Source of the DNA: Flagellimonas aquimarina
Lineage (GTDB): Bacteria > Bacteroidota > Bacteroidia > Flavobacteriales > Flavobacteriaceae
DNA length: 64,000 nucleotides
Reading direction: 5' to 3'
Assembly (NCBI RefSeq): GCF_003149745.1
Contig: NZ_QGEG01000001.1
Span: 186,001-250,000, forward strand
The position numbers were made by a program, and so were the translations under genes. Below the pieces are notes generated by a model. The model was not told the origin of the DNA, did not search any database, and saw nothing but the letters and a program-made list of their open reading frames with translations. This document shows, piece by piece, positions 1-64,000 of this stretch. Position 1 is the first letter of the stretch. Each line of letters begins with the position of its first letter.

Positions 1-1028
1 AAGGCACCAGCGATGATGACCACTTCTTTGAAATTCTTGAGAAAAGAAAGCCCGATCTTATCCTTCTTGATGTTATAATGCCCCGTATTGAAGGTTTTGA
101 ACTCTGTGAAAAAATCAAAAGCTTCAATAAGTACAAAGACATCCCAATTATTTTTCTTACAGGCAAGGTAAATGTAAAAGACAAGGTAAAGGGCTTTGAG
201 GTGGGAGGTGTAGATTACGTTACCAAACCTTTCAATGAACAGGAGTTGGTTGCTCGAATTCAGACCCATGTTGAGTTAATTCGTGCCAAAAATCAGATTG
301 AAGAACAAGCTAAAAATCTTAAGCAATCCAATGACCTAAAGGATAGGATGTTTTCCATTATAGGACACGATCTACGTTCTCCGCTAAGTGCTGCCAAACT
401 AAAAATGGATTTTATCATGCGTGGCATTATCAATCCAAAAGATGATAAGTTTTTGGATGAAACCGTCTTTGATCTATTAAAAACCATGGACGAAGCCTTG
501 AACCTACTTCAAAACTTGTTGGGTTGGGCCAAGTCTGAAAGCAATCAAATTCAAGTTATTCCTGAAAAGCTCAATATCAACGAATTGGTGGAACAGACAT
601 TTCGTTTATTAAAACTGGGAAGCGATCATAAACAAATTGAAATGCAGAACAATGTTCCTGTGGATGTTTTTGCTTATGCAGATAACAACATGATCAAGAC
701 AGTACTCAGAAATATACTTTCCAATGCAATAAAATTCACTCCAGTAGAGGGGGTTATTAAAATCAATTCTAAGCCTGGAAAAAGCAAGATTGTAATAGAA
801 ATAGAGGATAATGGCAATGGAATTCCAAAAGAGGACATTAAAAAAATCTTGAATCCCAATGAGCACTTTAGCAAATTAGGGACTGAAAAAGAGCCCGGTA
901 CTGGACTAGGCCTTGTGCTTTGTCAAAATTTCGTCAAAAAAAATGGCGGCACATTAAAAATTAGAAGTGAGGTCGGAAAAGGAAGTGTATTCTTTTTTGA
1001 CCTACCTCTTTTTACAGAAGAGAATTAA
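1..1028 (+). CDS. Receiver-histidine kinase, 5' end cut by window edge
   Basis: The reading frame is already open at the first codon of the window, so the first Met at 78 is internal. The visible part starts inside a response-regulator receiver domain: the phospho-acceptor Asp is in LLDVIMPR, the conserved Thr in FLTGK and the Lys in VTKPF. A short helical linker leads to a HisKA domain (SIIGHDLRSPLS, the phospho-His in GHDLR) and a HATPase domain with N box NILSNAIKFTP, G1 DNGNGIP and G2 GTGLGL. The order REC-HisKA-HATPase, without a visible membrane segment, suggests a cytoplasmic kinase that takes phosphate from or reports to another kinase. Its stop overlaps by 4 nt the stop of the convergent glycosyltransferase gene, so the two transcripts run into each other. 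The upstream N-terminus and the signal cannot be known from this window. Confidence 0.9.
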   Translation, partial: GTSDDDHFFEILEKRKPDLILLDVIMPRIEGFELCEKIKSFNKYKDIPIIFLTGKVNVKDKVKGFEVGGVDYVTKPFNEQELVARIQTHVELIRAKNQIEEQAKNLKQSNDLKDRMFSIIGHDLRSPLSAAKLKMDFIMRGIINPKDDKFLDETVFDLLKTMDEALNLLQNLLGWAKSESNQIQVIPEKLNINELVEQTFRLLKLGSDHKQIEMQNNVPVDVFAYADNNMIKTVLRNILSNAIKFTPVEGVIKINSKPGKSKIVIEIEDNGNGIPKEDIKKILNPNEHFSKLGTEKEPGTGLGLVLCQNFVKKNGGTLKIRSEVGKGSVFFFDLPLFTEEN

Positions 1029-2233
1029 GCCACTGCTTCCGTCTGTACATCTCTTTTAGCACGTTCCCAATTTACGGATTGATTTCCCTTGATGTATCTT
1101 CCAAAACCAAGAAATACAGAAAGGTTCATGATAAAGAAATAGTACGGTACAAAAAGTGCTTTTAAGCGAATTTGTCTGTTTTCTAAAAACCATCCTAGCA
1201 AAGCCGCTGCATAAAACAGGACCTGTCCCCAAAACAATATGCTGAACAGACCTAGAGAAAGTACTCCTTCATTTTGAGCCAAAATAAAATTGACCGGAAT
1301 GATTAAGAAAAGTAAAAGTGGAGTCAACGTCCAACGCAATACCCTGTGAGAAATGTATTGAAACGAAAGTGTTCCATATTTAAATAAATTCAGCAAAGCT
1401 CTTAATCTAACTACAGATTGAATCCCTCCTGCAGAAATTCTCACTTTCCGTTTTAGTTCTTCTTTCACATTGGCAGATGCGGTTTCAATAGCATAAGCCT
1501 CAGGGTTGTATTGTATGGTATAACCAGACATGGCAACACGAAGTGATATCATAAAATCATCCAACAAGGTATCTTTCTCCACTTCTTGCCAAAGCTCTGT
1601 CCTGATTGCAAAAAGTTCACCAGCAGCCCCAACAACGGAGTAGAGCTCTGCATCCCATTTTTTAAGCTGTGATTCATATTTCCAATACATACCCTCACCT
1701 GCGCCAGCTGCACTATCTGCATCTTTGGAGTAAATTCTTTTTTCGCCGGAAACGCATCCTACTTTAGGATTTCTGAACAAGCGTACAATTTCTTTAATGG
1801 AATTTTTGCCTAGGTCCGTATTGGCATCAGAGAAGATGACAATAGGTGTTCTTACAAAATTCATTCCTCTGTTCATGGCGGCAATCTTCCCCGCTCTTTC
1901 ATCTTTATGGTGCACCTCTACCCCATCATATTTTTTTAATAACTCTGGAGTACCATCATCTGAACCATCCGTTACCCAAATTTGGGTTACTTTATCTTTG
2001 GGGTAGTTTAAACTTTTTGAATTTTTTACTTTCTGCTCCAAATAGTCCTTTTCATTAAAGGCAGAAACAAAAAGGGTCACTTCGGGTTCATAATCTTCAT
2101 TGCCTTCAAATTTTCTGGACAACCCAAAAACTCTTCTGATCTTGATAATTAAAAACAATACTATCCCATACCCTAAATAAGAATAAAAAATAATGAAAAG
2201 TGAAATCCAAAAAAATACCTCTAAAAACTCCAT
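1025..2233 (-). CDS. Membrane glycosyltransferase family 2
   Basis: 402 residues. A GT-A family 2 domain occupies about residues 45-270: the nucleotide-binding start PEVTLFVSAFNEKDYL, the WVTDGSDDGT loop, the acceptor-side DANTDLG metal-binding motif and a TLLDDFMIS segment resembling the ED/DD catalytic region. One hydrophobic helix lies at the N-terminus and several lie after residue 290, as in processive or membrane-anchored GT2 enzymes that make exopolysaccharide on the inner face of the membrane. It is the last gene of the minus-strand EPS locus and follows the acyltransferase gene by 27 nt. The sugar donor and acceptor cannot be read from sequence. Confidence 0.88.
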   Translation of the reverse strand: MEFLEVFFWISLFIIFYSYLGYGIVLFLIIKIRRVFGLSRKFEGNEDYEPEVTLFVSAFNEKDYLEQKVKNSKSLNYPKDKVTQIWVTDGSDDGTPELLKKYDGVEVHHKDERAGKIAAMNRGMNFVRTPIVIFSDANTDLGKNSIKEIVRLFRNPKVGCVSGEKRIYSKDADSAAGAGEGMYWKYESQLKKWDAELYSVVGAAGELFAIRTELWQEVEKDTLLDDFMISLRVAMSGYTIQYNPEAYAIETASANVKEELKRKVRISAGGIQSVVRLRALLNLFKYGTLSFQYISHRVLRWTLTPLLLFLIIPVNFILAQNEGVLSLGLFSILFWGQVLFYAAALLGWFLENRQIRLKALFVPYYFFIMNLSVFLGFGRYIKGNQSVNWERAKRDVQTEAVA

Positions 2234-2260
2234 TGTTATTTCCTTTAACTCATTAATGAA

Positions 2261-2899
2261 CTATACCGCTACAAGATTCTTTTTTGCAGCTCTTTCCCAT
2301 TCTCCTGTATCATGATTATATGTTTTGACCACTCTTGCGGGATTACCAACAGCCACAGAATACGCTGGAACATCTTTGGTAACAACGCTTCCACCAGCAA
2401 TAATGCAATGTTTCCCAATGGTGACTCCTGCGACGATTACGCTATTTGCACCTATCCATGTTTCTTCCTCAACAATAATCGTTGCGGTGGATACTCCTTG
2501 TGCGTGAATGGGTCGTGACACGTCTTCATAATTATGGTTAAGCCCAGAAAGCACTACATTTTGGGCCAATCTAACATCATTTCCTATGGTCACAGGACCA
2601 ATAATGGTGTTTCCCAGGCCTATTCTGGTTCTAATGCCAATTCTTACTGCCCCTACCCCATTGTTGATCGTTGAAAAATCTTCTATTGTTGAGTTTGCTC
2701 CTAATTCAAAGATGTTCCATGGCAAAACATCCATGCGGGTTCTTCTGCATATGTAAGCACCGGCTCCTTTTTTATGATAGAAAGGATTCACAAACCATTT
2801 TACCCATAAACGAGGTTTCGCCTGATTTGCTGGCACCAATAACCAGTGTACAATTTTTTTAATCCTATCGCTGCTTTTTATTTTGTCGCTTAATCCCAT
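2261..2899 (-). CDS. Left-handed beta-helix (hexapeptide) acyltransferase
   Basis: 212 residues with the repeating hexapeptide pattern of the WcaF/LacA/NodL-type O-acetyltransferases: NSTIEDFSTINNGVGAV, IGIRTRIGLGNTIIG, VTIGNDVRLAQNVVLSG, then a HNYEDVSRPIH loop carrying the likely catalytic His, then WIGANSVIVAGVTIG and CIIAGGSVVTKDVPA. The C-terminal VAVGNPARVVK motif is typical of the family. It most likely transfers an acetyl group from acetyl-CoA to a sugar of the exopolysaccharide. It sits between two glycosyltransferase genes in the EPS locus (11-nt gap upstream), which supports polysaccharide decoration rather than antibiotic acetylation. Confidence 0.87.
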   Translation of the reverse strand: MGLSDKIKSSDRIKKIVHWLLVPANQAKPRLWVKWFVNPFYHKKGAGAYICRRTRMDVLPWNIFELGANSTIEDFSTINNGVGAVRIGIRTRIGLGNTIIGPVTIGNDVRLAQNVVLSGLNHNYEDVSRPIHAQGVSTATIIVEEETWIGANSVIVAGVTIGKHCIIAGGSVVTKDVPAYSVAVGNPARVVKTYNHDTGEWERAAKKNLVAV

Positions 2900-2910
2900 A
2901 ATTTTTGGTT

Positions 2911-4104
2911 TTATGCTGATTTTTTTATGGCATCATAAATCGCTTGAACATTGTTCTCCCATGTGTGGCTCTTTGCAAACTCGATTCGTTTTTTCACGAA
3001 CTCAGAATTATTCTCGGCCAAAGCTTTTTCTGCCAATTGGATATATTCTTCTTTGCTGGATCCTAAATACACATGTTCTTTGAACATTTCCATTGCCTTT
3101 GTTCTTGTTGCCAAAGTAGGTTTGCCCATGGCTAAGTATTCATCAATCTTACGGGGATAATTTCCAATGGTCCAATCATTCACCACCTGTGGATTCATAG
3201 CAACATCGAACCCTTTAACATAGGACGGAAGTTGAGAGGCATCTTTGCTTCCCAAGAAAAACACATTATCTAATTCATGTAATTTTGATGTTCTAAAATC
3301 TTCATCTTCCGGCCCGACCAAGACTATGCTCCAGTTCTTTCTCATATTGGCCATATGCTCCAATAGTTCAATGTCCAATCGCATGCTGGTTAGATAACCT
3401 ACATAACCAATTATGGGTCTTGGAATGGCATCAAATTCTTTGGGGATTTGGATGTTGTCGTTTTCATCATTAAATAATGAAACATCACAACCTTGACCTA
3501 CCATAAAGCTGTTTGGGTTGAATTTGGAACCATATTCAGCATAAAGGGTGGAGTTGTTTACAACGGTATCCGCTTGTTGTATAATTTGTGGTTCAATACG
3601 TTCTCCATGTTTTCTCCAATATGGAACACGAATTAAATAATCCCTCATGTAATAGGTATAGGTCTTAGGGGATAAAAATTCCTTTAAGTGCAATCCCAAA
3701 AACATGGAACTATCATTGAACAGCAACACATCCTTAAACTTCAATTGATCCATTGCTTCTTGAATATCGCCAGAAAAAACTCTAGAATTTCGTTTGTTCA
3801 GTTTTTTAAATATTGAATGAAATGGAATCCAGTTAATCGACTCTGTCAATGACTTTGGATATAAATTCCAAAGGTTTTCCTTTATCTGAACCAGGCCGGT
3901 TTCTTCACCATTTTTGATCCGAATTCTTTTTTCCACTTTTTCAGTACCCTTTTCTCGTCTTAAAGTAGCCCTGTCTAGCGGAGGGTTTACATACAGCACT
4001 CTATTGTGCTTGGAAAATTCCGTGGCAATATTTTTGCAATTGCTGCCAATCTCAATATCCCATGCCTGTATACCTACAACTATAATATCTTGATCTTTAA
4101 TCAT
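2911..4104 (-). CDS. Glycosyltransferase, GT-B (family 1-like)
   Basis: 397 residues. The fold looks GT-B: an N-terminal acceptor domain starting IIVVGIQAWDIEIGSN and a C-terminal nucleotide-sugar domain with IGYVGYLTSMRLD, WSIVLVGPEDEDF, NVFFLGSKD and a KIDEYLAMGKPTLATRT segment, where E in DEYLAMGKP fits the conserved acidic residue of the donor site. No membrane segments are evident, so it probably acts at the cytoplasmic membrane face on a lipid-linked intermediate. It is separated by 1 nt from the next upstream gene (4106-5263), implying co-transcription in the EPS operon. The donor is unknown. Confidence 0.85.
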   Translation of the reverse strand: MIKDQDIIVVGIQAWDIEIGSNCKNIATEFSKHNRVLYVNPPLDRATLRREKGTEKVEKRIRIKNGEETGLVQIKENLWNLYPKSLTESINWIPFHSIFKKLNKRNSRVFSGDIQEAMDQLKFKDVLLFNDSSMFLGLHLKEFLSPKTYTYYMRDYLIRVPYWRKHGERIEPQIIQQADTVVNNSTLYAEYGSKFNPNSFMVGQGCDVSLFNDENDNIQIPKEFDAIPRPIIGYVGYLTSMRLDIELLEHMANMRKNWSIVLVGPEDEDFRTSKLHELDNVFFLGSKDASQLPSYVKGFDVAMNPQVVNDWTIGNYPRKIDEYLAMGKPTLATRTKAMEMFKEHVYLGSSKEEYIQLAEKALAENNSEFVKKRIEFAKSHTWENNVQAIYDAIKKSA

Positions 4105-4105
4105 A

Positions 4106-5263
4106 TTAGCTGTTTTTTAATTCACTGTGGACATCTTCATATAGTTCCAACACATTCTTGGCCATAGTTTCCCATGAAAAGTGTTTTGCCCTTTTAATTC
4201 CTTTTTCCGCCAAAACTTGAGCCAACATTTTGTCTTCAACCAGTGTCCTTATTGCCGAGGTAATTTCTAGAGGATTAAAAGGATCTACCATCAACGCAGT
4301 ATCTTCTCCGGCAACCTCGGGCATTGATGAAGTGTTTGATGTAATTACCGGCACTCCACATGCCATCCCTTCAAGAATGGGTATTCCAAAGCTTTCTCTT
4401 AAAGATGGGTAGAGGAATATTTCACATTGGCTTATAATAGCAGGTAAGTCTATATTGGGAACGTACCCCGTTAGGTGAATCAATGGTCTTATTTCTTCCC
4501 CTTCAATAGACATCAAAAGCTTTAAGAGTTCTCCCTCATCATAATCCAACATCACCAGTTTGTACTGGCTGGGATATTCCTTGTTGAAATCTGAAAATGC
4601 CTTTAATACACCCTTGGTGTTCTTCTTTGGGTCCGTATTCCCAAGAAAGAAAAAGAAATGGTCCGGTAGATTATATTTATCCTTTATGGTCTTTAGATTT
4701 TCCAAGTTGGTCACCTTTTTAAAATGTGAACCAACACCGTTGTAGATAGCAGTTAATCTATTATCCGTAAATCCAAAGTGATTGTTTATACGTTCTTTTT
4801 CATAGTTGGAAACAGTAATGACCTTTTTGCTTTTTTTAATTACTGGTGGCACAAAATACCTTCGGTACATATTACCCAATTTCTGATACCATGTTCCTTC
4901 TTTTTTGAAAATGCTTATACTTTCCAAATAAATAATATCATGCAATGTGGTGATCAATGGAACTTTGGAAAATAATGGCCCCGTATTACTCGTACAATGC
5001 AAAACATCACAACCTTCCTTGTAGGCAGCTTTGGGCAACGCAATCTGTTCCCAACCAGGATAACCCCATTTAGATTCTAATTGCACTATTTTAAAATTAG
5101 GTGCATTGGGAATACAAGTGTCGTCAAAATCTGGTTTTACAAAGACTACATATTCATTTGTACGGTCAATTTTCTGAAGATTTTTAATAAGCTCCAGAGC
5201 GACCATATCCATCCCATGCTTCTTTTTCCTGAAAAGACGTTGTCCTTCTATTCCTATTCTCAT
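4106..5263 (-). CDS. Glycosyltransferase family 4
   Basis: 385 residues with the classical GT4 layout. The N-terminal domain begins MRIGIEGQRLF and contains the LHDIIYLE and VITVSNYEKERI segments seen in mannosyl- and other GT4 enzymes. The C-terminal domain has FFFLGNTDPKKNTKGVLKAF and the E-x7-E signature in RESFGIPILEGMACGVPVI followed by SSMPEVAGEDTALMVDP. It is expected to transfer a sugar from an NDP-sugar (retaining mechanism) to the growing EPS repeat unit in the cytoplasm. It lies 6 nt from the upstream GT2 gene and 1 nt from the downstream GT gene. Confidence 0.9.
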   Translation of the reverse strand: MRIGIEGQRLFRKKKHGMDMVALELIKNLQKIDRTNEYVVFVKPDFDDTCIPNAPNFKIVQLESKWGYPGWEQIALPKAAYKEGCDVLHCTSNTGPLFSKVPLITTLHDIIYLESISIFKKEGTWYQKLGNMYRRYFVPPVIKKSKKVITVSNYEKERINNHFGFTDNRLTAIYNGVGSHFKKVTNLENLKTIKDKYNLPDHFFFFLGNTDPKKNTKGVLKAFSDFNKEYPSQYKLVMLDYDEGELLKLLMSIEGEEIRPLIHLTGYVPNIDLPAIISQCEIFLYPSLRESFGIPILEGMACGVPVITSNTSSMPEVAGEDTALMVDPFNPLEITSAIRTLVEDKMLAQVLAEKGIKRAKHFSWETMAKNVLELYEDVHSELKNS

Positions 5264-5269
5264 TTTCTG

Positions 5270-6478
5270 TTATTGACTATTAACCGTACCGTGCTCGGTA
5301 TGTATGAATTTTTTATTGGCTCCTTTTAGTTTGAAAAGAGATAAAAACATGAGCAGAAATGCTTTAGGCAAAGCAAGTATGGCCTTTACCGTTTTTGAAT
5401 TATAAAACTTTTGGGGAACAGCGAAAAAGAAAGCCAGCAAGGTTAGCAAAAGATTGGCGTACCAAAAAACTGCAGGTATGGTTAAAATATTTGTTGGAAA
5501 AAATATGCTCAGGACAAAATACATGAACGAAATAACCACTACCAGTCCAAGTAACAATACTCTTGGAGGGGATACCATTTGATATACTTTGTCGAAAAAA
5601 TCCACATTTCCCCTTGTGAACAGTTCTTTTAAACCAGGTAAAAAATATCTTCCAAAATATATAAATTGAGCTGAAAGCCATCGCTTGCGCTGGTTAGAAA
5701 ACACATCCGGTTTTTGAACCTTTTCATCCAATACCAAAGCATTGTTCAAATATTCAATCTTGGTTCTGTTCTTTAACAGTTTTAGTTCCAATTCTTTGTC
5801 AAAACCACCAACGGCATTGACATTGGACATGGTGTTCTTAAAGAAGTAATAATCAAACGCCATTCCTGAACCGATCAAAGCTGAAGACAGGCCAAGAACA
5901 CGGTGTCCTTTTCTAAAAATATGATTGTTTATCTCTTCACTTATGGCATCCAATATTGCAAAGGATGTATTGGTGTTTTTTGCAATTCTATGTCCCTGAA
6001 CTACTTTATATCCTTGATTAAAAGCATTGTTGACCTTTTCAATAAATTGGTCCTCCATAATATTGTCCGCATCAAGAATCAAAGCCACATCATAAGCATC
6101 GCCAATAACCTTCATGGCTTGGTTTAGCGCTTTGGATTTTGTGCTTTTCTCAAAGGAAACCTCAACCAATCGTATCGGCAACTGTTTAAGATCATTCAAG
6201 GTGCTTTCCAGAAAAGAATCAGCAATTATGACAACATCATAAAGTTCTGATGGATAACTTTGTTGTAGTGCACTTTTAGCTACCTCAACAATTACATTAT
6301 CCTCTTTATAACCAGGAATCAATACCGCAAATTTTCTTTCCTTGAGAAGTACTTCGTTTCGCTTTCTTGCTTTAAAAAGTCCTGCAAAAGAAAAGATGAA
6401 TACGTAGATGGATGCAAATCCAAAATACCCTATTAAAAGGAATTCGAGGCCATGTATTAAAATTTTGATTACATCCAT
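5270..6478 (-). CDS. Membrane glycosyltransferase family 2
   Basis: 402 residues. An N-terminal membrane helix (about residues 10-35) is followed by a GT2 domain with AVLIPGYKEDNVI, VVIADSF, ALILDADNIM (the DxD-type metal site) and a downstream NQRKRWLSAQFIYF segment that resembles the Q/RxxRW motif of processive GT2 enzymes such as cellulose and hyaluronan synthases. Two or three hydrophobic segments follow at about residues 300-385. The RxxRW-like motif and C-terminal helices suggest polymer-forming or membrane-coupled synthesis. It sits between the GT4 gene and the UDP-glucuronate decarboxylase gene in the EPS locus. Confidence 0.87.
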   Translation of the reverse strand: MDVIKILIHGLEFLLIGYFGFASIYVFIFSFAGLFKARKRNEVLLKERKFAVLIPGYKEDNVIVEVAKSALQQSYPSELYDVVIIADSFLESTLNDLKQLPIRLVEVSFEKSTKSKALNQAMKVIGDAYDVALILDADNIMEDQFIEKVNNAFNQGYKVVQGHRIAKNTNTSFAILDAISEEINNHIFRKGHRVLGLSSALIGSGMAFDYYFFKNTMSNVNAVGGFDKELELKLLKNRTKIEYLNNALVLDEKVQKPDVFSNQRKRWLSAQFIYFGRYFLPGLKELFTRGNVDFFDKVYQMVSPPRVLLLGLVVVISFMYFVLSIFFPTNILTIPAVFWYANLLLTLLAFFFAVPQKFYNSKTVKAILALPKAFLLMFLSLFKLKGANKKFIHTEHGTVNSQ

Positions 6479-6501
6479 CTATATACTCTTAATAGCTATC
6501 G

Positions 6502-7470
6502 TTACCCTTCTATTAGTTCTTTAATTGACTTCTCTTTTATAAGATTGTCAAAATATTCAATTGTTTTTCCAAGGCCCGTTTGTAAATCAACACTGGGTTT
6601 CCAATCTTGCAATTTTTCTTGGGCCAACGAGATATCCGGCTTTCTTTGTGTAGGATCATCTGCCGGTAAGGGCAAGTGAATTATTTTAGATTTTGAGCCC
6701 GTAATTTCAATAATGTTTTCTGCAAGCTCCAGCATAGTGAACTCTCCTGGGTTTCCTATATTGATTGGCCCTATGAACTCATCTTCCGTCTCCATCATCT
6801 TTATCATCCCATCCACTAGATCACTTACGTATTGAAAGCTTCTTGTCTGCAAACCATCACCAAAAATGGTAATATCCTTTCCTTGTAATGCCTGCATAAT
6901 AAAGTTGGAAACCACTCGACCATCATCTGGTTCCATGCGTGGCCCGTAGGTATTAAAGATTCTAATAATCTTCACTAGAACATCATTGGAATTATGATAG
7001 TTTACAAAAAGTGATTCTGCACATCGCTTGCCCTCATCATAGCATGATCTAATTCCTATTGGGTTTACATGTCCCCAATAATCCTCTGGCTGAGGGTGCA
7101 TTTCAGGATCTCCGTACACCTCACTAGTAGAGGCTTGAAGAATTTTTGCATTTATTCTTTTAGCCAATCCCAGCATATTGATTGCCCCCAAAACAGAGGT
7201 TTTAATCGTTTTTATGGGATTGTGCTGATAATGAACCGGGGAAGCCGGACATGCCAAATTATAGATTTCATCCACTTCCAAAAAGTATGGTAAGGTCACG
7301 TCATGACGGATTACTTCAAAATATGGATTATCCATCAAATGGACTATTTTACTTTTTCTTCCGGTAAAATAGTTGTCCATGCTTACCACTTCGTTCCCTT
7401 CATTCAATAGTCTTTCACATAAATGAGAGCCTACAAAACCTGCTCCTCCTGTAACTAATATTCGTTTCAT
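6502..7470 (-). CDS. UDP-glucuronate decarboxylase (UDP-xylose synthase)
   Basis: Extended short-chain dehydrogenase with the Rossmann motif [16 protein letters not shown] at the N-terminus, the [12 protein letters not shown] segment characteristic of UDP-glucuronate decarboxylases, and a catalytic S/T-YxxxK set (STSEVYG and SCYDEGKR). It should convert UDP-glucuronate to UDP-xylose, the product chain that follows from UDP-glucose dehydrogenase encoded immediately upstream. I chose the ATG at 7470 (322 residues, starting MKRILVTGG); a longer frame to 7521 would overlap the upstream gene and add 17 residues before the Rossmann strand that match nothing in the family. With this start there is a 10-nt gap to the dehydrogenase gene. 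Confidence 0.92.
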
Positions 7471-7480
7471 AGTATTCTTA

Positions 7481-8833
7481 TTAAATTTTAGCGGTTTCCA
7501 CTTCGGTATTTTTAACAGCATCTCTACCTATACTGTAGTAGGTAAATCCTTGTTCACCCATTTCCTCTGGATCGTAAATGTTACGTCCATCAAAAATGGC
7601 TTTGGTATTCATCAATTTTTCTAAAATTCTAAAATTGGGCATTCTAAACTCTGACCATTCCGTAACTACAATCAAGGCATCTGCATCTATAATGGCATCG
7701 TACTCATCTTTTGCATATTCAATCTTATCACCCAAAATGCGTTTGGTTTCTTCCATGGCCACGGGATCATAAGCCCTTACTGTAGCGCCCAGCGCCTTCA
7801 ATTGCTCTATAATCACCAATGATGGTGCTTCTCGCATATCGTCTGTTTTTGGTTTAAACGCTAATCCCCAAAGTCCAAATTGCTTGCCTTTTAGGTTCTT
7901 TCCAAAATGGTTCTTGATTTTATCCACCAATACAGATTTCTGTCTATAGTTGACACTTTCAACAGCTTTCAGTACTTCTAATGAGTGCCCATATTCATCA
8001 GCTGTCCGCACCAAGGCTTGAACGTCTTTTGGAAAGCAGCTACCACCATATCCCGTTCCAGGATAGATGAATTTATTCCCAATTCTAGAATCGGAACCAA
8101 TGCCTTTTCTTACCAAATCCACATTGGCCCCAACAAGCTCACATAAGTTGGCAATGTCGTTCATAAAGCTAATCTTGGTTGCCAGCATGGAATTTGCAGC
8201 ATATTTTGTCATTTCTGAAGAAAAAATGTCCATAAACAATAATGGATGCCCATTCATCAAAAAAGGCTTGTACAATCTCCTCATCACCTTTTCGGCACGT
8301 TTGCTTTCTATTCCTACAACAATACGGTCTGGTTTTAAGAAATCATCAACTGCGCTTCCTTCTTTTAAAAACTCTGGATTTGAAGCAACATCAAAGGGAA
8401 TTCTAACATTTCTGTTTGCCAATTCTTCCTCAATAGCGGCTTTTACTTTAAAAGAAGTGCCTACAGGGACCGTACTTTTGGTAATGATTACTTTGTAATC
8501 TTCCATATGCTGCCCTATTTCTCTTGCAACGCCCAATACATATTTTAAATCTGCACTACCATCTTCATCTGGTGGAGTACCCACCGCTATGAAAACGGCA
8601 TCACTGCCTTTTATACCTTTTTCCAAATTGGTGGTAAAGGAAATTCTCCCCTTATCTATGCTACGCTCCAGGAGTAAATCCAAACCAGGTTCATAGATTG
8701 GGACTTCACCGTTTCGTAGTTTTTCAATTTTTTTCTCATCAATGTCCACACAGACAACGTTGATTCCTGTTTCTGCAAAGCAAGTACCTGTTACCAAGCC
8801 TACATAACCTGTACCTATTACTGTTATATTCAT
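7481..8833 (-). CDS. ugd: UDP-glucose 6-dehydrogenase
   Basis: 450 residues with the full UDP-glucose/GDP-mannose dehydrogenase set. The N-terminal NAD domain begins [21 protein letters not shown]; the central domain has [12 protein letters not shown] and the catalytic-cysteine motif [14 protein letters not shown]; the C-terminal domain has [20 protein letters not shown]. It oxidises UDP-glucose twice to UDP-glucuronate with NAD. It feeds the UDP-glucuronate decarboxylase gene next to it, so the polymer probably contains glucuronate, xylose or both. Confidence 0.95.
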
Positions 8834-8875
8834 AATTTAAAGTGTATTAAAAGGTTGATTTTCTATTCTAATTTA

Positions 8876-10831
8876 TTATCTCACATACCAATCTAAATCC
8901 TGTGTTCCTCCAGAATTGGCCCAATTGACAAACTTTGGATATTCAATATTTATTGGAACCATTTCCTGTGGGGGAACAAAATCATCAAAAATGTTCAGAG
9001 CCCACGGTAGATTTGTACTGGTTTTATAATATCTATTTTCAGATGGGTTACTATCGTCACTTGAGGTCCCCAAAAAACCAGCTTTGCTTGTTGGCTCAAA
9101 ATCGGGAAGATGAACCTCCTTTGCTCTATCTCCATTGGAAATCAGGAAAGGATTAAATGGAACAGACCCTAGCTGCTCATAGCTTACAGGTGTATTAAAA
9201 TCGATGACCAATTGAATGGTATCACCTTCCATTTCTATAACATTACCTGCAACAAATACAACAGTTTCATTGGTCGTAGTGCCCGATTCTGTTCCATTTG
9301 CATTTAGGCTTATAAAATCTGCATTGATAATCTGTCCCTGAACACTTTCAATTGTAGAGGGGTCGATTGGAAAAGACAATCCAAAACCATTTTGAAAAGC
9401 TCCACCAATATTATCGATAATGAAAGTTCCTTCGATACTTGTTACCTGATTTGATGCATTGGTAATAAGGTTGTAACTGTAGGAAACAACAAGATCATTA
9501 AAATCATAATCCCCTTGGCTTGGCCACAAATCTTCATAAGCCAAGACGCCTGAAAGGTTTTCACTTGGCGAAAAATTATTGAAGGCTTTATTAACGTCAA
9601 AAGGAAAATCGTCCAATTCATCATTTACTCCATCCCCATCTTCATCATTGGCAGGGATTAAAGCAACTACATTGGTCAATTCTATTGACTCAACTGGGTT
9701 AGCACGAGCATAAAAAACCGCATCATTAAAATCTTCATCTGAATTTTGATCTCTTCTTAAATCCTCAAAGGCTAAAAAATTGATTTCGCGAGTGGTATCA
9801 TAAAGTTGTACAACATGCGTATTCAAACTAGAGGACTCTGGATTAAAGCTAGGTTCTGAATAAAAAATATTGATACCATCTCCTACTCCAGATCCATTCC
9901 ATCCATTGGACACAACAAACCAAGATATTACCGTATTTGGCTGAAAACGACCTAAAAGAACGCGATCTCCTGGCACCAATCCCCCTGATGACCCCACCAT
10001 GGAAACATTTGGGAAAATTATATTGTGTGCCGCAATATCATCAACAGTTGCAGGAGCACTTCCAATGGGATAGGAATAATATCCCAAAGCATTTCTATAC
10101 CCTGCACCCTCAGAAACAAAAGTGACCCAAACATCCGCTAAATCTGTAAGTACCATACTGGTCTCACTACTATTTGATAAAAACTGCGGGTTAGCGTTTG
10201 GTACTCGACTACGTTCGGGAAGTGATGCATTTATATCATCCAACAGGTTCTGTTGTATTACATCAGGTAATTCCATTTCATTAGGAACTCCTTGACCGTT
10301 AAACCCTCCTAAATAGGTATAAGGAACTTTTCCATTAAGTTGGGTTGCTACTTTCTTGGGCCGTAACAAAATATTTTCTTTGCTAGAGGCAGAACGAACA
10401 TACAATGGCCTATAATCGTAAGAAACAGCACCATTTTGCACTGCCAGTCTAATATCCTTGGTTAGTCCTAAATAATTAGATATTAATAGCACACTGTCTA
10501 CTTGTACTTGTAAAAGAAATTTTTCTTCAAAATGTCCATTGGGATCAAAAGTGGCTCGCCCAAAAGAAACACTGTCCTGCGTTCCCGTTTTGCTATAAAG
10601 TGAAAAAACCGCCTTGCTCAAGAAATCAGGAACATCCAAGGTAATCCTAACTTCTTTGTTTGTAGCGTAATTAAAATTTGCTGAAACATTAAAATCCCCT
10701 AAAGGATTGTCATCATCTTCGTCTATAACAACTGGATCTTCCTTTGGTGGACCCAAGTCGCTTTCGCTTACACAACCAACATAAATACAAATAACAATGA
10801 GAAGTATTGCAATTTTTAAAACTTTGGACAT
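8876..10831 (-). CDS. LruC-domain lipoprotein (DUF4114/DUF4842 type)
   Basis: 651 residues. The N-terminus is a lipoprotein signal (hydrophobic ILLIVICIYVGC, lipobox VGC at about residue 20). A DUF4114-like region at about residues 300-385 holds the ED-rich segment RDQNSDEDFNDAVFYA. Then comes an EF-hand-like calcium motif DEDGDGVNDELDDFP and the LruC signature FNNFSPSENLSGVLAYEDLWP followed by SQGDYDFNDLVVSYSY. Such proteins are surface lipoproteins of Bacteroidetes of unknown function, probably calcium-binding. It is in the EPS locus, but the 213-nt upstream gap carries its own candidate regulatory repeat at 10890-10919, so it may be a separate transcription unit under the same regulator. 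Confidence 0.88.
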   Translation of the reverse strand: MSKVLKIAILLIVICIYVGCVSESDLGPPKEDPVVIDEDDDNPLGDFNVSANFNYATNKEVRITLDVPDFLSKAVFSLYSKTGTQDSVSFGRATFDPNGHFEEKFLLQVQVDSVLLISNYLGLTKDIRLAVQNGAVSYDYRPLYVRSASSKENILLRPKKVATQLNGKVPYTYLGGFNGQGVPNEMELPDVIQQNLLDDINASLPERSRVPNANPQFLSNSSETSMVLTDLADVWVTFVSEGAGYRNALGYYSYPIGSAPATVDDIAAHNIIFPNVSMVGSSGGLVPGDRVLLGRFQPNTVISWFVVSNGWNGSGVGDGINIFYSEPSFNPESSSLNTHVVQLYDTTREINFLAFEDLRRDQNSDEDFNDAVFYARANPVESIELTNVVALIPANDEDGDGVNDELDDFPFDVNKAFNNFSPSENLSGVLAYEDLWPSQGDYDFNDLVVSYSYNLITNASNQVTSIEGTFIIDNIGGAFQNGFGLSFPIDPSTIESVQGQIINADFISLNANGTESGTTTNETVVFVAGNVIEMEGDTIQLVIDFNTPVSYEQLGSVPFNPFLISNGDRAKEVHLPDFEPTSKAGFLGTSSDDSNPSENRYYKTSTNLPWALNIFDDFVPPQEMVPINIEYPKFVNWANSGGTQDLDWYVR

Positions 10832-10889
10832 TACCGTAGGTTTAATATAGTTTGTAAATATTATCCTACATTTTAATAAAGAAAAGTAT

Positions 10890-10919
10890 TTGTTGTAAAG
10901 CTATTGATTCGTGTTGTCA
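10890..10919 (-). promoter_or_regulatory. Candidate LytTR-type direct repeat upstream of the LruC gene
   Basis: On the + strand TTGTTGTAA (10890-10898) and GTGTTGTCA (10911-10919) form an imperfect direct repeat with start-to-start distance 21 bp. This matches the core and period of the exact repeat at 20189-20218 before the EPS operon. It ends 59 bp upstream of the LruC gene start. An AT-rich TAATATTTAC segment lies 26 bp closer to the gene on the minus strand. Binding by the LytTR protein encoded at 21692-22402 is inferred from geometry only. Confidence 0.45.
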
Positions 10920-11044
10920 ATTGGTAACAACCAAGCATCTAGTTATCCCTAAGCGTCTCATAGCATGGATGCTAGAAATAGTCAGTTTACAGTTCCTTTG
11001 ACACAGGCCTTCGTATTTTAATTACTATGGCCTACATTCTAATA

Positions 11045-11758
11045 TTATTCCACGATGAAAAGAAGCTGCTTCTTTTCATCAAGCCTCAGGCCTACTTCAT
11101 TGCCATAAAATTTTACAACATCATCTAAATTAACCATTATGAAATCTTTTGATGCCGTTACAGTCTCTCCGGGCAGAATCTGAGTTGTAATCATAAAGGA
11201 TTTTTTCTCACAGTTTTCCAAGGCCCTAGATTCATTTTCCTTCAGGTTATGTTCCCAATTTATATCATACAAGTTCCCTAATTCCCTATTTGTTAATTGA
11301 ACCATATTTATGTGCATCTGTTCTCCAATTTTTTTGACACTTCCATTTTTAAATGATTTTTTAAGGCAACTCTGTTTTCCAGACTTAACATATCCATCAT
11401 AATTTTGCTGTTCATAATCATGTAGAACATAGTTTCCGCACAAGAGATCTATAATTTCTTTGATGTGGGCCGGGTTGACATAAAACCTATTCTTTTCTTC
11501 AAAAAGATGAACAAATCCAAAAACATTTGGGCTTTCATTTTTAACAATACCATATTTAACTGAGGTGGTTCCCAACTTTGAAAATAGATATGTTTTGTTC
11601 TTCTTTTTCAAAACTAGATTCACCACATGGCTATCTGCATCCCTACATAGATAGAAAAACATTAGCACTGCACTAACAATTGGAACTCCTAGCCAAAACC
11701 ATTTTAATAGGACACCATGCTTTTGCTCCATAACACACCTGTAGATTAGATGCATCAA
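11045..11758 (-). CDS. Hypothetical single-pass membrane protein
   Basis: Up to 237 residues; the internal Met at 11731 would give a 228-residue product starting MEQKHGVLLKWFW. I do not recognise the family. One hydrophobic segment (about VPIVSAVLMFFYLC) sits near the N-terminus, leaving about 200 residues probably outside the cytoplasmic membrane. The body is rich in Lys, Glu and Asn, with several Cys. It lies between the LruC lipoprotein and a glycosyltransferase, in the same direction, with gaps of 213 and 90 nt, so a cell-envelope role in the EPS locus is plausible but unproven. The last codons form a strong inverted repeat (11054-11080). Confidence 0.72.
   Translation of the reverse strand: MMHLIYRCVMEQKHGVLLKWFWLGVPIVSAVLMFFYLCRDADSHVVNLVLKKKNKTYLFSKLGTTSVKYGIVKNESPNVFGFVHLFEEKNRFYVNPAHIKEIIDLLCGNYVLHDYEQQNYDGYVKSGKQSCLKKSFKNGSVKKIGEQMHINMVQLTNRELGNLYDINWEHNLKENESRALENCEKKSFMITTQILPGETVTASKDFIMVNLDDVVKFYGNEVGLRLDEKKQLLFIVE
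11054..11080 (-). repeat. 27-bp inverted repeat inside the 3' end of a gene
   Basis: GATGAAAAGAAGC (11054-11066), one base, then GCTTCTTTTCATC (11068-11080) is a perfect inverted repeat. As RNA it gives a 12-bp stem with a 3-nt loop just before the stop codon of the hypothetical gene at 11045-11758. No T-run follows, so it is not a textbook terminator; it could stabilise the 3' end of the message or attenuate read-through. Confidence 0.6.
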
Positions 11759-11848
11759 AATAGAAATTCCCGTTTTTTTGTACGCAGTTGAATTTATAGA
11801 ACCCCTATTAGACTTTATGCATGCATATTTGCCAGGGTGGGAAGATCG

Positions 11849-12745
11849 TTAATTGGCCATTGCCTTATGTGTTAAATTCCATGAAATAGCACTCCAAAAA
11901 GCTCTTAGATGTTGAAAGTCTCTTTTTACAATAAAAACAAGTGTGTTTTTAGGTATTGATACAAAGCACTGGAACAATAAACTGATAAACAGTTGTAGTG
12001 GCTTAAAATTTCTTCTTGCAAAAAGAATTCTGTTTCTTGAAATATAATAAGTTTTTAAAGGACTGAATTTTCCAGTGGAAACAGATTCTTTATGTAGAAT
12101 ATGTGATTTGGGTTGGTAGAAAATTTTATATCCAGCTCTTTTTACCATTTCCGCCCAGTCATGTTCTTCATAGTACAAGAAATAGATTTCTGTCATCATT
12201 CCAACTTTTTCCACCACACTTATGGGAACCATCATTGCCGCTCCATGAATGGATTGGGTTTCTCCAGCTTTGTCAAAATCCCCATTATCTTTTTTATGGT
12301 ATCCTATGCTGTTGTTGCGTATGGTCCAATGGCTCATAGGTGTATAACCTGCGTATTGTATTAAAGTGGAGTCCCAGTGAAATTTAATCTTAGGACTCAC
12401 CATTCCAATGGTCTCATCCTCTTGCAGTGTTTCTACAAGTGGTTCTATAAAATCGTTGGGGACTATGGTGTCATTGTTTATAAATAACAAATAGTCTCCT
12501 TTGGCCTTTTTAACGCCAAGATTATTACCTCCTGCAAACCCCAGATTTTCCTTGCTTTTTATAAGGGTTACTTCTGGATATTTTTCCTTTATACCATCTG
12601 GATTGTCATTGGGTGAAGCATTATCCACTACAATGACTTCATAGTTTGAATAGGTTAATCCTCTAATGGATTGCAACAAATCCATAGTAACTTCAGATTC
12701 ATTGTAGTTAATGGTTATAATAGATACGAGTGGTTTTTTGGTCAT
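11849..12745 (-). CDS. Glycosyltransferase family 2 (rhamnosyltransferase-like)
   Basis: 298 residues. A GT2 domain with VSIITINYNESEVTMDLL, VIVVDNASPND, GFAGGNNLGVKKAKGDYLLFINNDT (metal-site NND in place of DxD, common in this subgroup) and a YEEHDWAEMVKRAGYK segment, the usual E/D-D-E pair of rhamnosyl- and similar transferases. No strong membrane helices except a moderately hydrophobic stretch near residues 255-275. It follows the polymerase gene by 12 nt in the EPS locus, so it is likely one of the repeat-unit transferases. Donor is not determinable. Confidence 0.88.
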   Translation of the reverse strand: MTKKPLVSIITINYNESEVTMDLLQSIRGLTYSNYEVIVVDNASPNDNPDGIKEKYPEVTLIKSKENLGFAGGNNLGVKKAKGDYLLFINNDTIVPNDFIEPLVETLQEDETIGMVSPKIKFHWDSTLIQYAGYTPMSHWTIRNNSIGYHKKDNGDFDKAGETQSIHGAAMMVPISVVEKVGMMTEIYFLYYEEHDWAEMVKRAGYKIFYQPKSHILHKESVSTGKFSPLKTYYISRNRILFARRNFKPLQLFISLLFQCFVSIPKNTLVFIVKRDFQHLRAFWSAISWNLTHKAMAN

Positions 12746-12757
12746 TTTGTGTATTAT

Positions 12758-14233
12758 TTAGGATGCTACCTCCAATTCTAGGTTTGCTTCTTTTTCCTCC
12801 ATAATTTTCTTGTCCAATTTTGGAGCAATGAACATGAACACCATACCTGCATACATTAATATGCATGTTGGAAATTGTCCAAAAATTCCATTTCCATAGG
12901 AAGCCGCCATTATACCAAACATGCCACATACTAAAGCGGCAATTTGGCCTTTTAGCCAGCCATCCCGTATTTTGTACATGACGTTATAAGCCCCTGTAAT
13001 CAGTGCAAAAAAGAGAATAAATAAATGAAGGTATAGACCCACAATTCCGGTATCCGCCCAAACCGCCACAAACCAACTGTCTGTTGCCGTGTTCGCCAAA
13101 AAGGTATTAGGTGAAAATCGTTTCCCCCAGTTTCCTGTTGAACCAATACCTCCTCCAAATGGTCTAGAAGTTAAATACCCTTTTAATTTTGCTTGATTTT
13201 CAAGTCGCACTTGCAAAGAGGCATCATTGGGATCAAAAGCAGTCCGCATTCTACGTATTTGGTCATTATCATTTCCGATAGTAGTGTATTTGAAAAAAAC
13301 AAAAATGCTTATTCCAGCAAGTACACCCAGCACAATACTTGGAATGTGTTTTCTAATAATTATAAACATCATCCCTCCAGCAGCTGGAACAGCAATTGCC
13401 CCACGAGTACCTGAAATCATCATTCCCAAAAGCCCCGCCAAACAGACAATTGCACAAAAAATCTGAAATTTTCTGTTTTTTGCAAACAGGGCCAACACTC
13501 CAAACACAACCCCTGCATGACCTTGTGCCGCACCAAACTGACCTGCATCTGAATAAAAAGAAAATATTCTAAGTTTTCCAAAGAGGATATGGGTTACATC
13601 TCCTCCAGCATCTAACCATGCTTGTTCAAAAGGGTCTACGCCAAAGATCAATTGCTGCATTCCCTTCATTGTTGCCAAAAGAGATAAAACGCCCCAAATA
13701 ACAAAGAACAATTGAAGGTCTTTTGGTTTGTTAAATAATATAAAAACCAATGGAATGAACAACCACATATATAATGCCAATCCCCTCATGGCATAGAACC
13801 ATGCCGCAATGCTAACTGCTTCGGGGTTTACTATTTGAAATATTGCATAGCCAAACCAAACAGATGCCAAAATAGTAAGTTGAGAACTTGCCCTATTCCA
13901 TGGCACTTTTATTCTAAAGGCCTTAAAAAATAGTGCCAAGTACATTAACACCATTAAACCATCCATTAGTAATCCCCATGTCATAGGAATATATCTACCA
14001 ATACCCAATACAAAAAAATTGAAGATAAGCACTGTTATCACCCCAATTCTTGGGTTTACAAAAAGTGCTCCCAAATACACAACAGCAAATGGTATGACCA
14101 TGATTCCAATACCTGCTACCAATCCTTTGGTTGCCGTCAAGTGAGCCGTGGTCAAAACCACCGATAATAACATTAAAATGGGCAGAGGTTTTCTAAGGTA
14201 ATCTGATCCTTGTGTGGTTTCAAATGTATTCAT
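12758..14233 (-). CDS. O-antigen ligase/polymerase family membrane protein (Wzy-like)
   Basis: 491 residues with about ten to twelve hydrophobic segments and a large loop around residues 325-395. The Wzy_C/O-antigen-ligase signature is visible as LLGMMISGTRGAIAVP, followed by a periplasmic loop rich in Arg and Asn (RPFGGGIGSTGNWGKRF). In an EPS locus such proteins polymerise lipid-linked repeat units on the periplasmic face. The start codon overlaps the stop of the flippase gene in a TAATG junction at 14233, pointing to translational coupling with the flippase. Ligase and polymerase cannot be told apart by sequence; the context favours polymerase. Confidence 0.87.
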   Translation of the reverse strand: MNTFETTQGSDYLRKPLPILMLLSVVLTTAHLTATKGLVAGIGIMVIPFAVVYLGALFVNPRIGVITVLIFNFFVLGIGRYIPMTWGLLMDGLMVLMYLALFFKAFRIKVPWNRASSQLTILASVWFGYAIFQIVNPEAVSIAAWFYAMRGLALYMWLFIPLVFILFNKPKDLQLFFVIWGVLSLLATMKGMQQLIFGVDPFEQAWLDAGGDVTHILFGKLRIFSFYSDAGQFGAAQGHAGVVFGVLALFAKNRKFQIFCAIVCLAGLLGMMISGTRGAIAVPAAGGMMFIIIRKHIPSIVLGVLAGISIFVFFKYTTIGNDNDQIRRMRTAFDPNDASLQVRLENQAKLKGYLTSRPFGGGIGSTGNWGKRFSPNTFLANTATDSWFVAVWADTGIVGLYLHLFILFFALITGAYNVMYKIRDGWLKGQIAALVCGMFGIMAASYGNGIFGQFPTCILMYAGMVFMFIAPKLDKKIMEEKEANLELEVAS

Positions 14234-15576
14234 TACCCTAAATGTGTTTTGAGGTTTTTAAGGAATAGTACACTTTCAGACACTATCTGTCCACTTTTAA
14301 TCTGAATCTCTCTCTTTAGGTAATAAAATCCCAGGAATATTCCCATTACAGTAAATAGTACAGTTCCCATTGCAACGGCAACCAAACTTTTAAATACGAA
14401 TACCGCTAAAAGATTTAGAATGATATTTGCGGATGTCATCACCAAAACCTTGTAAAGGTTCAACTTTGGTTTATTAATACTATCCAATAAAACTCCTGTA
14501 AAGCGATCAATAGGCAATAACATGATATAAACCGTAAATACTCTAAAGATCAAGGTCAGTAACGGCAATGAATCCATATACTCAGCTCCCCCCAAGAACA
14601 GCACCATATGCTCTGCAAATACAAAACTTACCAAAGCCACGGGAAAGAACAACATTGTAATGATGCCAACGTAGGAATAAAAAATCTTTTTAACTCCACT
14701 TAAATCTCCTTCAATGGATTTTTTGGACATTCTAGGGTAGGCTGTCATTGCAAAACTGTGCAATGGTATTCCCAAAAGATCTGTAAGTTTCAATGGTATG
14801 GCATACATTGCAATACCTGCCGAACCTAAAAAAGGACTCATTCCAATAATAAAAGTATCTGAGCTTTTCAATAAGCTGGAGCTTATGAGGGTACCCATAG
14901 AATATTTACCAAAATTTACCAGTTCTTTTCTTATGCTTCTCTTAGCATGTTTTACAAAGAAAAGTCCATCCCAATTTTTGATAGAACACCAGATACTGGA
15001 AACCATATTAACCGCAATATTCACCCAAATAATGTCAATCAAACCTAAGTGCAGCCACCATTGGTTTATCACAAGGAATATGCAGAACAATCCAACATTG
15101 GAAAGTCTTACCACCATCATTCGTCTAAAATTTTGCTCTGCCTGAAAAAGCGACATGGCGTTGTTCCAACTTAGATTGGAAAGTGCCAAAAAAGGATAGT
15201 AAAACAAGAATAACCTATATCCATTATTGATTTCAAGATTGTAACTAAGTAAGATTACGTGAGCTCCCCAACATAGAACTGTCAATATTCCCAAAAGATT
15301 TATATTGATTCTAAATGTAGAACCTAGTATGTTTTTTTGTTTTTGGTCATTTGCACCGGACAACAAACGAACAGAAGAGGTTCGAGTGAGTCCAAAACGT
15401 AAAAGGTCTACAAAAGTGGCCAAGGTTATAAATAAGACCCATTCCCCAAAAAGTTCTTTGCTCAATTGTCTTGTCAATAGCATGAAACTTACCAATCCCA
15501 AAAATGCAACACTAACGTTCGCCATTAATGAGGATAGATTTTTTTCTTTGCTGATATTTTTGAGTTGTTCTAACAT
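14233..15576 (-). CDS. Oligosaccharide flippase, Wzx-like (MATE/MVF superfamily)
   Basis: 447 residues with about twelve hydrophobic helices, beginning with a segment (SLMANVSVAFLGLVSFMLLTRQLSKELFGEW) that contains the LTRxLSKExFGEW-type start of polysaccharide-biosynthesis flippases. It would move undecaprenyl-linked repeat units across the inner membrane. It is joined by TAATG overlaps to both neighbours, the co-polymerase upstream (15576) and the polymerase downstream (14233), so the three export/polymerisation steps are translationally coupled. Confidence 0.9.
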   Translation of the reverse strand: MLEQLKNISKEKNLSSLMANVSVAFLGLVSFMLLTRQLSKELFGEWVLFITLATFVDLLRFGLTRTSSVRLLSGANDQKQKNILGSTFRININLLGILTVLCWGAHVILLSYNLEINNGYRLFLFYYPFLALSNLSWNNAMSLFQAEQNFRRMMVVRLSNVGLFCIFLVINQWWLHLGLIDIIWVNIAVNMVSSIWCSIKNWDGLFFVKHAKRSIRKELVNFGKYSMGTLISSSLLKSSDTFIIGMSPFLGSAGIAMYAIPLKLTDLLGIPLHSFAMTAYPRMSKKSIEGDLSGVKKIFYSYVGIITMLFFPVALVSFVFAEHMVLFLGGAEYMDSLPLLTLIFRVFTVYIMLLPIDRFTGVLLDSINKPKLNLYKVLVMTSANIILNLLAVFVFKSLVAVAMGTVLFTVMGIFLGFYYLKREIQIKSGQIVSESVLFLKNLKTHLG

Positions 15577-17807
15577 TAGGCAACTGATTCTTTGGTGAAA
15601 AATCTAAACTGAACTATCTTTTTTACCCAACTTCGAATCAATGATCTTTTCTTGGGTAGGTCGCCCACTACTGTTTCCATTTCCAAAACCTTTACTCCGT
15701 TAAGAATAACAGATGGTTCAGGTCCTGTTGTAGCTTCTTTAAATAAATTCAATGCATTTTTGTCTGCCTCGCCCCAAGCCCTATTGGCTCTGGTCACCAA
15801 AAAGGTATAATCCATGGTTGAAGCCAGTTTTACAGGAAACGGATTTTTTATAATGCTTGGAATTTCTAAAATGATAAAATCAAAAGTGTTGAAATCAGAA
15901 ATTGTATTGCCCGCATCAAACTCTTGAACATTTGAAATTTTATAAAGCTTATCGCTCACTTTGTATTCTATTTTATAATAAAATTCGGTAGTTAACCCAA
16001 GGTCTTGTTCATCATAACTAATGTGAAGCGTTTTATATTCCAGCTCGCATAATTTGGCAATTAAATGTCTACAGATAAAGGTTTTCCCTTCGTTTTCTTG
16101 AGTTGAAAACAACATATTGATCACCGGCTCGTTTTCTTTTTCTTTTTTATACTGATTTAGTATTACGTTTCTTGAAATGGCATTTACTGCCTTATTTTTG
16201 AGGTAATCATAGTCCAATTTTTTGTTCTTATCGCTTATTACAGGGAAAATAGAGGATACCTTTAATTCAATTTTATCTTCCGCTCTTTTTGCCGTATTAA
16301 GGTTTCCGTCCAAAAGCTCAAGGACAAGTATGGTAGCAGCCACTAAAACAAAGCCTACCATACCAGCTACAATAACCAAAAGCATGCGCTTACTTGGTTT
16401 TGGACTTATAGGAAAAAATGGCACTTCGGTCAGTTTTATATTGGATTTTAACTCTACATTTTGTTGACGAAGCTTGGCCAAACCAAGACTATGAAGCAAG
16501 CTTAAATATTCCCGTTCTGCAATATCAATTTTACGTTCCAATCTTTTCATTGTTGCTCCAAGGGGAGAAAACTCTTGATACAACTCTTTAAACTCCACAC
16601 GTTTTTGCTCCATCACCTTTAACTGTGCATTGTAGCCTTCATACTCTATGGTATTTTGCAGCCAGTCTGATAGTACGCTGGTAGATGCAATGCTCTTGGT
16701 ATCATAATCTGTGGTATAGAGTGTATCTATATGAGATGCCAACCTTCTCTCCAATGCATTGATCCTTTCCATTTTTTTCGAAACCTCTTTTCCATCTTTT
16801 TCGCGCTGGACAGAGTCTCTTGCCAACCCAAGAGTTTTCATTGAAACCTCAAAATTCAAGGTTGACAATTCCTTTCTAAGCTCCATAATGCTTTGACTGG
16901 AAATACGTTTTCTTTCATGGGTCTTTAACTTGGATTCCAGCACGGATAAAACAGCTTTGGATGCTTGAAACTTTCTTTGAACCTCAAAATATTTGATTTC
17001 AAATTCCTCTTTTTCAGCAGCTATGTGTTTGGTCTGCTCGTAATAGTTGATGATATTATTTGCTCTATTAAAATCTAAAAGTTCGTCTTCTGCACCTCTT
17101 AAATCCACGGTGGATTTTCCCAACTGCCCTTCAAAATATTTGACTACGGCATCCGATTGGTTTACCTTTATATCTGCGTTCAACTGAACAAAAACCTCGC
17201 ATAAAATCAACAAAGTATTTTGACAAATTGCTGGATCTTCAGACTCAAAATCAATATCAACAAAATCACTGTTAGAAATACGTCTTATACCTACTTTACC
17301 TGAAATTTTTTCTATACTGTAATCCGGGTGGTCCAGATTAATCAGCTTATAGATGTAGTTGGTATGGTCAGATTCTTTTAGGGCAACAAAATTCTCATAG
17401 GTTTTCTCCACATTACCTCTCACCACCAACTTCTTTACCTCTTCTGGAACATCTTCCATGAGGTTTTTATATTTATCTCTGGATATAATTTTAATATCCG
17501 CACTATCCAAAGCCATATGCTGTGTGAACAGCTTTAGGCCAACAATTTCCATGGTGGTTCGTGCTTTTATTAAGTTGAGAAGGTTATCGTAGGCCGTATT
17601 GGTAGCTCTAAAATCAATTTTGGTGTTTTCCAGTTCTATATTGGAGCCTGTGGCGATTCCTGTATAGATTCGAGCTTTTGAATTATACGCTTTTGGTTCA
17701 TCTCTGGTCATAAAAAACACCAAAGAAGCCAGGATTATGGGCATAGCTACCAATAAACCAATGTGTCTGAGTAAAAGACGAACAAAAAAAAGTAGATTAA
17801 ACTTCAT
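15576..17807 (-). CDS. Wzz/Wzc-like polysaccharide co-polymerase with degenerate kinase domain
   Basis: 743 residues. A Wzz-type domain with a first membrane helix at about residues 15-30, a long coiled-coil periplasmic part (about 200-450), a PxxP-type segment FFPISPKPSK and the second helix (about 470-490) is followed by a cytoplasmic domain resembling tyrosine autokinases. In that domain the P-loop reads STQENEGKT (GKT kept, first Gly lost), the Walker A' region is YDEQDLG, and the Walker B region is FIILEIPS with Glu for Asp. No tyrosine-rich C-terminal tail is present; it ends FRFFTKESVA. I infer chain-length control and export coupling, with weak or lost kinase activity. The gene is 2 nt downstream of the TolC-like gene. 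Confidence 0.88.
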   Translation of the reverse strand: MKFNLLFFVRLLLRHIGLLVAMPIILASLVFFMTRDEPKAYNSKARIYTGIATGSNIELENTKIDFRATNTAYDNLLNLIKARTTMEIVGLKLFTQHMALDSADIKIISRDKYKNLMEDVPEEVKKLVVRGNVEKTYENFVALKESDHTNYIYKLINLDHPDYSIEKISGKVGIRRISNSDFVDIDFESEDPAICQNTLLILCEVFVQLNADIKVNQSDAVVKYFEGQLGKSTVDLRGAEDELLDFNRANNIINYYEQTKHIAAEKEEFEIKYFEVQRKFQASKAVLSVLESKLKTHERKRISSQSIMELRKELSTLNFEVSMKTLGLARDSVQREKDGKEVSKKMERINALERRLASHIDTLYTTDYDTKSIASTSVLSDWLQNTIEYEGYNAQLKVMEQKRVEFKELYQEFSPLGATMKRLERKIDIAEREYLSLLHSLGLAKLRQQNVELKSNIKLTEVPFFPISPKPSKRMLLVIVAGMVGFVLVAATILVLELLDGNLNTAKRAEDKIELKVSSIFPVISDKNKKLDYDYLKNKAVNAISRNVILNQYKKEKENEPVINMLFSTQENEGKTFICRHLIAKLCELEYKTLHISYDEQDLGLTTEFYYKIEYKVSDKLYKISNVQEFDAGNTISDFNTFDFIILEIPSIIKNPFPVKLASTMDYTFLVTRANRAWGEADKNALNLFKEATTGPEPSVILNGVKVLEMETVVGDLPKKRSLIRSWVKKIVQFRFFTKESVA

Positions 17808-17809
17808 TA

Positions 17810-18547
17810 TTAAATATTCAAATCTGCTCCGATAATGTTTTCTAAAGCCATTATTGAAGAAATAAATTCTGAGCGTTGTAGTTCAAAATTCATTGTTGCT
17901 TGGTTCATCATTTGTTGCAAACGGGTATACTCAGTAACATTGATCACACCATTAGCAAAATCCTTTTCGGCCCTTATGGATTGAATTCTGAAGTTGTCCA
18001 CAATAGACCCCGAAATAAAAAACAACCGATGGGTCTTAAGTAAATCATTATAGAGTTCAACAACTTTTTGTTCTAATTCTACCTCTGCCACTTGGGTTTC
18101 AAAACGAGCTTTTTCCGCTTCTCCTTTTGCACTTTTTATCTTGGCCCTGCGGTTAATTATCGCAGACAAAGGCAACCGTAATGAAACACCGACGTTATAC
18201 CTACTTTGTTCCGTAGAAAAGAGGGTCTGGCTTCCTGGGTCACCTGCTATTTGAGAGTTGCTCAGATTATCAAAAATGCCATAGTTATAGCCTGCTTCTA
18301 AATTTATATACTCCAACCAAGCTCGTTGTTCATCTGAAACAACACCATCTCTATACTGTTGTTCTGAGATAGTCACTTTTATAAATGGCGAATATTCTTT
18401 GGCCATAAAAATAAGTGTGTCAATAGGTGGTAATTTTTTGCTGATATCATTTTCTTTGAGCCCTTTTTCAATAAAATCATTGATAGACTGACCAGCAACG
18501 GTTTGTAGTACCAAAAAAACCAATAAAAAGCCCCAAAATTTCTTCAT
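17810..18547 (-). CDS. Half-length TolC-like outer-membrane protein
   Basis: I chose ATG 18547 (245 residues): it gives a clear signal peptide, MKKFWGFLLVFLVLQTVAGQ, and a TAATG overlap with the sugar-transferase gene; the longer frame to 18598 would put 17 polar residues before it. The mature protein has the outer-membrane efflux pattern: long amphipathic helices, a region with alternating strand pattern (YNVGVSLRLPLS), and helix RAKIKSAKGEAEKARFETQ. Usual TolC proteins are about 420-500 residues with two such repeats; this one holds roughly one. It may form the export channel, as no Wza-type SLBB protein is encoded nearby, or act as an accessory factor. Confidence 0.8.
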   Translation of the reverse strand: MKKFWGFLLVFLVLQTVAGQSINDFIEKGLKENDISKKLPPIDTLIFMAKEYSPFIKVTISEQQYRDGVVSDEQRAWLEYINLEAGYNYGIFDNLSNSQIAGDPGSQTLFSTEQSRYNVGVSLRLPLSAIINRRAKIKSAKGEAEKARFETQVAEVELEQKVVELYNDLLKTHRLFFISGSIVDNFRIQSIRAEKDFANGVINVTEYTRLQQMMNQATMNFELQRSEFISSIMALENIIGADLNI

Positions 18548-19743
18548 TATACGTTCTCTTTTTGAAAAACTGCTCTGAACGTTCTCAGTACTATCCACAT
18601 ATCAATCAAAAAAGCGTACTTACTGTTAGCGTATTCTACATATTTAACATCCAGATTTTTACGTTCTTCCGGGGACATTTTGGAACTTCTTCCTCGAGCT
18701 TCTACCTGCCAAAGTCCTGTTATTCCTGCAGGGCCGTTGAACCTATTCGTCCATTCATCCGTAGTCAACACTTCGGCCTCATATAAAGGCAAAGGTCTAT
18801 TGCCCACCACGGACATATCTCCCTTAAGAACATTGATCAGCTGTGGCAATTCATCTATACTTAACTTTCTTATAATCTTTCCAACTTTGGTTATTCTAGG
18901 GTCGTTATCGAACTTTACAAAAGCACTCTTGGCACTTTCTTTACGTATGTTGTTATGAAGGTTCTCATCTACTTCAGCATCATCTCCAAAAAGAACCGTT
19001 CCTTGTGTCTTATCCAATGTTTGCCCAATACTTTCTTCCTTGGACTGTTCAAGGTCTTCGTGTGCATATTGATTTAAGTGCTGAAACTCTTTTAAACGCT
19101 TATCTGCATCTGGGTACATGGAGCGTAGTTTATAGAAATCAAAAATTTTATATCCTGTCCCCACTCTTTTGGAAATGTAATAGACCTTGCCCTTGGACTC
19201 TAGTCTAATAGCAATGATAAACAGTATCAGGAACGGGGAGCCCAACAATAAAGCGAGTCCCGCTACAGTGATATCAAAAGTTCGTTTCCAAAAACCTATT
19301 TTGTATTCTTTGTCCACTCCTTTTGATGGTGCAATTTTTTCCTTTTTTAAATTGACCTTAAGCTCTTTTAAAAAACGAACTCTATCCAAGATATTGGTTG
19401 TGGAAAGAGGTTGCACATAGAAATCATCTATACCATTTTTAACCGCTTCTGACAAGTCATTTTTGTTCCTATCCTTGGCTACCAAAATGAACGGAATGGA
19501 GCTGTTATTTGCGAACCTCTCCCTCAAAGTTTTATGAAACTCTATACCAGATTGTCCTGGAATTTGTTTTTCACAAAGAATGGCATCCACATTTTTATGT
19601 TCCTCTAGCCATTTAATGGCCAAAACGGAGTTTTTTGCAATGTGGAGATCTACTTTTTGGTCGCAGTCCATAAACTGTTCCACCACTTTTTGATTTGTTC
19701 CCACATAAAGAAGGCAAAGTTTCTTGTCCGAAATTACTTCCAT
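18547..19743 (-). CDS. Initiating sugar transferase fused to a degenerate receiver domain
   Basis: 398 residues. Residues 1-130 have receiver-domain spacing, but the active site is altered: the acidic pair after strand 1 is missing (LLYVGTNQ), the phospho-acceptor Asp is Glu58 (DAILCEKQIPG), and the conserved Lys is Gln111 (FYVQPLS). From about residue 150 there is a bacterial sugar transferase (Pfam PF02397 type): membrane helix in TFDITVAGLALLLGSPFLIL, KLRSM, DPRITKVGKIIRKLSIDELPQ, NVLKGDMSVVGNRPLP and GITGLWQVEARG. This domain transfers a sugar-1-phosphate to undecaprenyl phosphate, the first step of repeat-unit synthesis. About 50 extra residues separate KLRSM from DPRITK. The gene lies 5 nt downstream of a stand-alone receiver gene. 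Confidence 0.92.
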   Translation of the reverse strand: MEVISDKKLCLLYVGTNQKVVEQFMDCDQKVDLHIAKNSVLAIKWLEEHKNVDAILCEKQIPGQSGIEFHKTLRERFANNSSIPFILVAKDRNKNDLSEAVKNGIDDFYVQPLSTTNILDRVRFLKELKVNLKKEKIAPSKGVDKEYKIGFWKRTFDITVAGLALLLGSPFLILFIIAIRLESKGKVYYISKRVGTGYKIFDFYKLRSMYPDADKRLKEFQHLNQYAHEDLEQSKEESIGQTLDKTQGTVLFGDDAEVDENLHNNIRKESAKSAFVKFDNDPRITKVGKIIRKLSIDELPQLINVLKGDMSVVGNRPLPLYEAEVLTTDEWTNRFNGPAGITGLWQVEARGRSSKMSPEERKNLDVKYVEYANSKYAFLIDMWIVLRTFRAVFQKENV

Positions 19744-19748
19744 AATTC

Positions 19749-20114
19749 TTAAGCCCGTATAAGCAGTTTTTCTACTCTAATTAACAGTTCTTCAGGGTTA
19801 AATGGCTTTACCAAATAATCATCCGCACCCAATTTTAAACACTGAATACGATCCGCACTGCTATCTCTGCAACTCAACACGATTATTGGAATTTCAGCAA
19901 AATACCCGCTTTCCTTTATTTTTTGAATAAGTTCAAACCCATCCATATTTGGCATTTCCAAATCTGTAATAATCAAATCCGGAATATTCCCTTCCTGCAT
20001 CCATGACAATGCTGATAAACCATCTTCCATTGTGGTTACATTGTATGATTGTCCTAAAAACTGCGATACCAATTCGCTCAGCGATTGTTTATCATCTACT
20101 ACTAGAATTTTCAT
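19749..20114 (-). CDS. Stand-alone receiver protein (CheY-like)
   Basis: 121 residues forming one receiver domain with all key residues: Asp7/Asp8 in LVVDDKQ, phospho-acceptor Asp51 in IITDLEMPNMDG, Ser in IVLSCRD, and Lys in YLVKPFNPEEL. There is no output domain. It is the first gene of the EPS operon, followed 5 nt later by the pseudo-receiver sugar transferase, so it may be a phosphate sink, a partner of the pseudo-receiver, or an intermediate of the phosphorelay encoded upstream. The upstream gap holds an exact 21-bp-period direct repeat (20189-20218). Confidence 0.93.
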   Translation of the reverse strand: MKILVVDDKQSLSELVSQFLGQSYNVTTMEDGLSALSWMQEGNIPDLIITDLEMPNMDGFELIQKIKESGYFAEIPIIVLSCRDSSADRIQCLKLGADDYLVKPFNPEELLIRVEKLLIRA

Positions 20115-20154
20115 TGTATTTCTTTTTTAAATTTTGTAGTACTTAACATAGTTG

Positions 20155-20218
20155 AAAAGTAGGATAAATATTACTTAATGATAATTCTATGTTGTAAAAC
20201 CAAGGCAGCATGTTGTAA
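20155..20218 (-). promoter_or_regulatory. Candidate EPS-operon promoter with LytTR-type direct repeat
   Basis: On the + strand ATGTTGTAA occurs at 20189-20197 and again at 20210-20218: an exact 9-bp direct repeat with a 12-bp spacer, i.e. 21 bp start to start. Twenty-four bp nearer the gene is AAAAGTAGGA (20155-20164), which on the minus strand reads TCCTACTTTT and contains TACTTTTC, one mismatch from the Bacteroidetes -7 element TAnnTTTG. No TTG is seen at the -33 distance, as expected for an activator-dependent promoter. The element lies 41-104 bp upstream of the receiver gene that starts at 20114. Confidence 0.55.
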
Positions 20219-20406
20219 GTTGCAGTTTATTGATAGTAACATTTTGCTGCGTAATGTATAGCCAGGCCTCAAAAAAAATATAGGATTTTAAGGCTTTTAA
20301 GCGTACTCGCCCATCGCTAAACTATATTGGTTAGCTATGAGCAAACAAATTGAAAGTGGAGAAATGAGCTAGAGGTAAAAAATTGAGCTAGAAATCACCC
20401 AAAAAT
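20219..20406. other. Gene-free stretch between signalling cluster and EPS operon
   Basis: No coding frame is convincing here. A short direct repeat TGAGCTAGA occurs at 20365-20373 and 20384-20392 just after the end of the glycosyltransferase gene, and GCTAA/TTAGC pair around 20320-20336, but no T-run follows and I do not call a terminator. The stretch therefore leaves open read-through from the signalling genes into the EPS operon. Confidence 0.5.
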
Positions 20407-21252
20407 CTATTGTGTAACCTCGTCCGTAATTAACGCCTTATACGCTTCTTCCATTGATTTTTTAGTAGGTATAAACCTTTCATTGCAAAATGGAAATGGC
20501 TTTGCAGGGTCCCTTTTTGGTGGTAAGGCAGTGTAAACATCAATGGGGACATATTTGAACTTACCAACGGTATAGAGTTTAATGGCCAGCATACCATCAT
20601 CACATCCTGAAACCGCCCTTAGGTCAGTTTCATACCCGATGGGAAGAATGGCATCCCTTCGGATTGCCATACAAACCGCTCTAATGTGCTTAATTTTTGT
20701 AGTAAAGCCTTGGGATAACTTCCACCGGAAATAAATATTTTTCACCTTGTTCCGAAATTTCATTTTGGAAGAGAGTTGAAAATCATCCTCATAACTTTTT
20801 GAAACGGAATAACAGAGTACAAGATCTTTGTCAACAAAAAAAGGAAGAGCCATTTTATCTATGTAATATGGATCATATATAGAATCTGGATCCATGGTAC
20901 ATACAATTTGCCCCTTGGCCTCTTCTAATCCTCTTTGTCTTGCATGGGTTATTCCCTGCTGTGCTTCACTTACAACTTTAGCTCCAAGTTGTTCAAGAAT
21001 GGACAGACTTTCTTCATCTGCATTATTTTCTACAAAAATGACTTCGTAAGGAATGATGGTTTTAAGATTGGCCAAGGAATATATATGGGCAATCAAAGTT
21101 TCTTTTGCCCTGTAAATCGGTACAATTAGGCTTACTGTAGGTTTGGCAACTGACGCTAGCAGTTCAAAATACGAGGTTAACTTGTTAAAATCATCATCGT
21201 TCAAGCTTTTTGGTGTAGCTCCAAAATATGGTTTATAGGCGGTAACTTTCAT
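20407..21252 (-). CDS. Glycosyltransferase family 2, last gene of the signalling cluster
   Basis: 281 residues. A GT2 domain starts at about residue 38 with PTVSLIVPIYRAKETLIAHI, then EVIFVENNADEES, QGITHARQRGLEEAKG and CTMDPDSIYDP, where DPDS is the metal-site motif. A C-terminal SGCDDGMLAIKLY segment supplies the acidic catalytic pair. No membrane helix is apparent. The gene lies 27 nt after the STAS gene and is separated from the EPS operon by 292 nt. Its position ties polysaccharide synthesis to the signalling genes, and it may act on the same polymer. Confidence 0.85.
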   Translation of the reverse strand: MKVTAYKPYFGATPKSLNDDDFNKLTSYFELLASVAKPTVSLIVPIYRAKETLIAHIYSLANLKTIIPYEVIFVENNADEESLSILEQLGAKVVSEAQQGITHARQRGLEEAKGQIVCTMDPDSIYDPYYIDKMALPFFVDKDLVLCYSVSKSYEDDFQLSSKMKFRNKVKNIYFRWKLSQGFTTKIKHIRAVCMAIRRDAILPIGYETDLRAVSGCDDGMLAIKLYTVGKFKYVPIDVYTALPPKRDPAKPFPFCNERFIPTKKSMEEAYKALITDEVTQ

Positions 21253-21279
21253 TTTTTAAGCTCTTTTTAGTTTCACCAA

Positions 21280-21582
21280 TTAGACACGGTCCGAACTTAA
21301 AATGTAATTGGTTTTTGTAGCGTTCATGATTTCGGAAATACTATGGTTCTGCCTTCCTATTAGAGAGATAACCTTATTTTGCCTAACAGACTTTTGGTAA
21401 AACTTTTCAAAGAAGTGTGCAGCAGCGGAATCCAACGTAGTTACTTTTTCTAAGCTGATCACAACATTGTCATGCTGTTCCAAAACGGAATCAAAATATG
21501 AGCTCAAAGCACTTACATGCTGTATAGATACTTTTCCCAATATTTCGAATATTCCTCTGTTCTCCCTTATTTCTAATGACAT
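21280..21582 (-). CDS. STAS-domain protein
   Basis: 100 residues, the size of one STAS domain (SpoIIAA-like). The pattern of strands and helices fits: IRENRGIFEILGKVSIQ, then VVISLEKVTTLDSAAAHFFEKF, where the Ser in LDSAA is at the place of the regulated serine in the DSSG motif of anti-sigma-factor antagonists. No partner kinase or PP2C phosphatase gene is present in the window. It lies between the LytTR regulator gene (109-nt gap) and a glycosyltransferase gene. It may bind a kinase or another regulatory protein; the partner is unknown. Confidence 0.75.
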   Translation of the reverse strand: MSLEIRENRGIFEILGKVSIQHVSALSSYFDSVLEQHDNVVISLEKVTTLDSAAAHFFEKFYQKSVRQNKVISLIGRQNHSISEIMNATKTNYILSSDRV

Positions 21583-21691
21583 ATGCTAAAAAGATTTAAT
21601 TATTAAATTGTGTCCCTAATTAACATTTTCAAAAAGCGTCTAAATATATTAACGTAAAATAGGGTATATATTGTAGTATTTTTCTTTCTTT

Positions 21692-22402
21692 TTATAAAAG
21701 ATTCAGTCGCTGCATTAATTCTGGTCTATTAGATCTGCTTATTGGAATGACACTCCGCTCTATTAGAACACTATTGTCCTGTATATCTATTATTTGAGTG
21801 AAGTTTATTATAAACGAACGGTGAATTTGAAGGAACCTGCACTCGGGCAACTTTTCCTTTATTTTCTTAAGTGTTGAGTGCACTCTATATCGTTTGGCCC
21901 TAGTTTGTATTTCTATATAGTCCCCTTTTGCTTCTATCAGCAAGATATCCATGAATTTTAATTTTATCAATCGCCTATCTATATTGATATAAAGGTCTTC
22001 ATCTTCGTTCTGGGTTGTATTTATTTCTGGTTGTTCGAGCGGTGTTTTTTGAAAAGTACTTTCCAATTTACAAGCACATTTTTTAAACCGTTCAGAAGAA
22101 ATTGGTTTAACCAGATAGTCAACTATAAATTCATATTCATAGGCTTCAATAGCAAAGTTTTTATCCGATGTGGTCAACACAATTTTTGGAGGGTTATTTA
22201 CTGTTTCTATAAAATCGACTCCAGAGAGTTTGGGCATATGAATATCCAAGAAAATTAAATCTACTTTGGTGTGTCTAATGTATTTAAGTGCTTCCAACGC
22301 ATTTGGAAACTCTGCTACCACCTCCATATCTGGAATGGTCTTGCACAGTTCTGCCACAATGGCCCTGGCACTTGTCTCATCATCCACAATAATACACCTC
22401 AT
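21692..22402 (-). CDS. LytTR response regulator
   Basis: 236 residues. An N-terminal receiver domain (Asp7/Asp8 in CIIVDDET, phospho-acceptor Asp53 in LIFLDIHMPKLSG, Thr in VLTTSDK, Lys in YLVKPIS) is followed after a linker by a LytTR DNA-binding domain from about residue 135: LIKLKFMDILLIEAKGDYIE, RVHSTLKKIKEKLP, FLQIHRSFIINFTQI and VIPISRSNR. This is the only DNA-binding output in the signalling cluster, so it is the likely end of the phosphorelay. It starts 1 nt after the HPt gene stop. LytTR proteins bind paired 9-bp direct repeats with about 21-bp period, which are present at 20189-20218 and 10890-10919. Confidence 0.95.
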   Translation of the reverse strand: MRCIIVDDETSARAIVAELCKTIPDMEVVAEFPNALEALKYIRHTKVDLIFLDIHMPKLSGVDFIETVNNPPKIVLTTSDKNFAIEAYEYEFIVDYLVKPISSERFKKCACKLESTFQKTPLEQPEINTTQNEDEDLYINIDRRLIKLKFMDILLIEAKGDYIEIQTRAKRYRVHSTLKKIKEKLPECRFLQIHRSFIINFTQIIDIQDNSVLIERSVIPISRSNRPELMQRLNLL

Positions 22403-22403
22403 C

Positions 22404-22736
22404 TTATGCTATCTTTAAAATAAATTCCTCAACGGACTGTAAAATCTTATGAAACTCCTCTTTGAGTTTTGTATCTCCATATTTTAGGTCTTCTTCATAT
22501 TTAACGGCAAGTTTATACCCGCTATTAAGCCCTAGAATACCAAATTTGTGTTTTATTTTGTGCACAACCTTTGCGGATTCCTCTAAGTTATCACGCTCTA
22601 GATATTCTGCATATTCTATTTTCTCTTTTGGAAACTCGGTTTGGATGATAGTCAAGAATTTCTTTTCAAATTCTTCATTTCCACCTGAAATTTCCTTTAT
22701 ATAATTAAGATTTGGCTTCTCTGTCATTGTGCTCAT
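22404..22736 (-). CDS. Histidine phosphotransfer (HPt) protein
   Basis: 110 residues (107 if the ATG at 22727 is used), all helical, with the HPt core AKVVHKIKHKFGILGL; His59 is the expected phosphorylated residue, in the place of the AHxLKG motif. It would shuttle phosphate from a receiver to the LytTR protein. The 5' end overlaps the preceding histidine kinase gene by 32 nt (23 nt for the shorter start), and the LytTR gene begins 1 nt after its stop. Both kinases in the cluster lack receiver domains, so an HPt here implies a separate receiver as intermediate. Confidence 0.88.
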   Translation of the reverse strand: MSTMTEKPNLNYIKEISGGNEEFEKKFLTIIQTEFPKEKIEYAEYLERDNLEESAKVVHKIKHKFGILGLNSGYKLAVKYEEDLKYGDTKLKEEFHKILQSVEEFILKIA

Positions 22737-23778
22737 TTTTTATTGTAAAAAAGAAAGTTGTACCCATACCTTCTCCAGAGGATAACCAGATATCCCCCCT
22801 GTAATAATTTATAATTTTCTTTACCAACGCAAGTCCAATCCCAGTTGCTCCAGAGTTGTTTTCAAGCTTTTTGAACATATCAAAAATGCCTGCCTGCAAA
22901 TGTTTGGGAATTCCCTTTCCATTGTCCGATACACTAAATAGCCAACCATCCTTTTCCTCTTTTACATCTATCATCACTTGCCCATATCTCCTGTCTTCAG
23001 TTGCCGTAATCGCATTGGTAATTAAATTCTTGAACAACTGCTCTATTCTGTACTTTCCCGTATACAATTTTGGCAGTTTTTCACTCTTTTTTATTTTGAC
23101 ATTTTCGGGAACATATATAGTTTGTCCTATTTCGTCAATCAACAAATTAAGGTCTATCATTACAGCACTTTCTTGAATAGAGTCTATTGTTGAATGACGA
23201 AGAATACCATCAATTAAACCATCCATCTTAGATAGGTTCTGAAAAATAAGCTGTACGTTTTCCTTGTTTTCTTCTTTGAAACCATCCTGTCCGTCCTCAA
23301 ACACCCAGCTCACCAAAGAATGCACGTTTCTTATTGGCGATTTTAAATCATGTGATACCATATGTGCATAGTTGTTCAATGACTCATTCTGTTGTTCCAG
23401 GTTTTTCAAGAGCATATCCTTTTCTGCAGTTATTTCTACAAGTTTATGTGCTTGTTTTTCTATATCCTCGACCAATTTTTGTGGATTAAAATCCAACTTA
23501 CCGTTTATGCGGTCGCTGGTTTTGTGCTGCATAGAGGCAACTGCCTTGCTTAAAGCATCCAAGACTTTTCTTTGGCCTTCCGTTTCTTTATACAGCCTTT
23601 GATTGGCCTCATATAACTCCTCTGAGCTTAAAGACGTGGCCCTCTGAATCATTTTCAGTTTTTCATCGAAATCTGAGTATGATTTACTGATAGAATTAAA
23701 GAACGTCTCCATTTCTGGATGTTCCACTACCTCTTTTGGGAAGAATTTCTTTATTTGTCTTTTAAGCAGGGAATGCAT
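22705..23778 (-). CDS. Histidine kinase, NahK-like, paired with the FIST protein
   Basis: 357 residues. The N-terminus (LLKRQIKKFF, then SKSYSDFDEKLKMIQRATSLSSEELYEANQ) matches the helical region typical of kinases encoded next to FIST/NosP or H-NOX proteins. A coiled coil at about 100-135 leads to HisKA (NYAHMVSHDLKSPIRN, His143) and HATPase (NLITNAITATED, DNGKGIPKHLQ, GATGIGLALVKKI). No PAS, no membrane helix and no receiver domain. Signal input must therefore come from a partner protein; the FIST-domain gene ends 0 nt upstream, so the two are very probably partners. Its 3' end overlaps the HPt gene. Confidence 0.92.
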   Translation of the reverse strand: MHSLLKRQIKKFFPKEVVEHPEMETFFNSISKSYSDFDEKLKMIQRATSLSSEELYEANQRLYKETEGQRKVLDALSKAVASMQHKTSDRINGKLDFNPQKLVEDIEKQAHKLVEITAEKDMLLKNLEQQNESLNNYAHMVSHDLKSPIRNVHSLVSWVFEDGQDGFKEENKENVQLIFQNLSKMDGLIDGILRHSTIDSIQESAVMIDLNLLIDEIGQTIYVPENVKIKKSEKLPKLYTGKYRIEQLFKNLITNAITATEDRRYGQVMIDVKEEKDGWLFSVSDNGKGIPKHLQAGIFDMFKKLENNSGATGIGLALVKKIINYYRGDIWLSSGEGMGTTFFFTIKNEHNDREAKS

Positions 23779-24906
23779 TTACTCGCTCAATAATGTTAGG
23801 GTCATGGTTTGGTTATGCAATTGGCACTCATTCTTTCCGGCAAATGGCGCCATTTCTCCGTATGAGTAAAACCCAGCGATTTTTGCTTGGTCTCCTATGA
23901 TCTCCGCCACCTCTTCAATTTCGTCTTCGGTACGTTGGTCCAGCACTAATTTTCTACCCACGCAACTTACCAAAATGGCCAGCTCTGGTTTATTCTTTCT
24001 ATCTCTCATTGCCAACACTGCAGCATTGGATGCTCCCTCGGCAATATCATCTACTGTGGACATCATCAATTGTACTTTTGCGTTCATTGGCATATCTCCT
24101 GCCAATATCATTGAGTTTTCTTCCTCATCTATATTAAGAATAGTACGCACCAATGGCTCGGACTCATCATTTTGCTGAACGGTCAGCGGGTATAAAAGTG
24201 CTGCTTTTGGCAACTCGTTAGCTTTATCGCCCAAGTACATTTTATAAAGATCCAACGCAGGTTTTCCATCAATCTCAAAGAGGACATTACCTTCAGATTT
24301 GGTGATCGTTCTTTCTGGGCCAAATGGTGTCCAACCCCCAAAATTTGCATAAGAAACTTCGAGATCTCCTCCATAAAAACCAATGGCCACCACTTCCCCT
24401 TGCTTTGGATTCTCATTGTATGAAGTCAATGTTTTTTCAAACCTGGCTCCATCTCCGCATAACCCTCCCGTAATTGACGCACTAAAACCGTCTGCTGATT
24501 CCAAACCATCTATTAGGTCACTCCCATTTACAAAGCTTCCATCAGAAACAATGAACATATGCCTAAGCTGTTCTTTGTCAAACCGATTTGAAATAGCCAA
24601 GCCCATTTTCTCAATATCATCATGGTTTGAAACATTTTCACTTACTATGGTGAAACGAGTTTTTTCAAATTCTATCGCGGTCAACGTAATGCTTTCCTCA
24701 TAAACACTGGTTTCCATAATCTCTCCTGAAGTAGACCCAAAAACAAGATGGCCCTTAGGGTAGAGCTCCTTTACCTCATTGAACAAATCCTTGGATTCCA
24801 GTAAATATCTATCTCCAAAAATAAGGACCAATGGTTCTTGTAAGGGTTCGTTTTGACCAAACTCCCACACTCCTCCTTTTAATCTTTTTGCTTGATTTAT
24901 CTTCAT
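23779..24906 (-). CDS. FIST-domain sensor (NosP-type candidate NO sensor)
   Basis: 375 residues covering FIST_N and FIST_C. FIST_N is seen as PLVLIFGDRYLL, GHLVFGSTSGEIM and SITGGLCGDGARF; FIST_C as AILVSCVGRKLVL, then a GFYSYGEMAPF segment and a terminal CQLHNQTMTLTLL, the family's most conserved C-terminal block. Members next to NahK-type kinases have been shown in Pseudomonas, Vibrio and Shewanella to be haem-containing NO sensors (NosP). The cytoplasmic protein directly precedes the histidine kinase gene (stop and start adjacent at 23779/23778). Haem binding is inferred from this context; the haem ligand cannot be assigned from sequence alone. Confidence 0.88.
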   Translation of the reverse strand: MKINQAKRLKGGVWEFGQNEPLQEPLVLIFGDRYLLESKDLFNEVKELYPKGHLVFGSTSGEIMETSVYEESITLTAIEFEKTRFTIVSENVSNHDDIEKMGLAISNRFDKEQLRHMFIVSDGSFVNGSDLIDGLESADGFSASITGGLCGDGARFEKTLTSYNENPKQGEVVAIGFYGGDLEVSYANFGGWTPFGPERTITKSEGNVLFEIDGKPALDLYKMYLGDKANELPKAALLYPLTVQQNDESEPLVRTILNIDEEENSMILAGDMPMNAKVQLMMSTVDDIAEGASNAAVLAMRDRKNKPELAILVSCVGRKLVLDQRTEDEIEEVAEIIGDQAKIAGFYSYGEMAPFAGKNECQLHNQTMTLTLLSE

Positions 24907-24918
24907 TATTTTCTGTTT

Positions 24919-27324
24919 TTAAGAATCTTTTTTAAGTGAAAAGTAGAACGTAGTTCCTACTCCTATTTCACTTTCCAGCCAGACTTTACCGTCATACCTA
25001 TCAATAATCTTTTTAACTATTGAAAGTCCAATTCCTGTTGAACGTTCATTGTTTCCAATAGATTGAAAAATCTGGAAGATTTTTTCATGGTATTCCTTGG
25101 GTATTCCCACCCCATTATCTTTTACACTAAACTCCCAATGTGTGGAGCGCTCTTTAAAATCTATCTCTACCAATCCATCTGGTTTATCAATATTTACAAC
25201 TGCATTGCTCAAAAAGTTCTGGAACAATTGATGTATTTTGGTTTTGTCCGCTTTTATAAGTGGTAATTTCTTTTTGGTTTTTATTGTAACATTCTCAGGG
25301 ATATAAATGATTTCTTTAATTTCATGAATTACCTCATTTACGTCAACTTCCGTATGATCTAAAACATCATTATTAACTGTTGAATATTTTAAAATTCCGC
25401 TAATTAATTTGTCCATTCCCTCAATTTTCTCCTGCATCATCTTTAGATTGTACAGCCCATTTTCATCCAAAGAATCCTTATAATCATCATAAAGCCATGT
25501 CGCCAAAGCACTTACACTTCTTAATGGCGATTTTAAATCATGAGAAACTATATGGGCATATTCTTGCAGCCCCTTATTACTTGACTCAAGCTCTCTTAAG
25601 AGATTTTCTTTTTGTAGTTCAAGGTGTTTTTGGGCGGTAATATCTAAATGAATGCCTATTGAACCTATTACATTTCCTGCATCATCATATCTTGGGGCAC
25701 CACTCACCAGCCAAAACCTCTTTTCTCCGTTGGCAATTTTAACGGCCACCTCATACGAGTCCGAAATTCCTTCTACTTCCTTTTTGTGATGTAGTTTTAA
25801 ATCATCCGTTTCATCGCTGGTAATGGGAACTGCCTCGTAAACATTTTTTCCAATCAATTCATTGGCAGAATACCCTACCATGTCGCTAAAGCTTTGGTTG
25901 ATCATTAGAATATTGCCATCGCTATCAACTTCAACAAGACCAAGGTTCATGTTTGCGATAATACTGCCGTACTTTTCTTTTTGAATTTCTAGATTCTTTC
26001 TGTAGTTCTTTCTTAAAGTCACATCGTTATAACTCCAAAGGTGTCCTTGATACTCTCCATTATTAAACAAAGGAATATAGTCGCGTTCAAATGTTCTACC
26101 ATCTAGGAGCTCCATTTCATCTGCTGTAACCACCTCTTTTTGATCAATAACATGATTTGTTCTTTTCAAAGCTGTGTCCGGCTCCAAGAACATGTTCTTG
26201 TATTTGTGAATGGATTGCCCCCCGTTTACCCCTTTTAGTACGTCTGGTGAAACGACAATTCCGAAAAGATCGCAAAACTTTTGATTTGCCAATACTATCT
26301 TTCTGTCCTGATCCTCTAACAGAATTCCAGTTTGAAGATTCTTGATCAAGGTTCCCATGCGTTCTTCCGAGGCTCTAAGTTTTTCTTCAGAGATTTTTTC
26401 ATAGGTAATGTCTTCTATCATGGCAACATTATATTCTACATCTCCTTTTGCATCTAAGAGAGAGCTCATAGATGTTTTTCCGTATAGCGTTTCTCCGTTC
26501 TTTTTGTAGAATTTGCGAATTATGGAAAACTTTTTAGTGTCGTTTTCCAGACTCTTTTGCAATAGATTATCATACAGATTGCTATCTTCTAAGGAAGAAA
26601 TCTCATCCAAGGACATTTTCTTGAGTTCAACCTCAGAATACCCGAGCAACTCAATAAAGGACTTGTTGGCCTTTATTATTTTGTCCTTTACAATCAATAA
26701 AATTCCCAATGAAGAATTCTCTACAATGATATCTTGCTGTTTCTTTTGTTTCTCTAAAAGCTGTTTTATTTCAATCTCTTGGGTAATATCCCTTATCACT
26801 CCCTGTGCAGCTATTGGACTTCCATTTTCATTGTAAATAAGACTTGCATTTATGTTTACAAACTTCTCCTCTTGATTCTTTGTTACAATTTTTGCAGAAT
26901 AGTTTTTTAGCACCCCTACCTGCAGCAATGTTTGAAACGATTCTGCTGTGTATTCCAAATAGTCTGGATGTACTAAATCCGAAAGACAGATTTTTTCTTT
27001 TATATGATCATACCCTAAAAACTCCTTTGCAGAAGTGTTCATATTGATCACATTCGACATTAGATCCATAACTACATATGGATCAATAATGTTGACAAAA
27101 GCGTTATCTATGCGGGTTCCTCCATCATTCAATAAGGTTTCCAAGCGTCCATTCGCTTCTTTAAGATGTAAAGAGGCGTCATAGAGTTCTTTTGCTTTAT
27201 TTTCCAGCAAACTCTCTGCGGTCTTACGGGCCTTTTTCTCCCGCAACAAAGCTCTTTTTAATATGGAAACTTCGCTACTATCCATTTTGGTGGATCGCAA
27301 ACTTGACTTCTGTTCCGTTTTCAT
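24919..27324 (-). CDS. Multi-PAS histidine kinase paired with H-NOX (HnoK-like)
   Basis: 801 residues. The N-terminal helix ILKRALLREKKARKTAESLL is typical of kinases encoded beside H-NOX proteins. Four PAS-like modules follow (about 66-180, 195-310, 320-440, 450-570), then HisKA (QEYAHIVSHDLKSPLRS, His595) and HATPase (NFLSNAVVNID, DNGVGIPKEYHE, STGIGLSIVKKII). No membrane helix and no receiver domain are present, so phosphate must pass to a separate receiver. The 5' end overlaps the H-NOX gene by 47 nt, a strong sign of paired expression. It may read NO through H-NOX and other signals through its own PAS domains. Confidence 0.93.
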   Translation of the reverse strand: MKTEQKSSLRSTKMDSSEVSILKRALLREKKARKTAESLLENKAKELYDASLHLKEANGRLETLLNDGGTRIDNAFVNIIDPYVVMDLMSNVINMNTSAKEFLGYDHIKEKICLSDLVHPDYLEYTAESFQTLLQVGVLKNYSAKIVTKNQEEKFVNINASLIYNENGSPIAAQGVIRDITQEIEIKQLLEKQKKQQDIIVENSSLGILLIVKDKIIKANKSFIELLGYSEVELKKMSLDEISSLEDSNLYDNLLQKSLENDTKKFSIIRKFYKKNGETLYGKTSMSSLLDAKGDVEYNVAMIEDITYEKISEEKLRASEERMGTLIKNLQTGILLEDQDRKIVLANQKFCDLFGIVVSPDVLKGVNGGQSIHKYKNMFLEPDTALKRTNHVIDQKEVVTADEMELLDGRTFERDYIPLFNNGEYQGHLWSYNDVTLRKNYRKNLEIQKEKYGSIIANMNLGLVEVDSDGNILMINQSFSDMVGYSANELIGKNVYEAVPITSDETDDLKLHHKKEVEGISDSYEVAVKIANGEKRFWLVSGAPRYDDAGNVIGSIGIHLDITAQKHLELQKENLLRELESSNKGLQEYAHIVSHDLKSPLRSVSALATWLYDDYKDSLDENGLYNLKMMQEKIEGMDKLISGILKYSTVNNDVLDHTEVDVNEVIHEIKEIIYIPENVTIKTKKKLPLIKADKTKIHQLFQNFLSNAVVNIDKPDGLVEIDFKERSTHWEFSVKDNGVGIPKEYHEKIFQIFQSIGNNERSTGIGLSIVKKIIDRYDGKVWLESEIGVGTTFYFSLKKDS

Positions 27325-27820
27325 TCAATAGTTTATATTCTACTTTTGCCAACTTTCCAAAGTGTTCAAATGTTTTTACAATTAGCCCATGCGCCAAAGC
27401 ATAGAGCCCTCTTGAAGAGCTGTAAATCATTTCTAGTGAATTGTCTGTTTTTGAAAGTATTTTAAATTGAGGTAATTCTGCATCTGGGTAAAGCTTCTTT
27501 ACATGTATATGAATATGATCTTCTATGCAGTGAAGAAGTCCAATAGGTGTTCTGTAACTTGAAACCACTTCTGGGTGAGCGTCAACAAGCCCAACAAACA
27601 AATGATGACCAAAAGAATACAACAAATCTTCCTTTGAAGTTTTCTTTTTTTTGCTGAGTTCAGAAATCAAGCTCACCATCTCATTAAAGTCATATGTACC
27701 CACCGAGGTGTATGCCCCTCCGGATGGAAGGTCACAATTCTCCAACAGGGAATCCACGGTCTCCAGTCCATAAATAGACTCGACCATTTCCATAAACTCA
27801 GTAAAAACAATTCCTTTCAT
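27278..27820 (-). CDS. H-NOX haem nitric-oxide sensor
   Basis: 180 residues, a complete stand-alone H-NOX (HNOB) domain. It starts MKGIVFTEFMEMVES, as in family members. The proximal haem ligand is His104 (EDHIHIHVKKLYPDAELP, aligned to the family pattern xxIHxxVxKLY) and the haem propionate motif YxSxR is Tyr133-Ser135-Arg137 (MIYSSSRG). Other expected segments are SFGHHLFVGL and the C-terminal LAHGLIVKTF. It should bind haem and NO in the cytoplasm and inhibit or switch the kinase whose gene overlaps its 3' end. A -7-like element and half-site shared with the EPS promoter lie upstream (27841-27884). Confidence 0.95.
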   Translation of the reverse strand: MKGIVFTEFMEMVESIYGLETVDSLLENCDLPSGGAYTSVGTYDFNEMVSLISELSKKKKTSKEDLLYSFGHHLFVGLVDAHPEVVSSYRTPIGLLHCIEDHIHIHVKKLYPDAELPQFKILSKTDNSLEMIYSSSRGLYALAHGLIVKTFEHFGKLAKVEYKLLNENGTEVKFAIHQNG

Positions 27821-27840
27821 AATAAAGAATATTATGATTT

Positions 27841-27884
27841 AAAAGTAGGAATTGTACTACCTAATTAAAAAAAGAATGTTGTGA
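27841..27884 (-). promoter_or_regulatory. Candidate promoter of the H-NOX gene, similar to the EPS promoter
   Basis: On the + strand AAAAGTAGGA (27841-27850) is identical to the -7-like element before the EPS operon, and 25 bp beyond it lies ATGTTGTGA (27876-27884), one mismatch from the EPS repeat half-site ATGTTGTAA; at the EPS promoter the distance is 24 bp. A second half-site is poor: only TGTT at 27897-27900, 20 bp after the first TGTT. The element starts 21 bp upstream of the H-NOX start codon. Confidence 0.4.
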
Positions 27885-27898
27885 AATAAAGAATTTTG

Positions 27899-28297
27899 TT
27901 AGGCTTTGACCAGCTCGCTAATCTCCCAATAGTCAAAAACTTTTTTCAGTTTAGACTCGTAATCCTCATATTTTAAAGGCTTTATGATGTATCCAGCGAT
28001 TCCAACCTCAAAGCATTTTAATAAATCAACACGATTTTCTGATGTGGTCAAAATAATGATTGGCAGATACTTAAGTCTATCATCTGCTTTTAGAATAGAA
28101 AGGAATTCGATACCACTCATGCGTGGCATATTAAGGTCTAGAAGGATAATATCAGGTAGAGTTCCTCCCTTTAAGAATTCCAGGGCTTCCTCTCCATTTT
28201 TAGCTTCGGTGATCTTGTGTTTGGACTGAAACTTAGAAGTTGCTCGTTGCAATTTCATAGTTTCTATCATATCATCTTCTATAAACAGAACATTCAT
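27899..28297 (-). CDS. Stand-alone receiver protein, first gene of the signalling cluster
   Basis: 132 residues, one receiver domain of the Rcp1/CheY-like type: Glu7-Asp8-Asp9 in LFIEDDMIE, phospho-acceptor Asp54 in IILLDLNMPRMSG, Thr in ILTTSENR and Lys in YIIKPLK. No output domain. It lies 78 nt upstream of the H-NOX gene in the same direction. Because both kinases lack receivers and an HPt protein is encoded in the same cluster, this protein is the best candidate for the first phosphate acceptor in a kinase-receiver-HPt-LytTR relay. Confidence 0.93.
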   Translation of the reverse strand: MNVLFIEDDMIETMKLQRATSKFQSKHKITEAKNGEEALEFLKGGTLPDIILLDLNMPRMSGIEFLSILKADDRLKYLPIIILTTSENRVDLLKCFEVGIAGYIIKPLKYEDYESKLKKVFDYWEISELVKA

Positions 28298-28432
28298 GAC
28301 ACTTTGGGTTTAGTATACAAAAGTCTTAAAAGGCACTAAGAAAAAGACTACAATTTAGTTAAACAAGAAATAACTATCGATGAATGGTAGAAATCCTTCG
28401 GTTAAAGATCAATAATTTTTACTATACGGTTT

Positions 28433-28789
28433 CTAAAGTGAGTGTAACTGTTCCTTCAATTTTTTGGTTAGGCCAGAAACCACTAGATCATACGAATGAT
28501 TCACAAGCTCTTGGACCAAGCCTGGCGGAAGGTTTTCTAAAAACAGCGTGTTCCAATGTTTTTTGCTCATATGATAACCAGGTGTAATATCACCGTCATA
28601 TTCCTCTCGTAGTTCTATTGCCCGTTCTGGATCACACTTTAGATTGCATTGAGCGGGTATTCTTTCCAAGGGCAGTAGGGCAAACATCTTTCCCATTACT
28701 TTAAACACCAATGTGTGCTCATCAAAAGGGAACTCCTCTGCAACACCTTTCTTGGCAATACAAAAATTCCTTAGTTCTTCAATGTTCAT
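28433..28789 (-). CDS. MmcQ/YjbR family protein
   Basis: 118 residues from the ATG at 28789; a longer frame reaches 28810 but overlaps the upstream gene. The family is recognised from MNIEELRNFCIAKKGVAEEFPF, VFKVMGKMFALL, LKCDPERAIELREEY, and the near-invariant PGYHMSKKHWNTLFL. YjbR proteins are small double-wing-like proteins described as DNA-binding, with no firm function. It lies 1 nt after the Dabb-family gene, so the two are co-transcribed. Confidence 0.88.
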   Translation of the reverse strand: MNIEELRNFCIAKKGVAEEFPFDEHTLVFKVMGKMFALLPLERIPAQCNLKCDPERAIELREEYDGDITPGYHMSKKHWNTLFLENLPPGLVQELVNHSYDLVVSGLTKKLKEQLHSL

Positions 28790-28790
28790 T

Positions 28791-29189
28791 TTATATTCCG
28801 TTGGAATCATATACTATTACCTTCTCCCAAAGGTCCTTGCACTCCTCGATAAAGGTTAGGTGAGCTTCTTCTTTTTGATAGCCTTCTTGTGCTTCCGCAG
28901 ATTCAAACGTTACTATTAGTGAATAGGTAAATGATCCATCAACAACATCTCTTGTAGCCTTTGGAGGTGTACCTATAAAATTGGTTTTAGCATATTTGGA
29001 GTCTTTAAGAAACTTTTTTAACGAAGTTTCAAACTTCATTTTGTCCGCACTGTTTTCAGGGTTTTTAAACCAAAAGTAAACGGTATGCGCAAAAGCAGAA
29101 TCAAAGGTTTTCATAGTATCTTTAGTTTGTGCAAAACTGGTGGTTGCTGCCACGCTAACCAACAATAAAGCTATAATTCCTGTTTTCAT
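28791..29189 (-). CDS. Secreted Dabb (stress-responsive alpha-beta barrel) protein
   Basis: 132 residues. A signal peptide (MKTGIIALLLVSVAATTSFA, cleavage before Q) is followed by one Dabb domain: FAHTVYFWFKNPENS, then FTYSLIVTFESAEAQEGYQ and HLTFIEECKDLWEKV with the usual HxxF segment. Dabb proteins form dimeric ferredoxin-like barrels; exported members are frequent in Bacteroidetes, with unknown role. It lies between the DUF4230 gene (6-nt gap) and the YjbR gene (1-nt gap). Confidence 0.86.
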   Translation of the reverse strand: MKTGIIALLLVSVAATTSFAQTKDTMKTFDSAFAHTVYFWFKNPENSADKMKFETSLKKFLKDSKYAKTNFIGTPPKATRDVVDGSFTYSLIVTFESAEAQEGYQKEEAHLTFIEECKDLWEKVIVYDSNGI

Positions 29190-29195
29190 AATTGT

Positions 29196-29819
29196 TTATT
29201 CTTCTAAAAGGTTTTTTTCTCTATTCGTAATTTCCAATGCCGAGTAATCTAGGGTCCATCCTATGGTTTCCACAATTTTTTCAACTAAAAACACGGCCTG
29301 CAAAGCTTCTTTCCTTGCAGTGACCATTAAACCACTTTCCGGTATTTTTTGTTTGATGTGCTCTTTGGCCTCCAAATTCAGTTTGGTTAGATCATCTGGT
29401 GAAAAGCTATTAAAGAGCCCATTTTTAATATCATAAAACTGAAGGTCAGGTTCAATGGACAAAATTTCTGGTTCTGGAAAATCTGCAAGTAGTATTCGTT
29501 TATTTTCATTATCAGCCTTTAAATTCAGCTTCTTTAAATCATAGCCAATATGTGCTTTGGCCTTTACCACTATCAACGCTTTTTTCTTGCTACTTAGCAA
29601 ACTCATAAAACCTTCTTTGGTATTTTCATAGTGATATATCTCTGCAAAATCTCCCTCTACAGAAATCAATTTGCACACACTTTGAATTTTGTCCAATAAG
29701 ACCGTGGACTGTTGTTTGGTAAGTTCTTTATTCTTTTTTCTACGAAACAGGGAGAATAGCCAATACATTAGTATTGCCCCTAGAATAAGACCCAAAAAAA
29801 CTTCTATAATGCTATCCAT
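29196..29819 (-). CDS. DUF4230 membrane-anchored protein
   Basis: 207 residues. A single N-terminal membrane helix (IIEVFLGLILGAILMYWLFSL) followed by RRKK, then a DUF4230-like domain: LISVEGDFAEIYHYE, KKALIVVKAKAHIGYDL and ILLADFPEPEILSIEPDLQFYDI. Function is unknown; the domain is predicted to face the periplasm or cytoplasmic surface. Its start overlaps the end of the DUF4260 gene by 8 nt, in the direction of transcription. Confidence 0.82.
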   Translation of the reverse strand: MDSIIEVFLGLILGAILMYWLFSLFRRKKNKELTKQQSTVLLDKIQSVCKLISVEGDFAEIYHYENTKEGFMSLLSSKKKALIVVKAKAHIGYDLKKLNLKADNENKRILLADFPEPEILSIEPDLQFYDIKNGLFNSFSPDDLTKLNLEAKEHIKQKIPESGLMVTARKEALQAVFLVEKIVETIGWTLDYSALEITNREKNLLEE

Positions 29820-30174
29820 CTTTCTTTCCTATTTCTCCCAAATGTGTAAACTTAAAACCTTTTTCATATTTAAGACCATATCCAAAAAGTCTATCCATGG
29901 CCGCATGGGAAAACATTATAATACCCGCAAGTTCAAAAATCTGCAGGTTCAAATAACTGATTCCAATTAAATATAGCAAAATAGCAATACCCCTATGATG
30001 TAATATATTATAGGTAAACGCCCCTACTTTGTTTCCTGCTAAATACCCTAGCATTCCAATATCTGGTATCAACAATAATCCAAAAAACCACCACCACGGT
30101 AAATCCATCCTCATAAAAAGGAAAAAACCAAGTAATAATAGCATGAACTCTTCTAATTTCAAAATGATTTTCAT
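29812..30174 (-). CDS. DUF4260 small membrane protein
   Basis: 120 residues from the ATG at 30174, which leaves a 1-nt gap to the cyclase gene; a longer frame to 30219 would overlap it. Three to four hydrophobic helices with the family's marks: WWFFGLLLIPDIGMLGYL, TYNILHHRGIAILLY and IIMFSHAAMDRLFGYGLKY, with charged or His residues inside the helices. Function unknown. Its 3' end overlaps the DUF4230 gene by 8 nt. Confidence 0.82.
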   Translation of the reverse strand: MKIILKLEEFMLLLLGFFLFMRMDLPWWWFFGLLLIPDIGMLGYLAGNKVGAFTYNILHHRGIAILLYLIGISYLNLQIFELAGIIMFSHAAMDRLFGYGLKYEKGFKFTHLGEIGKKDG

Positions 30175-30175
30175 A

Positions 30176-30922
30176 CTAAAAGGGTTTATACAAAATGGGC
30201 CTACTTGGGCTGGCATCATTTTCGAAAGGCGCTACATGAAGGTTTAAAAAATAGCAGCCATCCTCTATTTCATTTTTCACATATATAAATTCTGTGATTG
30301 TAGCACTTGATCTTGGCCTACCCCCCATATTCCAAAAGGCATTGTGGGATAAAAGAGTGCCCCCATCTTTTTCCTTATCTACTGATGGAAGATCAATTAA
30401 CAAATGAGATATTCCTTTAGCAACCAAAAAATGAGCTGCTTCCTCCAACAGGTATGGCGGATTGGTATTGGAATATTGCATTGAGCATTTGTTTTTAAGG
30501 TTTGGTATTGTTCTAATGACCAGAGCCTCTCTCTTTTTGTTTCCTAAAGCATATTTTAGTTGCTTTTCGGATATCACAAAATCTTTTCCTTTCTTCTCAG
30601 GTGCAACAGTTATTACTTCCGCCAGAAAAAAGAACTGTTTTAATTCCTGATTTACAGAGTAAAACCCTTCTGTAATATGACCCAGACATTCTGTATGCGT
30701 CACATGAGCATGTGGATTGAACCAGATGTCATTAAAATTGGTTGAGGCCCCTTGAGACACCTTCCCTACGAAATCTCCATCTTTATGTGGTTTAATTTTT
30801 GGCGGATCAATGTGCCATGCGTTTACATTCTTGCTCCCATCTTGAAGCGGGATTGAAATATCCAGAGGGTTTGATAAATCAATTTTATAATTCTTGGAAT
30901 TGTATTTAATACTGGCAATCAT
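30176..30922 (-). CDS. Cyclase family protein (kynurenine formamidase-like)
   Basis: 248 residues. The fold is recognised from LSNPLDISIPLQDG near the N-terminus and a metal-site segment FNPHAHVTHTECLGHI. The canonical motif is HxGTHxDxPxH; here it reads THTECLGH, with Glu for Asp and Leu for Pro, so this is a divergent subgroup. Later blocks (EALVIRTIPN, PYLLEEAAHFLVAKGISHLLIDLPSVD) agree with the family. Substrate is unknown; hydrolysis of an amide or lactone is only suggested. The start overlaps the stop of hemW by 4 nt. Confidence 0.8.
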   Translation of the reverse strand: MIASIKYNSKNYKIDLSNPLDISIPLQDGSKNVNAWHIDPPKIKPHKDGDFVGKVSQGASTNFNDIWFNPHAHVTHTECLGHITEGFYSVNQELKQFFFLAEVITVAPEKKGKDFVISEKQLKYALGNKKREALVIRTIPNLKNKCSMQYSNTNPPYLLEEAAHFLVAKGISHLLIDLPSVDKEKDGGTLLSHNAFWNMGGRPRSSATITEFIYVKNEIEDGCYFLNLHVAPFENDASPSRPILYKPF

Positions 30923-32055
30923 GATTCCAAATTAATGATAAAAAGGTCCGATGCAATTCCATCAACCAAAAATTTTCCCTTTTTGGTTGCCAACAATTTT
31001 CCATCATCCTCAAAAAGTAGATGCCCATCCAAATATTTCTCAGCTTGGGTATTTAAATAATCAAGGTACTTCTGTCCAAAGTCACGTTCAATTTTTTCCA
31101 GAGAGACGCCCCAAATAGTTCTCAATCCGGTCATGACATATTCGTTGTATCTATCTTTTTTCGATAAATTTTCCGTCTCCATAGGCAGCATCTCTTCCTG
31201 TAAAGCCTTTATATACTTTGGGTTGTTCCTAACGTTCCAACTCCTATTATGTCCGTCAAAAGAATGAGCAGAAGGACCAATGCCTATGTATTTTTTTCCT
31301 AGCCAATAGGCGGTATTGTTTTTTGAAAAATACTCTTGCTTTCCAAAGTTTGAAATCTCATAATTCACATAACCATTTTCCTCTAAAACATCCACCAATA
31401 TGTTAAACTGTTCTTGAGACTTTTGGTCATCTACATTGGGCATCATTCCTTTTTCTATGAACTTTTTTAATGCCGTTTTTGGTTCAACCGTCAAGGCATA
31501 GCTAGAGATATGGGGGAATTTAAAAGAAAGCGCTTTTTCAATATTTGCTTTCCATCTTTTGTTATCCATACCAGGAATCCCATAAATTAAATCGATTGAA
31601 ATATTATCAAAGTAACGGCTCGCCATGGACAATGACTTCAAGGCTTCGTCTGATGAATGCGCACGGTTCATCAACTTTAAATCTTCATCAAAAAAAGACT
31701 GAACACCAATACTTAGTCGATTAACAAGGCTTTTTGATAGCTCAACAATTTTATCATCCGTTAAATCATCAGGATTAGCTTCTAAAGTAATTTCAGGATT
31801 TTCAGTAACCTTGTAATTTTTGTGAACGGCTGTTATTAAAGTTTCTATTTCGGCTGTACTTAAAACAGAAGGTGTGCCGCCTCCAAAATATACAGTTTCT
31901 ACTGTATTATGTTTAAACTCATCTTTTCTGAGTTCAATTTCCTTTTTGATTGCCAGCAGCATAGTTTCTTTCTTTCCCAGTTGCGTAGAAAAATGAAAAT
32001 CGCAGTAATGGCATGCTTGTTTGCAAAACGGCACGTGAATATAAATCCCTGCCAT
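30919..32055 (-). CDS. hemW: Radical SAM haem chaperone HemW
   Basis: 378 residues. The radical-SAM cluster motif is CKQACHYCDF (CxxxCxxC) right after GIYIHVPF, then YFGGGTPSVLS, EANPDDLT, RLSIGVQSF, and a Tyr-rich GIGPSAHSF segment followed by a C-terminal HemW domain. The group is often misnamed oxygen-independent coproporphyrinogen oxidase; lack of the CxxxCxxCxC motif of HemN fits HemW, which delivers haem. It is followed by the cyclase gene (4-nt overlap) and preceded by ruvC (1-nt gap). Confidence 0.93.
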   Translation of the reverse strand: MAGIYIHVPFCKQACHYCDFHFSTQLGKKETMLLAIKKEIELRKDEFKHNTVETVYFGGGTPSVLSTAEIETLITAVHKNYKVTENPEITLEANPDDLTDDKIVELSKSLVNRLSIGVQSFFDEDLKLMNRAHSSDEALKSLSMASRYFDNISIDLIYGIPGMDNKRWKANIEKALSFKFPHISSYALTVEPKTALKKFIEKGMMPNVDDQKSQEQFNILVDVLEENGYVNYEISNFGKQEYFSKNNTAYWLGKKYIGIGPSAHSFDGHNRSWNVRNNPKYIKALQEEMLPMETENLSKKDRYNEYVMTGLRTIWGVSLEKIERDFGQKYLDYLNTQAEKYLDGHLLFEDDGKLLATKKGKFLVDGIASDLFIINLES

Positions 32056-32056
32056 A

Positions 32057-32608
32057 TTATTTTACCTTTTTAGGGTTCTGCTTTACAAAGGCCTCCCACC
32101 CGGTGTAGTGCTTTCCAACCTCAACACGGCCTTCGTTATAAAAATGGCAGACAGCAGCAGCAAGTCCATCCGTACTATCCAAGTTTTTAGGCAGCGTTTT
32201 CAGTTTCAACATGCTTTGAAGCATTTTGGCCACCTGTTCCTTGCTTGCATTTCCGTTACCTGTAATGGCCATTTTAATCTTTTTGGGCATGTATTCCGTA
32301 ATGGGAACCTGTCTGGAAAGTCCTGCGGCCATGGCCACCCCCTGTGCCCTGCCAAGTTTAAGCATAGACTGCACATTTTTACCATAAAATGGAGCTTCAA
32401 TGGCTATCTCATCTGGATGAAAGGTGTCTATTAGCTCAACGGTTCGTTCAAAAATTAGCTTGAGTTTAGTATAGGGGTCATCGTATTTTTTAAGCATCAA
32501 TTCGTTCATTTGAACAAAGTGCATTTGCTTGTTGACCACCTTGATGATTCCAAAACCCATAACCGTAGTTCCTGGGTCTATTCCTAAAATGATTTTTTCT
32601 GTTGCCAA
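32057..32608 (-). CDS. ruvC: Crossover junction endodeoxyribonuclease RuvC
   Basis: 183 residues. Catalytic acidic residues of the RNase H-like nuclease are visible: Asp in ILGIDPGTTVMGFG, Glu in IAIEAPFYGKN, and the C-terminal Asp residues in NLDSTDGLAAAVCH. The KEQVAKMLQ segment and GRAQGVAMAA are typical. It cuts Holliday junctions during recombination repair with RuvAB. It is 1 nt upstream of hemW and 4 nt downstream of a small lipoprotein gene. Confidence 0.95.
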   Translation of the reverse strand: MATEKIILGIDPGTTVMGFGIIKVVNKQMHFVQMNELMLKKYDDPYTKLKLIFERTVELIDTFHPDEIAIEAPFYGKNVQSMLKLGRAQGVAMAAGLSRQVPITEYMPKKIKMAITGNGNASKEQVAKMLQSMLKLKTLPKNLDSTDGLAAAVCHFYNEGRVEVGKHYTGWEAFVKQNPKKVK

Positions 32609-32612
32609 GTCT

Positions 32613-33086
32613 TTAATTGGTGTTTAGCACTATGGGGAGTCTAAAACGTAAACTTACTGGATTGCCTCTTTTTAATGCAGGAGCCACGGTTAAATCCTTT
32701 AATCTAGCGGTTATCTGTGCATTGAAATCTTCTATCTCCTTAAGGATGTTTGAATTCTCTTCAAGGTTTAAAATGGAAATAAAACCATGTTCATCCACTA
32801 AAAAATCAACATACATGGTATCGTTTAAATCATTATCAACTTGAAATTCCAAGCTATCCAATGCTTGTGAAAAATGACTTAATATCTCACTTTGAAAACA
32901 GTCTCGCTGCACTTGTTTGGTTGCCATTTCATCACAATCTTCAAAAAGCGGGTATTTGTCAACATCGTTCCAATCAATAGCCAACAACTCTTCGTCGACC
33001 ATCTTTTGGGTCTTATCTTCTTTGGACATGAACAGTTCGCAAGAAGCGAGCAAACCAAAAAAACATAACACTAATAACTTCCGCAT
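32613..33086 (-). CDS. Small lipoprotein with TonB-C-like domain
   Basis: 157 residues. Lipoprotein signal MRKLLVLCFFGLLASC. The remainder has a strand pattern near the C-terminus (YVDFLVDEHGFISILNLEE, then LTVAPALKRGNPVSLRFRLPI) that resembles the TonB C-terminal fold seen in many short Bacteroidetes proteins, though no proline-rich linker or membrane anchor of a true TonB is present. Two Cys flank a conserved-looking FEDCDEM segment. Function unknown; co-directional with ruvC. Confidence 0.78.
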   Translation of the reverse strand: MRKLLVLCFFGLLASCELFMSKEDKTQKMVDEELLAIDWNDVDKYPLFEDCDEMATKQVQRDCFQSEILSHFSQALDSLEFQVDNDLNDTMYVDFLVDEHGFISILNLEENSNILKEIEDFNAQITARLKDLTVAPALKRGNPVSLRFRLPIVLNTN

Positions 33087-33182
33087 ACAGCCCCAAATAT
33101 TTGGCTGAAATTACGATTTTTTGATCATATTTCTTTAACTCTTTTTGTCCAGATACCAGTTCATCCTGTAACAAATAGCCAC

Positions 33183-33190
33183 TATATTTG
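33183..33190 (+). promoter_or_regulatory. Bacteroidetes -7 element before the DUF456 gene
   Basis: TATATTTG fits TAnnTTTG exactly, 21 bp upstream of the ATG at 33212. No TTG is found at 19-21 bp spacing; the nearest upstream TTG is 35 bp away, so the promoter is only partly supported. Confidence 0.4.
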
Positions 33191-33211
33191 TCTTATAGTC
33201 AAAACCAAAAA

Positions 33212-33724
33212 ATGGACATTGCTTTACTTGTTTTGGGGTTTCTTTTAATGTTAATTGGAATATTAGGTAGTTTTTTACCTGTATTACCGGGTCCACCGGT
33301 GAGCTGGGTAGGATTATTACTCCTTTATTTGACCAAAGCTGTTCCTGATGATTGGTGGATGTTGGGTATAACGCTCTTTTTTGCGCTACTGATTACAATA
33401 ATGGACTATGTGATTCCAGCAATGGGCACTAAAAAATTTGGCGGTAGCAAAGCTGGTATGTTAGGAACCGTAGTTGGGTTATTGGTCGCTATATTTTTTC
33501 CCATACTAGGCCCATTCGGAATTATCATTTGGCCTTTTGTAGGTGCTTTGGTCGGGGAGCTTATTAATAAAGCAGATCAAAAAACCGCATTGAAAGCTGC
33601 TTTTGGTTCCTTCTTAGGCTTTCTTACTGGAACATTTATGAAATTCTTGATAGGGGTAATCTATTTTGGAATCTTTATTTGGAAAGCCATCGAATACAGT
33701 TCGGAGTTGTTCACCTTTAACTAA
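33212..33724 (+). CDS. DUF456 membrane protein
   Basis: 170 residues from the ATG at 33212; a TTG at 33188 in frame would add eight polar residues and lies within the promoter element. DUF456 marks are GFLLMLIGILGSFLPVLPGPP at the start, the glycine-rich helical region FGGSKAGMLGTVVGLLVAIFF, and LGPFGIIIWPFVGALVGEL. Four to five hydrophobic helices. Function unknown. It overlaps the convergent nitroreductase gene by 4 nt at the stop codons. Confidence 0.87.
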   Translation: MDIALLVLGFLLMLIGILGSFLPVLPGPPVSWVGLLLLYLTKAVPDDWWMLGITLFFALLITIMDYVIPAMGTKKFGGSKAGMLGTVVGLLVAIFFPILGPFGIIIWPFVGALVGELINKADQKTALKAAFGSFLGFLTGTFMKFLIGVIYFGIFIWKAIEYSSELFTFN

Positions 33725-34281
33725 TCCAACCACTCTGTTTTTTCTTCAATGGGAGTTCTTGTTGATGGTTCTACCGGATTATCATAATACCCCATATACA
33801 GGAATCCAAGACATTTCTCACCTTCCTTAAGATTGAAAAACTCATCCATATATTCTATCAAACCAGGAGAGCTCCAATAACATCCAATTCCTATTTCCGT
33901 GCAGCAAAGCCACATGTTTTGCACTGCCATTGCAGTAGCCGCTAATTCTTCCCACTCGGGTATGCACTCATTAGGGTCACGTTGCATACAAATGGCAATT
34001 ACCGCTCCTGAACGAACTGGATTATCTTGCAGTTTTTTGATTTTTATTTGTTTGGGCTTGGGGTCCACTTCTTGATATTTATCTGATAGAAAATTTCCTA
34101 GCGCCCTTTTTTTATCACCCATTAAAACCTTGAATCGCCAAGGTTCGGTCTTTTTATGAGTAGGTGCCCAGTTGGCTGCTTCCAACAACTTCTCAATGAT
34201 TTCTTTTGAGATGGGCTTGTCATTGTATTGAACAGGAAAAACGCTACGTCTTTTCTTGATGAGATCAAATGTCATAATCAA
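33721..34281 (-). CDS. Nitroreductase family flavoprotein
   Basis: 186 residues. Family marks: LIKKRRSVFPVQYNDKPIS at the FMN-binding N-terminus, LLEAANWAPTHKKTEPWRF, AVQNMWLCCTEIGIGCYW and a C-terminal LGFLYMGYYDNPVEPSTRTP. It should bind FMN and reduce nitro- or quinone-like compounds with NAD(P)H; the natural substrate is unknown. It lies 42 nt downstream of the LysR gene in the same direction and could be its target as well as the hut operon. Confidence 0.9.
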   Translation of the reverse strand: MIMTFDLIKKRRSVFPVQYNDKPISKEIIEKLLEAANWAPTHKKTEPWRFKVLMGDKKRALGNFLSDKYQEVDPKPKQIKIKKLQDNPVRSGAVIAICMQRDPNECIPEWEELAATAMAVQNMWLCCTEIGIGCYWSSPGLIEYMDEFFNLKEGEKCLGFLYMGYYDNPVEPSTRTPIEEKTEWLD

Positions 34282-34323
34282 TTTTTAAGCTTTTCAAAGG
34301 TACGTCTTGGAAAACTTTTTTTG

Positions 34324-35211
34324 TTATAGTTTTAATAGCAAATCCATACAATTTTGTAAAGCTGGATTTCGATTGTCTTCCTTCCAAACCATAGATAAAA
34401 CGGCGCGTTGTTTTATTTTTTTTAATTCTATGAACTTCACCTTCATCTGAAAACCATATTGCAATGCGGTAGGTACTATGGCGATACCCAATTTGTTTTC
34501 AACAAGTTTAAAAACAGTTTGGGCATGCACCGACTTATGGGAAACATTGGGTGAAAAACCGGCATCTTCACAAATGCTCAAGACCGTATCATAATATTGC
34601 GGGCTATAATCCTGTGAGAAAAGGATAAAATCATCCGTTGCAACTTGATCAATGCTTTTAAATTGTTTCTCATTTAATACATGGTCCGCTGGCAACACCA
34701 ACGAAAAGGTATCTTCAAAAACAGGTTTCAGTTTTAATCCCTTCGGCACTCTGGACAATCGTACAAAACCTAAATCCAGTTTATCCCTTAGAATAGCACT
34801 TATCTGTGCCCTGTTCGAGAGTTCTTCAAGGCTCGTGTGTATAAAAGGAAATTTTTCTTTTAAGTCCAACAGTAAATTTGGTATTACATGCTGCATTGCA
34901 GACCCCAAAAACCCAATTCTAATTTCACCTAGATGTCCCTCACCAATAAGTTTTAATTGTTTTTTGGTCTGTTCCAAATGGTTTAGTATAAACTCTACTT
35001 CTCCTTTTAGAAATTCTCCTGCCGGTGTCAACCTAACTTTCTTTTTATCTCTAATAAACAGTTGCGTTTGAAGGATTCCTTCCATTTGCTTGATCTGCGT
35101 ACTTAACCCAGGTTGTGATATATAAAGTTTTTCAGCTGCTTTACGGTAGTGCAATTCCTCAGCTACCGCCAAGAAATAAACGAAGTGTCTTAATTCTATT
35201 TGATAATTCAT
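34324..35211 (-). CDS. LysR-family regulator divergent from the hut operon
   Basis: 295 residues. The N-terminal winged HTH is YQIELRHFVYFLAVAEELHYRKAAEKLYISQPGLSTQIKQME, and the substrate-binding domain starts with LGEIRIGFLGSAMQHVIP. Its start lies 79 bp from hutH in divergent orientation, the usual layout for a LysR regulator and its target, so it may control hutHIUG, with the signal perhaps urocanate. The nitroreductase gene downstream is a second possible target. The ligand is unknown. Confidence 0.9.
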   Translation of the reverse strand: MNYQIELRHFVYFLAVAEELHYRKAAEKLYISQPGLSTQIKQMEGILQTQLFIRDKKKVRLTPAGEFLKGEVEFILNHLEQTKKQLKLIGEGHLGEIRIGFLGSAMQHVIPNLLLDLKEKFPFIHTSLEELSNRAQISAILRDKLDLGFVRLSRVPKGLKLKPVFEDTFSLVLPADHVLNEKQFKSIDQVATDDFILFSQDYSPQYYDTVLSICEDAGFSPNVSHKSVHAQTVFKLVENKLGIAIVPTALQYGFQMKVKFIELKKIKQRAVLSMVWKEDNRNPALQNCMDLLLKL

Positions 35212-35290
35212 AGTTATTAAATATTACAAAAATAAGTATTGGTAATTATTAATAACACATGGTACCTTTATATATCTCAAATTTAAGTTT
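35212..35290. promoter_or_regulatory. Divergent LysR/hutH control region
   Basis: 79 bp, very AT-rich. It holds a perfect 10-bp palindrome TTATTAATAA (35246-35255) overlapping TAATTATTA (35243-35251), and a GGTACC. LysR regulators bind T-N11-A dyads in such regions, so this is the likely operator. No full -33/-7 pair is obvious for either gene. Confidence 0.4.
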
Positions 35291-36868
35291 ATGCAACTAC
35301 CCAAAACATTTCATTTTGGTGAACATCACCTAACCGCAAGTATTGCCTTAGGCATTGCAAAAGGTTCGGTCAAAGGAATAATATCAGCAGATTATCTCAA
35401 GAAAATTGAGGTAAGCAACCTTCGCGTTCAAAATATTGTTGCCAAAGGTGACACCGTTTATGGCATAAATACGGGCTTCGGACCTTTATGTAATACCAAG
35501 ATTTCTAAGGAGGACACTAAAATTCTTCAATCCAATATTCTGCAAAGCCATAGTGTTGGAGTGGGAAAACCCATATCCGAAGAACTTGCCAAACTAATGC
35601 TTATCTTAAAAATCCATGCCCTTGCCAAAGGATATTCGGGTATCGCGATTTCCACAATTAATAGAATGCTCTGGCATTTGGAGCATGATGCTATTCCAGT
35701 GGTTCCATCGCAAGGTTCAGTAGGAGCTTCTGGTGATTTGGCTCCCCTCTCCCATTTGTTTCTTCCTTTGATAGGACTGGGCAAGGTGAATTATAAAGGA
35801 GAAACCATTACAACAAAAGTGTTATTTCAAAAAACTGGACTTGGTCCTTTAGAGCTTGGACCAAAAGAAGGTCTGGCTCTTATTAATGGCACACAATTCA
35901 TAGCTGCACACGGCATATTGGTCCTGCAAAAACTGCAATATTGCCTAAGGCATGCAGATATTATTGGGGCTATGATGCTGGAAGGACTTCAAGGTTCAAT
36001 GAAACCTTTCCACCAAGAACTACATGCGCTTCGCCCTTTTAAAGGAAATCAACATGTGGCAGGAAGAATACGAACATTGCTCCAAGGTTCCGAAATTTTG
36101 GAAGACCATATCGACTGTGAACGAGTCCAAGATCCTTACTCGCTTCGTTGCATGCCCCAAGTACATGGTGCCTCTAGAAATACATGGCTGCACTTAAAAG
36201 AACTGTTGGAAGTGGAGCTAAATTCTGTTACTGACAATCCGGTAATCATCAATGATGACCTTACCATTAGCGGTGGTAATTTTCACGGACAGCCTTTGGC
36301 CATGGCTCTTGATTATGCTGCACTGGCAGCTTCAGAATTAGGGAGTATTTCGGACCGAAGAATTTATTTGGCACTAGAAGGGAATAGTCCAGGAGTGCCC
36401 AAATTATTGATGGAAGATACTGGAATAAACTCTGGTTATATGATTTTGCAATACACCACAGCAGCATTGGCCAGTGAAAATAAAAGTTTATGTTTTCCGG
36501 CAAGTGCAGATAGTATCCCTACATCCTTAGGACAAGAAGATCATGTGAGCATGGGATCCATAAGTGGCAGAAAAGCCCTCCAGGTTATTGAAAACGTAGA
36601 AAAAATATTGGCCATTGAACTATTAACCGCTGCCCAAGCTTTTGAATTCAGAAAACCTTTAAAATCAGGCGTGGTATTAGATGAAATTCATAAATTCATA
36701 AGAACCAAAGTATCCTTCGCAGATAACGATCGTGTTTTTGCCAATGATATTGAAAAAGGAATAGAAACTGTTCAAAAAGGTGAAATTATTGCCCTAGTGG
36801 AACAAACAATGGCAACAAAAAACCTTCAATGGAACACTCCATATCTTGAAGAATTTGAAACATACTAA
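35291..36868 (+). CDS. hutH: Histidine ammonia-lyase
   Basis: 525 residues. The Ala-Ser-Gly triplet that forms the MIO cofactor is in GSVGASGDLAPLSHLFLP. Other marks are YGINTGFGPL near residue 55, GLALINGTQF, and VQDPYSLRCMPQVHG. It removes ammonia from L-histidine to give urocanate, step 1 of histidine degradation. It is the first gene of the four-gene hut operon, 3 nt upstream of hutI, and is divergent from the LysR gene. Confidence 0.96.
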   Translation: MQLPKTFHFGEHHLTASIALGIAKGSVKGIISADYLKKIEVSNLRVQNIVAKGDTVYGINTGFGPLCNTKISKEDTKILQSNILQSHSVGVGKPISEELAKLMLILKIHALAKGYSGIAISTINRMLWHLEHDAIPVVPSQGSVGASGDLAPLSHLFLPLIGLGKVNYKGETITTKVLFQKTGLGPLELGPKEGLALINGTQFIAAHGILVLQKLQYCLRHADIIGAMMLEGLQGSMKPFHQELHALRPFKGNQHVAGRIRTLLQGSEILEDHIDCERVQDPYSLRCMPQVHGASRNTWLHLKELLEVELNSVTDNPVIINDDLTISGGNFHGQPLAMALDYAALAASELGSISDRRIYLALEGNSPGVPKLLMEDTGINSGYMILQYTTAALASENKSLCFPASADSIPTSLGQEDHVSMGSISGRKALQVIENVEKILAIELLTAAQAFEFRKPLKSGVVLDEIHKFIRTKVSFADNDRVFANDIEKGIETVQKGEIIALVEQTMATKNLQWNTPYLEEFETY

Positions 36869-36871
36869 CAT

Positions 36872-38107
36872 ATGAGCAAACCACTATTAATAGGTCCATT
36901 TACACAATTGCTTCCCATGTCAGGTTTACCGGTTAAGGGAGCTTTGTCTGATGAGCAATTGGTTCTAATTGAAAATGGAGGCATTCTTATTTCCGAAGGA
37001 AGAATAAAGACCATTGGCATTTTTGATGATTTAAAATCAGATGCGGTCGATATCCACTACATTGTAGGAAAACATGTTTGTCTTCCAGGGTTTATTGATG
37101 CCCATACCCATATCTGTTTTGGTGGCTCTCGCGCCAGAGATTATGCCTTTAGGAATTCTGGCAAAACCTATCTGGAAATTGCAAAAGCGGGAGGTGGCAT
37201 CTGGGATACTGTAACGCAAACTCGTGCTGCTTCCCAAGAAAATCTGGTTGAAAGCATTGTTTCAAGGAGTAAAACCCATCTAGAAAGTGGTACTACTACT
37301 ATAGAGGTTAAAAGTGGTTATGGGCTTTCTATTGATGAGGAACTTAAAATGCTCAGGGCCATCAAACAAGCTGGTGAAAAAACGAAAGCAGACCTAGTGG
37401 CAACATGCTTGGCCGCTCACATGAAACCAAAAGATTGGAACAGTGACAAAAATTATCTGGAAGAGATTGCATCACAACTATTCCCAATTTTAAAATCTGA
37501 AGGTCTCACCAATCGGATTGATGCTTTTATTGAGGAAAGTGCATTTTCAGCATTAGAAATAGCTCCTTATTTTAAGAAAGCAAAAGCAATGGGGTTTGAC
37601 ATAACGGTGCATGCCGATCAATTTACTACGGGAGGTAGCGAAGTGGCCACACAGTTTGATGCAATAAGTGCAGACCACCTGGAAGCCAGTACCGAGAATG
37701 AAATTCGATTACTGGCAAACAGCAACGTTATTTCCACTGCATTACCTGGAGCTTCTTTGGGCCTAGGATGCGACTTTACCCCTGCCCGTAAAATTTTAGA
37801 TGCCGGGGGAGCATTGGCCATTGCCAGTGACCACAATCCAGGTTCAGCACCTATGGGACATTTGCTTACCCAAGCAAGTATTTTAGGAACCTTTGAAAAA
37901 CTTTCAAATGCCGAAGTTTTGGCTGGAATCACTTTCAGGGCAAGCGCAGCTTTGAATTTAGCGGACCGAGGCTCTATAGAAGCAAACAAGCTTGCTGATT
38001 TTGCTGTTTTTCCAACAGATAACTATCAAGAAATCACCTATCAACAAGGGCAGTTAAAACCCAATATGGTATGGAAAAAAGGCGAGAAAATTTATGAAAG
38101 AGATTAG
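36872..38107 (+). CDS. hutI: Imidazolonepropionase
   Basis: 411 residues of the amidohydrolase superfamily. Metal-site motifs: PGFIDAHTHICFGGSR, DITVHADQFTTGG, ISADHLE and AIASDHNPGSAP. It hydrolyses imidazolone-5-propionate to N-formimino-L-glutamate, step 3. It lies 3 nt after hutH; its end overlaps the first possible start of hutU by 14 nt. Confidence 0.95.
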   Translation: MSKPLLIGPFTQLLPMSGLPVKGALSDEQLVLIENGGILISEGRIKTIGIFDDLKSDAVDIHYIVGKHVCLPGFIDAHTHICFGGSRARDYAFRNSGKTYLEIAKAGGGIWDTVTQTRAASQENLVESIVSRSKTHLESGTTTIEVKSGYGLSIDEELKMLRAIKQAGEKTKADLVATCLAAHMKPKDWNSDKNYLEEIASQLFPILKSEGLTNRIDAFIEESAFSALEIAPYFKKAKAMGFDITVHADQFTTGGSEVATQFDAISADHLEASTENEIRLLANSNVISTALPGASLGLGCDFTPARKILDAGGALAIASDHNPGSAPMGHLLTQASILGTFEKLSNAEVLAGITFRASAALNLADRGSIEANKLADFAVFPTDNYQEITYQQGQLKPNMVWKKGEKIYERD

Positions 38108-40130
38108 TATGGCTTCAACATTGACAAATTTTCAAGTAGAGATATTAAAAGGGATTCCTGAAAATTTCCCTTCAAAAAAAGTGTATCCTAAAACTGGGAA
38201 CCCTGCTCCCAAACGAAAAGATATTTTATCAAAAGAAGAGAAAAAACTGGCTGTTCAAAATGCCTTGCGGTACTTTCCAAAAGATTGGCATGCAGAACTG
38301 GCCAAAGAGTTTGCCAGTGAACTTATCAGTTATGGGAGAATTTATATGCATCGGTTTAAACCAGAGTATCAGATGTATGCTAGACCTATTTCAGAATACC
38401 CGGCAAAAACAAAACAGGCTGCCGCCATTATGTTGATGATCCAGAATAATCTTGATCCAGCTGTAGCGCAACATCCTGAAGAACTCATTACTTATGGCGG
38501 CAACGGAGCGGTATTTCAAAACTGGGCGCAATACTTGTTGACCATGAAGTATTTAGCTGAGATGACAGAGGAACAAACACTGCATATATACTCTGGGCAC
38601 CCCATGGGGTTGTTCCCATCCTCCAAAGAAGCACCAAGAGTAATAGTTACCAATGGCATGATGATTCCCAATTACTCCAAACCAGACGATTGGGAAAAAT
38701 TTAATGCGCTTGGAGTTACTCAATACGGGCAAATGACGGCAGGTTCTTATATGTATATTGGCCCACAAGGTATTGTTCATGGGACTGCTATAACAGTGAT
38801 GAATGCTTTTAGAAAAGTGTTGAAAAAAGATGAAACACCAAATGGAAGGGTGTTTCTAACCGCTGGTCTGGGCGGTATGAGCGGTGCACAACCCAAAGCT
38901 GGCAATATTGCAGGCTGTATTACCGTCTGCGCGGAAGTAAACCCAGAAGCCGCCAAAAAAAGGCACCAACAAGGTTGGGTGGATGAGCTATTGACAGATC
39001 TCTCTGGTCTTGTTGAAAGAACCAAGAAAGCTATTGACAAAAAGGAAGTAGTCTCTTTAGCTTATGTCGGTAACATCGTGGAAGTTTGGGAGCAATTTTA
39101 TGAAGAAGGCATTTTTATACATTTGGGTTCTGATCAAACCTCTTTGCACAATCCTTGGGCTGGTGGGTATTATCCTGTTGGCCTCTCCTTTGAAAAAGCC
39201 AATGAAATGATGGCTGAAAACCCATCCGAATTTAAAAAACAAGTGCAGGAGTCTTTACGAAGACAAATAAATGCCATCAACAAACACACAGCAAAAGGAA
39301 CTTACTTTTTTGACTACGGAAATGCTTTTTTATTGGAAGTTTCCCGTGCTGGAGGCAATGTAATGGCCAAAAACAATATTGATTTCAGATATCCGTCTTA
39401 TGTCCAGGACATTTTGGGACCAATGTGTTTTGATTATGGTTTTGGCCCTTTTAGATGGGTGTGCACTTCTGGGAATCCTAAGGATTTACAAAAAACAGAT
39501 GCTATCGCCCTAAAAATAATGCAGCAAATTAAGGCTGAGGCCCCTGAAGAAATTCAGCAGCAAATGCAAGACAACATTACATGGATTAGTGAAGCTGAAC
39601 AGAACCAATTGGTAGTGGGCTCCCAAGCACGGATTCTGTACGCAGATGCCGAAGGACGTTCAAAAATCGCAGAGGCTTTTAACAATGCCATAGCAAATGG
39701 GGAGATTACTGCTCCGGTAGTGCTGGGCAGAGACCATCATGATGTCAGCGGTACCGATTCTCCCTTTAGGGAGACCAGCAATATTTATGATGGCAGCAAA
39801 TTCACTGCGGATATGGCCATCCATAATGTGATAGGTGATAGTTTTAGAGGTGCTACTTGGGTTTCTATACACAATGGCGGCGGTGTAGGCTGGGGAGAGG
39901 TCATCAATGGGGGCTTTGGAATGGTCTTGGATGGCTCTGAAGAAGCGTCCCGAAGACTAAAAAGCATGCTGTTCTATGATGTAAACAATGGTATTTCCAG
40001 AAGAAGTTGGGCCAGAAACAAAGAGGCATTATTTGCCATAAAACGTGAAATGAAACGAACTCCCAATTTAAAAGTAACTTTGCCCCATCTGGTGGAATCG
40101 GACATATTGGACCATCTTTTTGATGCATAA
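38094..40130 (+). CDS. hutU: Urocanate hydratase
   Basis: 678 residues. An NAD-binding region is seen in GRVFLTAGLGGMSGAQPKAG, and the conserved blocks TYGGNGAVFQNWAQY, GPMCFDYGFGPFRW and VLGRDHHDVSGTDSPFRET are family marks. It hydrates urocanate to imidazolone propionate, step 2. An alternative ATG at 38109 would start at MASTLTNF, just 1 nt after the hutI stop (TAG-t-ATG), and may be the true start; I list the longer frame. Its stop codon overlaps the hutG start in a TAATG junction. Confidence 0.95.
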   Translation: MKEISMASTLTNFQVEILKGIPENFPSKKVYPKTGNPAPKRKDILSKEEKKLAVQNALRYFPKDWHAELAKEFASELISYGRIYMHRFKPEYQMYARPISEYPAKTKQAAAIMLMIQNNLDPAVAQHPEELITYGGNGAVFQNWAQYLLTMKYLAEMTEEQTLHIYSGHPMGLFPSSKEAPRVIVTNGMMIPNYSKPDDWEKFNALGVTQYGQMTAGSYMYIGPQGIVHGTAITVMNAFRKVLKKDETPNGRVFLTAGLGGMSGAQPKAGNIAGCITVCAEVNPEAAKKRHQQGWVDELLTDLSGLVERTKKAIDKKEVVSLAYVGNIVEVWEQFYEEGIFIHLGSDQTSLHNPWAGGYYPVGLSFEKANEMMAENPSEFKKQVQESLRRQINAINKHTAKGTYFFDYGNAFLLEVSRAGGNVMAKNNIDFRYPSYVQDILGPMCFDYGFGPFRWVCTSGNPKDLQKTDAIALKIMQQIKAEAPEEIQQQMQDNITWISEAEQNQLVVGSQARILYADAEGRSKIAEAFNNAIANGEITAPVVLGRDHHDVSGTDSPFRETSNIYDGSKFTADMAIHNVIGDSFRGATWVSIHNGGGVGWGEVINGGFGMVLDGSEEASRRLKSMLFYDVNNGISRRSWARNKEALFAIKREMKRTPNLKVTLPHLVESDILDHLFDA

Positions 40131-41095
40131 TGAAACACTACACAAATCCAAACTCAGCTATTTGGCATGGAAGGATCACAAATAAATATTTGTACCTCCA
40201 CGAAAAAGTACGATGTGTTCCTTTGAGTGAAATATCAGAACCCGCAAAGAAATCAATTACACTGTTAGGATATGCTTGTGACGAAGGAGTAAAACGGAAC
40301 CAAGGCAGGGTTGGAGCAGTAAAAGGCCCTGAAGTCATTAAAAACAGTCTAGGAAAATTTCCCAACCATCTTGCCAATACCGTACTGTTGCATGATGCAG
40401 GTGCAGTAGTCTGCAAAGATGCAGATATGGAAACTGCCCAAAAGGAACTTTCTAAAGCTGTTACCACACTTTTGAAAAAAAAACAATTCCCTATTGTTTT
40501 GGGTGGCGGTCACGATATGGCCTACGGACATTATCATGGAATCAAAAACTATCTCGATTCAAAAAAGAGTCCCCAAACCATTGGCATTATAAATTTTGAT
40601 GCGCATTTTGACCTTCGCCAAAATACACATGGCAACAATTCTGGAACCCCATTCTATCAAATAGCAACGGAGTCCAAAAAAGAAAATAGCATCTTTAATT
40701 ATCTATGCCTTGGTATTCGGAAAGATGCCAATGACCGTATACTTTTTCAAACTGCAAAAGATTTGGATGTTACATATGTACTTTCTGACACCTTCCAAAT
40801 ACAGTTTTTAGAAGAGATCAATACATGGATCAATGCTTTTATTAAAACTGTGGACAAGGTGTATGTGACCATAGATTTAGATGGGTTTTCCTCTGCGTAT
40901 GCACCCGGGGTAAGTGCCCCCTCCCCTATGGGGTTTACGCCTCAAATTGTTCTGGAATGCCTTAAAACCATCATTGCTTCTGAAAAACTAATCAGTTTGG
41001 ACATTGCTGAGATGAATCCAAAATTTGATATTGATGGACAGACGGCAAAACTGGCCGCATCGTTACTTCACCATATCATACACACCATCTACTAA
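40130..41095 (+). CDS. hutG: Formimidoylglutamase (arginase/ureohydrolase family)
   Basis: 321 residues with the manganese-site motifs of the ureohydrolase family: VLGGGHDMAYGH, INFDAHFDLR and VTIDLDGFSSAYAPGVSAP. It hydrolyses N-formimino-L-glutamate to glutamate and formamide, ending the four-step pathway. The start overlaps hutU by 1 nt. The operon therefore carries HutH, HutI, HutU and HutG but no HutF/HutG2 branch and no obvious histidine transporter. Confidence 0.94.
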   Translation: MKHYTNPNSAIWHGRITNKYLYLHEKVRCVPLSEISEPAKKSITLLGYACDEGVKRNQGRVGAVKGPEVIKNSLGKFPNHLANTVLLHDAGAVVCKDADMETAQKELSKAVTTLLKKKQFPIVLGGGHDMAYGHYHGIKNYLDSKKSPQTIGIINFDAHFDLRQNTHGNNSGTPFYQIATESKKENSIFNYLCLGIRKDANDRILFQTAKDLDVTYVLSDTFQIQFLEEINTWINAFIKTVDKVYVTIDLDGFSSAYAPGVSAPSPMGFTPQIVLECLKTIIASEKLISLDIAEMNPKFDIDGQTAKLAASLLHHIIHTIY

Positions 41096-41112
41096 GACTG
41101 ATCCCAACAAAA

Positions 41113-41196
41113 AAAGCCTTCCATATGGAAAGCCTTTCATTGGTGAGCATCGTTTGATGCTTCAACCTGATTTCAATCTAATTGTAGATTGAAATC
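41113..41196. terminator. Three consecutive hairpins after hutG
   Basis: First, the segment AAAGCCTTCCATATGGAAAG (about 41113-41133) folds around CCATATGG, with a long A-run on its left, so a T-run on the minus strand. Second, GCATC-GTTT-GATGC at 41147-41160. Third, GATTTCAATCTA (41169-41180), loop ATTG, TAGATTGAAATC (41185-41196), a perfect 12-bp stem. No good T-run follows on the plus strand. The cluster may end hut transcription or be a structured RNA element. Confidence 0.5.
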
Positions 41197-41267
41197 CAAC
41201 ACAACACTGCAAAGATATAAATGATTTTTCGATAAATAGCCTATACTATTGAATGCATTTCTTTTAA

Positions 41268-41300
41268 TGGAATAAATCCATTTATTAGGAATATTTCCAT
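41268..41300 (+). promoter_or_regulatory. Tandem operator-like repeats before the dinB-dnaE cassette
   Basis: TGGAATAAATCCAT (41268-41281) and AGGAATATTTCCAT (41287-41300) are two similar dyads (GGA-N5-TCC and GGAA-N3-TTCC) with 19-bp start-to-start distance. They lie 28-60 bp upstream of the polymerase IV gene. A -7-like TACTATTG (41244-41251) lies just upstream, so a bound protein would block transcription. A damage-responsive repressor site is an inference. Confidence 0.4.
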
Positions 41301-41327
41301 AAATTAGCTGTCCCTCTCAACTGAACG

Positions 41328-42542
41328 ATGAAAAAGACCATTCTACATTTAGACCTGGATACTTTTTATGTATCTGTGGAACGTATTATTAATACGGAAC
41401 TAAAAAACCGCCCCTTGTTGGTAGGCGGCACCAGTGATCGTGGTGTAGTTGCAGCATGTAGCTATGAAACCAGAGGTTTTGGAGTGCACTCGGGCATGCC
41501 CATGAAAATGGCAAAGGAATTATGTCCTGAAGCAGTGGTAATACGTGGCAACGCAGGTACATATAGCAAGTATTCTGATGTGGTCACAGAAATCATCAAA
41601 GAACATGTCCCCATTTTTGAGAAATCAAGCATCGATGAATTCTATGCAGATCTCTCTGGCATGGACCGCTTTTTTGGCTCATATAAATATGCATCACAAA
41701 TGCGGCAAAAGATCATTAAAGAAACAGGGTTGCCAATTTCGTTTGGGCTTTCCGTAAACAAAGTCGTTTCCAAAGTGGCCACCAATGAAGCAAAACCCAA
41801 TAACCAACTTAAAATAGATCTCGGCCTTGAAAAACCTTTTCTAGCGCCATTATCCATAAAAAAAATTCCCATGGTAGGTGATAAAACCTATCAGACGCTA
41901 AGAAACTTGGGCATACGGCAAGTGAAAACCGTACAAGAAATGCCCATGGATATTATGCACCGAGTCTTAGGGGTTAACGGAAAAGTTATATGGAAACGGG
42001 CAAACGGCATGGACAACACACCCGTAATTCCCTTTTGTGATCGAAAGTCCATTTCTACCGAACGCACCTTTGACCGTGACACTATTGATGTAATCAAACT
42101 AAAAGGGATTTTGATTGCCATGACAGAAAATCTAGCATACCAATTGCGTAGAGGAGATAAATTGACCGCATGTATCGCTGTAAAAATAAGGTATTCGGAT
42201 TTTAACACCTATTCCAAACAGCTACGCATTCCTTACACCAGTGCAGATCATATTCTTATTCCAAAGATTCTGGAATTGTTCAATACGCTTTACAGCAAAC
42301 GAATGCTGGTCCGTCTAGTGGGGATTCGCTTCAGCCATTTAGTCTCTGGTAATTATCAAATCAATCTGTTTGAAGATACCGAAGAAGCATTGAATCTATA
42401 CCAGGCCATGGATTATGTTAGAAAAAGGTTTGGAGATCGAAGCATTTGCAGGGCATCAGCTATGGGAGCAAAGACAATAGGAAGAATGCACAATCCATTT
42501 AACGGCCAGCCTCCCGTGGTTTTGGCCCATAGAAAACAATAA
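41328..42542 (+). CDS. dinB: DNA polymerase IV (Y family)
   Basis: 404 residues. Catalytic acidic motifs are intact: DLDTFYVSVE near the N-terminus and SSIDEFYADLSG near residue 105, which distinguishes it from inactive ImuB. The little-finger domain follows, and YQINLFED near residue 345 fits the QxxLF sliding-clamp-binding consensus. It is a translesion polymerase. It is 3 nt upstream of a DnaE-type gene, forming a cassette resembling mutagenesis operons but lacking an ImuA or LexA/UmuD-type gene in the window. Confidence 0.94.
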   Translation: MKKTILHLDLDTFYVSVERIINTELKNRPLLVGGTSDRGVVAACSYETRGFGVHSGMPMKMAKELCPEAVVIRGNAGTYSKYSDVVTEIIKEHVPIFEKSSIDEFYADLSGMDRFFGSYKYASQMRQKIIKETGLPISFGLSVNKVVSKVATNEAKPNNQLKIDLGLEKPFLAPLSIKKIPMVGDKTYQTLRNLGIRQVKTVQEMPMDIMHRVLGVNGKVIWKRANGMDNTPVIPFCDRKSISTERTFDRDTIDVIKLKGILIAMTENLAYQLRRGDKLTACIAVKIRYSDFNTYSKQLRIPYTSADHILIPKILELFNTLYSKRMLVRLVGIRFSHLVSGNYQINLFEDTEEALNLYQAMDYVRKRFGDRSICRASAMGAKTIGRMHNPFNGQPPVVLAHRKQ

Positions 42543-42545
42543 AAC

Positions 42546-45545
42546 ATGTACCTCAACTGCCATACCTATTTTAGCATGCGCTATGGAACATTTTCCGAGC
42601 TGGAGTTATTAGAACTCGCCCAACAAAACCAGGTGACCCAATTGGCCTTAACGGATATCAACAATACCTCTGCTTGTCTCAATTTTGTTAGAAAAGCCCC
42701 AGAATATGGAGTAAGACCTATTTTAGGTATTGATTTTAGAAATGGAGTACAGTCTTGCTTTATAGGAATTGCAAAGAACAATGAAGGCTACTTAGAACTA
42801 AACAATTTTTTATCCCAGCATATTCATGAAGAACTGGAAATTCCTCAACGAGCCCCAAGATTCAAGGATGCATTTGTTATCTATCCATTTGAGCAGGCAT
42901 TATTAAATGACATGCAAGATTTTTTAGAACACGAATTTATAGGAATCTCTATCCATGACTTGAGAAGATTGCCATTCTCTGGATTGATAAAACTTAAAAA
43001 CAAATTAGTAGTACAACAAGCTGTTACTTTCCGAAATAAAAGTGATTTTAATGCACACCGATTGTTACGTGCCATTGACAACAATGTGCTTCTGAGCAAA
43101 CTCCCAAAAGAGCAAGAAGCAAATGAGGATGAGAAAATGTTTCCCATACAAAACCTGGCAACTGCTTTTTCAGAATACAGTTTTATTCTGGAGAACACTG
43201 AAAAACTTCTCCAGAAATGCAGTATTCATTTTGACTTTTCAAAAGGACGAAAACCCCAAAACCTCCAAAGCTATACAGGTAGTGTGGAAGAAGATGAAAA
43301 CCTCATTGAAAAACTATGCCATGAAGGACTTCCGTATCGATATAAGGTAATTGAGAATTCTATCAAAAACCGATTGAACAAAGAATTAAAGCTCATTAAG
43401 AAAATGGGGTTCGTTTCTTATTTCTTAATCAATTGGGACATTGTTTCCGAGGCGAACCGAAGGGGTTTTTATTATGTGGGACGAGGAAGTGGCGCCAATA
43501 GTATTGTAGCCTACCTACTTAGAATCACTGATGTAGACCCTATGGAACTTGACCTTTATTTTGAACGATTTATTAATCTATACAGAGCTAACCCTCCCGA
43601 TTTTGATATAGATTTTTCTTGGAGAGACAGACCGGCCATGACCCAGTACATTTTTGAACGTTTTGATCATGTAGCGCTTTTAGGAACTTATGTCACCTTT
43701 AAAGAACGAGGGGTAATTAGGGAATTGGGTAAAGTTTTTGGGCTTCCCGCACAAGAAATCGATTTCCTATCCACCGGCAGGTATACTCTTTCACAATTGG
43801 ATGATATTTCCAGGCTTGTTCTTAAATATGGTGCCTTGTTAAAGGGAAAGCCCAACTATCTAAGCATTCATGCTGGTGGAATATTGATCAGCGAAAAACC
43901 ATTGCATTGGTTTTCTGCCACTAATTTGCCTCCAAAAGGATTTCCTACTACGCAATATGATATGGTCATCGCAGAAGATGTGGGTCTTTATAAGTTTGAT
44001 ATTTTGGGACAACGCGGATTGGGAAAGATAAAAGAAGCTTTGGAAATTATTTCTTACAATCAGCCAGAAAAGCATAAGGAAATAGACATCCATGACATTA
44101 AAGGTTTTAAGACAGATGTTACTATAAATAACCTTATTAAGACAGCGCAATGTATGGGATGTTTTTATGTGGAATCTCCCGCTATGCGAATGCTTTTAAG
44201 AAAACTGGAGGTTGATAACTATTTGGGGCTCGTGGCAGCAAGTTCAATCATTAGACCAGGAGTGGCCAAGAGTGGCATGATGCGAGAATATATATTACGC
44301 CATCGAAACAAAGGAAGAGCCGAGGAAAAAGCACATCCTGTAATGTTGGACATTATGCCTGACACTTATGGTGTAATGGTCTACCAAGAAGATGTGATTA
44401 AAGTAGCACACCATTTTGCCGATTTGGATTTAGGAGAGGCAGACGTACTCCGTAGGGGAATGAGTGGAAAATTCCGTTCACGTGAAGAATTTCAAAAAGT
44501 TAAGGACAAGTTCATATCAAACTGTAGAATAAAAGGCTATGCGGACACGCTAATCTTTGAAATTTGGAACCAAGTAGCGAGTTTTGCAGGCTATGCCTTT
44601 GCCAAAGGGCATTCCGCCTCTTATGCAGTAGAAAGCTATCAAAGTTTATTTCTTAGAGCATATTTTCCATTGGAATATATGGTTGCCGTACTTAATAATG
44701 GAGGTGGCTTTTACCGTTCTGAATTTTATATTCATGATGCCCGTATGATGGGAGCAACAATCCATCCTCCCTGCATCAATAATAGCGAAGCATCCAATAG
44801 AATCCATAAAAAACATATCTACCTAGGCATGATGTATCTAAGAGATTTGGAAAATAGGGTAATGGAGCGCATTATGAAAGAGCGTATGCTACATGGCAAC
44901 TTTGTTTCTTTAGAAGATTTTCTTGATAGAGTTACTATTTCTATAGAACAATTATCCATTCTTATTCGTATTGATGCATTTAGATTTACCGAAATCAACA
45001 AGCACGAGCTGCTTTGGAAAGCCCATTTAATGCTATCCAAAAATGACCGTTTGGAACATCCCAAGCTTTTTCCTCCCCGTCATCAAAAGTTCCAAATTCC
45101 TAGACTACATACCACAAATCTTGAAACTGCCTTTGAACAGTTGGAATTGTTGGGCTTTAGTCTATGCAGTCCTTTTGAGTTATTGGCAGAACCTTTAAAA
45201 AACACCAATGGACAACAAGATTTAAAACACTACCTAAACAAACATATCGATATTTACGGGTATTTGGTAACGGTAAAAAACACCAGCACCCACAGCGGCA
45301 AGCGCATGCATTTTGCCACAATGGTAGACCAGCATGGAGAAGTGTTTGATACTGTACTTTTCCCTCCGGTTGCTGCCAAGTATCATTTTAGAGGAAAAGG
45401 CATTTATCGATTTTACGGCAAAGTGGTAGAAGAATTTGGTTTTTTGAGCATCGAAGTCATTAAAATGCAAAAACAAGATTATATCTCCGACCCCCGTTAT
45501 GCGGATATGAAAACAAGCAAGAAGTTATTAAAGAATAAGTCTTGA
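42546..45545 (+). CDS. Short DnaE-type polymerase III alpha (DnaE2/ImuC-like)
   Basis: 999 residues, shorter than replicative DnaE. PHP domain at the N-terminus is altered: LNCHTYFSMRYGTF keeps one His of the usual metal motif. The palm has PPDFDIDFSWRDRP with the catalytic Asp pair, and SIHAGGILIS and FAKGHSASYAVESYQ are DnaE marks. The C-terminal OB fold is seen in YLVTVKNTSTHSGKRMHFATM. It is paired with polymerase IV and is therefore probably an error-prone translesion polymerase. The window also holds a separate, full-size DnaE at 51756-56141, which supports a specialised role for this one. Confidence 0.9.
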   Translation: MYLNCHTYFSMRYGTFSELELLELAQQNQVTQLALTDINNTSACLNFVRKAPEYGVRPILGIDFRNGVQSCFIGIAKNNEGYLELNNFLSQHIHEELEIPQRAPRFKDAFVIYPFEQALLNDMQDFLEHEFIGISIHDLRRLPFSGLIKLKNKLVVQQAVTFRNKSDFNAHRLLRAIDNNVLLSKLPKEQEANEDEKMFPIQNLATAFSEYSFILENTEKLLQKCSIHFDFSKGRKPQNLQSYTGSVEEDENLIEKLCHEGLPYRYKVIENSIKNRLNKELKLIKKMGFVSYFLINWDIVSEANRRGFYYVGRGSGANSIVAYLLRITDVDPMELDLYFERFINLYRANPPDFDIDFSWRDRPAMTQYIFERFDHVALLGTYVTFKERGVIRELGKVFGLPAQEIDFLSTGRYTLSQLDDISRLVLKYGALLKGKPNYLSIHAGGILISEKPLHWFSATNLPPKGFPTTQYDMVIAEDVGLYKFDILGQRGLGKIKEALEIISYNQPEKHKEIDIHDIKGFKTDVTINNLIKTAQCMGCFYVESPAMRMLLRKLEVDNYLGLVAASSIIRPGVAKSGMMREYILRHRNKGRAEEKAHPVMLDIMPDTYGVMVYQEDVIKVAHHFADLDLGEADVLRRGMSGKFRSREEFQKVKDKFISNCRIKGYADTLIFEIWNQVASFAGYAFAKGHSASYAVESYQSLFLRAYFPLEYMVAVLNNGGGFYRSEFYIHDARMMGATIHPPCINNSEASNRIHKKHIYLGMMYLRDLENRVMERIMKERMLHGNFVSLEDFLDRVTISIEQLSILIRIDAFRFTEINKHELLWKAHLMLSKNDRLEHPKLFPPRHQKFQIPRLHTTNLETAFEQLELLGFSLCSPFELLAEPLKNTNGQQDLKHYLNKHIDIYGYLVTVKNTSTHSGKRMHFATMVDQHGEVFDTVLFPPVAAKYHFRGKGIYRFYGKVVEEFGFLSIEVIKMQKQDYISDPRYADMKTSKKLLKNKS

Positions 45546-45547
45546 GA

Positions 45548-46825
45548 CTATCCTTTTGCCAGTTCTTCCAAAGCATCGACCAGGTAATCAATGTCCTTTT
45601 TAGTAATGTAAATTGCAAAGGAAAGTCGTAGCGCATTTAAGTCATGACTTGTCATGGGTCTACAATCAATACCATAATTGTCCCAAAGTTTTTCTTTGAT
45701 ATCCTTAACGTCAATTCCATTTATTTCCACTACTTGAATAGCACTAGAAAGTTCATCCAATACCGGAGTTTTGATAGTAAAATGGTCATTGCCCTCAATT
45801 TTAGACCGAAAATAGGCCTTAAGTTCATAACTGCGCTTATGTATTGCTTCAGCTCCTACTGTATTATGAAAATCTACCGAGGCACCCAGCCCTAAAACCT
45901 CAGGCAGATTACGAGTATTATAATTCTCTAAACGGCGGATGCTATCATCGGTATGACCACGGGCGACCATCAAAGGTTTCAAATGATGTTGACTTCCCTT
46001 CTTAGCATAAAACACCCCTACTCCTTTAGGAGAAAACAGCCATTTATGGGAACTAGCTGCATAAAAATCACACCCCAATTCATGTAAATCTATCTTAAAC
46101 ATACCTGCGGACTGCGCTCCATCCACAGCTACCAAAATACCTTTTTCATGTGCAATTTTGGAAACTTCCCGCACTGGCAATAGCATGCCATTGGTATTTA
46201 CAATATGGCACATGGAAATTATCTTGGTCTTCGGGGTTATCGCCTTTTTATAAACCTCCGTCAATTCTGAAACACTTTTGGGGAGTATCGGTAATTCCGG
46301 GCGAACCAATTTTATGCCTTTCGTTTCTTGCCACACTTCCCAAGGAATTGTTCCGCTTGGGTGTTCATGGTTGGCCAAAATAATTTCATCACCTGGTTGA
46401 AGGTTAAAACTCCGTGCAATAAGATTCATTCCTTCGGTCGTATTGTGAATCAAGGCAATTTCCTCTGCATCAACCGAAAAAAGATTTGCAACAGACTCTC
46501 GAACTTTTTCCTTTTCTTTTTGCCATCCTCCCCACATATATTTGGAAGGAAACCCATCCAATAAATTCCTGAATTCCATTGTAGCTTGACGAATATGGGT
46601 AGAAGAAGCACCTAAGGAGGCATTGTTAAAATATTGGAGTCCTTCGGCCATATCAAACTGGGACTTAACCAATTCCCAATACGCTTCAGAAGTATCATCC
46701 ACTTGGGTGAGTCCTTCGGCATGCCAATGATCGGCAAGAGAAGTTCCAAATACAGGTAATGCAAAGGAACCTATTGCTCCTTGACCCAGACGTTTTAAAA
46801 AAGTTCTTCGGGTTTTATGATTCAT
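45548..46825 (-). CDS. Tat-exported class V PLP enzyme (isopenicillin N epimerase-like)
   Basis: 425 residues. The N-terminus has a twin-arginine signal: TRRTFLKRLGQGAIGSFALP, matching (S/T)RRxFLK. The rest is a class V aminotransferase fold: LIHNTTEGMNLIARSFN, NHEHPSGTIPW, AVDGAQSAGMFKIDL (Asp of the cofactor pocket) and the Schiff-base Lys in AASSHKWLFSPKGVG. The closest well-known group is isopenicillin N epimerase-like enzymes. Export of a folded PLP enzyme agrees with the Tat system; substrate is unknown. It ends 2 nt from the convergent DnaE2 gene. Confidence 0.87.
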   Translation of the reverse strand: MNHKTRRTFLKRLGQGAIGSFALPVFGTSLADHWHAEGLTQVDDTSEAYWELVKSQFDMAEGLQYFNNASLGASSTHIRQATMEFRNLLDGFPSKYMWGGWQKEKEKVRESVANLFSVDAEEIALIHNTTEGMNLIARSFNLQPGDEIILANHEHPSGTIPWEVWQETKGIKLVRPELPILPKSVSELTEVYKKAITPKTKIISMCHIVNTNGMLLPVREVSKIAHEKGILVAVDGAQSAGMFKIDLHELGCDFYAASSHKWLFSPKGVGVFYAKKGSQHHLKPLMVARGHTDDSIRRLENYNTRNLPEVLGLGASVDFHNTVGAEAIHKRSYELKAYFRSKIEGNDHFTIKTPVLDELSSAIQVVEINGIDVKDIKEKLWDNYGIDCRPMTSHDLNALRLSFAIYITKKDIDYLVDALEELAKG

Positions 46826-46922
46826 TTCATCTATTAAAGGCGTTGATTAATACACTCGCACCAATCTAATATAAGGATTTCACCTCTGTCCTTTATCCTG
46901 AAAATAAAATGATCCGGGTGCT

Positions 46923-48101
46923 CTATTTAAAAGCAGGGTACCCGGTAATATCAGCACCTGTAATCAATAAATGGATATCATGTGTTCCTTCATAGGTAAT
47001 TACACTTTCCAAATTCATCATATGACGCATGATGCTGTACTCTCCAGTAATACCCATTCCACCCAAAACCTGTCTTGCCTCGCGTGCAATTTTGATGGCC
47101 ATATCCACATTGTTACGTTTAGCCATAGATATTTGAGCAGTAGTTGCCCTACCTTCATTTTTAAGCTGTCCCAATCTGAACGCTAACAATTGTGCCTTGG
47201 TAATTTCGGTGATCATCTCTGCCAATTTCTTTTGCTGCAACTGTGTAGCAGCAATAGGTTTTCCAAATTGGATGCGCTCCTTGGCGTACCTGAGTGCCGT
47301 ATCATAACAATCCATCGCAGCACCAATAGCGCCCCAAGCAATTCCGTAACGGGCAGAATCCAAACAACCCAATGGTGCTCCCAATCCACTTTTGCCAGGC
47401 AATAGGTTCTCTTTTGGCACTTTCACGTTATCGAAGATAAGTTCACCTGTGGCAGAAGCACGTAGTGACCATTTGTTGTGGGTCTCTGGAGTAGAGAAAC
47501 CTTCCATTCCACGTTCCACAATGAGTCCATGGATTCTTCCTTCTTCATTTTTAGCCCACACCACCGCAACGTCTGCAAATGGTGAATTGGAAATCCACAA
47601 CTTGGCGCCATTCAATAGAAAATGGTCACCCATATCCTTGTATTTAGTTTCCATGCCGCTAGGGTTGGAACCATGATTTGGTTCTGTTAACCCAAAGCAA
47701 CCCATCCACTCTCCTGTTGCTAGTTTAGGTAAATATTTTTTTCGTTGTTCTTCCGTTCCATATGCAAAAATTGGGTACATCACCAAAGAAGATTGAACGG
47801 AGGCCGTTGAACGCACCCCACTATCCCCTCTTTCAATTTCTTGCATGATCAACCCATAACTGATTTGATCTAAGCCCGCGCCTCCGTATTCTTCAGGAAT
47901 ATATGGGCCAAAAGCTCCAATCTCTGCCAATCCTCCAATGATTTCTTTTGGAAATTCCGCTTTTTGGGCATATTCCTCTATAATTGGTGAAATATCTCGT
48001 TTTACCCATTGACGGGCGGCATCGCGCACTAATTTATGTTCTTCAGAAAGTAAATCATCAAGATTGTAGTAATCAGGGGCTTCAAATAAATCTGGCTTCA
48101 T
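46923..48101 (-). CDS. Acyl-CoA dehydrogenase, glutaryl-CoA dehydrogenase-like
   Basis: 392 residues with full acyl-CoA dehydrogenase structure: GCFGLTEPNHGSNPSGMET, KLWISNSPFADVAVVWAK and the C-terminal catalytic block SVITYEGTHDIHLLITGADITG, where the Glu in YEGTHDIH is the expected base. The sequence after it matches glutaryl-CoA dehydrogenases, which turn glutaryl-CoA to crotonyl-CoA in lysine/tryptophan breakdown. A perfect 34-bp palindrome lies 31-64 bp upstream. The monocistronic layout is suggested by flanking gaps of 97 and 56 nt. Confidence 0.9.
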   Translation of the reverse strand: MKPDLFEAPDYYNLDDLLSEEHKLVRDAARQWVKRDISPIIEEYAQKAEFPKEIIGGLAEIGAFGPYIPEEYGGAGLDQISYGLIMQEIERGDSGVRSTASVQSSLVMYPIFAYGTEEQRKKYLPKLATGEWMGCFGLTEPNHGSNPSGMETKYKDMGDHFLLNGAKLWISNSPFADVAVVWAKNEEGRIHGLIVERGMEGFSTPETHNKWSLRASATGELIFDNVKVPKENLLPGKSGLGAPLGCLDSARYGIAWGAIGAAMDCYDTALRYAKERIQFGKPIAATQLQQKKLAEMITEITKAQLLAFRLGQLKNEGRATTAQISMAKRNNVDMAIKIAREARQVLGGMGITGEYSIMRHMMNLESVITYEGTHDIHLLITGADITGYPAFK

Positions 48102-48131
48102 TCAAAAAGATTTTAGTCAAAGGTAATAATG

Positions 48132-48165
48132 AAATGTAACAATTCGAGTTCGAATTGTTACATTT
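48132..48165. repeat. 34-bp palindrome between two minus-strand genes
   Basis: AAATGTAACAATTCGA (48132-48147), GT, TCGAATTGTTACATTT (48150-48165) is a perfect 16-bp inverted repeat around two bases. It covers the stop codon of the methyltransferase gene (48158-48160) and lies 31-64 bp upstream of the acyl-CoA dehydrogenase start. It can be an RNA hairpin that ends the first transcript, with only a short T stretch, or an operator for the second gene. Confidence 0.7.
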
Positions 48166-48874
48166 TTATATAAAATGCTTTGGTCAAACTAATATACTCC
48201 TTTGTGTATTGTTGACGTTCCAATTCAATAGTCAATTCATCTATTTCAGGCTTCGCTTTAAAAAAACTAAACTCTAGCATGCTCCTTTTAAAGTCTGCAT
48301 TTGGATTTCCTTTAACTCTGGTTACTCTAACCATATAAAGACCAAACTCATTTGCTAGGTTAATGAATTCCGCTTCCTCTTTGAAAGGAATGATAACAGA
48401 AAAAAGACCTTTTTTTGAAAGCAATTTTGAGACTCCTTCCAAAAGTTCATTAAAAGGCAAAGAAATGTTCTGTCTTGCTTTGTCTCTAGAAGCATCTCCG
48501 CTTGTAACTTCTTCTGAATAAAATGGTGGGTTTGAAACTATCAAATCATAATTGTCTTCTATCTCATCCGTGAATTCATCCAGCCCCGCATGATAGCAAA
48601 ATAATCTATCTGACCAAGGCGATGTTTCAAAATTCTCCACACACTGTTCATAAGCATTTTCATCCAGCTCAATGGCATCAATCGTTTCCGCTATGGAACG
48701 TTGAGCCATTTGCAATGCTATTAAACCGGTTCCCGCACCTATGTCCAAAATAGAATCGGGTTGGGGTTCTAATGATGTCCAAGCCCCAAGCAACACCCCA
48801 TCAGTTCCAATTTTCATTGCGCAACGATCTTGATGCACCTCGAACTGCTTAAACTTAAATGGACTATTCATCAA
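48158..48874 (-). CDS. trmN6: tRNA1(Val) adenine-N6 methyltransferase (YfiC/TrmN6 type)
   Basis: 238 residues. SAM-binding Rossmann motif in ILDIGAGTGLIALQMAQRS and the NPPFY catalytic tetrapeptide in LIVSNPPFYSEEV, the mark of N6-adenine methyltransferases. The start MMNSPFKFKQF and HQDRCAMKIGTDGVLLG agree with the TrmN6 (YfiC) family that methylates A37 of tRNA1(Val). The start overlaps the sulfatase gene by 11 nt. The 3' end lies in the 34-bp palindrome. Confidence 0.9.
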   Translation of the reverse strand: MMNSPFKFKQFEVHQDRCAMKIGTDGVLLGAWTSLEPQPDSILDIGAGTGLIALQMAQRSIAETIDAIELDENAYEQCVENFETSPWSDRLFCYHAGLDEFTDEIEDNYDLIVSNPPFYSEEVTSGDASRDKARQNISLPFNELLEGVSKLLSKKGLFSVIIPFKEEAEFINLANEFGLYMVRVTRVKGNPNADFKRSMLEFSFFKAKPEIDELTIELERQQYTKEYISLTKAFYIKM

Positions 48875-50309
48875 TTCTGCCAGGCTCTCTAGTTTCGGAC
48901 CCTTCTAGTTCATACAAAGAATCTCCGAGTCTTGACCTCATATTGTTGGCCAAATATTTGATCTTGGAAACTACTTCTGGATTTTCAGATGCCACATTTT
49001 CAGTCTCACTAATATCATTTTCCATATTGTACAACTCAATTTCCTCCATATCTATCATCTTATATTCTCCAGGTGTTCCATCCTTTCCCGGTTCTTGACC
49101 ATCCATAGTACGATAACGATGAGGAAAGTACAGTTTCCAGTTTCCATAGCGTACACCAAACATTTCATTCACACGGTAATAAAAGAAATAGGCCTCTTGC
49201 ACAGGCTCTTTATTCTCTCCAGATAAAACACTCCAAGCACTTTTACCATCAATAATTTGCTCTGGTAATTTAGCGCCAGTAAGCTCAGCAATGGTCGGTA
49301 AAATATCTATAGCCATTACAGGAATATCTATTTTTTGTCCTGCTTTAAGTTTGGCAGGGTATTTCATGATAAAAGGTTCTCTTTGACCACCTTCCCATGC
49401 AGTTCCTTTTCCTTCTCTAAGCGGCTCTGCACTGCCTGCATGGTTTCCGTAGGATAGCCAAGGGCCATTGTCCGAAGTAAAAATAACAATGGTATTTTCT
49501 TCAAGCCCATTGTCTTTAAGAGTCTTTAAAATCTGTCCAACAGACCAATCAATTTCCATAATCACATCTCCATACAATCCTCTTTTTGATTTTCCTTTAA
49601 ACTTATCCGATACAAACAAAGGAACATGTGGCTGTGGGTGAGGCACGTATAAAAAGAAGGGGTTGTCCTTGTTTCTTTTGATAAAATCTACACTATGCTC
49701 CGTTATTTGAGTGGTCAATTGTGATTGTTCCGTCAAGGTGTCAATAACGGTTTCATTTTGATATAATGGCAAATCTGGAAAGCTAAAAATTGGGCCCTGT
49801 TGCGGATGGTACGGCCACATATCATTGGAATAGGGAATGCCAAACCATTCATCGAACCCATGATTGGTGGGCAAAAACTTTTGATGGTGTCCCAAATGCC
49901 ATTTTCCAAAAATTCCAGTGGCATATCCTTTGTCTTTCAACATCTCTGCCAAAGTGGTTTCAGAGTCGTTTATCCCATGGGTATTGTCAGGACCCAAAGC
50001 ATTGTGGATGCCAATGCGATTAGGATAGCACCCTGTTAAAATACCTGCTCTTGAAGCTGAGCAAACTGCCTGGGCCGAATAATAGCTGGTCAATTTAACC
50101 CCTTCGGCTGCCATTTGATCCAAATGGGGCGTTTCTATATCGGGTGACCCAAAAACGCCAACATCTTGATATCCCTGATCATCGGTAAAAATCAATACAA
50201 CGTTTGGTGGACCTTCAGGTTTTTTGGTTTCTTCCTTTTTATTTCCACATGAAACAAAGCAAAAAATCAGGGCAATGAGGCAAGAGCGATACATAATTTT
50301 GAAATTCAA
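48864..50309 (-). CDS. Lipoprotein sulfatase (arylsulfatase family)
   Basis: 481 residues. Lipoprotein signal ending CFVSC (Cys21). The metal/nucleophile centre is complete: VLIFTDDQGYQDVGVFG and AVCSASRAGILTG, where Cys83 in CSASR would become formylglycine. FGKWHLGHH and IFTSDNGPWLSYGN are further sulfatase marks. It should hydrolyse sulfate esters outside the cell, a common property of marine Bacteroidetes that degrade algal polysaccharides. It stands alone, with no SusCD or glycoside hydrolase genes nearby. A sulfatase-maturing enzyme is not visible in the window. Confidence 0.92.
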   Translation of the reverse strand: MNFKIMYRSCLIALIFCFVSCGNKKEETKKPEGPPNVVLIFTDDQGYQDVGVFGSPDIETPHLDQMAAEGVKLTSYYSAQAVCSASRAGILTGCYPNRIGIHNALGPDNTHGINDSETTLAEMLKDKGYATGIFGKWHLGHHQKFLPTNHGFDEWFGIPYSNDMWPYHPQQGPIFSFPDLPLYQNETVIDTLTEQSQLTTQITEHSVDFIKRNKDNPFFLYVPHPQPHVPLFVSDKFKGKSKRGLYGDVIMEIDWSVGQILKTLKDNGLEENTIVIFTSDNGPWLSYGNHAGSAEPLREGKGTAWEGGQREPFIMKYPAKLKAGQKIDIPVMAIDILPTIAELTGAKLPEQIIDGKSAWSVLSGENKEPVQEAYFFYYRVNEMFGVRYGNWKLYFPHRYRTMDGQEPGKDGTPGEYKMIDMEEIELYNMENDISETENVASENPEVVSKIKYLANNMRSRLGDSLYELEGSETREPGRIDE

Positions 50310-50351
50310 ACATGAATCTAAATATAGTGCTAAATCACTACAATTTGATTT

Positions 50352-50879
50352 TTAGGAGAGGTAGAGTTCCACCAGCCCTTCTGGTGTCTTTACATGAATC
50401 TGTTTGTTCTGCCTGTCTACTTTGGTTATGATATCGTCGCTAACGGGAATCAACAACTCTTTGCCATCTTTCTCTGCTTCAAAAAGTTCTTGAGAGGCAC
50501 TATCGTTTACAGCTTTGATCACTCCGATATCTCCATGGACCTCATCTATAAGAGTAAACCCAATGACTTCATGAAAATAAAATTTGTCTCCGGTCAAAGG
50601 TGGGAGCATATCCAATGGCAAATACAATTCTGCTCCAATCATTTTGTCTGCAGTGGGTTCGTCTTTCACCTCTTCAAAATCAATGCGAAGCAATGCGGAT
50701 TTATGTAATCTACAGCGGTCAATAAAAAATGGAATCAGATTGTTTCCAATTGAAACAAATACTGATTCCATGTTTTCGTAGATATTGGGTTCGTCGGTAT
50801 CTAATTTTACCAACAATTCACCCTTAAAACTATATTTTGAAACGACTTTGCCCAGGTAGAAGCAATCTTCCTTGCGCAT
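50352..50879 (-). CDS. rimM: Ribosome maturation factor RimM
   Basis: 175 residues. The start RKEDCFYLGKVVSKYSFKGELLVKLDTDEP is the family's N-terminal barrel, and EVIGFTLIDEVHGDIGVIKAVNDSASQELF with LLIPVSDDIITKVD the PRC-barrel part. It helps assembly of the 30S subunit head and binds S19. It follows rpsP by 11 nt, the usual bacterial order, so they share one transcript. Confidence 0.95.
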   Translation of the reverse strand: MRKEDCFYLGKVVSKYSFKGELLVKLDTDEPNIYENMESVFVSIGNNLIPFFIDRCRLHKSALLRIDFEEVKDEPTADKMIGAELYLPLDMLPPLTGDKFYFHEVIGFTLIDEVHGDIGVIKAVNDSASQELFEAEKDGKELLIPVSDDIITKVDRQNKQIHVKTPEGLVELYLS

Positions 50880-50890
50880 CGCCTGAGTGT

Positions 50891-51523
50891 TTACTCTTCT
50901 TCTTTGCTAGCTTCGGCTTCTTCAGCAGGAGCAGCCTCCTCAACTTTAGCTTCCGGCTCAGCAACTTCTTCTTTAGCTGGCTCTTCAACTGCTGGAGTCT
51001 CCTCCGCAGCAGCCTCTGCAGTTTCAGCTACTTCTTCAGCAGGAGCAGCTTCCTCAGCAACTTCTTCTTCTACTTCTGGTAATGCTGCAGCAGCTCTTTT
51101 GTCACTAACCTCTTTTTCAGCTTCCAATGCTTTGGCTTTAGCCTCTGCCTTAGCCTTATCCAAACCACCAACTTTAGCAGCCACGGCTTTTTCTTTTTCT
51201 TCAACCCAGGCTTTGAACTTTTCCTCTGCTTGTTCTTCAGTTAAAGCTCCTTTGCGAACCCCACCTAATAAATGGTGCTTCATCATAACACCTTTATAAG
51301 ATAAAATAGCTCTGGCAGTATCTGTAGGTTGTGCACCATTGCTCAACCATTTCACAGATCCATCAACATCTAAATTGATTGTAGCAGGATTTGTGTTAGG
51401 ATTATATGTTCCTAATTTCTCCAAAAATTTACCGTCTCTTTTTGATCTGGAATCTGCAGCAACCACCCAATAGAATGGTTTACCTTTTTTACCGTGTCTT
51501 TGTAGTCTAATCTTTACTGGCAT
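50891..51523 (-). CDS. rpsP: 30S ribosomal protein S16 with long acidic tail
   Basis: 210 residues. The first 80 are a normal S16: MPVKIRLQRHGKKGKPFYWV, RDGKFLEKLGTYNP, DTARAILSYKGVM. After about residue 95 comes a long Ala/Glu-rich extension of repeated EE-VAEEAAPAEE and EEPAKEEVAEPEA units, absent in E. coli S16 (82 residues). Extended S16 proteins occur in Bacteroidetes, but the tail is of low complexity and its role is unknown. A consensus promoter lies at 51595-51624. Confidence 0.95.
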   Translation of the reverse strand: MPVKIRLQRHGKKGKPFYWVVAADSRSKRDGKFLEKLGTYNPNTNPATINLDVDGSVKWLSNGAQPTDTARAILSYKGVMMKHHLLGGVRKGALTEEQAEEKFKAWVEEKEKAVAAKVGGLDKAKAEAKAKALEAEKEVSDKRAAAALPEVEEEVAEEAAPAEEVAETAEAAAEETPAVEEPAKEEVAEPEAKVEEAAPAEEAEASKEEE

Positions 51524-51594
51524 ATCACATTAATTTGTAGGGTGCCCGACCCTGATTATTAATTCTTTTTTATCGCTTTCTAGTTAAGCGGGTG

Positions 51595-51624
51595 CAAATA
51601 TAATTCAAATACCTTAACAGGCAA
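51595..51624 (-). promoter_or_regulatory. Promoter of rpsP-rimM
   Basis: On the minus strand TATATTTG (CAAATATA at 51595-51602) matches the Bacteroidetes -7 TAnnTTTG, and TTG (CAA at 51622-51624) lies 19 bp upstream, the -33 element spacing. A leader of about 65-70 nt before the rpsP start includes a small hairpin AGGGTGCCCGACCCT (51538-51552), possibly regulatory. Confidence 0.7.
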
Positions 51625-51755
51625 TATGTTTTGTGTTTTTTATTGGTTGATAAATCTTTACAACTCTTTTTTTGGAAATCTGCCTTCTTCCTTATTTTTA
51701 TCCATTGCTTTTAATTTAGCTATCGAACACGTTCAAACTAAAAGAACCCTTCAAT

Positions 51756-54700
51756 ATGTTTTTAATTTTTGATACTGAAACCACTGGCCTACCCAAGCGA
51801 TGGAATGCACCAATTACGGATACCGATAATTGGCCCCGTTGCATCCAGATTGCATGGCAATTGCATGATGATTTGGGCAATTTGGTAGAGCATCAAGACA
51901 TGTTGGTACAACCCGAAGGGTTCAATATTCCGTATGAGGCGGAACAAATCCATGGCATTTCTACCGCCTTGGCCGAACAAGACGGGGTTCCTTTACATGA
52001 AGCTTTAGAACTTTTTAATGAAGCGCTTTCCAAAGCAAAATTTGTAGTTGGTCAAAATGTAGATTTCGACATAAACATCATGGGCTGCGAATTCCATCGT
52101 ATGGATGTTGAAAGTACGCTTACCACACTTCCAGTCCTGGACACTTGTACAGAGGCTACAGCAGAACTTTGTAGAATTCCTGGCGGACGTGGTGGTAAAT
52201 TCAAATTACCCACCCTTACCGAACTCCATGAATACCTTTTTGACGAGCCTTTTGCAGAAGCACATAATGCAACTGCAGATGTAGAAGCCACTACACGATG
52301 TTTTTTAGAACTCGTTCGTAAAAAGCATTTCTCTATCAATGAACTGGACGTACAACCAGACTATTTTGAGCATTTCTCTGAGGCCAACCCACAGGTGGTT
52401 GAGCTTATCGGATTAAAACATATCAATCTTAAAAAAGCATCAAAAGCCATTGCAGATGCGCTTTGGGCTGAGGACACTGGAGAAATTTCAGAAGCTGAAA
52501 TCAATGAAAATGTTGAAAGCCTGGCGGATGCATCCTTTGCACACCTGCACAATCACTCTCAGTTTTCAGTACTTCAATCCACCATAAACATTAAAGATCT
52601 GGTTAAGTCAACTGCACAGAATGGAATGACAGCAGTTGCTTTGACAGACCATGCCAATATGATGGGCGCCTTTCATTTTGTAAAAGAAGTAAAGGCCCAT
52701 AACAAAATCGCAAAGGAAAAAAATGCCGAATTGGCAAAGAACGGAGAAGCTACAACTGAAAAGGAAATAGTCCCCATTGTTGGTTGCGAGTTTTATGTTT
52801 GCGAAGACCACACCAATAAAAATGTAAAGGATTATGGTTATCAAATAGTGCTGCTTGCCAAAAACAAAAATGGCTATCTAAATTTGGCCAAAATGTCTTC
52901 CATTGCCTATACGGATGGGTTTTACTATGTGCCCAGAATCGATAGAAAAATTGTTGAGCAGTATAAAGAAGATGTAATTGCCCTTACTGGAAATCTTTAT
53001 GGTGAAGTGCCCAACAAAATATTGAATGTAGGTGAAAAGCAGGCAGAAGAAGCCTTACTCTGGTGGAAAGGTCAGTTTGGAGACGATTTGTATGTCGAAA
53101 TGATGCGCCATGGTCAAGAAGACGAAGATCGTGTAAATCAAGTTTTGGTTCCACTGGCCAAAAAGCATCAAGTAAAACTGGTGGCTACCAACAACACTTA
53201 TTATTGCGATAAAAAAGATGCCGAAGCACATGACATTTTGCTCTGTGTAAAAGATGGGGAGAAACAAACCACTCCTATAGGAAGGGGACGTGGCTACCGC
53301 TATGGATTGCCAAATCAGGAGTACTATTATAAGTCTTCTGATGAAATGAAAACCTTGTTCAAAGATATTCCTGAAGCCATTTTAAATGTCCAGGATGTTG
53401 TGGACAAAGTAGAACCTTTTGATCTCGCAAGAGATGTACTACTTCCAAAATTTGATATTCCACAAGAATTCAAGGTACAAGAAGATGAAGCTGATAGCGG
53501 TAAACGTGGCGAGAACTCCTATCTGCGTCATATTACCTATCAAGGTGCTGAAAAGCGCTATGATGAGATTACAGATGAAATCACAGAGCGAATTGATTTT
53601 GAACTGAAAACCATTGAGAATTCTGGATATCCAGGATACTTTTTGATTGTTGAAGATTTTATCAGGGAAGCACGGAACATGGATGTATCCGTAGGACCTG
53701 GTCGAGGTTCAGCTGCGGGGTCCGTAGTAGCTTACTGTTTGGGCATTACCAACATTGACCCGTTAAAGTACGATCTCCTTTTTGAGCGTTTCTTAAATCC
53801 AGATAGGGTGTCCATGCCTGATATTGATATTGATTTTGATGATGAAGGTCGTGGGAGGGTCATGGACTATGTGATCAACAAATATGGCGCTAATCAGGTT
53901 GCTCAAATTATTACTTATGGCACCATGGCCGCCAAATCTTCAATTAGGGATACCGCTCGGGTGTTGGATTTACCTCTTAACGATGCAGATCGGATTGCAA
54001 AGCTTATCCCAAACATGTCCAAATTGAACAAAATCTTTGGAGTTGAAGAGTCTGAGTTAAAAAAGAAGTTCCGATCAGATGACTTAGAAAAGGTGCATGA
54101 GCTCCTTAATATTTCAGAAGGTGATGATTTAGAAGGGCAAACGGTAAAAATGGCCCGTGTTCTTGAGGGTTCACTTCGTAATACTGGAATTCACGCTTGT
54201 GGGGTCATTATTACGCCAGATGACATTACCAATTTTGTGCCTGTTGCCACCGCCAAGGATTCGGACTTATATGTAACCCAATTTGATAATTCCGTTGTAG
54301 AAAGTGCCGGCTTGCTAAAAATGGATTTCTTGGGATTGAAGACCTTGACGCTCATCAAGGATACAGTAAAAATTGTCAAGGCCAGGACTGGGGTTGAACT
54401 GATTCCAGACGAATTTCCTCTGGATGATGAAAAAACATATGAATTGTTCCAACGCGGTGATACGGTGGGAATATTTCAATATGAATCCCCAGGAATGCAA
54501 AAGCACATGAAAAACCTAAAACCTACCGTTTTTGATGACCTTATTGCCATGAATGCCTTGTACCGCCCTGGCCCAATGGAATATATCCCCAGTTTTATTG
54601 CCAGAAAACATGGGGATGAAGAGATTACCTATGACCTTCCCGATATGGAAGAATACCTAAAGGAAACCTATGGGATTACGGTTTACCAAGAGCAAGTGAT

Positions 54701-56141
54701 GTTACTTTCGCAAAAACTTGCAGGCTTTTCCAAGGGTGATGCGGATGTTCTGCGTAAAGCCATGGGTAAAAAGATTTTCGCCCTACTGCAAAAATTAAAA
54801 CCACAGTTTCTGGATGGCGGTGAAAAGAACGGACACCCAAGAGATGTTCTGGAAAAAATCTGGAAAGATTGGGAAGCTTTTGCATCCTATGCCTTTAACA
54901 AAAGTCACTCCACTTGTTATGCGTTCATTGCATACCAAACTGCATATCTAAAAGCACACTATCCTGCAGAATATATGGCAGCAGTTTTATCCAATAACAT
55001 GAACGATATTAAGCAGGTCACTTTCTTTATGGAAGAATGCAAACGTATGGGATTGGAAGTTCTTGGCCCCGATGTAAACGAATCGTATTACAAATTTGCA
55101 GTAAACCAAAGCAATGCGGTGCGTTTTGGAATGGGAGCCATTAAAGGTGTGGGGCGTTCTGCGGTAGAAACCATTGTGGAAAACAGAAAAGCAGATGGTC
55201 CTTATAAGTCAGTTTTTGATCTGGCCAAACGTGTGGAACTGCGTTCCGCCAATAAAAAATCCTTTGAAAACCTTGCTCTAGCTGGAGGGTTCGATTCTTT
55301 TGGAGACACCCATAGGTCGCAATATTTTCATGATGAAGGAGATGGGATATCCTTTCTGGAAAAAGTGATAAAGTCAGCATCAAAATATCAGGAAAATAAA
55401 AACTCCTCGCAGATGGATATGTTCGGGGGGACTAGCGAAGCGCAAATTGCAGAACCCGTTGTTCCTCCATGCGAAGATTGGGGCACAATGGAAAAACTTC
55501 GGCGTGAAAAGGAAGTAGTGGGCATCTATATTTCAGGACATCCTTTGGATGATTTTAAAAAGGAGATCACTGCCTTTTGCAATAGCAGTGTTTCCGCGTT
55601 TTCCAATTTGGACAATTATGTCAATCATGAATTGACAGTGGCTGGGGTAATTACAGATGTACAGCATCGTATTTCCAAAAATGGAAAGGGATGGGGTCTT
55701 TTCACCTTGGAAGATTACACAGATACTCATGAATTCCGGATTTTTGGAGAAGAATACTTAAAGTTCCGTCATTTTTTAATGATCAATTCCTTTGTGCACG
55801 TAAAAACCTATGTTCGTGAAGGGTGGATAAATAGAGAAACCGGTAAAAAAGGAGACCCAAGATTACAGTTTAATGATTTTAAACAGCTTCAAGATGTTAT
55901 GGACTCCTATGCCAAAAAATTGACCATCAAATTAAATATTGATCGTCTACAGGAAAAGCGAATACAAATCTTAAAGAACACATTGGCATCCCATAAAGGA
56001 GACCATATACTCAATTTTGTAGTTTATGAAATGCAAGATGAAATAAAGCTTAATCTTTCTAGTAGAAAACAAAAAGTAAAAATCAACAGTGAACTTCTTT
56101 CTGAGCTGGAAGAGAATGAGATACATTACAAATTGAACTGA
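51756..56141 (+). CDS. dnaE: DNA polymerase III alpha with fused N-terminal exonuclease
   Basis: 1461 residues. Residues 1-195 are a DEDDh 3'-5' exonuclease like DnaQ/epsilon: FDTETTGLP (Exo I) and AHNATADVEATT (Exo III). From about 265 the PHP domain starts (FAHLHNHSQFSVLQST). The polymerase palm has SMPDIDIDFDDEGRGRV, NTGIHACGVIIT and AFNKSHSTCYAFIAYQTAYL. A C-terminal OB fold is at VAGVITDVQHRISKNGKGW. So the polymerase and its proofreader are one protein, as in other Flavobacteria. It should be the replicative enzyme. The start at 51756 begins directly with the exonuclease strand. It is divergent from rpsP. Confidence 0.95.
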   Translation: MFLIFDTETTGLPKRWNAPITDTDNWPRCIQIAWQLHDDLGNLVEHQDMLVQPEGFNIPYEAEQIHGISTALAEQDGVPLHEALELFNEALSKAKFVVGQNVDFDINIMGCEFHRMDVESTLTTLPVLDTCTEATAELCRIPGGRGGKFKLPTLTELHEYLFDEPFAEAHNATADVEATTRCFLELVRKKHFSINELDVQPDYFEHFSEANPQVVELIGLKHINLKKASKAIADALWAEDTGEISEAEINENVESLADASFAHLHNHSQFSVLQSTINIKDLVKSTAQNGMTAVALTDHANMMGAFHFVKEVKAHNKIAKEKNAELAKNGEATTEKEIVPIVGCEFYVCEDHTNKNVKDYGYQIVLLAKNKNGYLNLAKMSSIAYTDGFYYVPRIDRKIVEQYKEDVIALTGNLYGEVPNKILNVGEKQAEEALLWWKGQFGDDLYVEMMRHGQEDEDRVNQVLVPLAKKHQVKLVATNNTYYCDKKDAEAHDILLCVKDGEKQTTPIGRGRGYRYGLPNQEYYYKSSDEMKTLFKDIPEAILNVQDVVDKVEPFDLARDVLLPKFDIPQEFKVQEDEADSGKRGENSYLRHITYQGAEKRYDEITDEITERIDFELKTIENSGYPGYFLIVEDFIREARNMDVSVGPGRGSAAGSVVAYCLGITNIDPLKYDLLFERFLNPDRVSMPDIDIDFDDEGRGRVMDYVINKYGANQVAQIITYGTMAAKSSIRDTARVLDLPLNDADRIAKLIPNMSKLNKIFGVEESELKKKFRSDDLEKVHELLNISEGDDLEGQTVKMARVLEGSLRNTGIHACGVIITPDDITNFVPVATAKDSDLYVTQFDNSVVESAGLLKMDFLGLKTLTLIKDTVKIVKARTGVELIPDEFPLDDEKTYELFQRGDTVGIFQYESPGMQKHMKNLKPTVFDDLIAMNALYRPGPMEYIPSFIARKHGDEEITYDLPDMEEYLKETYGITVYQEQVMLLSQKLAGFSKGDADVLRKAMGKKIFALLQKLKPQFLDGGEKNGHPRDVLEKIWKDWEAFASYAFNKSHSTCYAFIAYQTAYLKAHYPAEYMAAVLSNNMNDIKQVTFFMEECKRMGLEVLGPDVNESYYKFAVNQSNAVRFGMGAIKGVGRSAVETIVENRKADGPYKSVFDLAKRVELRSANKKSFENLALAGGFDSFGDTHRSQYFHDEGDGISFLEKVIKSASKYQENKNSSQMDMFGGTSEAQIAEPVVPPCEDWGTMEKLRREKEVVGIYISGHPLDDFKKEITAFCNSSVSAFSNLDNYVNHELTVAGVITDVQHRISKNGKGWGLFTLEDYTDTHEFRIFGEEYLKFRHFLMINSFVHVKTYVREGWINRETGKKGDPRLQFNDFKQLQDVMDSYAKKLTIKLNIDRLQEKRIQILKNTLASHKGDHILNFVVYEMQDEIKLNLSSRKQKVKINSELLSELEENEIHYKLN

Positions 56142-56218
56142 TCCAACAATAATTAATGTTGATGGCACGATAATTAAAACGAATATAAGGCCAGTAAGGA
56201 AAGTGGTCAATATTTGAC

Positions 56219-56226
56219 TAAATTTG
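56219..56226 (+). promoter_or_regulatory. Bacteroidetes -7 element before thioredoxin
   Basis: TAAATTTG fits TAnnTTTG, 20 bp upstream of the ATG at 56247. No TTG stands 19-21 bp upstream, so support is partial. Confidence 0.4.
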
Positions 56227-56246
56227 CGAATATTAAAACAAATAAA

Positions 56247-56564
56247 ATGGCACTAGAAATAACAGATGCAACTTTTGATGAAGTAGTACTTAAGAGCGAC
56301 AAACCTGTCGTTGTAGATTTTTGGGCAGCATGGTGCGGCCCTTGTAGAATGGTAGGTCCTATCATTGATGAGGTAAGCTCTGAATATGAAGGCAAAGCAG
56401 TTGTTGGAAAAGTGGATGTGGATGCCAATCAGCAGTTTGCGGCTAAGTATGGTGTTCGTAACATCCCCACAGTCCTTGTTTTTAAGGATGGTGAGATTGT
56501 AAACCGCCAAGTTGGGGTATCTCCTAAGAAAGTATATACAGATGCTATAGAAGCTGCATTGTAA
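56247..56564 (+). CDS. trxA: Thioredoxin
   Basis: 105 residues from the ATG at 56247; a TTG at 56214 in frame would add 11 residues but overlaps the promoter element. WAAWCGPCRMVGPI has the redox CGPC, and NIPTVLVFKDGE holds the cis-Pro. It is a cytoplasmic disulfide reductase. A strong terminator at 56591-56620 ends the transcript. Confidence 0.95.
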   Translation: MALEITDATFDEVVLKSDKPVVVDFWAAWCGPCRMVGPIIDEVSSEYEGKAVVGKVDVDANQQFAAKYGVRNIPTVLVFKDGEIVNRQVGVSPKKVYTDAIEAAL

Positions 56565-56590
56565 GCTTTATAAATAATTACAAGTTTTAA

Positions 56591-56620
56591 AAAAGGTTTG
56601 GCATGTGCCAAACCTTTTTT
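56591..56620 (+). terminator. Intrinsic terminator after trxA
   Basis: GGTTTGGCA (56595-56603), TG, TGCCAAACC (56606-56614), extended by flanking AAAA/TTTT, then a T-run. The A-run on the left makes it likely to work in both directions. Confidence 0.9.
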
Positions 56621-56647
56621 GTTTTATATTGAGGCATCAATCTTTGT

Positions 56648-57577
56648 ATGGATATTAGATCAGAACTTCATAAAGCACAACTCTTTCAAAACCTTGAGCT
56701 TTTGGCAAACCAAATTGTTGAGGGTTTTATAAGTGGTATACATAAAAGTCCGTTTCATGGGTTTTCTGCCGAATTTGCAGAACATAAGATCTACAATCCA
56801 GGAGAAAGCACAAAGCATATTGATTGGAAGCTATTTGCTAAAACCGACAGATTATACACCAAGAGATATGAGGACGAAACCAATTTAAGATGCCATATGA
56901 TTCTGGATAACTCAGCTTCCATGTATTATCCTGAAATAAAACAACCAGATATAGATAATCTAAACAAAGTAGGTTTTGGGGTCTTGGCCATAGCCGCCCT
57001 TATGCAAATTTTAAAAAAACAACGCGATGCAGTTGGGCTGAGCATTTATTCAGATTCATATAATTTTTATGCTTCCGAGAAAAGTAGTGAACGACATTTT
57101 CAAATGTTGTTTTCCAAGTTGAACGAAGTTTCAAGAACCGCAAACACTTCTAAAACAACCAAAACTTATACGTATTTGCATCAAATTGCAGAGAAAATAC
57201 ACCGCCGTAGTCTTATCTTTTTGTTTTCTGATATGTTCCAAACAGAAACGGAAGAAGCTCGATTATTTGAAGCACTTCGTCATTTAAAATATAACAAACA
57301 TGCTGTGGTGCTTTTTCATCTATTAGATTACAAGCATGAACTTAATTTTGATTTTGAAAACACTCCCAAGCGTTTTGTTGATGTAGAAACCGGGGCGCAC
57401 ATAGATTTATATGCAGACAATATTAAAAAGGCTTATCATGAAAAAGTGGAGCAATATCAGGAAGACCTAAAATTGAAGTGTGCGCAATACAGAATAAAAT
57501 ATGTGGGTGTGGATGTAAGCTCCAATTTTTCGCAAGTACTGAACACCTTTATGATAGAGCGGCAAACGTTTGTATAG
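56648..57577 (+). CDS. DUF58 domain protein
   Basis: 309 residues. DUF58 marks: HGFSAEFAEHKIYNPGEST, HIDWKLFAKTDRLYTKRYEDETN, MILDNSASMYYP (MIDAS-like DxSxS of a von Willebrand-type fold) and FLFSDMFQTE. No membrane segment. DUF58 genes usually neighbour MoxR AAA ATPases and VWA proteins; none is present in this window, so the partner genes are elsewhere. Function unknown, perhaps in metal-enzyme or envelope assembly. Confidence 0.88.
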   Translation: MDIRSELHKAQLFQNLELLANQIVEGFISGIHKSPFHGFSAEFAEHKIYNPGESTKHIDWKLFAKTDRLYTKRYEDETNLRCHMILDNSASMYYPEIKQPDIDNLNKVGFGVLAIAALMQILKKQRDAVGLSIYSDSYNFYASEKSSERHFQMLFSKLNEVSRTANTSKTTKTYTYLHQIAEKIHRRSLIFLFSDMFQTETEEARLFEALRHLKYNKHAVVLFHLLDYKHELNFDFENTPKRFVDVETGAHIDLYADNIKKAYHEKVEQYQEDLKLKCAQYRIKYVGVDVSSNFSQVLNTFMIERQTFV

Positions 57578-57603
57578 TTCTTCATTTTATTTTTAAAAAA
57601 TCT

Positions 57604-57635
57604 TTTGTTCAATCGAAAACAGGAGTGTATATTTG
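57604..57635 (+). promoter_or_regulatory. Promoter of tRNA-Asp
   Basis: TTTG (57604-57607) and TATATTTG (57628-57635) separated by 20 bp match the Bacteroidetes -33/-7 consensus exactly. The tRNA starts about 70 nt after the expected transcription start. Confidence 0.8.
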
Positions 57636-57711
57636 CACTCGCTTCACAAAAAGCAATTGTAACAAGGTTTGAATCTGACTGTTGTCAGAGTCTATTTTAG
57701 ATAAAATCATT

Positions 57712-57785
57712 GGTCTGGTAGTTCAGTTGGTTAGAATACCTGCCTGTCACGCAGGGGGTCGCGGGTTCGAGTCCCGTCCAGACCG
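57712..57785 (+). tRNA. tRNA-Asp (anticodon GTC)
   Basis: A 74-nt cloverleaf: acceptor stem GGTCTGG/CCAGACC with discriminator G, D-arm with AGTTGGTTAGAA, anticodon loop CTGTCAC with GTC at 57745-57747, T-arm GCGGGTTCGAGTCCCGT. The CCA end is not encoded. A promoter lies upstream and a terminator at 57800-57838 follows. Confidence 0.97.
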
Positions 57786-57799
57786 CAGAGTTAATTTAT

Positions 57800-57838
57800 A
57801 AATCCTTATAAATCATTGATTTATAAGGATTTTTCTTT
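57800..57838 (+). terminator. Terminator after tRNA-Asp
   Basis: AAATCCTTATAAATC (57800-57814), loop ATT, GATTTATAAGGATTT (57818-57832), then TTCTTTT: a perfect 15-bp stem with a T-rich tail. Confidence 0.85.
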
Positions 57839-58218
57839 TAAAGAGAATGAATGAGGTGATAAAAAGATGAACTATTGGCACATAATTCATCGTACTTTTA
57901 ATCTATATTAAATCAAGACCTCATAAATTTAAAATACTTATGACTCCTCTAGAGTTCTTTTTTCTTTAGATACTTGAGGTTTGATCAATCTTTCCATGAG
58001 TTTGGATAGGAATATTAAGAGTACTTAGTATTTTACTTTTCTGCTTGTAATTGGGAATAAATAAAGATAATTGACTACTAATCTCATCCAAATTTGATAA
58101 GATATAGTGTTCCTTTCTTTTTGATGTTAAATCGAATTTAGCCAGCCTGTTTCCATAATTAATTCTTTTTCAGAGTGTTGGTTGAAATTGCTTATTTTTA
58201 AAAAGTAAACCGACCTCT
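57839..58218. other. Gene-free stretch after tRNA-Asp
   Basis: About 380 bp, AT-rich, without a convincing coding frame, RNA gene or promoter match. It lies at the tRNA-proximal end of the possible insertion that is closed by the tRNA-like copy at 62734-62758. Confidence 0.5.
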
Positions 58219-60081
58219 ATGAAATCCTCATGGCTCTATATAGTATTCGCACTTCTCATGGCATCCATTGCCAATGCCCAACATACCAAAACACTTGATA
58301 GCTTACTCAAAGTATACCAAAGTCAAGCTGAAGACACATCCAAAATCGGCACCATTAAACTTCTTTTTGACAGTTACTTGAACAATAACCTAAATGAAGC
58401 AGAGAAGTACGTTATTGAAGAGCTGGAATTATCCCAAAAACTCGATTACAAAAAGGGGGTGGGAATGGCCTACTTGCATTTTGGGGTATTAGACGAATAT
58501 CGCTCCCACCTGGATTCGGCCAAAATAGATTACAGCAAAGCCAGAATCATTTTTCGAGATATTGAACACCATGGATTAGAAGCGGTAGCCATCAGAAATT
58601 TTGCAGGTGTAGAATACAATTTAGGCAACTATGATGAAGCGCTTAAGATTTTAGACGAGGGTATAGCTACCTTAAACAAACATAGCAGTGATAGCACAGC
58701 ATTAATTCCATTTTACCATAATAAAGGGTTGATACACAAATTTAAAGGGAATTACAGAATTGCCACACAGCAGGTTATCAAAGAACTGCGGATTCTTGAA
58801 AAATTGAACAGGCCTATCCAAAAGGCCGATGCTCTGAATTTGCTGGCAAGCACAGAAAGCATTCAAGCCAATTACGAGAAAAGTATTGAGTATAACCTAG
58901 AGGCTCTAGAAGTATACCGAGAATTCAATGATAAATTCTTCGAAGTCAATGTATTAAATGACATTGGTCTCGATTACTATTCGCTTGAAAATTATGAACA
59001 GGCTATTGCGTATTTGGGAAAAGCCATTGAGGTAAACAAGATTATTAAAAATCAAAGTCTCAAATCTACTGTTCTAACCAATTTGGGAAATGCGTATGCC
59101 AAATCGAATCGACCAAGTGAAGCCATAAACTATATCTCTAAGGGAATTGAAACTGCCGAAAAAATTGGAGCCAAAAACAAAATGGTGGAAGGGTATAATG
59201 CCTTGGCGGCAGTACATGCCGGGTTGAACAATAATAATTTGGCAATTTCTTATTATTCTAAGTCCATTGAACATATTAATAAAGGGGGTTCGAAAGCAAA
59301 TCTCAGTAATGCTTATAAAGGGAGGTCTGAGCTCCACGCCAGGATAAATAACCACAAATTGGCCTATGATGATCATTTATACCATAAACAGTTAAGTGAT
59401 TCCATATATAACAACACAAAATCACAGCAAATAGGGGAGCTTAAGACGATATACGAAACAGAAAAAAAAGAGCAGCAAATTGCCATGCAAGAAAAGGACA
59501 TCGCCGTTTTGGAGAAAGAAGCTCAAATAAGTTATCAGCAAAAATTACTCTTAGGAGGTGGATTGGGCCTTGCACTAATTGTACTGGGACTGGGCTTCTA
59601 TGGCTTTCATCAAAAGGTTAAAAGAAACAAGCTGGAAAAAGAAAAAGTTGATGCCCAATTGGCCTTTAAAAAGAAAGAACTTACCACCCACGCTCTTCAT
59701 CTTGCAAAAAAGAACGAGGTGCTGGAAAACTTAAAGCAAAGGGTAACTGAGATACAAGAAAAAGAAACGTCAAGCGATTACCGAGAGCTTATCAGTACCA
59801 TTACTTTTGATCAACAAGACGATAAACATTGGCAAAGTTTTACCCAATACTTTGAGGCGGTACATAAAGATTTCTCCAAAAACGCTGCACAGACCTATCC
59901 CACCATCTCCAAAAGTGAACTGCGACTCATGGCACTCATTAGAATGAATCTTTCTTCCAAAGAAATCGCCAATATTTTGAACATTTCCGGTGAGGGTATT
60001 AAAAAAGCTCGCCAACGCCTTCGCAAAAAAATGAATCTAGAACGTCAAGATTCTTTGGAAACCACTATTGCGGCGCTCTAA
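58219..60081 (+). CDS. TPR membrane regulator with LuxR-type HTH
   Basis: 620 residues. Signal peptide MKSSWLYIVFALLMASIANAQ, then about eight tetratricopeptide repeats (residues 40-400; for example NLGNYDEALKILDEGIATL and SLENYEQAIAYLGKAIEV), a membrane helix (LLLGGGLGLALIVLGLGFYGF), a coiled coil, and a C-terminal HTH of LuxR type: LMALIRMNLSSKEIANILNISGEGIKKARQRLRKK. So the TPR part would sense in the periplasm and the HTH would bind DNA inside. Such regulators are typical of Bacteroidetes. The next gene downstream encodes a large lipoprotein that may be its target. Confidence 0.88.
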   Translation: MKSSWLYIVFALLMASIANAQHTKTLDSLLKVYQSQAEDTSKIGTIKLLFDSYLNNNLNEAEKYVIEELELSQKLDYKKGVGMAYLHFGVLDEYRSHLDSAKIDYSKARIIFRDIEHHGLEAVAIRNFAGVEYNLGNYDEALKILDEGIATLNKHSSDSTALIPFYHNKGLIHKFKGNYRIATQQVIKELRILEKLNRPIQKADALNLLASTESIQANYEKSIEYNLEALEVYREFNDKFFEVNVLNDIGLDYYSLENYEQAIAYLGKAIEVNKIIKNQSLKSTVLTNLGNAYAKSNRPSEAINYISKGIETAEKIGAKNKMVEGYNALAAVHAGLNNNNLAISYYSKSIEHINKGGSKANLSNAYKGRSELHARINNHKLAYDDHLYHKQLSDSIYNNTKSQQIGELKTIYETEKKEQQIAMQEKDIAVLEKEAQISYQQKLLLGGGLGLALIVLGLGFYGFHQKVKRNKLEKEKVDAQLAFKKKELTTHALHLAKKNEVLENLKQRVTEIQEKETSSDYRELISTITFDQQDDKHWQSFTQYFEAVHKDFSKNAAQTYPTISKSELRLMALIRMNLSSKEIANILNISGEGIKKARQRLRKKMNLERQDSLETTIAAL

Positions 60082-60317
60082 TCACTAGAAGCTACTTCCC
60101 ATTAACCCAATAAAATAAGGCTTTACGGGCTTGTCCCCTTTTTGTCCCCACAGCATTTTTTTATACTGAAAACCAGCGCTTTAAGTTTGGAATGTCATTG
60201 AAAACCAATCAAAGCAATGACAACCGTTTTGTGGTCTTGCTCGGTTAAGGGTTCCGGACAGTTACCGAGCGAGTCACACAAAATTTAATCAAGTTTAACC
60301 CACAAAACAAAAGGATT
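60082..60317. promoter_or_regulatory. Structured region before the lipoprotein gene
   Basis: Two inverted repeats lie in tandem: GTCATTG/CAATGAC (60194-60200 and 60215-60221, 14-nt loop) and GCTCGGT/ACCGAGC (60239-60245 and 60264-60270, 18-nt loop). A short direct repeat TTGTCCCC occurs at about 60130-60150. They may be operator sites for the TPR-LuxR protein or leader RNA stems for the gene at 60318. Confidence 0.35.
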
Positions 60318-62555
60318 ATGAAAACCAAAAACGCTCTTTTTCAGAAATTAGGTCTTTTGCTCATACTTGCGTTAACCCTATCATGCGGTAGCGAAGATAT
60401 TGAAGATGTGATTGTGCCTGACCCCACTGACCCAATCGGGATAGAACCTTGTGACGACCCTTGTGCTAATCCTGACAAATGCCCCGACAAATGCGAAAAC
60501 CCGGCCACGGGCCTTAATCAAGAATCATTTGTGCCAGAGGGAACTGTCACCGAAACGGATGATGGCTATATGCTAGAAGGCAAATTGACCATTCCATTGG
60601 ATTCCATCGGCGAAGTTGTATTCGAAAATGCCGATATCGATGTCTCGTTTAATGATGATGGTACATTAAAAGGTTTAACTGGAAATGTTGAAGTACCTCC
60701 GCTGGAAAACTTTTTTGAATTTGCACAACCGCTCCAGGCGGATATTGGATTCTACTCGGGGAAATACCTTAATGAAAACCGTAATTATGAAATTGTTCTA
60801 AAAGACGATAGGTCGTATTTTGTTTTCAACATACAAGCCAATATTGAGCTTAAAATTGGAGTCAATGATGATCCCAACGCTACCAAACCCCTTTCAATAA
60901 GCCCGGGAAGTGCCGGTATAGCCCTTATAACAGATTATACAGATCCAATGTTCTTTTTCTCTATTGGAGGTGGAATTGCTGGCGGGGATGGAGAAGACAA
61001 CAACAATAACGGTGGTGGTGATAATGGAGGAGATAATGGTAATAGTAGTAATGATGGTAGATTGTTAGGTGTTAGTTTTGGGGGTTCTTTTGGGGGTAAT
61101 ATCGTTTACGAACCCACCAATCCGGTTGATGATGTGGTAAGCTTTGGTGCCAAAACCGTGGTGGGTGGTTCCGCCTCTCTCTTCAAAATAGTTGAGATGA
61201 GTGGGCTCTTGTACGAGAACAAAGGTTTTAGCATTGACGCTGATTTACAGGATCCCTTGTCCTCTGATATTGGCGTTGGTTATCGCTCTGGTTTCAACGG
61301 AAAGATGGACTTAGCACTTGAAATTAACTCGTTCATCTCCTTTGGCTTTCCGATAGCCTCAGGAAGTGCAGCTGTGGTTGCCGAAGCTTCTACCAATAAT
61401 GGTATTGAAGCTAGGGCATTTATTAACGGGGAAGTAGACCCGGATTTGTCGTGGTATCCCAATTTTATCCCAATTAAACCCGATGGCAGTTTGAGTGCAG
61501 ATGGTTATGTAAACCAAAATGGAGTTTTTGATATTGGTGTTCAGGGGACCTTTAGTATTGAAACACCAAACAACCAACAGGGTATTGAGGGGGCCATGCG
61601 CTTTTCCAATCCTGCGTTTGAAATAGGGGGTACATACTTCAAAAACGATAAAGAATGGTCCGTACAAGCGGCCATAAAAAAAGACGAGAGCGAAGTGGTG
61701 GTCAGCGCACCGACCGATTTTGTTTCTGGCCTAGATGTGGAAATATCCCAAAGAATTGATTCGACTTTGACCGTTGCCCAAGATGCACTTGCCAATTTGG
61801 AACAAGCCACGGCAGATTATGAATTTGAGTTGAGCCTACGAGGGTTACGACAAGTTTTACCAGGAATAATCTCGACAGCTTTACAAACGATAGATGATAA
61901 AGTAGCTGAAGGAATAGCAGAAGGACGTAGAAGGGCCGAAGAAGAAGTGTCCAGTAGAGGCGCTGTATATTGCAGTGATAATATTCCAAGTATTGTCAAC
62001 GGGATTGTTAAGCCCTACAGAGATGCCTTGATTCGCATGAGAAACGCCGTAAATAACCAAACCGACAATGACCAAACCAGAGTAGAATTGGAAGCATCGT
62101 TAAGGAAATTGGCAAGTTTGGACCGTGTGAACAAAACGGTTACAGCTACCATCACTTGGGGCTTGCCTATTACTGCATGCGCGGTCCCGTTTACCAGCAA
62201 CCGCAATGTTACCTTAGATTTTCAGGTATTGACCAATGAACAAGTCAACCAGTTGACCTTGGCTGCCGATAATGTGAAGTTCATTGCGGAGACCAGTGAT
62301 ATTATGATCAGTGCCCAGGCTATTTTTGATGCTGTGCCAACTCAAGAAATACTTGATCGTCTTGACAAGTTGAAACAAGACATTGCCAATCAAGTAAAAT
62401 CATATTCAGATTTTGCAGGGGTTGGATTCATTAAAAACCATAATAGCAATGAATTTATCTTCTTTATTGAACAAGGTGGGGAACGAACAAATGTGGCAAG
62501 TTTTAATCTTTTTGACCCGAAATCCATTGTCAAAATATTGGTTCCAGATTTATAA
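60318..62555 (+). CDS. Large lipoprotein, unknown family
   Basis: 745 residues. Lipoprotein signal ending LALTLSCG. Just after it is a Cys-rich stretch CDDPCANPDKCPDKC with spacing C-x3-C-x6-C-x3-C. A Gly/Asn/Asp-rich low-complexity stretch (about residues 215-255, around EDNNNNGGGDNGG) divides the protein. The C-terminal part has long helical segments rich in Glu and Arg (EGIAEGRRRAEEE). I do not recognise a family. It is presumably at the outer-membrane surface. It lies 236 nt downstream of the TPR-LuxR gene in the same direction. Confidence 0.8.
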   Translation: MKTKNALFQKLGLLLILALTLSCGSEDIEDVIVPDPTDPIGIEPCDDPCANPDKCPDKCENPATGLNQESFVPEGTVTETDDGYMLEGKLTIPLDSIGEVVFENADIDVSFNDDGTLKGLTGNVEVPPLENFFEFAQPLQADIGFYSGKYLNENRNYEIVLKDDRSYFVFNIQANIELKIGVNDDPNATKPLSISPGSAGIALITDYTDPMFFFSIGGGIAGGDGEDNNNNGGGDNGGDNGNSSNDGRLLGVSFGGSFGGNIVYEPTNPVDDVVSFGAKTVVGGSASLFKIVEMSGLLYENKGFSIDADLQDPLSSDIGVGYRSGFNGKMDLALEINSFISFGFPIASGSAAVVAEASTNNGIEARAFINGEVDPDLSWYPNFIPIKPDGSLSADGYVNQNGVFDIGVQGTFSIETPNNQQGIEGAMRFSNPAFEIGGTYFKNDKEWSVQAAIKKDESEVVVSAPTDFVSGLDVEISQRIDSTLTVAQDALANLEQATADYEFELSLRGLRQVLPGIISTALQTIDDKVAEGIAEGRRRAEEEVSSRGAVYCSDNIPSIVNGIVKPYRDALIRMRNAVNNQTDNDQTRVELEASLRKLASLDRVNKTVTATITWGLPITACAVPFTSNRNVTLDFQVLTNEQVNQLTLAADNVKFIAETSDIMISAQAIFDAVPTQEILDRLDKLKQDIANQVKSYSDFAGVGFIKNHNSNEFIFFIEQGGERTNVASFNLFDPKSIVKILVPDL

Positions 62556-62733
62556 TCTAAAGTTTTAGAATAGGCTGAATCATCCTAAAATAGGTTTATT
62601 TTGTAATTGATTACGAACCAAAATCTATCAAATACAATTTTTGAAACGCCAAACTTGGTAAAAAGGAAAGCCTTGCGGTGCACCCAAAAAGCAACCATTT
62701 TTAGGCCTTAAAACGCGGGCATTTTGAAGAAAA

Positions 62734-62758
62734 GTTCGGGTTCCTTCCAGACCGCAGA
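62734..62758 (+). other. Imperfect copy of the tRNA-Asp 3' end (possible att site)
   Basis: 25 nt match 22 of 25 with tRNA-Asp positions 57765-57789, with the last 13 (TCCAGACCGCAGA) exact, including 4 nt beyond the tRNA. The copy lies 4.95 kb downstream of the tRNA and is followed by a terminator. It resembles the distal direct repeat of an element inserted in a tRNA gene, but no integrase gene is found between the repeats. Confidence 0.55.
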
Positions 62759-62770
62759 AACAGAAAGTTA

Positions 62771-62808
62771 AAACCCCAATAATCATTTGATTCTTGGGGT
62801 TTTTTTAT
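62771..62808 (+). terminator. Strong intrinsic terminator
   Basis: AAACCCCAA (62771-62779), inner stem AATCA/TGATT, TTGGGGTTT (62794-62802), then TTTTT. It ends the transcript of the large lipoprotein gene. The A-run on the left suggests two-way action, also ending the convergent gene at 62851-63546. Confidence 0.88.
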
Positions 62809-62850
62809 TAATAGAAACTGAAATCAAAAAACAATTTTACCTGGTTGTCA

Positions 62851-63546
62851 TCATTCAGTTTTTGTCAAAAACTCAACCCCTTTATTAGCCGAACCAAGCC
62901 AATAACCAATCCATTGTTCATTCCAATGAGAAGACATATATCTAGGTTCAATTCTCATGTCATATTTACTTTTGGCATTTAACAAAAGTACTCTTCCGGC
63001 ATAAACGGATTGATATTCCCCCTTTTTTATGAGATTTGTTGCCACGATAACATCTGTTAAAGGGTTATTGGAATTGGAGCTAATGGCTCTTTTCAATTCT
63101 GTTTCAGCTTTTTCGTGAAACTCTTTTTTCAAAACTTCATTGACAGAGGTCCATTCACTGAAATTGTAAATCAGTGACTGCAATGCATGGAAGTCGGATT
63201 TCATTTTCTGGTTCATCTTTTCGATTCTCCCATATGCCTTATCAATATTTTCTTGTGCTTTTTTGAGCAGAAGCTCCTCAGTTACTCCTTCTGGCCGATT
63301 ATCTTTTGGTATATTTCTTACTAATTGTGTATAGAAATAACTAGCCCAATAATTTGGGAGCCATTGGTCTTTGTAGCTCTCACTTACTTTTTCCAAGATT
63401 TCCGCTCCTTTTTTCCAATCCGAAAAAGTTTCTCCATTGGAGTACGTATCAAAGCCAGTCTTCATATCATCAGAAAAGCTCTTGCTTTGTGCCTTGACAA
63501 AAGAAATGCTTAATAAGCATATCACCAATAATTTAGAAGTTTTCAT
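62851..63546 (-). CDS. Secreted protein, unknown, helical-repeat type
   Basis: 231 residues. Signal peptide MKTSKLLVICLLSISFVKAQ. The remainder is helical with a TPR-like pattern (WLPNYWASYFYTQLVR, then LLKKAQENIDKAYGRIEKMN), and ends with a Trp-rich SSHWNEQWIGYWLGSANKGVE. Proteins of this size and pattern are common in Bacteroidetes and have no known function. It is probably periplasmic. It lies 97 nt from the AraC-type gene, in the same direction. Confidence 0.78.
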   Translation of the reverse strand: MKTSKLLVICLLSISFVKAQSKSFSDDMKTGFDTYSNGETFSDWKKGAEILEKVSESYKDQWLPNYWASYFYTQLVRNIPKDNRPEGVTEELLLKKAQENIDKAYGRIEKMNQKMKSDFHALQSLIYNFSEWTSVNEVLKKEFHEKAETELKRAISSNSNNPLTDVIVATNLIKKGEYQSVYAGRVLLLNAKSKYDMRIEPRYMSSHWNEQWIGYWLGSANKGVEFLTKTE

Positions 63547-63643
63547 ATTTGTGAATTAAAATTTTAGATATCGTAAAACAAATCAAAAGTCAAGAACGCA
63601 TTACAATAGTTTTTGCTAAATAGGGTAACATTTTAAAAAAGTG

Positions 63644-64000
63644 TTATTGTAATATTCTGTGTTTGAAACGAAAAGTTTCGGGGGTAATACCCTCAATTCT
63701 CTTAAATGTTCTATGAAAACTGGTTTTATTTGAAAACCCAGAATCAAGTGCGACTGCCAGCATTTTAACATTTGTTTTGGAAAGAAGGCTCTTAGAGTGT
63801 TCAACCCTGTATTCATTTATATAAGTAAAAAACGATTTCTTATGACCTCTATTAATTCTGTATGAAATTACATGGGAAGGTATCTGCAATACAGATGCTA
63901 GATCGTTAATTGTTAAGTTAGGGTTTAGAAAAAGACTATTGGCTAAAACCACCGTATCCATTTCAAATAACTCATCCACTGTCACCTTATTAACTTTGCT
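63644..64000 (-). CDS. AraC-type HTH regulator, 5' end cut by window edge
   Basis: Open to the right edge: the reading frame continues upstream of the first Met/Val codons to base 64000. The visible part is the AraC family's double HTH: VVLANSLFLNPNLTINDLAS, LQIPSHVISYRINRGHKKSFF, then MLAVALDSGFSNKTSFHRTF and KRIEGITPETFRF, the usual C-terminal signature. The N-terminal sensor part is missing, so its ligand or membrane location cannot be judged. Confidence 0.88.
   Translation of the reverse strand, partial: SKVNKVTVDELFEMDTVVLANSLFLNPNLTINDLASVLQIPSHVISYRINRGHKKSFFTYINEYRVEHSKSLLSKTNVKMLAVALDSGFSNKTSFHRTFKRIEGITPETFRFKHRILQ

Follow-up and report, generated by a model that had tools for sequence, protein, structure and literature searches.

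The H-NOX gene in the window (the whole stretch of DNA that was analysed, 64,000 nucleotides from a genome of the Allomuricauda/Flagellimonas type in the Flavobacteriaceae) lies among genes for a FIST protein, two histidine kinases and exopolysaccharide (EPS) synthesis, which raises the question of how a nitric oxide (NO) signal might travel from kinases that carry no receiver to these neighbouring genes. NO is established as a biofilm signal, chiefly through work on the Proteobacteria, where c-di-GMP is the output, and the Flavobacteriaceae play a major part in colonising algae and marine particles. On the minus strand the genes run in the order Rec - H-NOX - kinase - FIST - kinase - HPt - LytTR - STAS - GT2; next, 3' of GT2, come another lone receiver and an EPS priming transferase to which a receiver is fused. 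The features of the locus are as follows.

28374..28387, minus: predicted LytTR-type box CCATTCATCGATAG at the relay operon promoter, the RecA start codon lying 76 nt further
27899..28297, minus: RecA, lone CheY-like receiver (Pfam Response_reg, 77.6 bits)
27278..27820, minus: H-NOX (Pfam HNOB; proximal His104; Y133-S135-R137)
24919..27324, minus: HK1, kinase with four PAS stretches and no receiver (Pfam HisKA/HATPase)
23779..24906, minus: FIST protein, NosP-like, under the NosP cut-off (Pfam FIST 150, FIST_C 122)
22705..23778, minus: HK2, kinase with no recognised sensor domain or receiver (Pfam HisKA/HATPase)
22404..22736, minus: HPt protein, His59 (Pfam Hpt, 17.6 bits; cut-off 24.6)
21692..22402, minus: LytTR response regulator, the proposed output (Pfam Response_reg and LytTR)
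21280..21582, minus: STAS protein (Pfam STAS)
20407..21252, minus: GT2 glycosyltransferase (Pfam Glycos_transf_2)
20190..20218, minus: direct repeat TTACAACA-N13-TTACAACA, period 21 bp, 0 mismatches, at the RecB/EPS operon promoter
19749..20114, minus: RecB, lone receiver with canonical residues (Pfam receiver match)
18547..19743, minus: RecST, degenerate receiver fused to a bacterial sugar transferase (Bac_transf 178.5, Response_reg 42.8 bits)
17810..18598, minus: outer-membrane efflux-type protein of the EPS locus (OEP, 63 bits)
15576..17807, minus: chain-length protein, presumably Wzz-like (no Pfam match above cut-off)
14233..15576, minus: polysaccharide flippase-type protein (Polysacc_synt, 65.9 bits)
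12758..14233, minus: Wzy-like polymerase/ligase (Wzy_C, 35.2 bits; cut-off 31.7)
10891..10919, minus: second TTACAACA direct repeat, 1 mismatch, ~60 nt 5' of the DUF4114 gene
8876..10831, minus: DUF4114/DUF4842 protein of the EPS locus (domain match)

All genes named in the first-pass annotation were found in place on the minus strand with agreeing Pfam domains, including the 47-nt overlap of the H-NOX and HK1 genes (27278-27324), and both kinases matched only HisKA/HATPase, with PAS repeats in HK1, as expected of kinases without a receiver. The receiver-sugar transferase fusion at 18547-19743, the next gene after RecB, had been missed.

A nearly fixed relay core

H-NOX is encoded in 105 of the 299 sampled Flavobacteriaceae genomes, and at class level its matches number 72 of 395. 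After G000 and G020 were left out, 103 H-NOX genomes remained, and H-NOX regions were taken from 100 of these (leaving out G515, G506 and G561), using only the first region where a genome held two; locus L143, which gave no H-NOX match in tblastn with the query from the window, was left out. The module is family-wide, with a nearly fixed core of Rec - H-NOX - HK - HPt - LytTR. Among the named loci, RecA lies directly 5' of H-NOX in 79/79 of those with enough upstream DNA, HPt is present in 71/72 and LytTR in 68/72, while the corresponding counts in the family-sample loci are 97/99, 91/96 and 88/96, and the complete core occurs in 87 of the 96 testable loci. The same order recurs in dozens of genomes, both named and sampled, which argues against a chance arrangement. 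Among the loci from outside the family (L020, L023, L037, L039-L041 and L044-L046), L020 and L037 gave no HPt or LytTR match and L023 no HPt match.

The H-NOX protein matches the HNOB domain at 125.7 bits (cut-off 25.5), and the haem motif reported earlier, His104 and Y133-S135-R137, is present and kept in 80/80 homologues. Its nearest solved relatives, as matched by sequence, are H-NOX structures, the top-scoring being that of Kordia algicida (6BDD), which aligns without gaps over residues 1-179 and for which the available text of PMC7356049 gives no pathway. The protein is predicted to bind haem and NO.

The phospho-acceptor residues are likewise conserved. RecA D8, D9, D54 and K106 are kept in 79/79 homologues, the HK1 phospho-His in all 68 homologous frames that cover it (12 of the 80 do not), HPt His59 in 75/75 and RecB Asp51 in 16/16 matches, while RecST carries Glu where the phospho-Asp would stand in 14/14. 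The HPt protein scores 17.6 bits against the Pfam gathering score of 24.6, and its relative in L024 reaches 24.5. The LytTR regulator contains both a receiver and a LytTR domain (69.7 and 69.4 bits), with Asp53 in 72/72 homologues and Thr77 in 61/72 (Ile in ten, Ser in one). The earlier suggestion that the lone receiver, HPt and LytTR proteins could complete a relay thus gains from the fixed position of RecA, from the conserved acceptors and from HK1 being the nearest paralogue of HK2 in its own genome. A chain HK - REC - HPt - RR, in that order, is proposed, which would offer a possible phosphate route although both kinases lack a receiver.

FIST-HK2 as an optional cassette

The FIST protein carries both the N- and C-terminal FIST domains (150 and 122, Pfam) and HK2 follows it directly; the two had been termed NosP-type and NahK-like. 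Since they score 50 bits against a cut-off of 450 for the NCBIfam NosP equivalog, and 69 against 400 for the NosP-associated kinase model (NahK / near_NosP_CTERM), HK2 moreover being without a receiver, these terms describe resemblances and not memberships; FIST was rejected as a NosP family member on the model score. FIST His116 and Cys150 are kept in 51/51 homologues, and Cys315, Cys361 and His364 in 50/51 with one gap; a sequence comparison matched none of the solved FIST structures, and the protein is a putative NO sensor. The HK2 phospho-His is kept in 51/51 homologues. With HK2 as query, HK1 is the best paralogue in the genome (213 bits, 45%; next 72 bits, 29%), and the ungapped DHp stretches of the two kinases are 44% identical, compared with 10-24% for the seven of 14 other kinase matches with a script-recovered H-box, a set that leaves out the four best-scoring others (L129-L132).

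FIST occurs in 50 of the 72 named loci, with the order HK1-FIST-HK2-HPt in 50/50, while HPt follows within 200 nt of HK1 in 21 of the 22 loci without FIST. FIST-HK2 is an optional cassette with a single slot between HK1 and HPt. It changed at least 11 times on a quick tree, separately from H-NOX. The co-occurrence of both sensor-kinase pairs in one cluster had been considered unusual, a view that did not survive the proposed neighbourhood search: FIST lies within 6 kb of H-NOX in 58 of the 105 H-NOX genomes, so that the two pairs are commonly together among Flavobacteriaceae relatives and the idea of a rare dual cluster was rejected. Conversely, 68 of the 87 FIST genomes encode H-NOX. A FIST-hnox neighbourhood was previously noted in a published H-NOX network (group 1; PMC8738867 section 10), in a section that does not describe the relay, the LytTR regulator, the EPS linkage, the boxes or the Flavobacteriaceae.

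Polysaccharide loci and promoter boxes

The EPS adjacency recurs across the family together with a common promoter box, which extends the earlier claim for this genome. Of 93 sampled family loci, 63 are followed downstream by a polysaccharide locus of one or the other of two kinds, and the remaining 30 have neither within reach. In type-A loci, a RecB match accompanies RecST in 14/14 named and 9/9 family-sample cases. The type-B GT4 gene was found in 72/299 family genomes, 66 of which encode H-NOX; it lies within 40 kb of H-NOX in 58, each time downstream and on the strand of the relay, and is missing from 39 H-NOX genomes of the family sample. The relay and the EPS locus lie apart in genome G015. 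Type-B locus L109 encodes a receiver-GT2 glycosyltransferase fusion, its domains being shown, and L072, L094 and L108 have frames of similar length. The phospho-Asp is present in 6/6 such GT2-linked receivers, fusion not being established for two of the six loci.

A tandem box of the LytTR type, CCATTCGTCTACAG, with a 21-bp period, is newly found 5' of the relay operon and of polysaccharide genes. At three or fewer mismatches it occurs at the RecA promoter in 61 of 79 loci independent of its discovery, after removal of 18 family-sample loci that have DNA in common with named loci, as against 0.2 in shuffles, which are uncorrected for kinship among the sampled genomes; at four or fewer the count is 71/78 against 5.1, with the same limit. 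A second copy lies at exactly 21 nt in 54/71 RecA promoters. The box (three or fewer mismatches) also precedes GT4 in 31/40 loci and occupies the TPR-OMP gap in 33/42, compared with only 6/42 for the flippase, 6/37 for DUF4114, 0/74 for HPt and 0/73 for LytTR. Among 95 matches with at most one mismatch in 1.9 Mb, 94 are oriented along the relay and none lies within genes detectable by the query set. Of 139 loci with LytTR, 129 have the box at four or fewer mismatches and ten lack it; of eight loci without LytTR, three have it. Known LytTR sites consist of two 9-bp repeats with 10-13 bp between them, lie mostly 5' of -35 and are autoregulatory (PMC11347149, PMC6193735, in the parts available), and the 21-bp period across the family agrees with this geometry, which counts in favour of LytTR as the output. 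The box is a candidate operator, for which LytTR is the putative binder by analogy.

Support for the box is comparative, across loci. The window alone says nothing, as the degenerate consensus gives 19 matches at three or fewer mismatches where 19.8 are expected; CCATTCATCGATAG has three mismatches to CCATTCGTCTACAG and none to that consensus, whose source data include CCATTCATCGATAG. In the genus the box is weak (1-5 mismatches, 15/15 loci), as is its second half. At the relay promoter of the window the box is weak, and the EPS promoter there has a different 21-bp repeat, TTACAACA. A pattern search recovers this repeat in 13 of the 15 type-A promoters that were aligned, the window included, and it matches twice in the window at two or fewer mismatches (0.09 expected), while the CCATTCGTCTACAG box precedes RecB in only one of six new type-A loci. 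Zero-mismatch TTACAACA matches number 15 in 12 genomes, all H-NOX genomes, among 59 searched; one, in G034, is on another contig. At one or fewer mismatches, 30/59 genomes (own included) match and so does the reversed control, the repeat thus not being specific genome-wide. A joint core for both site types, TACARCA/YTACAR, gave a period-21 peak in 11/80 loci that is inseparable from the type-A repeats. Because the window and other close type-A loci carry TTACAACA and not CCATTCGTCTACAG at the EPS promoter, the LytTR-to-EPS step in this genome rests on position, the 21-bp period and analogy; the same protein may bind both.

Proposed signalling and its alternatives

Given the observed gene anatomy, the conserved phospho-residues, the variable presence of the cassette, the link to EPS genes and the placing of the boxes, it is fairly probable that the locus encodes a His-Asp phosphorelay, conserved in the Flavobacteriaceae and probably responsive to NO, with a LytTR transcriptional output to itself and to exopolysaccharide. 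H-NOX (Fe-NO) would set the activity of HK1 and FIST that of HK2, and both kinases would phosphorylate RecA Asp54, from which phosphate would pass to HPt His59 and LytTR Asp53. Phosphorylated LytTR would bind tandem boxes spaced by 21 bp, both at the promoter of its own operon, giving autoregulation, and at polysaccharide promoters, the Allomuricauda targets being the Wzx/Wzy-type EPS operon that starts with RecB-RecST and the DUF4114 gene, via the TTACAACA repeats. By analogy with Vibrio, NO likely inhibits the kinases and so lowers EPS. Endogenous NO from a copper nitrite reductase was rejected for now, the genome having no match.

Among the closest parallels is Vibrio fischeri, where H-NOX/HahK acts through the SypF HPt on the syp exopolysaccharide pathway and NO lowers output (PMC8738867 section 8, as far as available). 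Both systems would join an H-NOX-partnered kinase to an HPt controlling an exopolysaccharide locus; the V. fischeri HPt is, however, a SypF domain, whereas in the window receiver and HPt are separate proteins, LytTR is the proposed output, the run includes a FIST-kinase cassette and EPS genes adjoin it. Convergence on one HPt, proposed here, is known from V. cholerae NosP-VpsS and V. harveyi H-NOX-HqsK, which feed LuxU, but through hybrid kinases and a quorum-sensing relay with LuxO output; both sensors in one operon are not described for these in the available part of PMC6769237. In the NosP-NosK-NosR and NosP-NahK-NarR operons a FIST protein adjoins the kinase as here, and NosK resembles HK2 in lacking a recognised sensor domain, but, in the text available, their output is c-di-GMP related instead of HPt and LytTR (PMC12570481, PMC11237717), and the FIST sequence here falls under the NosP cut-off. 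The HdrR, RcoM1 and CoxC operators are paired or triple direct repeats ~21 bp apart with autoregulation, as predicted here, although the half-site differs and the input here would be a phosphorelay (PMC6193735, PMC11347149, as far as available).

It is quite possible, though not probable, that FIST senses a different small molecule and that one relay combines this input with NO from H-NOX-HK1. The score of FIST against the NosP model, the separate gain and loss of the cassette and the apparent redundancy of two NO sensors feeding one relay are consistent with this, while its strong co-occurrence with H-NOX and the NO-responsive FIST-kinase pairs of Burkholderia, Legionella and Vibrio (in the parts of PMC12570481, PMC11237717 and PMC6769237 available) point back to NO. 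That H-NOX itself senses O2 or redox state seems improbable. Other H-NOX signals are discussed in PMC8738867 section 10, and some H-NOX proteins bind O2 (PMC9814294, as far as available). The protein in the window has two cysteines, and neither forms a conserved site (Cys29 in 9/80 homologues, Cys98 in 15/80). Tyr140 is kept in 80/80, though by the numbering assumed here it is probably not the O2-binding position.

Two parallel lines, HK1-RecA-HPt-LytTR and HK2-RecB-RecST, the latter giving FIST direct control of the sugar transferase, are unlikely: RecB does accompany RecST, and an HPt-like gene lies just 5' of RecB-RecST in L039 and L040 of other families (not in L041), but FIST-HK2 also occurs in type-B loci without RecB-RecST, and is missing from type-A loci L032, L145 and L238, and HK2 shares its transmitter type with HK1. 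Equally improbable as the O2 or redox reading is that the boxes serve another regulator, in a neighbourhood co-inherited without regulation by the relay. Box binding is predicted from sequence, the type-A EPS repeat is unlike the relay box, and L126, L155 and L172, where LytTR was not found, retain the box (four, three and two mismatches). Against this, the box stands at the relay's own promoter with LytTR geometry, and in L077, L079 and L081, which have HPt and no LytTR, it is missing, also before GT4 and the flippase. These three losses are perhaps one event.

More tentatively, and with some doubt, the favoured relay may have two outputs, transcription through the LytTR box and direct phosphorylation control of polysaccharide-building enzymes. 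As RecB adjoins RecST, whose receiver has Glu for Asp, phosphorylated RecB could pair with RecST and would, in type-A loci, gate the first committed EPS step. If so, NO would halt slime synthesis at the enzyme within seconds and at the promoter later, and phosphorelay-gated glycosyltransferases would be a response-regulator output for which no description was found in the literature examined.

With H-NOX in 105 of 299 family genomes and the relay tied to polysaccharide genes both physically and by a promoter box, exact test sequences are now on hand for a direct NO-to-matrix circuit, and the loci with and without the cassette or lacking LytTR provide a natural experiment across many genomes. 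NO probably tells many flavobacteria when to make, or stop making, their slime coat.

Gene run, sensors and the case for one relay

The relay genes of the window, assigned by domain search, are listed below in transcription order; RecA, RecB, RecST, HK1 and HK2 are working names coined in this analysis.

Genes of the relay and the start of the adjoining polysaccharide locus
27899-28297, minus strand: RecA, lone receiver, first in transcription order
27278-27820, minus strand: H-NOX
24919-27324, minus strand: HK1, PAS kinase
23779-24906, minus strand: FIST
22705-23778, minus strand: HK2, kinase
22404-22736, minus strand: HPt
21692-22402, minus strand: LytTR regulator
21280-21582, minus strand: STAS
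20407-21252, minus strand: GT2
19749-20114, minus strand: RecB, lone receiver
18547-19743, minus strand: RecST, receiver-sugar transferase; the EPS locus is next in transcription order

Genes from RecA to LytTR overlap or are separated by 0-78 nt; the spacing then widens to 109 nt ahead of STAS and 292 nt ahead of RecB. The facts of the first-pass annotation on this gene run are borne out by the gene positions and domains, while its labels 'NosP-type' (FIST) and 'NahK-like' (HK2) are not upheld, as both proteins score under the respective model cut-offs. By its sequence the H-NOX appears orthodox, its best-scoring solved relative being the Kordia algicida H-NOX. FIST, in which His116, Cys150, Cys315, Cys361 and His364 are strongly conserved and for which no solved structure matching by sequence was found, is the doubtful part of the sensor pair. 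A search of the own genome for a copper nitrite reductase gave no match, so the bacterium may depend on an external NO source such as algae, although this is a guess.

Domain search found no receiver domain in HK1 or HK2. Acceptor residues are kept in all RecA (79/79), HPt (75/75) and LytTR (72/72) sequences compared, and the phospho-His in 51/51 HK2 and 68/80 HK1 frames, the remaining 12 of which do not cover the site. The best match of HK2 in its own genome is HK1 (213 bits, 45%), with the runner-up at 72 bits and 29%. Their DHp stretches share 44% identity, versus 10-24% for seven of the 14 other kinase matches, namely those with a script-recovered H-box, which do not include the four best-scoring others. 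Because transmitter sequence is shared within a single gene run, the comparison favours one receiver for HK1 and HK2. In two loci from other families of the order (L039 and L040, with no such gene detected in L041) an HPt-like gene lies just 5' of RecB-RecST, an arrangement suggesting that RecB, too, can be served by HPt. The stretches fetched around these two HPt-like genes contain no H-NOX match. A lone receiver related to that of LytTR occurs between HPt and LytTR in L122 (12891-13962), and four loci (L077, L079, L081 and L171) contain H-NOX, FIST, both kinases and HPt with no LytTR match.

Distribution in the genus and family

The closest named relative is an uncultured Allomuricauda (L047, 96% identity in H-NOX), followed by Flagellimonas and other Allomuricauda records; judged by these relatives, the source lineage is Flavobacteriaceae. 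H-NOX is encoded in 16 of the 36 genomes of the genus (own genome included), with FIST adjoining in 12 of the 16. Full-length RecST is found in all 16 and in none of the remaining 20, a co-occurrence which a single clade may have caused. The G034 locus (L029) lacks FIST and retains HK2, that of G003 (L032) has neither and HK1 is joined to HPt, and G015 (L024) has a compact core separate from its EPS locus. In G003 a TAG stop interrupts the RecST frame (L032:9746-10942). G027 (88% complete) encodes a FIST-kinase pair (L038:6987-9888), and no H-NOX was found in its genome.

The named set, which is biased to close kin, consists of the 80 named loci that best match the H-NOX alignment. Within it, RecA is directly 5' of H-NOX in all 79 loci with enough DNA. 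The 72 loci with at least 6 kb downstream encode HK1 in 72, HPt in 71, LytTR in 68 and FIST in 50 cases; the order HK1-FIST-HK2-HPt is found in 50/50 FIST-bearing loci, and HPt follows HK1 within 200 nt in 21/22 loci without FIST. A quick tree (RecA, H-NOX, HPt and LytTR; 72 rows) requires at least 11 changes in FIST presence and at least two in EPS type; of its 69 inner branches 18 are open, and long branches meet in places. On this evidence the FIST-HK2 cassette behaves like a plug-in input.

A family sample of 299 Flavobacteriaceae genomes, drawn evenly, including the own genome and not selected by similarity, contains H-NOX in 105, FIST in 87 and both in 68 genomes. FIST lies within 6 kb of H-NOX on the same strand in 58 genomes, 1.3-2.7 kb downstream in 57 and upstream in one. 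Of 100 H-NOX loci fetched, 99 were analysed (L143 was dropped), with RecA in 97/99, HPt in 91/96, LytTR in 88/96, FIST in 55/96 and the complete core in 87/96; the two samples give the same picture of the relay module.

Polysaccharide loci downstream of the relay

The downstream polysaccharide loci are of two unrelated kinds. Type A, as in the window, encodes RecB, RecST, an outer-membrane protein and Wzz-like, flippase and Wzy-like proteins. Type B, by domain search, encodes STAS, a flippase, GT4, a GH5-like hydrolase, an opposite-strand TPR outer-membrane protein (TPR-OMP) and sometimes a receiver-GT2 fusion. Among 72 named loci, 14 are type A and 45 type B, the latter called by TPR-OMP match alone, with a flippase or GT4 also within 10 kb in 28/45. 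Polysaccharide-type matches occur in the upstream flank of one of 69 named loci. In the family sample 63/93 loci are type A or B and 30 are neither. As an independent test, the type-B GT4 was found in 72/299 family genomes, with H-NOX in 66/72 of these versus 39/227 GT4-less genomes (Fisher p 2.6e-31, uncorrected for kinship); GT4 lies within 40 kb of H-NOX in 58 genomes, downstream and on the same strand in 58/58.

Receivers are fused to carbohydrate enzymes in both types, a degenerate one to the sugar transferase of type A (window 18547-19743) and a canonical one to a GT2 glycosyltransferase of type B (L109:18398-19537). RecGT2-like matches, some possibly lone receivers, are downstream in 30/93 family loci. 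A DUF4114-type protein is encoded 3' of LytTR in L063, L065, L066 (where it ends in a Por secretion tail), L069, L082, L093, L121 and L124, and also in the window's EPS locus (8876-10831). In Maribacter loci L078, L080, L083, L085, L091, L092, L096 and L115 the stretch from LytTR to the polysaccharide genes holds one more kinase gene on the opposite strand, in most cases encoding a receiver as well.

The predicted LytTR branch and known systems

A 14-base word, CCATTCGTCTACAG, was discovered 5' of TPR-OMP/STAS genes in type-B loci. Across the 1.5 Mb of named loci, matches at up to one mismatch are intergenic and adjoin relay or polysaccharide genes (5' of RecA, STAS, flippase or GT4, or 3' of LytTR). 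At up to four mismatches the word precedes RecA in 71/78 loci, window included (5.1 shuffled), and the best second copy in RecA promoters is exactly 21 nt off in 49/77 named loci; LytTR operators have this geometry (PMC11347149, PMC6193735). In 81 loci outside box discovery, at up to three mismatches, the box is present in 61/79 RecA promoters (shuffled 0.2, other strand 1), and 54 of the 71 with a box at up to four mismatches have a second copy at 21 nt. Among polysaccharide promoters of this replication set it occurs at GT4 in 31/40, the TPR-OMP gap in 33/42, flippase in 6/42, the DUF4114 gene in 6/37 and RecB in 1/6, versus none of the control promoters of HPt (0/74) and LytTR (0/73). In the 99 family loci, 94 of 95 matches at up to one mismatch are oriented along the relay and none was found inside query-detected genes. 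Genome-wide, 16 named-set genomes hold 68 such matches versus 17 for the reversed word, and with 1-6 per genome the regulon looks small.

The box, at up to four mismatches, accompanies 129/139 loci with LytTR and 3/8 without. In L077, L079 and L081 (Pseudozobellia, Euzebyella), with HPt and no LytTR, it is absent at the RecA, GT4 and flippase promoters; L171 resembles them and shares DNA with a named locus. The joint loss of LytTR and box in these four loci may be one event, and L126, L155 and L172 are counter-cases, keeping the box where LytTR was not found.

Promoter elements in the window
28374-28387: predicted box CCATTCATCGATAG at the relay promoter
20190-20218: repeat TTACAACA-N13-TTACAACA at the EPS operon promoter, in place of the box
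10891-10919: second TTACAACA repeat, one mismatch, about 60 nt 5' of the DUF4114 gene

Taken alone the window box is at chance level (19 matches at up to three mismatches, 19.8 expected); in 15/15 further in-genus loci the best match, with 1-5 mismatches, is 75-77 nt 5' of RecA. A pattern search found the TTACAACA repeat in 13/15 type-A promoters, window included, with 0.09 matches expected in the window; it shares a 21-bp period with the box and differs in half-site.

In Vibrio, kinases governed by NO sensors are known to feed a common HPt (PMC6769237), and H-NOX acts through SypF on the syp polysaccharide (PMC8738867). A published H-NOX neighbourhood network already has FIST near hnox (PMC8738867). 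No account of the Flavobacteriaceae relay was found in the portions seen of the open-licence literature, and description elsewhere is possible. The circuit is real and conserved, and is probably a variant of known NO phosphorelays. Its transcriptional LytTR branch is strongly supported for type B by comparative promoter evidence, and by analogy such a branch would also operate in the type A locus of the window.
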